Shown piece by piece: positions 1-27,871 of a stretch of 27,871 bases of DNA (positions are counted from its first letter, which is position 1; every line of letters starts with the position of its first letter). The stretch comes from a virus, in IMG/VR virus record IMGVR_UViG_3300029787_000233, positions 1-27,871 of that record. One strand, 5' to 3'. Under the pieces are notes generated by a model. The model was given only the letters and a program-made list of their open reading frames with translations. It did no database searches and was not told where the DNA came from. A program made the position numbers and the translations under genes.

Positions 1-143
1 CTGCCGCCATAAGACATGGCTGCAGGAGGCCTGAAACCCATTTGAAATAATTCTGCATCAATAGCAGAAACATCTTCGCCAACACGCATTAAATCTTCTC
101 GTATAGCTAACAATTGACTAATTCTATTCTTACTCATTTCCAT
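1..143 (-). CDS. Hypothetical phage protein, N-terminal part only (cut by window start)
   Basis: The reading frame is open from an ATG at 143 to the window edge, giving about 47 residues starting MEMSKNRISQLL. The start is supported by AAGAGGA about 7 bases upstream. A second in-frame ATG lies two codons later. The visible part is a short amphipathic helix-like segment followed by a Pro-rich stretch (RPPAAMSYGG). I do not recognise it. It is the most downstream visible gene of the leftward block that begins with the large terminase, so a virion or assembly role is likely but not shown. A 74-base gap with a possible internal promoter separates it from the gene upstream. Confidence 0.7.
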   Translation of the reverse strand, partial: MEMSKNRISQLLAIREDLMRVGEDVSAIDAELFQMGFRPPAAMSYGG

Positions 144-169
144 AAGGACATCCTCTTAACGTTAATTTT

Positions 170-194
170 TAGCATATATTATATTTTAATGCTA
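170..194 (-). promoter_or_regulatory. Possible internal promoter with paired AGCAT half-sites
   Basis: Read on the minus strand, a perfect TATAAT (178-183) sits between TAGCAT and ATGCTA half-sites (170-175 and 189-194). There is no good -35 box 17 bases upstream. The half-sites match the operator seen in the accessory region but are much further apart. Weak call. Confidence 0.3.
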
Positions 195-217
195 GTGTTT
201 ATCTTTGTCTTCTTATT

Positions 218-502
218 TTAACATTTCCAACGCCTACGAGCTTGCCGTAATCTAGAATTAGGGTCTGCTGCTGCTTTAGGAAATTTTTTCATTTGTCCTG
301 CACTACGTGCACAATAAGATTTACGTCTTTTTGAGTCTTTACTACCTTTTTTGACTTTACCAGTAACTGCTGTTTTAAGTTTTGATCCCGGATTATCGCG
401 TCTATAGCGTGCAACGCCCGCTTTAGTCATACCGGCACCAGTTTTTGTCGATCTAAAATATTTTTTAGTCTTTGGTGGTTGTTTATCCTGTTTTCTTGCC
501 AT
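218..502 (-). CDS. Small very basic phage protein (DUF6321-like from memory)
   Basis: A 94-residue, Lys/Arg-rich protein. The central motif around residues 18-70 (STKTGAGMTKAGV, then YRRDNPGSKLKTAVTGKV, then RRKSYCARSAGQ) belongs to a small conserved family of marine phages and some large DNA viruses that I associate with DUF6321; the accession should be checked. The function is unknown. The charge suggests nucleic-acid or capsid-interior binding, which is inference. The start ATG at 502 is 18 bases after the stop of the gene upstream, with a weak AGGT ribosome site. It belongs to the terminase-led leftward block, pointing to late expression. Confidence 0.8.
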   Translation of the reverse strand: MARKQDKQPPKTKKYFRSTKTGAGMTKAGVARYRRDNPGSKLKTAVTGKVKKGSKDSKRRKSYCARSAGQMKKFPKAAADPNSRLRQARRRWKC

Positions 503-520
503 TTGCTACCTGTATTGGCC

Positions 521-826
521 TCACGGTTTTCTTAATTGCTGTTTATGTCGACTCATGGAACCACCAGTTGCTGCTTTTTTGCGTTTTGCAAACGTAGCTA
601 CGTTAGTTGGTTTACCACCGGGATTACCTGCAGCGCGTTTTCGTCTGACAGCACTCGCCTTTTGCGACTTTGTCATCCGTGTGGCTTTGGCAAGTGGGAC
701 GCATTTGGGATATTTCCGTTTTGAGCCTTTGCTCCGTCCGCAGGGTTGATACTTCCCGTCTTTTTTGGGAGCACCAATGTCCACCCATTTATCTTTTACC
801 CATTTCCGTAGCCCGTTCTTTGCCAT
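521..826 (-). CDS. Small basic phage protein (DUF5872-like from memory)
   Basis: A 101-residue basic protein. The N-terminal half has the pattern LRKWVKDKWVDIGAPKKDG, then CGR, then YPKCVPLAKATRM, which I recall as the DUF5872 type; the C-terminal half is an Arg/Lys/Gly tail ending SRHKQQLRKP. The two conserved cysteines (CGR and KCVP) could bind metal, but there is no full zinc-finger set. Its ATG overlaps the TAA of the preceding gene in a TAATG junction, so translation is probably coupled. It lies among three other tiny basic genes downstream of the terminase. No function is established. Confidence 0.8.
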   Translation of the reverse strand: MAKNGLRKWVKDKWVDIGAPKKDGKYQPCGRSKGSKRKYPKCVPLAKATRMTKSQKASAVRRKRAAGNPGGKPTNVATFAKRKKAATGGSMSRHKQQLRKP

Positions 827-1056
827 TAGACATACTTGGTTACTTTACGACGGTCATTCATGACCGCACCACAGCCTCTAGCAATACCACCGTTACCAAA
901 CTTAATTCTACCACCGTCAGCTTTTTTATTTTTCTTACCGCCCGGTGTTATTTTGCCTGAACATACTCCTGACGCGTACATATTAGCATACGCTGAAGGA
1001 TAAACCTTAAACTTACGCTTTGCTGCAGCTTTACCTTTGGGACAAAGTTTTGCCAT
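826..1056 (-). CDS. Small basic conserved marine-phage protein with two motif blocks
   Basis: A 76-residue protein with two blocks I recognise as recurring in marine phage proteins: an N-terminal block (residues 4-35, CPKGKAAAKRKFKVYPSAYA onward, then CSGK) and a C-terminal block (about 58-72, RGCGAVMNDRRKVTK). They are joined by a Lys/Gly linker. The function is unknown; proteins with the second motif are often encoded among virion genes. Both ends overlap neighbours by one base in TAATG junctions. Three cysteines are present without an obvious metal-site spacing. Confidence 0.8.
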   Translation of the reverse strand: MAKLCPKGKAAAKRKFKVYPSAYANMYASGVCSGKITPGGKKNKKADGGRIKFGNGGIARGCGAVMNDRRKVTKYV

Positions 1057-1250
1057 TACTTACCTTTTTTTGTAATTTTTTTAGTTTTCTTTTTCTTCTT
1101 CTTTTTTTTCTTTAGAAGATCGAAATCAGCCTTACTAATTTTACCATCTTTATTAGCATCAAGTTTTACTTGACCGCCTTTTAGATAGCCTTTTTTCTTT
1201 TTATCAGTTTTCATCACAGTAGTCTTCCCTAATTGTGCACGATTAATCAT
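1056..1250 (-). CDS. Lysine-rich small protein with one EF-hand calcium-binding loop
   Basis: A 64-residue protein if translated from the ATG at 1250. Residues 31-42 read DANKDGKISKAD followed by F: a canonical EF-hand loop with acidic or oxygen ligands at positions 1, 3, 5, 9 and 12, Gly at 6 and Ile at 8. The C-terminal third is almost pure lysine, encoded by runs of 7-8 A residues that could allow slippage. An alternative ATG at 1214 (52 residues) has a better ribosome site (AGGGAAG, 9 bases upstream). The stop overlaps the next ATG (TAATG). Calcium binding is predicted from the motif. A single EF-hand usually needs a partner, so dimerisation or structural use is possible. Confidence 0.75.
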   Translation of the reverse strand: MINRAQLGKTTVMKTDKKKKGYLKGGQVKLDANKDGKISKADFDLLKKKKKKKKKTKKITKKGK

Positions 1251-1266
1251 GCACTATAGTAATCGA

Positions 1267-1905
1267 TTACTTCTGTTCTTTCAAGCCGTAAAAATAATTA
1301 GTGTCATCACCCGCTGTCCATTTACTTATAGATTCTACGTTATATTCAATGGTAGATACTTTAAAGTCAGGTTGTTTAGGCTCAGACGGTGTTAACGATT
1401 TATCATAAAATAAAGTCCTATTGTTGGGCTGTGCCGCAAAATGCCCGTTATCCAACTCTAAAATATTAAAAGATTTATGTTCCTCTGGTACCTGTGAATA
1501 GTTAATGTTAGGTAAATTATGGTCAGCATGACAGCTATCTATCGTAAACAAATATTCACCTTGATACCATTTTTTAGAGGGAGACAAATATTTTGCTCTT
1601 GGAGGAACCGTTATTTTTTCAATAACAGTTATATGATAACTAAAAGCATCCCATAATTCTAGCTCCTCTAAACCAATATTTTCTTTTACGTCTGGTGATG
1701 AAACAAAAGCTGAGATAGGAAGTTTGTCGTAAAGTGCTGCATATTCAGGTAAATAAGTTTCAAAGTATAACGCTCTACCTTGTATTGATTTGCATGTTGC
1801 CCATATGCCTTCAACAAATTCACCATGACCTTTTTTATGGTCATACAAATATTCTTTTTTAACATAAACTTTTATTGGTGGAACGTTTGCTACTAAAAAT
1901 GACAT
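1267..1905 (-). CDS. Conserved hypothetical protein following the large terminase
   Basis: A 212-residue protein beginning MSFLVANVPPIKVYVKKEYL. I recognise this N-terminus and the later FDNGHF-like region (ELDNGHFAAQPNNRTLFYD, about residues 150-168) as typical of a conserved family in marine podovirus-like genomes, usually annotated as hypothetical. There are no membrane segments or catalytic motifs I can name. Its ATG overlaps the terminase stop (TAATG at 1903-1907), a tight coupling that suggests a packaging or head role. The gap to the next gene is only 16 bases. Confidence 0.85.
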   Translation of the reverse strand: MSFLVANVPPIKVYVKKEYLYDHKKGHGEFVEGIWATCKSIQGRALYFETYLPEYAALYDKLPISAFVSSPDVKENIGLEELELWDAFSYHITVIEKITVPPRAKYLSPSKKWYQGEYLFTIDSCHADHNLPNINYSQVPEEHKSFNILELDNGHFAAQPNNRTLFYDKSLTPSEPKQPDFKVSTIEYNVESISKWTAGDDTNYFYGLKEQK

Positions 1906-3383
1906 TAATAAAATACTCTCCTTGTGTTATCGACGGGTTCAGGTTCGTAGTCCATCCGCAATTGAATAAGTCCAGATTGTCTAAACCGCATCAACGCTTG
2001 CGTGACCGTATCTACGTAATCGTCATTCTCACCATACGGGAAAGCTGCACATTCTTCAATAACTTCTTCAGCAAAAGTTCTACCTTCAGGATAGTACACA
2101 CAACCTGATTCAAAAATAGGTGCCACTGAATTGACCCGCGACCGCTTATCATTGCCCCGTGTCGGCGTGTAGTTAGTAACCGGAATACCCGCACGACGTA
2201 GTTCGTCGGTCAAGGGCATACCACTAGACTTGGCTTCAATCAAAACCATTTCAGGTTCCCAGTAATTATATTCTTTCAACGCAACATCTTTAAGTTCTGG
2301 AAAGTCGTAACGACCACGACGGGCATCTAATAAAATTAACGACGCCCGTTGATCTTCGGGCGCAAACACACCCCACGTGGTAATCGCAGAATAATCCGCA
2401 GTTTCTTTTTTACTAAAGGCGGTATCGTAACTTTGAATAATGTAATGCAAATCAGGTATTTCTTTTTCTGCCCATGGTCGCCACCACTCGCGTTTTAAGA
2501 TGGCGCCTTCTTCGGAAGTAGGTTTTTGCATCCACTGCGCATTCCATTTAGAAATAGCCAAGGACGCTTTGACTGACTCAAGTTCAGATACTTTCCAATA
2601 CTCGGGCCATGTCGGTTCACCACTATCCATAATTGCGGGAAACTCAACTACCTCCCATTGATCCGCTTTGGGTTCGACTTGGGCTTTCATTAGTTGACCA
2701 GTTAAGTCGACCGTCGACCAACGGGTCATAACCAACACAATCGCACCGCCGGGTTGTAGACGTTGTCGTGGACCAGAGGTATACCATTCGTAAGCGTTTT
2801 CCATCGCTGTTTCCGATAGGGCGTCTTGCTCTGAATGCGGGTCGTCGATAATTAATAAATCCGCACCACGACCAGTAATCGCACCACCAACACCCGCAGC
2901 AAAATATTCACCACCAGCGTTCGTGTCCCAACGGCCGGCGGCCTTGGAATCTGCTTGTAGTAAAGTTTCTGGAAAAATATGTTTGTAGTCAGTAGAATCT
3001 ATAAGCTGTTTAGTTTTACGACCAAACCTTTGTGATAGCTCGGCAGTGTGCGAAGTCTGAATGATTTTGGTCATCGGATTTTTTCCCATGATAAATGCGG
3101 GTAACATGAAAGATGCAAATTCAGATTTTGTATGTCTGGGTGGCATATTCACTATTAATCGTTTTAAGGTACCCTTAGCGATTCTATCAAATTTTTCGGC
3201 TATGATTCTATGGTGGGTCCCTTCTACAAAATGTGGCCACATGTATTTTACAAAATCTAAAAAATTTTCTTGTGCTTTACGGGTCCCTTCTTTCTTTTGT
3301 TTTAACTCAAGGAGTTCTGCGAATAGCTTTCTTTTTTCAGGTTCAAGATCGGTTAGGTGGTCTTTAAAATCTTTTATGTCCAT
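1905..3383 (-). CDS. terL: Terminase large subunit (packaging ATPase/nuclease)
   Basis: A 492-residue protein that pumps DNA into the prohead and cuts the concatemer. The N-terminal ATPase has a Walker A-like PPRHTKS (81-87), Walker B LLIIDDPHSE (176-185; acidic pair D180-D181) and a coupling motif MTRW (219-222). The C-terminal RNase H-fold nuclease shows acidic residues at D320 (SYDTAF), E383 (LIEAKSSG) and D454/D455 (ENDDYVDT). The length is normal for the family. The start at 3383 follows a gap of palindromic repeats, with only a weak ribosome site. It leads the leftward late block. The small subunit is unusually distant (10553-11044) and on the other strand. Confidence 0.96.
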   Translation of the reverse strand: MDIKDFKDHLTDLEPEKRKLFAELLELKQKKEGTRKAQENFLDFVKYMWPHFVEGTHHRIIAEKFDRIAKGTLKRLIVNMPPRHTKSEFASFMLPAFIMGKNPMTKIIQTSHTAELSQRFGRKTKQLIDSTDYKHIFPETLLQADSKAAGRWDTNAGGEYFAAGVGGAITGRGADLLIIDDPHSEQDALSETAMENAYEWYTSGPRQRLQPGGAIVLVMTRWSTVDLTGQLMKAQVEPKADQWEVVEFPAIMDSGEPTWPEYWKVSELESVKASLAISKWNAQWMQKPTSEEGAILKREWWRPWAEKEIPDLHYIIQSYDTAFSKKETADYSAITTWGVFAPEDQRASLILLDARRGRYDFPELKDVALKEYNYWEPEMVLIEAKSSGMPLTDELRRAGIPVTNYTPTRGNDKRSRVNSVAPIFESGCVYYPEGRTFAEEVIEECAAFPYGENDDYVDTVTQALMRFRQSGLIQLRMDYEPEPVDNTRRVFY

Positions 3384-3405
3384 ACTCTATGTGTAGATTG
3401 TTATA

Positions 3406-3421
3406 TATATACTAGTATATA
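3406..3421. promoter_or_regulatory. 16-bp perfect palindrome upstream of terL
   Basis: TATATACTAGTATATA is a perfect AT-rich palindrome centred on CTAG, 22 bases upstream of the terminase start and next to the putative promoter. It could be an operator. Confidence 0.35.
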
Positions 3422-3424
3422 AGT

Positions 3425-3453
3425 AACATACACACAAAAGGGGGTGTCGACAA
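3425..3453 (-). promoter_or_regulatory. Possible terL promoter
   Basis: On the minus strand TTGTCG is followed after 17 bases by TATGTT. Each box differs from consensus at two positions. It lies 42 bases upstream of the terL start and is the best candidate in this gap for the late operon. Confidence 0.35.
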
Positions 3454-3504
3454 GTCTGCAAAACACTTTGAGTTTTGAGATAGTTACAGGTACCCTTAAT
3501 AGGA

Positions 3505-3527
3505 GGACGCGCCCGAAGGGCGCGTCC
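3505..3527. repeat. GAA-loop palindromic element, 10-bp stem
   Basis: GGACGCGCCC, loop GAA, GGGCGCGTCC: a perfect GC-rich hairpin in the 376-base gap between terL and the DUF932 gene. No T-run follows on either strand, so it is not a simple terminator. It belongs to a family of hairpins with a GAA loop in this genome. Confidence 0.85.
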
Positions 3528-3537
3528 GACTATCAGC

Positions 3538-3557
3538 GAGCGAGCGAAGCGAGCGAG
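3538..3557. repeat. 20-base mirror repeat, copy 1
   Basis: GAGCGAGCGA is followed directly by its reverse, not its complement, AGCGAGCGAG. An identical 20-mer occurs at 4899-4918, and a shorter 12-base version at 4952-4963. Confidence 0.9.
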
Positions 3558-3618
3558 CTTTTCGCCGAGCCACAGGCGAGGCACAAGATGTTGTGTCAAG
3601 TAAAAAGTTTAACACTAC

Positions 3619-3649
3619 ATATAGTAGCGCCCGAAGGGCGCTACTATAT
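3619..3649. repeat. GAA-loop palindromic element, 14-bp stem
   Basis: A perfect 14-bp stem (3619-3632 with 3636-3649) around a GAA loop. The outer part is ATATAGTAG and the inner part CGCCC. A degenerate unit follows at 3653-3675 (GTAG, GCC-GAA-GGC, CTAC). The 10-mer TTGTGTCAAG lies before and after this pair, at 3591-3600 and 3682-3691. Confidence 0.85.
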
Positions 3650-3733
3650 CTGGTAGGTACAAGCCGAAGGCCTACTACATATTGTGTCAAGTAATTTATT
3701 TACATTAGATAGCAAAATAGTTGTAGCATTTTA

Positions 3734-3748
3734 TAGCAAATCATGCTA
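3734..3748. promoter_or_regulatory. Operator-like TAGCA-N5-TGCTA upstream of DUF932
   Basis: TAGCA and TGCTA half-sites are separated by five bases rather than the three seen in the leftward promoters, and further AGCA half-sites lie just upstream (from 3713). The site ends 11 bases before the annotated start. No convincing -35/-10 pair was found for this gene. Confidence 0.4.
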
Positions 3749-3759
3749 GATACTGTGGT

Positions 3760-4710
3760 ATGGAAAGACATGCACATTATAGAAAGAAAAATAATATGTT
3801 ACATAATAATATGCATGATATGTCTACTTTTTCATTTCCAGTTGAAATGCAAGAGTTGACTCACAAGATAAACGGCGAGACACATCCGACGAACTATAAG
3901 GCAATTGTTCGCACTGATAGCAATCACTTGCTACACGTGGCGGGCGATAAGTATAAGCTAGTTAGTCATGATAAAGTCTTTGGCGTTTATAACGATCTGA
4001 TCGCAAAAAGCGGTCTTAAACTAGATAACATTGAAATCAATGATGAAGTATTTGACAACGGGCGCAAAGCGTCCCGCGTGATTACTTTCAAGGATCATGA
4101 AGTTAATGTTAACGGTAGCGATAACCTAGCGTTACAGTTACAGCTAAAAAATTCATTAGACTCAACTTGGGTTGCATGGTCAGTATTCGGTGCAATTCGT
4201 TTTCTATGTATGAATGGCTGTGTTTTTGGTGATTGGTCTTTTCAATCAAAAAGAAAACACACTGGCGGGTTTAACCCGTTAGCTGAATCTAAAAAAATAG
4301 GCAACGCTGTTGAAGGGTTCAATACTAATTTTGAGCAAGTTCAACAATGGGCAAATACTATGATCTCATGGGAAGATGTTAAAAAAATCTACTCTGAAAC
4401 CATAGCTAAGTCTAACCGCTCAACAACTCAACGATTAATTAAAGACAGTACTTCTGATTATTCAGAAAATGTTGTTGATGTATTAATGCGACAATGCGAG
4501 CGGGATGCAACGAGCAAAAAGCCGTCTCTTTGGAATGTTTACAACGGGGCAACTTATTGGTCAACGCACGCTGGGCGTGAAGATGCAGGAACTATCAGAG
4601 CCACTGCAGGACTTCACAACGTCCAGCACACTAGACAACAGAAAGTTTCAGCAATGCTGAATTCTGATGTGTGGTTACTTTATACTAACGGACTAAAAAC
4701 CGTTAATTAA
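3760..4710 (+). CDS. DUF932 family protein (phage/plasmid-like, TIGR03299 type)
   Basis: A 316-residue protein. The region HLLHVAGDKYKLVSHDKVF (about residues 53-71) and the later WVAWSVFGAIRFLCMNGCVF (about 137-156) are typical of DUF932 proteins, common in phages and plasmids but without an established biochemical role. Two starts are plausible: ATG at 3760, with no clear ribosome site, or ATG at 3796, preceded by a purine-rich AGAAAGAAAAATAAT. It is the only rightward gene between terL and the small terminase. A strong terminator follows, so it is a stand-alone unit. A 12-bp inverted repeat flanks it exactly. Confidence 0.88.
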   Translation: MERHAHYRKKNNMLHNNMHDMSTFSFPVEMQELTHKINGETHPTNYKAIVRTDSNHLLHVAGDKYKLVSHDKVFGVYNDLIAKSGLKLDNIEINDEVFDNGRKASRVITFKDHEVNVNGSDNLALQLQLKNSLDSTWVAWSVFGAIRFLCMNGCVFGDWSFQSKRKHTGGFNPLAESKKIGNAVEGFNTNFEQVQQWANTMISWEDVKKIYSETIAKSNRSTTQRLIKDSTSDYSENVVDVLMRQCERDATSKKPSLWNVYNGATYWSTHAGREDAGTIRATAGLHNVQHTRQQKVSAMLNSDVWLLYTNGLKTVN

Positions 4711-4734
4711 TCAAATAGCGTGTCTTTCCATATT

Positions 4735-4766
4735 ACGCCACCTAGTGAAAACTAGGTGGCGTTTTT
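4735..4766 (+). terminator. Rho-independent terminator after DUF932
   Basis: A perfect 12-bp stem (4735-4746 with 4751-4762) with a GAAA tetraloop followed by TTTT. It begins 24 bases after the stop codon. Very strong example. Confidence 0.93.
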
Positions 4767-4775
4767 AGTTATCGT

Positions 4776-4805
4776 ACTATCTATTCCCTGAAGGGAATAG
4801 ATAGT
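4776..4805. repeat. Palindromic element, 13-bp stem
   Basis: ACTATCTATTCCC, loop TGAA, GGGAATAGATAGT. It lies ten bases after the DUF932 terminator, with no T-run on either strand. It resembles the other GAA-loop elements. Confidence 0.8.
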
Positions 4806-4861
4806 GCGGGTCTTTTACGAGAAAACTTTAAAAATTCTCTAAAAAAAAAAAAATAAAAGCT

Positions 4862-4881
4862 ACAAGCGACAAGCGACAAGC
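4862..4881. repeat. CAAGCGA tandem repeat
   Basis: About three copies of a 7-base ACAAGCG unit. The same unit recurs near 7060-7078 and 10492-10537. It lies directly upstream of the parS-like site. Confidence 0.7.
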
Positions 4882-4883
4882 AT

Positions 4884-4899
4884 TGTTTCACGTGAAACG
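4884..4899. other. parS: parS-like centromere site (ParB binding)
   Basis: TGTTTCACGTGAAACG matches the bacterial chromosomal parS consensus TGTTTCACGTGAAACA at 15 of 16 positions, including the full 14-bp palindrome at 4885-4898. ParB-type CTPases load at such sites and spread on DNA. It lies in noncoding repeat DNA between DUF932 and the first leftward gene, next to a mirror repeat. No parA or parB gene is visible in the window, so host ParB would be the likely partner if the site works. Confidence 0.75.
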
Positions 4900-4918
4900 A
4901 GCGAGCGAAGCGAGCGAG
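4899..4918. repeat. 20-base mirror repeat, copy 2
   Basis: Identical to 3538-3557, and sharing its first base with the parS-like palindrome. A TTGTGGC-GAA-GCCACAA hairpin follows at 4919-4935. Confidence 0.9.
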
Positions 4919-4935
4919 TTGTGGCGAAGCCACAA
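4919..4935. repeat. GAA-loop palindromic element, 7-bp stem
   Basis: TTGTGGC, loop GAA, GCCACAA. The same 17 bases occur at 7045-7061. Confidence 0.85.
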
Positions 4936-4973
4936 GCGTTCACTATCTGCCGAGCGAAGCGAGGCACTATATG

Positions 4974-5001
4974 TAGTAGGTCGCCGCTAGGCGACCTACT
5001 A
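4974..5001. repeat. Palindromic element, 12-bp stem, downstream of 57-aa gene
   Basis: TAGTAGGTCGCC, loop GCTA, GGCGACCTACTA. The 10-mer TTGTGTCAAG follows at 5006-5015, as it does next to the 3619-3649 element. It lies 22 bases beyond the stop of the leftward gene and has no T-run in that direction. Confidence 0.8.
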
Positions 5002-5022
5002 TATGTTGTGTCAAGAACTTTT

Positions 5023-5196
5023 TTAAAGTTCTTTGACTACTGGTACAACTTCGTAGCCTAGTGACTTGATGTGTCCTATGTCCCAATGGCTCAAGGTTTT
5101 GGTACCTGTTAGAACACAGAAGGTTTTAGCTTTTTCGCACATAGGATAAATCAATTCATTACCATACACACTTCGTACTTGCACTTTTATTTCCAT
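5023..5196 (-). CDS. Small conserved phage protein, 57 aa
   Basis: A 57-residue ORF starting MEIKVQVRSVYGNELIYP and ending GYEVVPVVKEL. The start ATG at 5196 has a textbook GAGGAGA ribosome site and a perfect sigma-70 promoter just upstream (5224-5252). I recall similar 50-60 residue proteins (KVKNVYG...IYP...TL...LGYEV pattern) in marine phage genomes, without known function. It is monocistronic: the next leftward feature is a hairpin, and the gene upstream has its own promoter. Confidence 0.85.
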   Translation of the reverse strand: MEIKVQVRSVYGNELIYPMCEKAKTFCVLTGTKTLSHWDIGHIKSLGYEVVPVVKEL

Positions 5197-5223
5197 ATCT
5201 TTCTCCTCGTTTAAATTAACATC

Positions 5224-5252
5224 ATTATAGCATAATGCTATAATGATGTCAA
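5224..5252 (-). promoter_or_regulatory. Consensus sigma-70 promoter with operator (for 57-aa gene)
   Basis: TTGACA, 17-base spacer, TATAAT, all consensus. A perfect 21-bp palindrome (5224-5244), with TAGCATAATGCTA at its centre (5228-5240), covers the -10 box and part of the spacer, so a bound protein would block polymerase. Confidence 0.92.
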
Positions 5253-5261
5253 GTATTTATT

Positions 5262-5537
5262 TTAACTTTGAGGTAAGTAATTGTCTAGGTCATGTTCGTT
5301 TTGTAGTTCGTTTATTCTTCGTTCGTATAATTCTTCGTCTTCTCTGCTTGGCTCACCTTTGCCGATCAAATCTTTTATGACTACACCTAGTCTTTCGATT
5401 GAGCGTATGTCTGCTCGTTGTCTAAGCAAATCTTCTTTGATGTCTAGCAAAGTTAGAACAGCTACTGTGTTAGTATTAAAAACAGAGAAACCGTGTTTGT
5501 TTTTAAATGTGTTATTGTCTCGTCTTGTCTTGTTCAT
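5262..5537 (-). CDS. Hypothetical protein, 91 aa
   Basis: A 91-residue charged, mostly helical protein (MNKTRRDNNTFKNKHGFSV at the start). Residues about 28-60 (LTLLDIKEDLLRQRADIRSI and on) look like an amphipathic or coiled-coil helix; the C-terminus is acidic. I do not recognise the family. Strong GAGGAG ribosome site, own consensus promoter at 5565-5593. It ends ten bases before the promoter of the next gene. Confidence 0.8.
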   Translation of the reverse strand: MNKTRRDNNTFKNKHGFSVFNTNTVAVLTLLDIKEDLLRQRADIRSIERLGVVIKDLIGKGEPSREDEELYERRINELQNEHDLDNYLPQS

Positions 5538-5564
5538 TATTTATCTCCTCGTTAAATTAACATC

Positions 5565-5593
5565 ATTATAGCATAATGCTAGTACTATGTCAA
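5565..5593 (-). promoter_or_regulatory. Consensus sigma-70 promoter with operator (for 91-aa gene)
   Basis: TTGACA, 17 bases, TATAAT. Operator TAGCATAATGCTA at 5569-5581. The transcript leader, ATGATGTTAATTTAACGAGGAGA, is almost identical to that of the 5224-5252 promoter although the genes differ. Confidence 0.92.
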
Positions 5594-5621
5594 GCATTAA
5601 TTTAAATTAATTTCGTTAGGT

Positions 5622-5646
5622 GGTGAGAGGGCTACGCCCTCTCACC
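5622..5646. repeat. Palindromic element, 11-bp stem
   Basis: GGTGAGAGGGC, loop TAC, GCCCTCTCACC, followed by TTTT on the plus strand only. It lies 18 bases downstream of the leftward 161-aa gene, in the wrong orientation to be its canonical terminator. Confidence 0.8.
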
Positions 5647-5664
5647 TTTTCCAACGAGGAAACT

Positions 5665-6150
5665 TTATGCCACTCGTACGCTATCTGGTATAAGTTCTTT
5701 AGCGTAATCATTTAGTGTATCGTTCGACGTACAGCGTTCGACGTACAATTGCATACCCTCTAGCCAATCGCTCTGGTCGCCGTCACTAGATACCGTAATG
5801 CTGTCGGTAATCTGCGTAATTGCAATCAACATAGCTACAACGTATTTGTCATAGGGTTTTTGTGCTGTCTTACAAAACTCAAACGCTCCCTTTGCAAACT
5901 CTTCCTCGCTCTCGTAGTCGTACTTCGGTCGTTGCTTTCGAGTTAGATAAAAGGTCTCATGACTGTCATCACCTCTACCATTAAATAAGATAGAGTCGTA
6001 GGTAATGGATAAGTTTTGTGAGTCGGTCGGTTCGTTATCTAGTATAACACCGTGGTTATCTTTTAGTATTGTTTTCGCTACCTGACGAACGTTATCCCAT
6101 TCGTCTTCGGTTAGGTCTTTAGTCTGTCGCCAGTAATGAGTATATCCCAT
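5665..6150 (-). CDS. MGYTHYW-family conserved hypothetical protein
   Basis: A 161-residue protein beginning MGYTHYWRQ, the signature of a conserved family found in many bacteria and phages but without known function. Other conserved parts visible: ILFNGRGDDSHETFYL (about residues 54-69), FCKTAQKPYDKYVVA (about 92-106) and VSSDGDQSDWLEGMQLYVE (about 120-138). It looks like a soluble cytosolic protein. Good ribosome site (GAAAGGAAG) and own promoter. It is monocistronic in the cassette region. Confidence 0.9.
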   Translation of the reverse strand: MGYTHYWRQTKDLTEDEWDNVRQVAKTILKDNHGVILDNEPTDSQNLSITYDSILFNGRGDDSHETFYLTRKQRPKYDYESEEEFAKGAFEFCKTAQKPYDKYVVAMLIAITQITDSITVSSDGDQSDWLEGMQLYVERCTSNDTLNDYAKELIPDSVRVA

Positions 6151-6182
6151 TGTTCTTCCTTTCGTTGGTTAGTTAAAACAAT

Positions 6183-6211
6183 AGTATAGCATATTGCTAT
6201 ACTATTGTCAA
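6183..6211 (-). promoter_or_regulatory. Sigma-70 promoter with operator (for MGYTHYW gene)
   Basis: TTGACA, 17 bases, TATACT. The operator variant TAGCATATTGCTA lies at 6187-6199 within a longer palindrome, 6183-6203. The promoter begins five bases beyond the stop of the previous gene. Confidence 0.88.
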
Positions 6212-6215
6212 GTGT

Positions 6216-6446
6216 TTATTTTTGGTAACCTCGTTTTTGTTTTACTGCATAAATCCAATCATTGACAGCCTGACAAAGTTTCCATTCAGCTTCACACCTT
6301 TTTTTATTTTCTTTCAAATGTGGATCACAATCAGTTACAGAATTAAAACTAATATGTGACAATTCATCAGTAATAATCGTTTCTCTATCCGCTATGCCTG
6401 TACTAATCATATCTAACATTTTTCTAGTTAATACTACTCTACTCAT
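6216..6446 (-). CDS. Hypothetical protein, 76 aa
   Basis: A 76-residue soluble protein (MSRVVLTRKMLDMISTGIAD at the start) with three cysteines (DCDPH, KKRCE, KLCQA) and a helical, charged C-terminus. Not recognised. GAGGT ribosome site and own perfect promoter at 6478-6506. It is packed tightly against the next promoter downstream. Confidence 0.78.
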   Translation of the reverse strand: MSRVVLTRKMLDMISTGIADRETIITDELSHISFNSVTDCDPHLKENKKRCEAEWKLCQAVNDWIYAVKQKRGYQK

Positions 6447-6477
6447 AATCTTACCTCGTTGGTTAAATTAAAAACCT

Positions 6478-6506
6478 ATTATAGCATAATGCTAGTACTT
6501 TGTCAA
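6478..6506 (-). promoter_or_regulatory. Consensus sigma-70 promoter with operator (for 76-aa gene)
   Basis: TTGACA, 17 bases, TATAAT. Operator TAGCATAATGCTA at 6482-6494, the same sequence and the same position relative to the -10 box as in the two promoters at 5224 and 5565. Confidence 0.92.
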
Positions 6507-6563
6507 CAACTAATTTAATTTATTTTTTCTTTCACTAGCTGGTGAAATGTTTCGTTTTGGTTG

Positions 6564-6597
6564 AGAGCCAGAGTCTCGATTTTGAGACTCTGGCTCT
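6564..6597. repeat. Hairpin, 14-bp stem, downstream of 101-aa gene
   Basis: AGAGCCAGAGTCTC, loop GATTTT, GAGACTCTGGCTCT. It starts 11 bases beyond the stop of the leftward gene. There is no T-run on either side, so termination without a U-tract, RNA protection or a palindromic element are all possible. Confidence 0.8.
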
Positions 6598-6607
6598 AGT
6601 TATTATT

Positions 6608-6913
6608 TTAGTCTTGATATTTAGGGTCTGTCTCCATGTAGTTGCTGTGTGCATCTCCACCAAGAGCATTAAACCTATCTACCAACTCATTGTTGAGTTT
6701 CTTAAACGCATCGATATATTTCTTAGTTAAACCGATTTCGTATCCGTTTGCCTTAGCGTCTTCGATACGAGCTAGCTCAATCTTCGCAACTTCCATCATT
6801 CGAGTAAGTGCCCACTCTTTAGGTGTTCCTTCTTCTGATGGGTTGAAACGCTCCCACTCTATCAACTCAACTAGTTGTGTAGTGTAGGTGTTTGTTTTAT
6901 ATTCTTTATCCAT
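6608..6913 (-). CDS. Hypothetical protein, 101 aa
   Basis: I chose the ATG at 6913 (MDKEYKTNTYTTQLVEL) because GAGGAGA lies 6-8 bases upstream; the frame is open 15 codons further, but that would cross the likely transcription start. The protein is helical and charged, with a central segment (WALTRMMEVAKIELARIEDA, about residues 34-53) suited to helix packing. Not recognised. It is monocistronic, with its own promoter and a 14-bp hairpin after it. Confidence 0.8.
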   Translation of the reverse strand: MDKEYKTNTYTTQLVELIEWERFNPSEEGTPKEWALTRMMEVAKIELARIEDAKANGYEIGLTKKYIDAFKKLNNELVDRFNALGGDAHSNYMETDPKYQD

Positions 6914-6948
6914 AATTATTCTCCTCGTATTATTTTTATTAATAGCAT

Positions 6949-6977
6949 TGTATACCATAGTCTAGTACAAATGTAAA
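6949..6977 (-). promoter_or_regulatory. Sigma-70 promoter (for 101-aa gene)
   Basis: TTTACA, 17 bases, TATACA. Only one operator half-site (TAGCATTG) is recognisable, and it lies at or downstream of the -10 box, so this copy may escape or weaken control. Confidence 0.7.
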
Positions 6978-7020
6978 GAACTATTTTCACTGCCTGTGGA
7001 TAAGTTTCGTTAGCTAGTGA

Positions 7021-7095
7021 ACGAGCGAGGCGAAGCCGAGCGAGTTGTGGCGAAGCCACAAGCGACAAGCGACAAGCGAGGGCGAAGCCCGAGCT
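7021..7095. repeat. Cluster of GAA-loop palindromes and CAAGCGA repeats
   Basis: Within the 323-base gap 6914-7236 lie GGC-GAA-GCC (7029-7037), TTGTGGC-GAA-GCCACAA (7045-7061), three ACAAGCG-type units (about 7058-7078) and GGGC-GAA-GCCC (7080-7090). The stretch 7054-7074 recurs exactly near 10487-10507. No credible gene was found here; the rest of the gap holds the promoter of the 101-aa gene and one further promoter-like site. Confidence 0.85.
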
Positions 7096-7145
7096 TCGTT
7101 GGATAAGGAACAAGCTCATAATACCCCGCCCTCTTCCACCCTTAT

Positions 7146-7174
7146 ACCCTATCATACTTTGCGAACTTTGTCAA
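7146..7174 (-). promoter_or_regulatory. Promoter-like site without a clear gene
   Basis: A perfect TTGACA is followed after 17 bases by the poor -10 box TAGGGT. A leftward transcript would run through the repeat cluster 7021-7095. It may be a decayed cassette promoter or a source of noncoding RNA. Confidence 0.35.
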
Positions 7175-7236
7175 GCATTTTCTAGCATATAAATGTGGAT
7201 AAGTTTCGTTATCTGCTGGACGTTGGTCTACGGAAA

Positions 7237-7629
7237 TTAGTCGCTTGTCGCTGAAAGCGACAAGCGACTGAGGGTCTTCACTATCTGCTGAAAGCCTTCG
7301 GCTAACGGACTATGATCGTCGAGGGTGGGTCGAGGTTCACTAGCTAGTGAACTATGAAAAAGTTTTGGCGGTGAGAGGTCGACGGTCGAAATCATAATAA
7401 ATTTCAACCCGTGATTTACCTTGTGAAAAGCAATTTGGTGAGGTGAAAAAAATACAGTTTTGTTATCTCTTGTTATTTTTAATTCTACTGTAAAAAAATG
7501 ACCTCCCGCTACACTGCCTATCAAGTCGGGCATACCTCTACTGATAGAATTTTCTAATCTATTCCAACGAATTTTAGGTGTGTTGGTTTTCACCATCTGC
7601 CATAATTTAGTTTCTGTTTTGGCTTTCAT
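7237..7629 (-). CDS. VRR-NUC/PD-(D/E)XK nuclease, Holliday-junction-resolvase-like
   Basis: A 130-residue protein. Residues 31-82 carry the nuclease core: SRGMPDLIG (catalytic D35), then VELK (E49 and K51), then FSPHQIAFH (Q65). This fits VRR-NUC-type phage nucleases thought to cut branched DNA. The natural domain seems to end near residue 85. The last 40 residues or so are encoded by repeat DNA: an 18-bp palindrome (7335-7352), an AGCC-TTC-GGCT hairpin (7293-7303) and a 14-bp-stem element (7239-7269) that supplies the final ten codons. Thus palindromic insertions appear to have replaced or extended the C-terminus. No strong ribosome site is seen at the ATG. Confidence 0.85.
   Translation of the reverse strand: MKAKTETKLWQMVKTNTPKIRWNRLENSISRGMPDLIGSVAGGHFFTVELKITRDNKTVFFSPHQIAFHKVNHGLKFIMISTVDLSPPKLFHSSLASEPRPTLDDHSPLAEGFQQIVKTLSRLSLSATSD
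7239..7269. repeat. GAA-loop palindromic element inside the nuclease CDS
   Basis: AGTCGCTTGTCGCT, loop GAA, AGCGACAAGCGACT: a perfect 14-bp stem built from the CAAGCGA unit. It encodes residues about 120-129 of the nuclease, and the stop codon follows at once. Confidence 0.88.
7335..7352. repeat. 18-bp perfect palindrome inside the nuclease CDS
   Basis: GTTCACTAGCTAGTGAAC has no central spacer. A close relative (TTAGCTAGTGAACGAG) begins the repeat cluster near 7010-7025. Confidence 0.85.
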
Positions 7630-7656
7630 TTTTCACGATAACAACTTTCGCTGTGG

Positions 7657-7736
7657 CGATTGTACTCTTATGCCTCTTGCATTCACCGAGACTAGGTGGC
7701 AGGTGGCGACCCTGTCGCTTTCTAAAAGTACAATCG
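7657..7736 (-). other. Structured noncoding leader upstream of the nuclease
   Basis: The gap 7630-8043 holds a 10-bp inverted repeat (CGATTGTACT 7657-7666 with AGTACAATCG 7727-7736), a crossing 6-bp pair (TATGCC 7669-7674 with GGCATA 7736-7741) and a small GCGAC-AGG-GTCGC hairpin between them (minus-strand sense). The pairs cannot all form in one nested fold, so alternative structures or a pseudoknot are possible. It is transcribed from the promoter at 8026-8054, giving a leader of about 390 bases for the nuclease gene. Confidence 0.4.
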
Positions 7737-7883
7737 GCATAGCGATTGTTTAGTGGCGATAACTTGGTACGCAAATGTTTGAGTTATCATTAAGAGTATT
7801 GAACTAGTATTCACCACTACTCACCACTTGTTTACGCCTTTCATTGTCTACTGGTCTCCTTATTTTAAGTGTCTTACGCGACA

Positions 7884-8003
7884 CTACTCGAGGGCGGTTT
7901 TATCCCTTTTCACAGTAGGTCGAGAGAGCATGCTGAGCGGAAAGCTATTCATGTATAACCGCCTTCTGTACATTCGCATTCGATTACTCTCTCTATTAGT
8001 CAT
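7884..8003 (-). CDS. Possible leader peptide, 39 aa, Arg-rich
   Basis: The first ORF after the strong promoter at 8026-8054. It begins MTNRESNRMRMYRRRLYM and ends at a TAG. There is no good ribosome site (TTAAGTACATA before the ATG) and no recognised family. It could be a chance ORF in a structured leader. Confidence 0.2.
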   Translation of the reverse strand: MTNRESNRMRMYRRRLYMNSFPLSMLSRPTVKRDKTALE

Positions 8004-8025
8004 TATGTACTTAACCAATATTTAT

Positions 8026-8054
8026 ATTATAGCACAATGCTACTTACTTGTCAA
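8026..8054 (-). promoter_or_regulatory. Consensus sigma-70 promoter with operator, inside a gene end
   Basis: TTGACA, 17 bases, TATAAT. Operator variant TAGCACAATGCTA at 8030-8042. The -35 box overlaps the last codons of the 64-aa gene (stop at 8044), so the promoter sits at the end of the micro-operon and drives the region leading to the nuclease. Confidence 0.9.
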
Positions 8055-8238
8055 CATTTAAATTAATAAATAATTTCTCAAATATCGGTTGTCCTTGTTC
8101 TTCAGTATACTCGGGTTCTTTATATTGTCGGTGTTCTCTATTAGTCCAACGAAGCCATTTAGCAAAATTCCAATCGTAGCTTTGAGTTTCGTCGTACTCA
8201 AAAACAAGGTCTTGTCCGCTATCTACTGTATCAGTCAT
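8044..8238 (-). CDS. Small acidic hypothetical protein, 64 aa
   Basis: MTDTVDSGQDLVFEYDE at the start, acidic throughout and rich in W and Y (YDWNFAKWLRWTNREHRQY, about residues 21-39). GGGAGGT ribosome site; its ATG overlaps the stop of the gene before (TAATG). It is the last gene of the micro-operon 9577-8044. Not recognised. Confidence 0.78.
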   Translation of the reverse strand: MTDTVDSGQDLVFEYDETQSYDWNFAKWLRWTNREHRQYKEPEYTEEQGQPIFEKLFINLNVDK

Positions 8239-8423
8239 TACACTACCTCCCGAAACACCGAGTTCTTGAAGTATATTATACCATCCACATCATCTATCCT
8301 AGCTATGGGGTTTAGTTTCTGTTCTTCATCAGATAGTGTGCCTAACCTACACCAGTTGGTGTGTCTATATTTTCGTTTACATCTTTTATCTATAATATCT
8401 TTGTGTATATCAACTACAATCAT
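8238..8423 (-). CDS. Small hypothetical protein, 61 aa
   Basis: A 61-residue protein starting MIVVDIHKDIIDKRCKRKY, with two cysteines and a mixed charge pattern. The start has GGAGG six bases upstream, inside the previous gene, which it overlaps by 14 bases. TAATG junction with the next gene. Not recognised; the position in a tightly coupled operon supports it as real. Confidence 0.75.
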   Translation of the reverse strand: MIVVDIHKDIIDKRCKRKYRHTNWCRLGTLSDEEQKLNPIARIDDVDGIIYFKNSVFREVV

Positions 8424-8553
8424 CTTCTACCTCCTCAATATCTATGTCATGTTTATCTAAATCATAGTACATAATTGTTCCGTCTCTTGCGTCGTCTTCA
8501 TCATCTGCTTCAATGATAAATTCATTGTGAATTGTTATTTTAAATTTTGGCAT
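8410..8553 (-). CDS. Small acidic protein, 47 aa
   Basis: Starts MPKFKITIHNEFIIEADDED and ends with an acidic tail (IEEVEDDCS). The beta-strand-like N-terminus followed by an acidic EADDEDDA segment is a pattern common in tiny phage proteins (K-I-T-I...I-E-A-D-D/S-E-D-E-A). ATG overlaps the upstream stop (TAATG), and the 3' end overlaps the next gene by 14 bases, supplying its ribosome site. Confidence 0.72.
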   Translation of the reverse strand: MPKFKITIHNEFIIEADDEDDARDGTIMYYDLDKHDIDIEEVEDDCS

Positions 8554-8741
8554 TATTCTACTACTCCCCTATCTAGTATAGCTTTTACTTCATCAGCAGT
8601 ATAAAACGGCACACAAGTTTTGTTATCTAATAGAATTTCTAGTCCTCGTGCTTGAGTTATTTCGTTATCTGCTATAGCTTTGATAATCACGTTCAGTTGA
8701 AACTCGCAACTATCAAAAAATCTACTATCTACTGTACTCAC
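8553..8741 (-). CDS. Small hypothetical protein, 62 aa, GTG start
   Basis: A 62-residue protein (MSTVDSRFFDSCEFQLNVII at the start). The GTG start at 8741 is supported by a TAGTG junction: it shares its G with the stop of the 27-aa membrane gene upstream. GCGGGA lies upstream. The sequence looks helical; residues 25-50 include a possible helix-turn-helix-like segment (NEITQARGLEILL), but this is too weak for a call. Confidence 0.7.
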   Translation of the reverse strand: MSTVDSRFFDSCEFQLNVIIKAIADNEITQARGLEILLDNKTCVPFYTADEVKAILDRGVVE

Positions 8742-8824
8742 TACAGTCCCGCAATACTAGTAAACGTATACAGACAAATACAAACTGTAATCGCTATCAT
8801 CCATAAAACTAAAATGTTTTCCAT
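8741..8824 (-). CDS. 27-residue single-pass membrane peptide
   Basis: MENILVLWMIAITVCICLYT and seven more residues: nearly the whole peptide is one hydrophobic helix of about 18-20 residues. GAGGAAGAG ribosome site at the ATG. Its start overlaps the previous stop (TAATG) and its stop overlaps the next start (TAGTG), which is strong support that such a short ORF is translated. It might be a small membrane modulator; the function is unknown. Confidence 0.7.
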   Translation of the reverse strand: MENILVLWMIAITVCICLYTFTSIAGL

Positions 8825-8985
8825 TACTCTTCCTCGCTTTCTAAATGGTCTTGCCATGCTTTATGTATTTCTTTTTTTAAATAAATAATATCATTTTCAT
8901 CATTGCAAATATCTACTAATACGTTTGCAATCCATTTGCTATAATCTTCGTCTAAATAGTATTCTACCATTTCTTTGTTTATCAT
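8824..8985 (-). CDS. Small hypothetical protein, 53 aa
   Basis: MINKEMVEYYLDEDYSKWIA at the start and an acidic end (LESEEE), predicted mostly helical. It overlaps the upstream gene in an ATGA junction and the downstream one in a TAATG junction; AGCGAGGAAGA serves as ribosome site. Its tail resembles that of the gene before (SEEE), perhaps because both ends carry the next gene's ribosome site (GAGGAAGA encodes EE/EEE). Confidence 0.72.
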   Translation of the reverse strand: MINKEMVEYYLDEDYSKWIANVLVDICNDENDIIYLKKEIHKAWQDHLESEEE

Positions 8986-9191
8986 TCTTCCTCGCTTTCT
9001 TGTTTTTCTTCTGCTTCTAATCTAACGTAATCACTATCACCTTCAGTAGCTAGTGTAATTATTACATTCTCGTCGGTATCGACATAGTATTCGTGAGGTA
9101 GGTAAGTTAGTCCATTCCGTACCCCACGAAATATTACTTTGTTTTCAAACCATGCGTTATCTAACAAGTTTTTTAGTTGGTCTACTAACAT
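8982..9191 (-). CDS. Small acidic hypothetical protein, 69 aa
   Basis: MLVDQLKNLLDNAWFENKVI at the start, then an alternating beta-like segment (EYYVDTDENVIITLATEG, about residues 34-51) and an acidic tail. TAATG junction with the DUF3085-like gene upstream. Not recognised. Second gene of the micro-operon. Confidence 0.75.
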   Translation of the reverse strand: MLVDQLKNLLDNAWFENKVIFRGVRNGLTYLPHEYYVDTDENVIITLATEGDSDYVRLEAEEKQESEEE

Positions 9192-9577
9192 TATGCCACC
9201 ACCTTCAACTCAATAGTTTCAGCAGATATGGTAAGAGTAATATCACTACCATTAGCTACACTAGCTAACATAGATGAAGACATTTCCACAAACTCACCGA
9301 AGTCGTCGCCACTTACTAAATAACTATCTTCCCAAACATTTTCGTTAGTGCTAGGATCATAGCCCTCAGCATAAACAGTAAAACCTTCCGTGCTTGGAGT
9401 TTTACCCTTAGCTAGTGAAAAAGCATTCATTAAATAAATGCCGTCGTCTTTTACAAGATAGACACCTTTTTTAGAAGTCGTCTCGTTCGTATAAGGTAGC
9501 TTAAACTTTTTTGCTTTTAAAGTCTGTTGTGCTAACTTACGTAAGTTATCGTTGCTTTTAAATTTTAAAGTGTGCAT
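9191..9577 (-). CDS. DUF3085-like protein
   Basis: A 128-residue protein. The segments KKGVYLVKDDGIYLMNAF (about residues 36-53), VYAEGYDP (about 68-75) and SGDDFGEFVEM (about 88-98) match the pattern I remember for DUF3085, a family of plasmids, phages and alphaproteobacteria without known function. First gene of the leftward micro-operon, with an AGAAAGGA ribosome site and a near-consensus promoter at 9608-9636. Eight genes down to 8044 follow in near-continuous overlaps. Confidence 0.75.
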   Translation of the reverse strand: MHTLKFKSNDNLRKLAQQTLKAKKFKLPYTNETTSKKGVYLVKDDGIYLMNAFSLAKGKTPSTEGFTVYAEGYDPSTNENVWEDSYLVSGDDFGEFVEMSSSMLASVANGSDITLTISAETIELKVVA

Positions 9578-9607
9578 TGTTATTCCTTTCTATTTAATTA
9601 AGTTCTA

Positions 9608-9636
9608 ATTATAGCATTTATTAGCATACTGGTCAA
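9608..9636 (-). promoter_or_regulatory. Sigma-70 promoter for the eight-gene micro-operon
   Basis: TTGACC, 17 bases, TATAAT. Two TAGCAT half-sites (from 9612 and 9622 on the plus strand) are direct repeats here rather than a palindrome, so the operator is an altered form. Confidence 0.85.
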
Positions 9637-9680
9637 ACTAGATGTAGTAGGTCGGTTAAAATAAATCACTAAATGTAGTT

Positions 9681-9848
9681 TTATGGGTAATACACCATAA
9701 CTAGTTCATCATCTGCCATAGCTTTTTCTAAATATATTACTGCACTACGAACGTTTTTGCTGACGTCTTTCTCAGGATGTTTATTAACAAAATTACGTAG
9801 TATATTTATTGCCTCTGTTAATTGGTCTTCTGTTATGTAGTCTGCCAT
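9681..9848 (-). CDS. Small hypothetical protein, 55 aa
   Basis: MADYITEDQLTEAINILRNF at the start and AMADDELVMVYYP at the end. It is helical and reads like a small adaptor, not recognised. AGAAAGAGA ribosome site. It follows the 102-aa gene by about 106 bases with a small hairpin in between (9876-9894), and is probably co-transcribed from 10301-10329. Confidence 0.72.
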   Translation of the reverse strand: MADYITEDQLTEAINILRNFVNKHPEKDVSKNVRSAVIYLEKAMADDELVMVYYP

Positions 9849-9875
9849 AATTATCTCTTTCTGTTTTACTCATAA

Positions 9876-9894
9876 CACCCCAATTTAGGGGGTG
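9876..9894. repeat. Small hairpin, 6-bp stem
   Basis: CACCCC, loop of seven bases, GGGGTG. It lies between two leftward genes with no clear T-run. Confidence 0.5.
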
Positions 9895-9954
9895 CTATGG
9901 GTAGGCTTACTTTCTTTTCGTTAATCCTCGTGCTTCCTACGAAGACTTTTTTCT

Positions 9955-10263
9955 TTATTTGTCTTCTTCTTCTTGTATGGTCTCTGCTATATGGAAAAAC
10001 AAATCCAAAGCAGGAGATTCTTCCCTCCATTCGTCAGGCTTTTGTTCTGGTGTTTTTTCTTCCTCATCTATTTCTTTTATCCAATCATTATTATCTACTT
10101 GAACAACACGATATTCTGCCTGTTCGTAGGCTTCATCCATTTTTTTATCCAACCTGTCCTTCAATTGCTTTAAACAATATTCTTTAGTACCTTTTTTATC
10201 TTTACCAGTTGCCCAAGCCTTTACAAGTCCACTGGAGGTTTTTGCTACAAATGTATATTTCAT
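9955..10263 (-). CDS. Hypothetical protein, 102 aa
   Basis: A 102-residue protein. The N-terminal part (MKYTFVAKTSSGLVKAWATG) looks like beta strands, followed by a charged helix (residues about 28-52) and a long acidic tail (EEEKTPEQKPDEWREE). Not recognised. Strong GAGGAGA ribosome site and own promoter at 10301-10329. The high charge of the tail suggests a flexible region. Confidence 0.78.
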   Translation of the reverse strand: MKYTFVAKTSSGLVKAWATGKDKKGTKEYCLKQLKDRLDKKMDEAYEQAEYRVVQVDNNDWIKEIDEEEKTPEQKPDEWREESPALDLFFHIAETIQEEEDK

Positions 10264-10300
10264 AATTTAGTCTCCTCGTTATTAGTTAATTACTGTATTT

Positions 10301-10402
10301 ATTAGATATGAATTTTTAACGAATGTCAATAGCATTATGCTATTTATTTTATTATTATGCTATTTAATTTACATTGACATCATTTACCACATATAGTAGG
10401 TT
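10301..10402. promoter_or_regulatory. Divergent regulatory region with operator
   Basis: Leftward promoter TTGACA (10324-10329), 17 bases, TCTAAT (10301-10306). The operator TAGCATTATGCTA (10330-10342) lies just upstream of the -35 box, with another half-site near 10357. On the plus strand TTGACA (10374-10379), 17 bases, TAGGTT (10397-10402) is a weaker candidate for the small terminase gene. Here the operator is between the two promoters rather than over a -10 box. Confidence 0.7.
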
Positions 10403-10499
10403 GCTAGTTATGACACACAAGACAGTTTTTTCCCCTTACACTAGCTTACGAAATAAAATTTCAGCAGAATTATTTTTGTTGATGGGAAGCCACAAGCGA

Positions 10500-10537
10500 C
10501 AAGCGAAAGGGACAAGCGCAAGCGAAAGGGACAAGCG
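10500..10537. repeat. Two perfect 19-bp tandem repeats next to terS
   Basis: The unit CAAGCGAAAGGGACAAGCG occurs twice without interruption and ends four bases before the AAGGAGG ribosome site region of terS. It is related to the CAAGCGA repeats elsewhere. Confidence 0.9.
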
Positions 10538-10552
10538 AAACAAGGAGGACTA

Positions 10553-11044
10553 ATGGGCGTACCAAGCAGACTTACAGAAAAACAAATTATATTCATACAA
10601 GAACTTGTTTACAATGAAGGTGAAATTACGGCGACAGAGGCTGCAATTAAAGCAGGCTATCCCGAAGCTAGTGCTAGATCTAAAGCCTCAATGTTGCAAA
10701 ACCCTAAGTATTACCCGTTGGTTGCTGAACGTATCAAACAGGAACGCCAAGAACTACAAAAGAAATATCAGATCACGGCTGACAAACATTTTAAAAAATT
10801 ACAAGAGATACGAGACCGTGCTTTAGAGAACGGTTCTTATTCTGCCGCCGTCAACGCAGAAGTAGCAAGAGGCAAGGCAGGTGGTTTATACATTGACCAA
10901 AAGATTATTAAACACGGTAAGTTGGATCAATTGACTGACCAAGAAGTAGATGAAAAAATCGCTGACTTGATGCGTGAAATGAAGATTATTGACGTACAAG
11001 CAGAAGAGATACCAATACCAAAAGACAAAAAGAAAATTAATTAA
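10553..11044 (+). CDS. terS: Terminase small subunit
   Basis: A 163-residue DNA-recognition subunit of the packaging motor (Terminase_2-like). The N-terminal helix-turn-helix region spans about residues 7-60 (LTEKQIIFIQELVYNEG, then TEAAIKAGYPEASA, then ASMLQNPKYYPLVAERI), followed by coiled-coil (about 60-105) and a charged C-terminus that would contact the large subunit. Excellent AAGGAGG ribosome site. It is rightward, about 7 kb from terL and on the opposite strand, so the two subunits are transcribed separately. Its stop overlaps the stop of the convergent gene by four bases. Confidence 0.93.
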   Translation: MGVPSRLTEKQIIFIQELVYNEGEITATEAAIKAGYPEASARSKASMLQNPKYYPLVAERIKQERQELQKKYQITADKHFKKLQEIRDRALENGSYSAAVNAEVARGKAGGLYIDQKIIKHGKLDQLTDQEVDEKIADLMREMKIIDVQAEEIPIPKDKKKIN

Positions 11045-11433
11045 GGTTTCTTAATATGTTTTTTCAAATAATCTAAAAACCAGTCGTTGTCTCTAAACAC
11101 ACCCATCAAATAATTTGTGATTTGATTAACCACTATTTCTTCGTTATCATCTTCTTTCAAGGCACCGTTGGCTTGGTTCAAGCCACTACCATACACGCAG
11201 GCATGCAACACTTCATGCAATAAAGTATTAGCTTTTTCTTGGCCACCTAGTGAGTTTTGAATCTGTATCACACCTTCTCTAGATTTGTACTGACCAAAAC
11301 AATCTGTCAATTCATCTAACTTAAAATCAGGAGCTATCCATTCAATATCAATATCTCGATACCCGACTTTAACTCCTGTAGGCTCGCCTTTTTCAGGTTC
11401 TACCACAGTTGGTTTTTTCTTTTTATTTATCAT
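11041..11433 (-). CDS. HExxH putative zinc metallopeptidase
   Basis: A 130-residue protein with HEVLH at 73-77 in LLHEVLHACVYGSG: the zinc-binding helix of gluzincin-type peptidases. The third ligand may be a glutamate of the NEEIVVNQ helix (E98 or E99), an arrangement I recall in small phage metallopeptidases. The Lys-rich N-terminus is probably flexible. The substrate is unknown; cleavage of a repressor (ImmA-like) or of a virion protein are both possible. AAAGGAGAG ribosome site. It is convergent with terS, and an AT-rich iteron-like region lies upstream. Confidence 0.8.
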   Translation of the reverse strand: MINKKKKPTVVEPEKGEPTGVKVGYRDIDIEWIAPDFKLDELTDCFGQYKSREGVIQIQNSLGGQEKANTLLHEVLHACVYGSGLNQANGALKEDDNEEIVVNQITNYLMGVFRDNDWFLDYLKKHIKKP

Positions 11434-11525
11434 AGCGTCTCTCCTTTATTTTAACATAATTTTCCTATAGGGAATATAGGGTATATACGAGAATTTAATT
11501 TCTCTAACTTTAGTTTTGCAAACGT

Positions 11526-11642
11526 AAAATGTATACTGTTCAAAGTATACATTTTGGATACATTTTGGTATACATATTTTGTTAATAATTCTTTATATTT
11601 CAACATTTTTTAAACATAATTTACAATGTATCCCATGTATCC
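11526..11642. repeat. Iteron-like array of GTATACATTTT/GGATACAT motifs
   Basis: In the 413-base gap 11434-11846 lies a perfect 12-bp inverted repeat (AAAATGTATACT 11526-11537, spacer GTTCAA, AGTATACATTTT 11544-11555). Two further direct units follow, GGATACATTTT (11556-11566) and GGTATACATATTTT (11567-11580), then two inverted units (ATGTATCC at 11625-11632 and 11635-11642). One more copy lies at 11819-11826. The stretch is strongly AT-rich up to about 11700. It fits an origin or a regulator array. No gene was found in the gap. Confidence 0.7.
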
Positions 11643-11846
11643 GTGTTTATTTTACAAAATATTTATTTTTTAATATTTATTATTTTATACCTTATATAAC
11701 ATCGTCCCACGCCCGGCGCCCGTCGACCCTCTTACCACGCTCAAAGACCGCAGTTTACAAGGGTTTTTACCAAATTTCGACCGTCAATATAGCCGTTTAT
11801 TACCGCTTAATTATCGTCCAATGTATACCGGCAGTCGGTCGTTGGG

Positions 11847-12014
11847 CTATTGCTCGTGCTTTTTACGTAGCTTTTGGTAAAACTCACTATCGACATCTAC
11901 TTTGTCTTCTTTAGGCCGCATTGGGCCACAATCTAGACACAAATCATAGTCATAGCAGTAGTCTAACGTAACAAAATCACGACAACTTACACATTTCATT
12001 CCTTGCTTTTTCAT
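11847..12014 (-). CDS. Small zinc-ribbon protein, 55 aa, possibly leaderless
   Basis: MKKQGMKCVSCRDFVTLDYC at the start. Two CxxC pairs (C8/C11 and C26/C29) form a small zinc ribbon, followed by a charged helix (YQKLRKKHEQ). The -10 box TATATA ends six bases before the ATG, so the transcript probably begins at or next to the A of the ATG: a leaderless start. The later in-frame ATG (codon 6) has AAGGA directly adjacent, which is too close to help. The function is unknown, perhaps a nucleic-acid-binding or adaptor protein. Confidence 0.75.
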   Translation of the reverse strand: MKKQGMKCVSCRDFVTLDYCYDYDLCLDCGPMRPKEDKVDVDSEFYQKLRKKHEQ

Positions 12015-12020
12015 AATTAC

Positions 12021-12049
12021 TATATAATGCTATTTAAAACGTTTGTCAA
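12021..12049 (-). promoter_or_regulatory. Sigma-70 promoter for the zinc-ribbon gene
   Basis: TTGACA, 17 bases, TATATA. A TAGCAT half-site lies in the spacer next to the -10 box, at the same position as the operator arms elsewhere; the other arm is not conserved. Confidence 0.8.
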
Positions 12050-12135
12050 TTCTTTTACCATATAATTTTGACCATGCCCAACTGTGTACCTTACCCGACC
12101 AAATATAGATCTTGTTCACTAGATACCGTAGCACA

Positions 12136-12351
12136 CTATACCTCTTGTGCATAACGGCTCTCACAATATAGTTCGAACGATTTTAAGCGCTCGCCGTAGT
12201 CTGTTAGATGTTGCTCTAACAACAACATTTTATTGTCGTGAATAAATTTGTGACAACTCCAATCGTCGTGAAATGTCTTCAGTTGATACTCACGCTCTAA
12301 GTTGTACTCGGTGCCATGAAACATTAATACTATAGTGATTACCCAATACAT
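12136..12351 (-). CDS. Small protein with hydrophobic N-terminus, 71 aa
   Basis: The N-terminus MYWVITIVLMFHG is hydrophobic and could be a short signal-anchor, followed by a soluble part with three cysteines (SCHKF, ELYCESRY). TAATG junction with the gene upstream; AAGGCAGA may be the ribosome site. Not recognised. Last gene of the exonuclease operon. Confidence 0.7.
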   Translation of the reverse strand: MYWVITIVLMFHGTEYNLEREYQLKTFHDDWSCHKFIHDNKMLLLEQHLTDYGERLKSFELYCESRYAQEV

Positions 12352-12488
12352 TATCTGCCTTGGCCTCGATAGGGTTTGAAGCTACGCTTCTTGTGTTTGT
12401 TCATGGTGCTGAGTATCGGATTGCGACCAATCGACGTGCCCTTGTGCGTGTGCTCGTGACTGTTGCTAGCTTGATACTTTTTGACCAT
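12351..12488 (-). CDS. Small basic phage protein, 45 aa
   Basis: MVKKYQASNSHEHTHKGTSI at the start and NKHKKRSFKPYRGQGR at the end. It is very basic. The ending (NKHKRR.FK.YRGQGR) is one I recall from many small phage proteins; the function is unknown, but the charge suggests RNA or DNA binding. AGGAG ribosome site, and TAATG junctions on both sides. It is very short, so support comes mainly from the coupling. Confidence 0.8.
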   Translation of the reverse strand: MVKKYQASNSHEHTHKGTSIGRNPILSTMNKHKKRSFKPYRGQGR

Positions 12489-12703
12489 TACAACTCCTGT
12501 ATTACAATTATTAACCTATATTTTTCTTTTGCTCCGATAATAGTATTCGGCACCAAATCTATTTTACGTATGTCAAACGACGTATTGGGATTAGATCCAA
12601 AACCCATTGGCACTGCTAGCGACACGCGAGCGTTCGCGCCTTCGGGACTTTCACAAAATTTCTCCAATCTTGTCACCAATTCTTTAGTTGTCCACTTAAC
12701 CAT
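12488..12703 (-). CDS. Hypothetical protein, 71 aa
   Basis: MVKWTTKELVTRLEKFCESP at the start, then a beta-rich half (VSLAVPMGFGSNPNTSFDIR and KEKYRLIIVIQEL). It overlaps the exonuclease gene by 8 bases with GGAGAG as ribosome site. Not recognised. Position just after the exonuclease suggests a DNA-metabolism accessory role, which is inference. Confidence 0.78.
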   Translation of the reverse strand: MVKWTTKELVTRLEKFCESPEGANARVSLAVPMGFGSNPNTSFDIRKIDLVPNTIIGAKEKYRLIIVIQEL

Positions 12704-13403
12704 TCAACTCTCCTAAGTTATAATATTTTTCACAGCGTTTCAACCACTCGTATTTATAATCATCCAAGCGATTACCATTGATAGTAAACATCTGCAAATT
12801 CATGCCACGCGAGGCCATTAAAATTACCCCTGCTTCTATCTTGGTGCCGTACAAAGCGTCGTGAGCCATGGCGTAAGCCGCCAATTGTAAATAATAATCT
12901 TGCACATAACGTTCTTCTTTGGGCTTGTTGGTTTGTTTAAAATCTATAATCGCAGGTTGGTCGCGCCATACTCCGACACAATCTGCGGTACCACCATAAA
13001 ACGTGGGGTAGTACAAGGTTACTTCGGTGCCCCAATACTCATCCATAGATGGCAGGGCACTGCGTATAATAAGCTGTGCCATACGCTTGCCGATAACACC
13101 AATGTTGGTTTGATCGTCATAGCCAACGCCTTGAATATGACACTCAATAAACTTATGCATTGCCGTACCTACTGAAGCGGCTTGATTTTTTATAGCTTCA
13201 GCTTGTTCGGCACCGACGCGTTGTTTCCAACGTTCTAGTCCTGCTAAGTCTTCTTTCTTTTTGGTGTTCGATAGTATTGTGGTTACGGAGGGCAAGAACT
13301 TGCCTTCGCCCTCGTAATGCCTGCGCCCATTGACCGTCTTCCGACGCACTTCGTGGTACGGATATTTATCGATGAGCAGTGAAGTTTTATTTTGAATGGC
13401 CAT
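12696..13403 (-). CDS. PD-(D/E)XK exonuclease (RecB/Cas4-like phage exonuclease)
   Basis: A 235-residue nuclease. Visible motifs: GTAMHKFIE (79-87; H83, E87), GGTADCVG (138-144; D141), IIDFKQTNK (152-160; D154 and K156) and the QxxxY motif LQLAAYA (Q173, Y177). This order is that of RecB-family nucleases such as phage exonucleases that resect DNA ends. It probably serves recombination or host DNA degradation. It overlaps the ribbon-helix-helix-like gene by 17 bases and the next gene by 8, in one operon from 13805-13834. Confidence 0.9.
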   Translation of the reverse strand: MAIQNKTSLLIDKYPYHEVRRKTVNGRRHYEGEGKFLPSVTTILSNTKKKEDLAGLERWKQRVGAEQAEAIKNQAASVGTAMHKFIECHIQGVGYDDQTNIGVIGKRMAQLIIRSALPSMDEYWGTEVTLYYPTFYGGTADCVGVWRDQPAIIDFKQTNKPKEERYVQDYYLQLAAYAMAHDALYGTKIEAGVILMASRGMNLQMFTINGNRLDDYKYEWLKRCEKYYNLGELNG

Positions 13404-13569
13404 TCAATTTTAGTGCTTTGGTTTTGTCACTTACTAAATGCTCTATTAGTTTAGCTAGTGATAACGTTGCACCAAATTCTTTTGACATAGCTTTCTGTAC
13501 TAGGGTCAAATCTTGGTACGCCTTTTTCGAAATTGAGACGGACGTGTAGCGACTGATGTCGGGCATCAT
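13387..13569 (-). CDS. Ribbon-helix-helix-like small protein (candidate regulator)
   Basis: A 60-residue protein with a short beta-strand-like N-terminus (YTSVSISKKAYQDL, residues 8-21) followed by two helices (about 22-31 and 37-51), the layout of RHH (Arc/CopG) DNA-binding proteins. Homology is not certain. AAAGGT ribosome site; the start may be either of two adjacent ATGs. It overlaps the exonuclease gene. If it is a repressor, the TAGNA-N3-TNCTA palindrome in the promoter of its own operon is a candidate target. Confidence 0.6.
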   Translation of the reverse strand: MMPDISRYTSVSISKKAYQDLTLVQKAMSKEFGATLSLAKLIEHLVSDKTKALKLNGHSK

Positions 13570-13595
13570 TTTACCTTTCTTGTTGTTTAGTTACT

Positions 13596-13772
13596 TTACG
13601 CTGTGTTTTCGTAACGTGGACCAATGGCTTGCGTTAACGAAACTTCTAATTCTTTAAGTCTATCGCGTAACTCTTGGTTCTGCTCACGAAGAAATTTATT
13701 TTCATCGTGTAACCTTACCGTCGCATTGTCCATTACAGCAAATTGTAACGTTGTATTATCATCAAAAATCAT
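13596..13772 (-). CDS. Small coiled-coil protein, 58 aa
   Basis: I placed the start at the ATG at 13772 because GGAGG lies five bases upstream; a GTG at 13784 would overlap that ribosome site. Residues 18-48 (LHDENKFLREQNQELRDRLK and on) form a clear heptad-type coiled coil. The function is unknown; it may be a dimerisation or anti-regulator protein. First gene of the exonuclease operon. Confidence 0.78.
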   Translation of the reverse strand: MIFDDNTTLQFAVMDNATVRLHDENKFLREQNQELRDRLKELEVSLTQAIGPRYENTA

Positions 13773-13804
13773 GGAAACCTCCACATTTTATTATAATTTA
13801 CGCT

Positions 13805-13852
13805 ATTATATAGTAGAATACTATTGATTGTCAACTATATATAGTATATAAT
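13805..13852. promoter_or_regulatory. Overlapping divergent sigma-70 promoters with operator variant
   Basis: Leftward: TTGACA (13829-13834), 18 bases, TATAAT (13805-13810), with TAGTAGAATACTA (13811-13823) as operator in the spacer. Rightward: TTGATT (13824-13829), 17 bases, TATAAT (13847-13852). The -35 boxes share a base, so one bound protein could control both directions. Confidence 0.85.
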
Positions 13853-13881
13853 CAATAAAAACACACAGAAAGAACAGAAAT

Positions 13882-14106
13882 ATGAACGTTGTAGTACATT
13901 TTAATAAACGTAAAACTCAATTTAACTATAGTTATTTAGATTATCCGCATAAATTTACCAAAGCCAACATCAACGCGGCCGTAAATCATTACCGCGAAAT
14001 CATGAGTACAGCTAGGTTTGCGCGTTTAACTAGCGCACAACAAGAATCCGTGGTATGCTTGCGCAGAAAATGGGAAACTTTAAAGTACGCTAGGGTATAT
14101 AATTAA
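13882..14106 (+). CDS. Hypothetical protein, 74 aa
   Basis: A 74-residue basic protein starting MNVVVHFNKRKTQFNYSYLD, ending in a helix rich in Arg (RRKWETLKYARVYN). Not recognised. AGAAAGAACAG ribosome site and a good promoter at 13824-13852. Its TAA overlaps the start of the TSCPD gene (TAATG). Confidence 0.75.
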   Translation: MNVVVHFNKRKTQFNYSYLDYPHKFTKANINAAVNHYREIMSTARFARLTSAQQESVVCLRRKWETLKYARVYN

Positions 14107-14420
14107 TGCGCGTGGAATTAAACAATCGTCGACCTTGTTATAAAGAAACTATTCGAGACAGCAACGGCACACCGTATTTACTAACGGTGTCTTTTGAAAA
14201 AGACACAGTAAAAGAAGTGTGGATCAACGGTGGTGGCAAGGCAGGCACTGAGCGTTTTGATATACTAACTGAATTAGGCCGACTAGTTTCTGTAGCCTTA
14301 CAGAACGGCACTCCCATGGAAGACTTGCGTTCTTGTGCTACTTATCATACCGACGGCAGGCCTTCTACTATTGTTGGTGAGGTATTTAACAGTCTAGAGA
14401 AGTTTGATACTACTCCGTAG
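14106..14420 (+). CDS. Stand-alone TSCPD domain protein
   Basis: A 104-residue protein. The segment GGGKAGTERFDILTELGRLV (about residues 42-61) followed by SVALQNGTPMEDLRSC matches the TSCPD domain, best known at the C-terminus of vitamin B12-dependent ribonucleotide reductases. No reductase catalytic domain is present here, so a binding or regulatory role related to nucleotide metabolism is possible. It ends 11 bases inside the convergent zinc-ribbon gene. Confidence 0.8.
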   Translation: MRVELNNRRPCYKETIRDSNGTPYLLTVSFEKDTVKEVWINGGGKAGTERFDILTELGRLVSVALQNGTPMEDLRSCATYHTDGRPSTIVGEVFNSLEKFDTTP

Positions 14421-14718
14421 TTTCGTCAGGGTCAAACTCAGGATCAAATTCAAAATCAAACTCTAAATCGCTTTCAAAACTAATGTCTTCTGTGACTTCG
14501 TTTTGAAGTTTTTCATCTACCGTAAACATAAAAGATATTTTATTACCCATAGCACGAGCAATACCGATAGGTATGTAAACTAGTTTGCCGTTTTTGTATT
14601 GTTTGAATTGTTGGTTGCATAAAGAACAGAAATAAACATCGTCTTTAATAGGTTTCATTTGCGTTAGATTACGACAATTTGAACACACACTTACATTAAT
14701 AATATTATCATCACTCAC
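14410..14718 (-). CDS. Zinc-ribbon protein with acidic FxF tail
   Basis: A 102-residue protein. CSNC (12-15) and CSLC (31-34) form a zinc ribbon. The C-terminus (residues about 80-102) is an acidic tail with alternating F and E/D (FDFEFDPEFDPDE), as in tails of ssDNA-binding-type proteins that contact polymerases. The start is GTG, overlapping the polymerase stop as GTGA. It is the last gene of the replication operon; a replication accessory role is inferred. Confidence 0.75.
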   Translation of the reverse strand: MSDDNIINVSVCSNCRNLTQMKPIKDDVYFCSLCNQQFKQYKNGKLVYIPIGIARAMGNKISFMFTVDEKLQNEVTEDISFESDLEFDFEFDPEFDPDETTE

Positions 14719-16577
14719 TTAGCGTCACCCCAGTTGTCAGCTAGGGCGTAATCAACCTTACTCGGTATATGTAGTTTAACACAGGTTTCCATTTTAGTCG
14801 CAATGTCCTTAGCTTGAGTTTCGTTTTCTACAGATATATTGAGTTCATCATGTACCTGTATATGTGGTATAATACCATCCTCTTCATATAAGTCTACCAT
14901 TGCTTGTTTAGTTTGATCTGCCGCAGAACCTTGTATTAACTTGTTTAAGGCTTTGTAAGTTCCGGCTCTTTTATATTGACCGTGACCTTCAGCATCAATT
15001 GCTTCTTCTTTAGTTTTATAAAAACCTTTCTTACCAAACTCTCTTGGTTCGTAAAAAGGAAAGCGACACAACCGACCCTGCAAGGTTTTAATTTTGCCGC
15101 GTGCCTCTGCTTCGATCATTAAGTTCTTGGTTAGTTGTTTTACAAACGGCACTCGGCTTTGATAGGTGTTAATAATTTCTTCTGCTTCTTTACTATCAAT
15201 ACCTAACTCAGTCATAAGTTTGTGTTTACCCATACCATAAAACAAACCAAGATTAATTGTCTTTGCTTGTCCACGTGGTATCTGTGCAATGTCTGCCACC
15301 ATCTGATGAAAGTCAGCCTCACCTTGGCGATAGCCTTCTACTATCTTACCAACCTCTAAATTATCCATGTACGCGTAGTGCACCACTAGTCTTGGTTCTT
15401 GTTGTGAGTAATCAAACGTGCCCCAACGTAAACCACGTTCAGGAACAAACAAACTACGGATTAGTTTTTTAATCTTAGGATTACGTGCAGGTATCTGTTG
15501 CAGGTTTGGATTGGAATAACTGAAACGACCAGTGACCGTCCCCCCATCATCACTGCGCATCTGATGTATTTCAGAGTGAATACGGCCTTTGTGTTGGTGT
15601 CGCATGATAGTTTCAATAAATGTACTATTGGCTTTGTTTAGTTCTCTTGCTTCGACAATCTTTTGTGCCAGTGGGTGTTCGTTGTTAGATAAAAAGTTTT
15701 TAGTAAAACTAGGTGCGCCAGTTTTAGGTGTGCGTGGATACTCTATCTTTAAATGATCAAAGGCTTTAGCAATAGAAGCTGCCGCCCATACCTCGACGTC
15801 GTGACTAGATATTTTCTTTATCTCTCGCATAATAGTTTTCTCTTGTGCGCTCAAAGTTTTACGTGCTTGTTCTGCGGCGTCAAGATCAACTCGAACACCA
15901 TGAGCACGCATATCAATTAAACAAGGTTGTAGTCGACGTTCAAGATCATATATGCCTTCTAAGTTTTGTGCCGCAATCTCAGTTTGATTGTACAAAAACA
16001 AATCATAAGTCAAACGTGCGTCTGCTTCAGCGTACTCACCAACGTGCATAGCGGGTAGTTTGTACATTTCTTTTTTAGGATCAACGCCATGGTTCTTTGC
16101 TGCTTCGATCAATCTGTTTTCGTTCTTGGTTCGTCCTAGTTTATCTTTAGCTAAACTGTTCAAAGTAAACGAATATCTGTTTTCATCAATTAGTGCACTT
16201 GAAATCATAGTGTCGTGTATGATACCATTTACGGTTATGCCCATGTGTCTAAGCCAACCTAAATCATACGACGCATTGTGAAATATTTTTTCTGCTTTAC
16301 TGCCAGCAACTTTCTTAAACCACTCCACCACAGTTTTTTTATTAAGATTACCGCCGCCGTGTGCAATTGGGTAATAGCCTTCCCAATCTGCCGTAGCGAC
16401 AGCAATCCCTGTTACATAACCGTCGTTCCGCGCCCAACCTGAACCGTGCGTAATCAAGTTAACGTCGCATGTCTCTAAGTCAATCGCAATATATTTTTCT
16501 TTGCTAAGGTCAGGAAAATATTCTTTCGCTGTCCATTCTATAGGTTCGTTATACGTAAATAAATTAGTCTGATTCAT
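14715..16577 (-). CDS. polA: DNA polymerase I (family A) with 3'-5' exonuclease
   Basis: 620 residues. Exonuclease: DLE (D33/E35), NASYD (101-105) and YAEAD (182-186), so proofreading looks intact. Polymerase: motif A FDYSQQEPR (D389, E394, R396), motif B RGQAKTINLGLFYG (R435, K439, L443, Y447) and motif C VHDE (575-578; D577, E578). The residue aligning with E. coli F762 is L443 (codon 15249-15251). No N-terminal 5'-3' nuclease, as usual for phages. The short form fits a replicative phage enzyme. Overlaps the DUF3310 gene by 14 bases and the zinc-ribbon gene by four. Confidence 0.97.
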   Translation of the reverse strand: MNQTNLFTYNEPIEWTAKEYFPDLSKEKYIAIDLETCDVNLITHGSGWARNDGYVTGIAVATADWEGYYPIAHGGGNLNKKTVVEWFKKVAGSKAEKIFHNASYDLGWLRHMGITVNGIIHDTMISSALIDENRYSFTLNSLAKDKLGRTKNENRLIEAAKNHGVDPKKEMYKLPAMHVGEYAEADARLTYDLFLYNQTEIAAQNLEGIYDLERRLQPCLIDMRAHGVRVDLDAAEQARKTLSAQEKTIMREIKKISSHDVEVWAAASIAKAFDHLKIEYPRTPKTGAPSFTKNFLSNNEHPLAQKIVEARELNKANSTFIETIMRHQHKGRIHSEIHQMRSDDGGTVTGRFSYSNPNLQQIPARNPKIKKLIRSLFVPERGLRWGTFDYSQQEPRLVVHYAYMDNLEVGKIVEGYRQGEADFHQMVADIAQIPRGQAKTINLGLFYGMGKHKLMTELGIDSKEAEEIINTYQSRVPFVKQLTKNLMIEAEARGKIKTLQGRLCRFPFYEPREFGKKGFYKTKEEAIDAEGHGQYKRAGTYKALNKLIQGSAADQTKQAMVDLYEEDGIIPHIQVHDELNISVENETQAKDIATKMETCVKLHIPSKVDYALADNWGDAK

Positions 16578-16782
16578 GTAGCTCTATTAATTTCTGTATA
16601 AACCAAGTAGATTTTTTTAAGTCTTCTACTTGCTTGCCTTTATGTTCGTAACGCCATAAATATTTCATAGCACTACCTTGTAAATAATACTTAAATCCAT
16701 CACCTAAGCAAGACTTAATAGCGTCAATGCATTCAATATCGCCGCGCTTGTAGTGTTCTGGATGGTTTACTGGATCTTTCAT
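16564..16782 (-). CDS. DUF3310 family protein (nucleotide kinase-type annotation)
   Basis: A 72-residue protein: VNHPEHYKRGDIECIDAIKS (residues 5-24), YLQGSAMKYLWRYEHKGK and a final helix DLKKSTWFIQKL are typical of DUF3310. Members are often labelled putative nucleotide kinase in phages, although the size makes that doubtful. ATGA junction with the helicase gene and a 14-base overlap with the polymerase gene. Its place in the replication operon supports a role in DNA or nucleotide metabolism. Confidence 0.9.
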   Translation of the reverse strand: MKDPVNHPEHYKRGDIECIDAIKSCLGDGFKYYLQGSAMKYLWRYEHKGKQVEDLKKSTWFIQKLIELHESD

Positions 16783-18275
16783 ATAGATAACATAAAGTGC
16801 ATATTGGTTTGTGGTAGTAATACATGCAACTCTTCCTTGGCTCTAGTGGCACCGACATAAAACACCCGTTGTTCGTCGTCCGCATTCTTACGATATTCGC
16901 TATAAGTCTTTATATTCATATCTGTTGCAAGCAATACTTTATCACATTCGCCGCCTTTTGCACCATGTATTGTGGATATTCTTATTCTTGGTGTCGCAAA
17001 TATATCTTCTGAACCGTCATTCAATCTAATTAGATACGCTCTGTCTTGAATATTAATTTTATCTAAAGCCTGTAGCCAAGTACCTACACTGAACGGACCT
17101 AGTACTACTTTTAAAGTATCTAGATCGTATAGATGGTTGTCGTTAAGTTTATCAAACTCATCTTGAAAATAATCTTTAGTTTGTTTGTAAAAAAATATTT
17201 TCTTTAAAGTTTTTTTATCAACAGCACGTCCTTCACTTAGTTCTTTCCAACCAATGATAGCATCAAAGACACGCTTAGCGATTGGTTTGGTAAATTTTTT
17301 ACGTTCAAGTTTTTCGTACCAAAGACCTTGCTCACGACAAGCGTCCTCTAGTTTTTTTAAAATAAAACGATCACGACCTAGTATCAACCAGTTGCCTTGT
17401 GAAAAATCTACACCTTCAATAACTTGATGATAGTGCACTTCGCCATCTTCTTTCCGGGCTTCCCATTCTTTCTCTATTCTGTTCTTAGTTAACTTAATTA
17501 TGCTTTGCGCAAAATCTTGCACTGATTTTTTTAAACGATATGACTTAGGTAAAATTATTTCTTTGCCATTGTACTCTATAAAACGTTCAACATCAGCACC
17601 TAGCCAACGATATATGGCTTGATCATCATCACCTGCTAAATACAATTTGTTTGCTGTGGTTGCAAAATGCTCTACCATTGCCCACTGCAATGGTGTTAAG
17701 TCTTGTGCTTCATCAATAAAGACCACATCTAAATGTGGTAGTAAGTTTTCGTTGACTGCCTCATACAGCATATCGGTGTAATCAATAAAACCATTGGTTT
17801 CTTTATACGCATCATAGGCTTCAGCTACATAACTTAATTGTTTCCAATTTATATTAGTGGAGTCAGAGTATTTGTTGTAGTGCTCTTCTAACGAGATACC
17901 ACGTGCCCGTGCTAAAGCATATTCGTTTAAATAAAAGTTCTCTGATATACCTGTCTCTGAGTCAACACTAGACATATTAAAACCAATCTTGTCACCAAAC
18001 GCTTTAAACTGTTCTTTCTGCATTACCGCACGACCCTCAAGGTCGATGCAATGATAACCGCAAGAGTGCAGTGTCGAGAACCAACGAAAGTCTTTTTTCT
18101 CTAGATTAAATTTTTTAACCGCACGATCCCGTGCTTCCTCTGCGGCTTTTCTAGTAAAAGAAAAATAACCAATCTTCTTTATATCTGTGGTCAACATAGC
18201 TTCTTCTACATAGTTAAGCAAAGTGGTAGTTTTACCGGTGCCCGGCGGCCCAAGAACTTTGATTATCTCTGTCAT
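16779..18275 (-). CDS. UvrD/PcrA-like SF1 helicase
   Basis: A 498-residue superfamily 1 helicase with full motifs: I GPPGTGKTT (9-17), Ia-like FSFTRKAAEEA (38-48), II DEAQD (188-192), III GDDDQAIYRW (215-224), IV-like LPKSYRLKKSV (242-252), V STIHGAKGGE (434-443), VI VFYVGATRAK (471-480). It would unwind DNA at the fork or in recombination. It is shorter than bacterial UvrD (about 720), as usual for phage versions. ATGA junctions both upstream and downstream. Confidence 0.93.
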   Translation of the reverse strand: MTEIIKVLGPPGTGKTTTLLNYVEEAMLTTDIKKIGYFSFTRKAAEEARDRAVKKFNLEKKDFRWFSTLHSCGYHCIDLEGRAVMQKEQFKAFGDKIGFNMSSVDSETGISENFYLNEYALARARGISLEEHYNKYSDSTNINWKQLSYVAEAYDAYKETNGFIDYTDMLYEAVNENLLPHLDVVFIDEAQDLTPLQWAMVEHFATTANKLYLAGDDDQAIYRWLGADVERFIEYNGKEIILPKSYRLKKSVQDFAQSIIKLTKNRIEKEWEARKEDGEVHYHQVIEGVDFSQGNWLILGRDRFILKKLEDACREQGLWYEKLERKKFTKPIAKRVFDAIIGWKELSEGRAVDKKTLKKIFFYKQTKDYFQDEFDKLNDNHLYDLDTLKVVLGPFSVGTWLQALDKINIQDRAYLIRLNDGSEDIFATPRIRISTIHGAKGGECDKVLLATDMNIKTYSEYRKNADDEQRVFYVGATRAKEELHVLLPQTNMHFMLSI

Positions 18276-19804
18276 TCGGCTTGATACTCCTTCTTGTCTT
18301 TCATGTCGGGAGTATTAATTTCAATATCGTCAAACTCGTCAGTAAATTCAGGTATCGACCACACCTTAATTTTCTTTTCTTTATCGTCGGGTTTTGGCAT
18401 ACGTAAGGTAGTGAGATTACCTTTTAGTTCTTTCTCTAAAATATTAGACATCTTGTTACGATTGTAGACCGTAAACTTTTTCTTTTGTAGGTGGTCTTCT
18501 AACGACGCTAACAAGAAGTAGTGTTTACCGTTGTCACGATAAGGTTTGTTTAAAATAATTTCTTCTTTCACTTGCGCCGCACCTTTGTTAGTACACCAAT
18601 CACGTAAGTGTTCTATAAAAATTTCTTTGTTGCTAACGCCCTGTACATCAGGTTCACTAACATTCTGTAGCAATGCTTGAATACGTTCGCGCCAACGTCC
18701 CGGCGGCATCTGTGCTGGCATAGTGTTTAGTTGTTCCATACATTTCTTTTGAAAGCGATTTTGATTTTGCAAATCTTCTGTTTCTAATTCTAAGGATTGC
18801 TCACCCTCAAGTGATAAGAACCACAATGGTGGTTCAGTGCCGTATTTTTCTAGACCAGTTGCCGCAATCTCCATCTCTATTTGACCCTTACCATACTTAC
18901 GTCGCAAACATTCGCGACGATTACAGTTAGAAGCTAAAGGTTCTTTGTTGCAGGCATAGTCGTATTCTTTGCCCGATACAGAACGGTATATTTTTTCTAT
19001 GTCTTGTTGAGATAAGGCTGGATCACACATAGTTTGATTAACGTTCAACAGGTCTAATAAAAATTCTGAGTTCCCCGACTTTTTATAAAACACAGCTACA
19101 TTGGTCATGGTTTCGTCACGGCCACCTTCGGGAACGCCGTTGTGGTGTAGTGTGTTTAAACACGGCGGACCGTCTTGAAAAAAATCTTCTAGCTTTATAT
19201 AATCAACATCAGCGTTTTGCTGTGCGTACACATCATACAATGTATAAAACTGTTCTAGACTACACGGCTTGCCTTGATCATCAATAGCATAACGTTCGCC
19301 ATCTTCAGCATTGAAATAAGGTAGGTTTAAATAGTTTCCTGTTTGGCCTTTGTCCAACAACAACTTTACTTGTTTTGGAAAAATTTCGCATCCTGCACAA
19401 CCTAAAAAAGAAGCTAAATCTTTTAATCTAGATTGCACAAGACTTGCTTTCACAGGAACAGTGAAAAACATGAAGACATGAGCGCCACCACTTTTAGATC
19501 TAAATACGATCAAAGGTAGTCCATGCTTCCGAATCTTTTGTATTAATTCAAGATGATCAAAACCGTTGTATTTATCTATATCAATACAACCCCATCGACA
19601 CTCGTTGTTCTCATCAATAGGTATGGCACCTAAACTTTCGGTGCCGTCTAAATGGTTTTCCCATAACTCATCAGGAAGTCCATCAGGACATCTAACAATT
19701 TGATTTTTACCTTTGAGTTTACCGTTGTCATCTTTATCTTCGGGTACAAATTTACCGTAGGCACTATTTAACCCTTTAAATATATTTTTAAACTTCTCTG
19801 ACAT
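18272..19804 (-). CDS. Archaeo-eukaryotic-type primase (TOTE/AEP-like)
   Basis: 510 residues. The N-terminal AEP domain has GCIDIDKY (72-79; D75, D77), the RSKSGGAHVF strand (102-111; H109) and a GNYLNLPYF segment (156-164), matching the AEP primases related to TOTE conflict systems. A cysteine-containing region (about residues 283-304, ACNKEPLASNCNRRECLRR) may bind zinc. The C-terminal part (from about 310) may be a DNA-binding or helicase-contact region. It would make primers for the polymerase. No DnaB-type helicase is visible; the neighbouring UvrD-like enzyme may serve. The start has an ACAGGAAC ribosome site, after a terminator. Confidence 0.85.
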   Translation of the reverse strand: MSEKFKNIFKGLNSAYGKFVPEDKDDNGKLKGKNQIVRCPDGLPDELWENHLDGTESLGAIPIDENNECRWGCIDIDKYNGFDHLELIQKIRKHGLPLIVFRSKSGGAHVFMFFTVPVKASLVQSRLKDLASFLGCAGCEIFPKQVKLLLDKGQTGNYLNLPYFNAEDGERYAIDDQGKPCSLEQFYTLYDVYAQQNADVDYIKLEDFFQDGPPCLNTLHHNGVPEGGRDETMTNVAVFYKKSGNSEFLLDLLNVNQTMCDPALSQQDIEKIYRSVSGKEYDYACNKEPLASNCNRRECLRRKYGKGQIEMEIAATGLEKYGTEPPLWFLSLEGEQSLELETEDLQNQNRFQKKCMEQLNTMPAQMPPGRWRERIQALLQNVSEPDVQGVSNKEIFIEHLRDWCTNKGAAQVKEEIILNKPYRDNGKHYFLLASLEDHLQKKKFTVYNRNKMSNILEKELKGNLTTLRMPKPDDKEKKIKVWSIPEFTDEFDDIEINTPDMKDKKEYQAE

Positions 19805-19818
19805 TCTGTTCCTGTAGT

Positions 19819-19842
19819 AAAAAGGGCGGCTTGCGCCGCCCT
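19819..19842 (-). terminator. Rho-independent terminator between two replication genes
   Basis: On the minus strand GGGCGGC, loop GCAA, GCCGCCC is followed by TTTTT. It lies in the 43-base gap after the ssDNA-binding-like gene, so only part of the transcripts should reach the primase, helicase and polymerase. Confidence 0.92.
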
Positions 19843-19847
19843 AGTAT

Positions 19848-20642
19848 TTAAGCTGAGTAAGCTGAATTGGTAGGAGTCTGTGGCTCCTCCCCTTCGTGAC
19901 TGACTTTAACGTCATTCGTGCCTACGGCTTGCGCGAATGCCTTCGCGTCCTCGTAATGGGCAACATTTTTCACAATGTCTTTTTTTGTGATGTCCCAACC
20001 AAACCAAGTGCCCTTGGAGTTAGATTGAGGCGCTGTTTTTAATGTGTAGATATGACTATACATAGGTGGTCGAAACGACGACCCGTCTTTTCCTTGTAGT
20101 TTTATACCTGCCATCATGGAGTTCCATGCTTTAGATTGTTTTATGGCGGTGCCAGTCATAGTAATTAATGCTTGACTAGAACCTTCACTATCTAACAGAG
20201 TCACATAATGTTGTGCCGTCTCTTTAATAGTGTTACCGCTTGCCATTCTAAGAACATAGTTAGCGTCTCTAGATGTTTGTCCCAAATCAAAATCAGAGCC
20301 ATGTACTGCAATCAACTTACCTTGTTGATTAGCATCCCACTCAACAAACTCTCGTTTGTATCCGCAAGGAATTACATCTACTCCTTCTTCGCCATCATAT
20401 AGTTTCTTTGTAATAGTGTTATAGATCATGCCCGGCTCTGCGCCTTCGACGTATCCATTACTCGTCTTATTACATTGAGCAGACAGTTGACTTAACACCC
20501 TTAAAAAAGGTATGGCCAAGTCGTCAGAAGATTTAAAATTCTCAAATCCACTAACTTTGTCTGCATCAGCAGAAAACATATTGACATCTAAAGTTGCTAC
20601 TGCATTACTTTTTTTGTTCGTTGTTTTTGTTACATTGTTCAT
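19848..20642 (-). CDS. Conserved phage protein, candidate ssDNA-binding protein
   Basis: A 264-residue protein. The part FENFKSSDDLAIPFLRVLSQ (about residues 33-52) and the following NGYVEGAEPGMIYN resemble a conserved marine phage family found with replication genes and sometimes annotated as ssDNA-binding. I see no classical OB-fold signature, and the C-terminus (EGEEPQTPTNSAYSA) is only mildly acidic, so the assignment is tentative. AAAGGA ribosome site. A strong terminator follows, which would give this protein higher expression than the enzymes downstream, as expected for a binding protein needed in bulk. Confidence 0.6.
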   Translation of the reverse strand: MNNVTKTTNKKSNAVATLDVNMFSADADKVSGFENFKSSDDLAIPFLRVLSQLSAQCNKTSNGYVEGAEPGMIYNTITKKLYDGEEGVDVIPCGYKREFVEWDANQQGKLIAVHGSDFDLGQTSRDANYVLRMASGNTIKETAQHYVTLLDSEGSSQALITMTGTAIKQSKAWNSMMAGIKLQGKDGSSFRPPMYSHIYTLKTAPQSNSKGTWFGWDITKKDIVKNVAHYEDAKAFAQAVGTNDVKVSHEGEEPQTPTNSAYSA

Positions 20643-20644
20643 TG

Positions 20645-21226
20645 TTATTTTTTCCTTTGTACTTTTGCTTGCCTACCAACAAACGTTTTAAAAATCTCTT
20701 CGGGTGGTAGTTCCGCACCTTTTTCGTGCAGTTCCCGTAGAGTTGCTTTTAGAGTCATGGGTTCAACTTTTAAATCTTGTTGAACTTCATACCCATTGGC
20801 GGTGGCTAACTTGGAAAACTCCAATGCCTTCCCGTCTTCGTTACGACCGAACCTAGCTGATATTTCATTCTTAATAATATCACCTAAATCATGATCACGA
20901 AGCCATTGATATGCCTCAGCCCTTTGATCGGGGTCTTTTGGCACACTTATTCCGTAAAAATTTTTAATTTCTATAGAACTTCCATCATTCAATTTTAATT
21001 GTGTCAAGTTTTTTTCTTGCATAAGAGCAGGTATTTTTTCGTTCCGAACACTTAACATTTGTTCTTTTACATGCTTTAATTGTTCTTCGAGGGTAGTTGC
21101 CTCGTTTTCAAGATCGACCAACTTTTGACAGCAGCTAGCGATACTAAGGATCTCTGAGTCATCTACCTTCCCTAATTGATCTCTTTGAAAATCAATTGTT
21201 CCATAATCGTGATCAAGTTCATTCAT
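20645..21226 (-). CDS. Conserved coiled-coil protein of the replication module
   Basis: 193 residues. A coiled coil spans about residues 30-62 (KLVDLENEATTLEEQLKHVK and on), followed by a beta-rich part (LTQLKLNDGSSIEIKNFYGI, about 74-93). The pattern (LENEA, EEQLK..KE, IPALMQE, L.DG..I.I) is one I know from many phage genomes next to ssDNA-binding or primase genes, without proven function. GAGGAT ribosome site. It overlaps the upstream gene by 8 bases. Confidence 0.75.
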   Translation of the reverse strand: MNELDHDYGTIDFQRDQLGKVDDSEILSIASCCQKLVDLENEATTLEEQLKHVKEQMLSVRNEKIPALMQEKNLTQLKLNDGSSIEIKNFYGISVPKDPDQRAEAYQWLRDHDLGDIIKNEISARFGRNEDGKALEFSKLATANGYEVQQDLKVEPMTLKATLRELHEKGAELPPEEIFKTFVGRQAKVQRKK

Positions 21227-21569
21227 AATCTTTATCCTCTTTCTGATATAAGTTAATGCTTAACGGATAATACTTTCCAGCTATACGATCCCATTTCAAT
21301 ACTTTAAACTTCCCGTGGTTTATATCTGCAACTAATGCCGAAGTCGCGGCAATGATTGCGGGGTCACCAACTAGAAGTAAAAAATCTTCGTCGTTGAAAT
21401 CTTTTAATAACTTTCTTAGCTTATTTATTAAGCTACCAGCACTATATACTAGTTGTGCTCGTTCTGTCAAGAGAAACTTTACTTCACCAAAAGATAATGC
21501 TTTCATCACATTATACTTAGGGTTGCCGTCTGCTGTGCCCGGAGGTTCTTGGATACAATATACAGTCAT
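21219..21569 (-). CDS. Conserved hypothetical protein, 116 aa
   Basis: I chose the ATG at 21569 (MTVYCIQEPPGTADGNPKYN) because the family I recall starts there and AAGAAAG lies upstream; the frame is open 14 codons further to an ATG at 21611. Visible segments: KALSFGEVKFLLTERAQLVY, DEDFLLLVGDPAIIAATSAL and a final FKVLKWDRIAGKYYPLSINL. This is a conserved hypothetical of marine phages, first gene of the replication operon. Confidence 0.8.
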   Translation of the reverse strand: MTVYCIQEPPGTADGNPKYNVMKALSFGEVKFLLTERAQLVYSAGSLINKLRKLLKDFNDEDFLLLVGDPAIIAATSALVADINHGKFKVLKWDRIAGKYYPLSINLYQKEDKDYE

Positions 21570-21616
21570 ACTTTCTTGACAATACCTTTTATATAGATTA
21601 TTTCTGTACATAGAAA

Positions 21617-21645
21617 GTAATACATTTATGCATTTTATGCAACAA
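21617..21645 (-). promoter_or_regulatory. Candidate promoter of the replication operon
   Basis: TTGTTG, 17 bases, TATTAC on the minus strand. It lies in the 95-base divergent gap between 21569 and 21665. On the plus strand TTGACA at 21576-21581 has only a poor -10 box (TATTTC, 17 bases later). Confidence 0.45.
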
Positions 21646-21664
21646 CAGAAAGGATTTGAGTCTT

Positions 21665-23119
21665 ATGGACTACAAATTTAAAACTAAACCGTATCAACAT
21701 CAACTTGATGCGTTAAAAAAATGTCATAAAAAACGTAATTATGCGTTGTTTTGTGAAATGGGTACTGGCAAGTCTAAAATATTATTAGATAATATTGGCA
21801 TGCTGTACGACGAAGGTAGAATAAATGGTGCCATTATTGTAGCACCAAAAGGTGTATACAAAAACTGGATTGCACAAGAAATACCAACTCACTTACCCGA
21901 TCATATTTTATGTCGAACCTTTCAATGGGTAGCACCTAGTTCGCGAACTAAACAAAATCAAGAACTATTAGATCAGTTGTATACCGATACGCGTGATCCA
22001 ACACTAACTTTGTTTGTAATGAACGTTGAGGCGTTTTCTTCAGCACCCGGACTAGAAGAAGCAAAAAAATTTTTAAGTGCCTACAATGCAATGTTTGCAA
22101 TTGATGAAAGTACGACGATTAAATCGCCCAGCGCCCAACGAACGCAGAACATTATTGCCGTAAGTCGTATGGCAAAATACAAACGTATTATGACAGGTAG
22201 TCCCGTCACCAAAAGTCCGCTAGATTTATACTCACAGTGTGAGTTCCTCGATCCTGATTTATTGGGCCACAGTTCTTTTTATACATTTCGTGCACGTTAT
22301 GCCAACATGCAGACTATTAACGTTGGTGGGCGTTCGGTAAACATTGTTCGACCAAACAATAGCTATCGTAATTTAGGTGAGCTATCGGACATTGTCAGTG
22401 AGTTTTCTTATCGTATTTTAAAAGAAGATTGTTTAGATCTACCAGATAAGGTTTATGAAAAAAGATTGGTAGAACTTAGTCCCGAACAACAACGTGCGTA
22501 TACTACTATGCGACGTATGGCGTTAGCTGAACTAGATGGTGAAGTATGTTCTACGGTTAGTGTGTTGACGCAACTATTACGGCTACATCAGATTACTTGC
22601 GGTCATTTAAAAACTGACGAAGGTAATGTTAAAGTATTAAAAAATAATAGACTAAAAGAACTTATGTCAGTCTTAGAAGAGTGCGAAGGTAAAGTTATTA
22701 TTTGGGCAAACTATGTACAAGACTTAGAAACAATCTCTAAAGAAATAGAAAAAACGTTTGGACCAAATAGCTACTGTACTTATTACGGTAAGACAAAACA
22801 AGAACAAAGACAGCGAAATATTACACGTTTTCAAGATAAAGACTCAGAAACTAGGTTTTTTATAGGTAACACACAAACTGGTGGTTATGGTATTACTTTA
22901 ACTGCGGCTAGTACTGTGGTATATTATTCAAATAATTATGATCTTGAGAAACGACTACAGTCAGAAGATAGAGCACATAGGATTGGGCAGGTAAATAAAG
23001 TAACATACATTGACCTAATCTGCGAAGACACTGTTGACGAAAAGATTGTAAAGGCATTAAAGAGTAAAATAAATATCGCAAATGAAATACTGGGCGAAGA
23101 GTTAAGGGAGTGGTTGTAG
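21665..23119 (+). CDS. SNF2-like SF2 helicase/translocase
   Basis: 484 residues from the ATG at 21665 (a TTG three codons earlier is less likely; AAAGGA and GAG lie upstream). SF2 motifs: I CEMGTGKS (30-37), Ia IIVAPKGV (57-64), II DEST (147-150) in place of DEAH, III RIMTGSP (174-180), V TGGYGITLTAAS (405-416), VI QSEDRAHRIGQ (432-442). The motif VI form is typical of SNF2 family ATPases, which translocate on duplex DNA. Phages carry them for recombination, repair or remodelling of DNA-bound proteins. The nuclease gene downstream overlaps by ten bases. Confidence 0.93.
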   Translation: MDYKFKTKPYQHQLDALKKCHKKRNYALFCEMGTGKSKILLDNIGMLYDEGRINGAIIVAPKGVYKNWIAQEIPTHLPDHILCRTFQWVAPSSRTKQNQELLDQLYTDTRDPTLTLFVMNVEAFSSAPGLEEAKKFLSAYNAMFAIDESTTIKSPSAQRTQNIIAVSRMAKYKRIMTGSPVTKSPLDLYSQCEFLDPDLLGHSSFYTFRARYANMQTINVGGRSVNIVRPNNSYRNLGELSDIVSEFSYRILKEDCLDLPDKVYEKRLVELSPEQQRAYTTMRRMALAELDGEVCSTVSVLTQLLRLHQITCGHLKTDEGNVKVLKNNRLKELMSVLEECEGKVIIWANYVQDLETISKEIEKTFGPNSYCTYYGKTKQEQRQRNITRFQDKDSETRFFIGNTQTGGYGITLTAASTVVYYSNNYDLEKRLQSEDRAHRIGQVNKVTYIDLICEDTVDEKIVKALKSKINIANEILGEELREWL

Positions 23120-23415
23120 GTAAGCAACAGAAGGGTATTCGTAGCGAATTGCTTGCAGCCATAGATTTTTTAGACAAACCATTTAATCATGTATATTACG
23201 ACCTTGGTGGCAAAGGGCCTTGTGATCTAATAGTAGTTGACGCAAAGAAAGGCACCGTAGATTTATATGATGTTAAAACACACAGTGAACGTGTGTATAA
23301 GGGCAAGATGCGTAGAATTAATCGAACTAAAAATAAATCAGCTAAGAATTTAGATGTAAAAATATTGTATGTTAAACAAGTTTCTGAAATACCCATACAA
23401 TGCTCAGTAGAATAG
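23110..23415 (+). CDS. Small PD-(D/E)XK nuclease-like protein
   Basis: 101 residues with a GTG start inside the 3' end of the SNF2 gene (AAGGGA directly before it). Core: E13 (GIRSELLAA), D39 (PCDLIVVD), D54-V-K56 (LYDVK), an order typical of archaeal Holliday junction resolvase-like and other small PD-(D/E)XK endonucleases. It is probably a structure-specific nuclease working with the SNF2 translocase. The last 44 bases overlap the convergent membrane-protein gene. Confidence 0.78.
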   Translation: MVVGKQQKGIRSELLAAIDFLDKPFNHVYYDLGGKGPCDLIVVDAKKGTVDLYDVKTHSERVYKGKMRRINRTKNKSAKNLDVKILYVKQVSEIPIQCSVE

Positions 23416-23602
23416 AGATCGCCGCAAACGACGCTGACGCTCCCATAAACCATGTCATCATCTGACGTAATTCAAACGTGTGTTTGTTAATTTTTTCTTG
23501 TTGTCCTTGAAGTACATCTAGTTTTTCATCTAACACTTCATGTCTAATTTGACATTCAGCTAAATGTCTCTCCAACGCTCTTCTAGTATCCTCGTCGCTC
23601 AT
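23372..23602 (-). CDS. Small membrane protein, XhlA/holin-like
   Basis: 76 residues: a charged N-terminal helix (about residues 8-48) with coiled-coil character, then one hydrophobic segment (WFMGASASFAAISILLSIVW, about 51-70) near the C-terminus. This layout is that of haemolysin XhlA-like proteins that act with holins in lysis. AAGGA ribosome site, ATGA junction with the large virion-type gene. Its position at the end of a structural gene fits a lysis role, but homology is not confirmed. Confidence 0.65.
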   Translation of the reverse strand: MSDEDTRRALERHLAECQIRHEVLDEKLDVLQGQQEKINKHTFELRQMMTWFMGASASFAAISILLSIVWVFQKLV

Positions 23603-26600
23603 ACTACTGTCCTTGGTTTGCTTCTCAATCTTATAGCTTTTTCTGTTGGCGAAAGCAACGCTTCTTCTGCAACTGTTAACCCTGTTGGATTAACTGTTGG
23701 ATTAACTGGTGGCGGTGCCGCAGCTATTGTTTGTGGTTGCACTATAGTTGGCGCCACAGAAGAAAGAGGTCTATTCAAATAATCAAAACTATCTTTATTT
23801 TGTGTTTCTATTTCTTTAGGTTCTTCCACATAAATACCTAATGCTTTTTTAATTTCGTTATCAAATTCTTCTGCGGACAAGTTTAAAGGAATTTTTTGCA
23901 ATGCTTTATATATCGCTTTCATTTCGTACGCTGGAAAAGAACTTAAAATAGTGGCACCTTCAATATCTTCAAAAGATTTTTTTGCTGCTTTTCCTTTAAA
24001 GTCTATTACTGGCATAGGAATAAAAGTTTCAAACTTAAAGGCTTTTTTATTTTTACTGTCTAAACGTTCTTTTATTTGTTTTAGTAATGCATTTCTTGTT
24101 TTTCTAAGACTATTGTCTTTTGTTTCTCCTTCGCCAAAAGAACCTAAAACAGCGCCATCTTTTAACGCTAAATTTAATTCATTGTATGCCATGTAATTAG
24201 CTTTTTGTGCTTTAATAAAGTAGTCTAATTTTTCAGATCTACTTAAATTTTGATACTGTGTAGAAGAAGTGTAAGTTTTGTTTTCTCTTATAGATCTTTG
24301 AAATTTATTAATAGTAAAATTCATGTTGTCGTAAACATTTACAGTGCTTAATCTTATACCTGCAAATAGGGCTAGTAACTCTTCTTTTAAATCTACTGGT
24401 TTTCCGTATTTATTGTAGCCTCTGTGATTAGTAGCGTCATCCTGTTTAATTAATCCTTGCTCCACTCTTTTTAAATTAACAAAAGTTGTTGGAAGTAACG
24501 CAAGAATTACATGATTAAACATTTTATTGCCTACTCCTAAAACACCGTCAACATCTAAGTTCCAAAGAGAACGACCTGTTTTAGTCTTTCCTGTTACAGC
24601 TTCTTCCATGGCTTGACCTATAATAGCGTCAGAAGCAAAAGGATCTAATAGTTTTAAAAAAGCCGCTGTAAGAGCGTCAAAAGCAACTCGTTCACTTTCT
24701 TTTGCTTCTAATTTTCCTTGTGTTGCAGACCCCATCAATATGTACAGAGGTTGTTGTAGGATTTCATAAGGGTTAGAGTAACTTAAGTTAATGTATTTTA
24801 TTTCTGGACCGTCTGGACCGTCAGGCTTAAAAGAATAAGGCACTAGTTGTGCAAATCTATTCCAAGGTGCTGTGTTGTTACGTTTAATTGAATCCATTTG
24901 TTCTTCTGTCATACCTAAGCCTTTTAAAGCTACCGCGGTGGATACGGGACCAATAGCAAACACATTTGTTAAACCTACCATTCTTTTAGCTCCCATTTGA
25001 CGGATGTAAGGGTTGGAGCTTTGTAATTCTCTAAACGCATATGTTCCTATATTACCAACTGTTCTCATCATCTCTGAAGCAAAAGAAATGAAATTACCAA
25101 ACGGTGCTCGTCTTAATTCTTTAACAAGTCTAGGTATGTAGTTGTAATTAGGATAAGTGTTAGCTACAGTTTTTCCTGCAACCTCTTGTACGGCTTCCTC
25201 TAACGATTTTACTGTGCCATTTAAATTTTTAACATCGAAAGGTTGTTTAAGCACTTCTTTAAAAAATGTTGCAACCTCATCTATGCTATTAAAAGCTGCT
25301 TTGTATTGAGATTTACTAAATTCGTAACCATAAATTTTGTGTATAATATCCCCTGCTTGATACACGTCTGTAAGTTTTTTCATTATAGGGCTTTTAGTCA
25401 TAAAATTTATAAAAGCGTCATCATCAATTAATTTAAACCCTCCTTTAGGTTCTGTTTCTAAAATCTTTTGAAACATGTCTTTCATTTCTCTAACTACTAC
25501 ACTAGAATTAGTGACTCCCCATCTTTCTAATTCCATTCCATAATCATCTAAGATTTTTGTATCAACACGACCGCTACGACCAAATAAATCTCTAGCAATT
25601 TGTCTGTAAGCGTCTACGTAACTAGCTCCACCACCCACGTGTCCGTTAGCTAGCGGAAACATTATTGCTGAAGTAACGTTACGCACTTGTGTCATTAAAC
25701 TAAGAACAGTTTTAGACATTTGAGAACTTGATTTTAACATTAAAAATTCTCTATAAACAGGTAAATTTAAAAGACCATCTGTGTATAAACTATCATCTAA
25801 TAATGCTTTTTTCATCTCAGGTGTCACAAAAACTTGTTTTCCAGTTTGAGCATTACTGACCAAAGCATTGTCTCCTAGTTTAAAAATAGTCCCTGCTCCT
25901 GCTTTTATAAAATCATTTTCAGTAAGCTCTTCTAAATTTCTATTGGATATATTGTTATCAATTAAATGTCTTGGGTTATCAAATACCCAACGACCTTTTC
26001 CTGTTCTATATAAAGTGTCATATAAATTATATTTCCACACGCTTTGCGAAAGACTACCTACCACGTCTAACAGCATTGTACGCGCATCTTTTGGACCGCC
26101 TAATAATTTTTGAATAACATCTGGCAATATTTCTCCGGGTTTAGCTATTGGAAAATCATCTGCTAGTTTACCTACTATAGCCGCCACTATTTGACCTGCA
26201 GAACCTTTAGTGGTGCCCGCAGTTTCTAGAATATCATTAACTAAAGCTGTTGCTGTGCCTTCAGGATTAAGTTGTCGTTCAACGTTGTAAAAACGTTTTT
26301 CTTTTATTAGTTTTGTAATTTCTTTAATTGCTGCTGCTTTTACCGCAGGTTCTGGTTTGAATCTAGGGTTTCTAAATGCTCTAAAAGATATATTAAAATG
26401 CGCTTTTATAGAATCTAACAATGCTTCGTATTCAGCTTTGCCTTCTGCTGTTTTAGGAAAAATTCTTTTAGCCTCATCACGTAGTTTTCGAAGAGCTATG
26501 TACAACCGTCTTGCAGGTTCTCGTAAATCTAAACCAACATTTTTATATTGAAGTTCAGCTAATATTTTACCTTTAGCGCCTCTACCTCCAATAGCACCTT

Positions 26601-27871
26601 TTAAATATTCAACCACATCATCTATGATATGCTCGTACTGTTGCGGGCTTTTTGTTCCGTGCAGTTCAAAACTTTTTTCTAATACAGTTCTTATTTCTTT
26701 ATCCATGTCTCCAAAACTTTTTTCCATGTTTCTAGAAATAGCTCTAATTTCTCCTTCTGATAATTGTATGGCGTCAAAAACATCCCTAGGCAGAGCGCCT
26801 GCAGTTCTTAAAAACACTGCAATATTATCAAGCCTTTTTAAAAAGGCTTTACCTATACCATCACCAGTGGTAGAAAAAAATTTCCAATCTGTAACAGGAG
26901 GTAGTCCACTTTTTGCTATAAGCGCATTAGTTTTTCGTGCCACTCCTCCAAGAACAGGCGCTGCAATTTGAGCGCTAATATTTATACCTGCGCCTAAAAT
27001 ACGCAACGGCACATTTGCTACGGAACTTTCAGCAATAGCACGATTAACAGGATCTATTAGAGAATCTCGTGCACGCAGTCCATCGTCAATAAATTCTCCA
27101 ATGCCTCCCGGTATATCTTTTAGTTTAGTGGTAACTGCTGCACCGCCCCATTTAATTAAAGGCTTAGCTAATGCCGTTAACGCAGTGGTCAACACTGCTC
27201 CTTCTACTCCAAAAGTTGCTTTTCTTTTTAAACGTTCTAAGGCTTTTTCTCTGTTCGTTAAATTTTCTGCATCAGGGTTACCAAAAGAATATAAATTAAA
27301 GGCTTCACCAAATTGTTTGTCCTCTAAATTCATTACCGCTGCATCACCAACTAACGCAGGTATAGAATAGTAACCCATGCGACCTGCAATCTTAGAAGTT
27401 TTCTCACCTACACCAAAACTTTTAAAAGGTTCTCCACGTTTTAGAAGTTTGTATTTTCTAACACCGTTTAATAATTTTAATGAAGCACCATAGCCTAGGC
27501 CAAACTGACCTAAAACATCTAGTACCATATTAAAACCACCTCCCGTATCAATAGTCTCCCAGTTTTCGTCTAACCAATCAGTAAGTTCTGTGCCTGCTGC
27601 TACATCGGCAAGTTCTGTTATGGTTAAACCTACACCTTTAAGACCTTTTTCTAAACCAGCACCTAGCGCCATAGGTTTTTGTAAATAAAAAGGAATGTCT
27701 GTTTCACTAAGTGCTTTTTGACGTTCTCTTACATCATATAATTCGTCTCTCGTATTTTTTATACGTAAAAGTTCTTCTACCGACTGTCCTTCACTAGTTG
27801 GCGGATAAGAAAAACTGTCTAAAGCGCTAAATGTGAAACCACCTGCAGTGGGTGCTTGAGTAAGACGAGCA
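23599..27871 (-). CDS. Very large virion-type protein (5' end cut by window edge)
   Basis: The frame stays open from the stop at 23599 to the window end, so at least 1,424 residues; the ATG at 27672 is internal, since about 66 codons without a stop lie before it. The protein is Ala/Leu/Lys-rich with long helical stretches, no catalytic motif I can name, and a Pro-rich C-terminus with a duplicated NPT motif (from a 12-bp tandem repeat at 23683-23706) ending in LLSPTEKAIRLRSK, a tail type I recall in marine phage virion proteins. Size and position suggest an internal virion or ejection protein. A holin-like gene follows at an ATGA junction. Confidence 0.8.
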   Translation of the reverse strand, partial: ARLTQAPTAGGFTFSALDSFSYPPTSEGQSVEELLRIKNTRDELYDVRERQKALSETDIPFYLQKPMALGAGLEKGLKGVGLTITELADVAAGTELTDWLDENWETIDTGGGFNMVLDVLGQFGLGYGASLKLLNGVRKYKLLKRGEPFKSFGVGEKTSKIAGRMGYYSIPALVGDAAVMNLEDKQFGEAFNLYSFGNPDAENLTNREKALERLKRKATFGVEGAVLTTALTALAKPLIKWGGAAVTTKLKDIPGGIGEFIDDGLRARDSLIDPVNRAIAESSVANVPLRILGAGINISAQIAAPVLGGVARKTNALIAKSGLPPVTDWKFFSTTGDGIGKAFLKRLDNIAVFLRTAGALPRDVFDAIQLSEGEIRAISRNMEKSFGDMDKEIRTVLEKSFELHGTKSPQQYEHIIDDVVEYLKGAIGGRGAKGKILAELQYKNVGLDLREPARRLYIALRKLRDEAKRIFPKTAEGKAEYEALLDSIKAHFNISFRAFRNPRFKPEPAVKAAAIKEITKLIKEKRFYNVERQLNPEGTATALVNDILETAGTTKGSAGQIVAAIVGKLADDFPIAKPGEILPDVIQKLLGGPKDARTMLLDVVGSLSQSVWKYNLYDTLYRTGKGRWVFDNPRHLIDNNISNRNLEELTENDFIKAGAGTIFKLGDNALVSNAQTGKQVFVTPEMKKALLDDSLYTDGLLNLPVYREFLMLKSSSQMSKTVLSLMTQVRNVTSAIMFPLANGHVGGGASYVDAYRQIARDLFGRSGRVDTKILDDYGMELERWGVTNSSVVVREMKDMFQKILETEPKGGFKLIDDDAFINFMTKSPIMKKLTDVYQAGDIIHKIYGYEFSKSQYKAAFNSIDEVATFFKEVLKQPFDVKNLNGTVKSLEEAVQEVAGKTVANTYPNYNYIPRLVKELRRAPFGNFISFASEMMRTVGNIGTYAFRELQSSNPYIRQMGAKRMVGLTNVFAIGPVSTAVALKGLGMTEEQMDSIKRNNTAPWNRFAQLVPYSFKPDGPDGPEIKYINLSYSNPYEILQQPLYILMGSATQGKLEAKESERVAFDALTAAFLKLLDPFASDAIIGQAMEEAVTGKTKTGRSLWNLDVDGVLGVGNKMFNHVILALLPTTFVNLKRVEQGLIKQDDATNHRGYNKYGKPVDLKEELLALFAGIRLSTVNVYDNMNFTINKFQRSIRENKTYTSSTQYQNLSRSEKLDYFIKAQKANYMAYNELNLALKDGAVLGSFGEGETKDNSLRKTRNALLKQIKERLDSKNKKAFKFETFIPMPVIDFKGKAAKKSFEDIEGATILSSFPAYEMKAIYKALQKIPLNLSAEEFDNEIKKALGIYVEEPKEIETQNKDSFDYLNRPLSSVAPTIVQPQTIAAAPPPVNPTVNPTGLTVAEEALLSPTEKAIRLRSKPRTVV

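Follow-up and report, generated by a model that had tools for sequence, protein, structure and literature searches.

The question raised by this locus is whether the end of a phage nuclease gene has been built from palindromic elements that entered it and are translated, or whether an ordinary coding sequence carries signals superimposed on its codons. The gene occupies positions 7237-7629 on the minus strand of the window, i.e., the whole 27.9-kb stretch of DNA analysed here (27,871 nucleotides, part of a 29-kb viral record), and the original prediction was that three palindromic elements make up roughly its last 40 codons, as in Rickettsia. The reading that we favor, and consider rather probable, is that the conserved and compact end of this gene doubles as a binding-site-like and transcript-end-like DNA or RNA signal, and is not an insertion of the Rickettsia type.

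The resolvase gene and its surroundings

The gene codes for 130 amino acids, and by fold and motif its product is a Holliday-junction resolvase of the Hjc/VRR-NUC PD-(D/E)XK type with a predicted activity, in agreement with the VRR-NUC-like nuclease named from the sequence alone. Its PHROG matches are nuclease and resolvase families, namely 2165 (E 2.5e-11), 93, and 5702 ("Holliday junction resolvase," E 6e-4), and the PD-(D/E)XK active-site motif is present, with P34 D35 and E49 L50 K51 invariant across an alignment of 42 relatives. The AlphaFold2 model (mean pLDDT 88.9) retrieves Hjc, RecU, and HJ resolvases as best Foldseek matches; the best fold match in the PDB is the archaeal Hjc of A. 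fulgidus (Z 11.6 over 113 residues), and the VRR_NUC structure 4qbo scores below it (Z 8.7). A profile of the 42 relatives found nothing among PDB sequences, while the fold comparison did give matches. In Pfam, 13 of these 42 relatives match Hjc weakly (best E 0.006) and one matches VRR_NUC. Size, fold, PD...ELK motif, and phage context are thus shared with archaeal Hjc and with the stand-alone VRR-NUC Holliday-junction resolvases of the PD-(D/E)XK class, used as comparison family (PMC4103454), whereas the window protein itself differs from both families in having no Pfam match.

The window belongs to a marine phage of the same kind as pelagiphage HTVC027P. It carries genes for DNA polymerase, helicase, and terminase (names read off the sequence), and the resolvase gene sits between those for the terminase small (10553-11044) and large (1905-3383) subunits. 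The order terminase small subunit, resolvase, terminase large subunit is common to the window, Pelagibacter phage HTVC027P, and phage 023Pt_psg01, and in the latter two the resolvase homologue is not annotated; in HTVC027P it lies at 16216-16587, and the annotated gp32 (16499-16747, minus strand) is an antisense open reading frame over the resolvase end and a heptamer array. The annotated phage collection holds no nucleotide relative of the window, and Pfam and Rfam searches of the window gave no match. The near-clone record L004 is identical to the window across 6183-9764 and is therefore uninformative on the origin of the hairpin described below. Between 5695 and 6182, differences from L004 concentrate in one small gene of these otherwise near-identical records, which suggests a recent recombination.

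Several other signals lie around the gene. About 60 nt past its stop, a promoter-like TTGACA-N17-TATGAT for the next gene (7148-7176, minus strand) was read from the sequence; this site shares the repeat family D2 with other promoters and is absent from the sites listed by the promoter scan. Perfect consensus sigma-70 promoters (TTGACA-N17-TATAAT with TG) are found on the minus strand at 5224-5252, 5565-5593, 6478-6506, and 8026-8054, some of them within near-perfect palindromes, and 5216-5252 is promoter-like on both strands. The gene at 8044-8238 ends within the perfect -35 box of the next promoter (8044-8054; codons VDK plus stop), and the gene at 5023-5196 ends within a hairpin (5013-5033). 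A canonical-type parS centromere site, TGTTTCACGTGAAACG, is present at 4884-4899. Each record in the clade of the window (L004-L009) has one such site with 0-1 mismatch, located in a spacer, and these spacers are unlike in sequence; the match is exact in L006 and L008, and none was found in the L010 fragment. No ParB_N domain was found in the records of this clade, at least 120 stretches among viral contigs contain an exact parS site, and it is possible that the sites of the clade capture the ParB of the host. The parS core in L013-L015, L029, L032, L051, and HTVC027P lies within the F-H-V-K-H codons of the resolvase and was not counted as a centromere.

Conserved residues and a dispersed palindromic motif

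If the tail had been added to a complete enzyme, the usual end of the protein would be expected near residue 85-90, as had been proposed. This is not the case, because the C-terminus of the relatives is homologous and the terminal helix (residues 113-129 of the AlphaFold2 model) is confident. In at least 80 viral relatives the protein is about 120-135 amino acids long and has a C-terminus that can be aligned with that of the window, with few truncated or longer exceptions. For example, the C-terminal stretch PLAEGFQQIVKTLSRL of the window aligns to PLADSWSEIQKIFEEI in L027, PIAQSWEDIQKIFEEI in L054, and PLAEGLADCLKVFEKV in L023. Residues 89-129 belong to the modelled fold, the mean pLDDT is 97 at residues 111-120 and 78 at 121-130, and structural alignments with Hjc reach residue 126-130 of the model. 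Homology runs through about residue 123, so that only some 6-7 residues (roughly LSATSD) extend past the homologous end, and the gene has no length excess over its relatives; the tail peptide of the window is LSLSATSD, and the corresponding one in relatives with array-coded tails is LDACCLGLDACR. The gene end is thus ordinary conserved coding sequence carrying superimposed short DNA signals, and the purely hairpin-derived residues are only the last six to ten. What appeared to be a translated palindrome is, on this re-reading, mostly conserved enzyme. Among the matches listed there is no relative between 65% and 99.5% identity to the window, and therefore the origin of the hairpin is not observed directly.

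The three elements cover 60 of the 124 nt assigned to them, and to say that they make up the last 40 codons was an overstatement. The AGCC-TTC-GGCT hairpin is indeed present at 7294-7304 (minus strand), in the conserved PLAEG stretch at codons 109-112, but its stem has 4 bp and its folding energy is no lower than that of shuffles (z -0.8); the PLAEG residues recur at this position in L023. The 18-bp palindrome is perfect and was found, as described, at 7335-7352 (codons 93-99). By itself it is mildly unusual, since a perfect stem of at least 9 bp arises in 1.5% of shuffles of the resolvase gene; in the whole window, 15 perfect hairpins of at least 9 bp are seen against about 1.6 expected. Its standing as an acquired element did not survive comparison with the relatives. 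L008 and L009 encode LASEPR there (CTA GCT AGC GAA CCA CGA), in homologous and imperfectly palindromic DNA, and L007 encodes SLAVVPRP from the non-palindromic codons TCG TTA GCC GTT GTC CCT CGA, i.e., S-L-A..P-R-P without the palindrome, which for this element is the observation named in advance as a refutation. From these alignments, the palindrome is homologous coding DNA, also present over the corresponding codons in L008 and L009.

The 18-bp palindrome is highly significant, however, once taken as one copy of a 16-bp motif that is dispersed through the window. The motif is the quasi-palindrome TWCRYTAKCTRSYGWA, two-fold symmetric, and its best copy (TTCACTAGCTAGTGAA, 7336-7351, matrix score 22.0) lies within the palindrome. 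Another copy within the resolvase gene, TTCACTATCTGCTGAA, is found at 7277-7292 (score 18.4), and others lie in spacers, one downstream of the resolvase gene (7205-7220) and one at 7006-7021 (TTCGTTAGCTAGTGAA). Scored with a symmetrised position weight matrix, the window has 37 sites where shuffles have 3.2 on average, a count that is somewhat optimistic because the matrix, seeded with five of the sites, was refined on its own hits. Clustering of 16-mers is unaffected by this; without composition correction it returned A/T-rich runs only, and in its unbiased, composition-corrected form TTCGTTAGCTAGTGAA at 7006 tops the families that are not of low complexity. Matches to the consensus with at most one mismatch number 17 against 0.18 expected, the consensus being taken from some of those sites. 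Copies range over 3701-10452 and elsewhere in the window, most of them at 3.7-10.5 kb, where 19 of 27 sites are coding and 8 lie in spacers, in proportion to length (coding share 69%, 0.69). In 6.3 kb, L008 has 12 matrix sites and L009 has 9, with the resolvase site in both; no excess above background was found with the matrix in L005-L007, L010, or the wider family. Being symmetric, dispersed, and indifferent to coding, the sites may be bound by a dimeric phage regulator; no DNA-binding regulator was identified within the window. As expected of dispersed operators, the sites are numerous beyond chance, nearly identical, and symmetric. Mycobacteriophage L5 likewise has dozens of short stoperators across its early genes and spacers. 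Those of L5 are asymmetric 13-mers, whereas the putative operator of the window is a two-fold symmetric 16-mer.

The hairpin at the stop codon and the heptamer arrays

The strongest single element is a 31-nt hairpin at 7239-7269 (minus strand), with a 14-bp stem and a 3-nt GAA/TTC loop, which takes up codons 121-130 exactly and reaches one base into the stop, so the claim that such an element supplies the final ten residues holds to the letter. Its stem length was reached in none of 2000 shuffles of the resolvase gene, its RNA folding energy is -24.5 kcal/mol (z -8.6), and the window has six perfect hairpins of at least 14 bp where none is expected. Nearly all other long hairpins of the window (stem of at least 11 bp) lie between genes, as had been stated. 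On the minus strand, the resolvase gene, the hairpin (7269-7239), and the promoter-like TTGACA-N17-TATGAT repeat the layout of gene, hairpin, and promoter seen at 5665-6150, 5646-5622, and 5593-5565 and again at 6608-6913, 6597-6564, and 6506-6478. None of these three hairpins is followed by a T-run; AATTTCCG stands directly 3' of the one in the resolvase gene, which was accordingly rejected as an intrinsic (rho-independent) terminator in spite of its strength, and is absent from the terminators listed by the scan.

Hairpins at this position recur among the relatives. One of at least 7 bp lies across the resolvase stop in 9 of 68 distinct gene ends, where 0.4 are expected; for the ends of other genes the figure is 9 of 277 (Fisher p 0.003). 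Kinship weakens these statistics, since related sequences share one element (TTTAGAANNNTTCTAAA; AGAACCTGAACTAGGTTCT) and the independent cases are about five. The hairpin sequences differ between groups of relatives, so signals at the resolvase stop recur and turn over. A TTTAGAANNNTTCTAAA-like palindrome contains the TAG stop in six loci (L008, L009, L027, L032, L051, and L054); it presumably resembles the alphaproteobacterial Irr iron-control element, and a search of papers for this reading of TTTAGAANNNTTCTAAA found nothing.

The hairpin contains the heptamer GCTTGTC, which is also found in nearby spacers. Downstream of the resolvase gene, a spacer block (7018-7092, minus strand), recognized by repeat comparison and related to a block at 4857-4967, has GCGAAGC mini-hairpins and three GCTTGNN units, GCTTGTC-GCTTGTC-GCTTGTG (CAAGC at 7059, 7066, and 7073). 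Most relatives have GCTTG at 7-nt intervals, on one strand, through the last 80 nt or so of the resolvase gene and beyond its stop; such an array lies within 100 nt of the stop in 66 of 80 loci among the matches listed, and a spacing of 7 dominates (812 pairs). Strand-specific arrays near the terminase genes were seen at the resolvase end and downstream in L011-L083 and at 16506-17733 in HTVC027P; in HTVC027P they are confined to 16.5-17.7 kb of the 49.6 kb examined. In most relatives, this 7-letter repeat shapes the resolvase gene end far more strongly than the hairpin does in the window. Among the array-coded tails (42 distinct ones), GCTTG is conserved at codon positions 1-3, third positions included (0.45, 0.38, and 0.53 bits), and the N letters are variable (1.11, 0.87, and 1.65), compared with 0.42, 0.32, and 1.08 in the gene core. 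A tail was taken when it had five or more GCTTG units, and this selection lowers the values at the motif positions somewhat. Conservation of GCTTG has a p of 1e-5 overall and 1e-4 at third positions, and the true register is the best of seven. At the gene end, the array constrains the DNA more than the codons. The peptide encoded by the arrays repeats every 7 residues (LEACCLGLDACRLKLE) because three units of 7 nt equal seven codons, and the predicted model of an array-tail protein retains helices there (pLDDT about 94). Arrays of the GCTTGNN class are also known from bacterial spacers, with examples in Pseudomonas, Halomonas, and Alcanivorax genomes, whereas the phage array crosses a coding end and a stop, in one orientation, near terminase genes. 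The literature on heptanucleotide repeats in marine phages, with few subscription journals covered, gave no description of a GCTTGNN array.

Overlap, insertion, or erosion

In the favored overlap of conserved codons and signals, roughly 37 dispersed copies of TWCRYTAKCTRSYGWA, of which the 18-bp palindrome is one and the site at 7277 another, would be sites of a dimeric regulator, and the 14-bp hairpin over the last ten codons and the stop would act as a transcript-end structure between the resolvase gene and the next promoter, containing a GCTTGNN repeat concentrated in the region from terminase small subunit through resolvase to terminase large subunit. Translation of the hairpin arm would then be a side effect that adds about 6-7 residues to the C-terminal helix, and the last residues may be functionally neutral. 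Pure chance, by which palindromes of such sizes in 124 nt would be meaningless, accounts for the 4-bp hairpin and gives the 18-bp palindrome, taken alone, a P of about 1.5% per gene. It is extremely improbable for the locus as a whole and is refuted for the 14-bp hairpin, whose stem is never reached in the shuffles and whose z is -8.6, and for the motif, where the palindrome belongs to a family of 37.

That mobile palindromic elements like those of Rickettsia entered or replaced the gene end and are translated is unlikely. Rickettsia palindromic elements are multi-copy insertions of about 100-150 nt that are absent from orthologues. The locus is like them in that a palindrome is read as codons and similar repeat units lie in spacers: a single hairpin makes up exactly the last ten codons, GCTTGTC units are common to it and to spacer blocks, and the other long hairpins of the phage are in spacers. 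The element differs from them in being 31 nt long, at a gene end, without length excess, and in single copy, its only matches in its own genome being itself and its inverted self-match and its only match elsewhere in IMG/VR the near-identical record. Moreover, the residues are homologous through about 123, relatives use other codons for residues homologous to those of the 18-bp palindrome, and spacers show no enrichment in 16-bp sites. Entry or replacement therefore fails for most of the region and stands only narrowly, for the final ten codons, which are a hairpin with an intergenic GCTTGTC; insertion can cover no more than the last 6-10 codons, and for these, too, it is unproven. Erosion of an array, in which an ancestral GCTTGNN array running through the gene end, like that of most relatives, was reduced to one or two units that fold back as a hairpin, is doubtful. 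The GCTTGTC in the hairpin, the three units in the downstream spacer, and array-coded tails in 49 of 71 tree rows speak for it, but such a tail is found in 0 of 8 members of the clade of the window, and the non-array tails with a W..IQ..F helix (L027, L038, L053, L078, and L205) are an equally possible ancestral state in an unrooted tree.

For phages of the HTVC027P kind, a broader proposal is put forward tentatively: a strand-specific array at the terminase locus may have overwritten the C-terminal helix of the resolvase, and the hairpin of the window may be its reduced relic. If so, one stretch of DNA would serve both as an array of binding sites and as a protein helix with a heptad repeat (7 amino acids from 3 x 7 nt), and the GCTTGNN array would be a possible replication or packaging site. 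The array-tail relatives are the clearer case, and allow a direct test of how a DNA signal and a protein share one sequence in abundant ocean phages.
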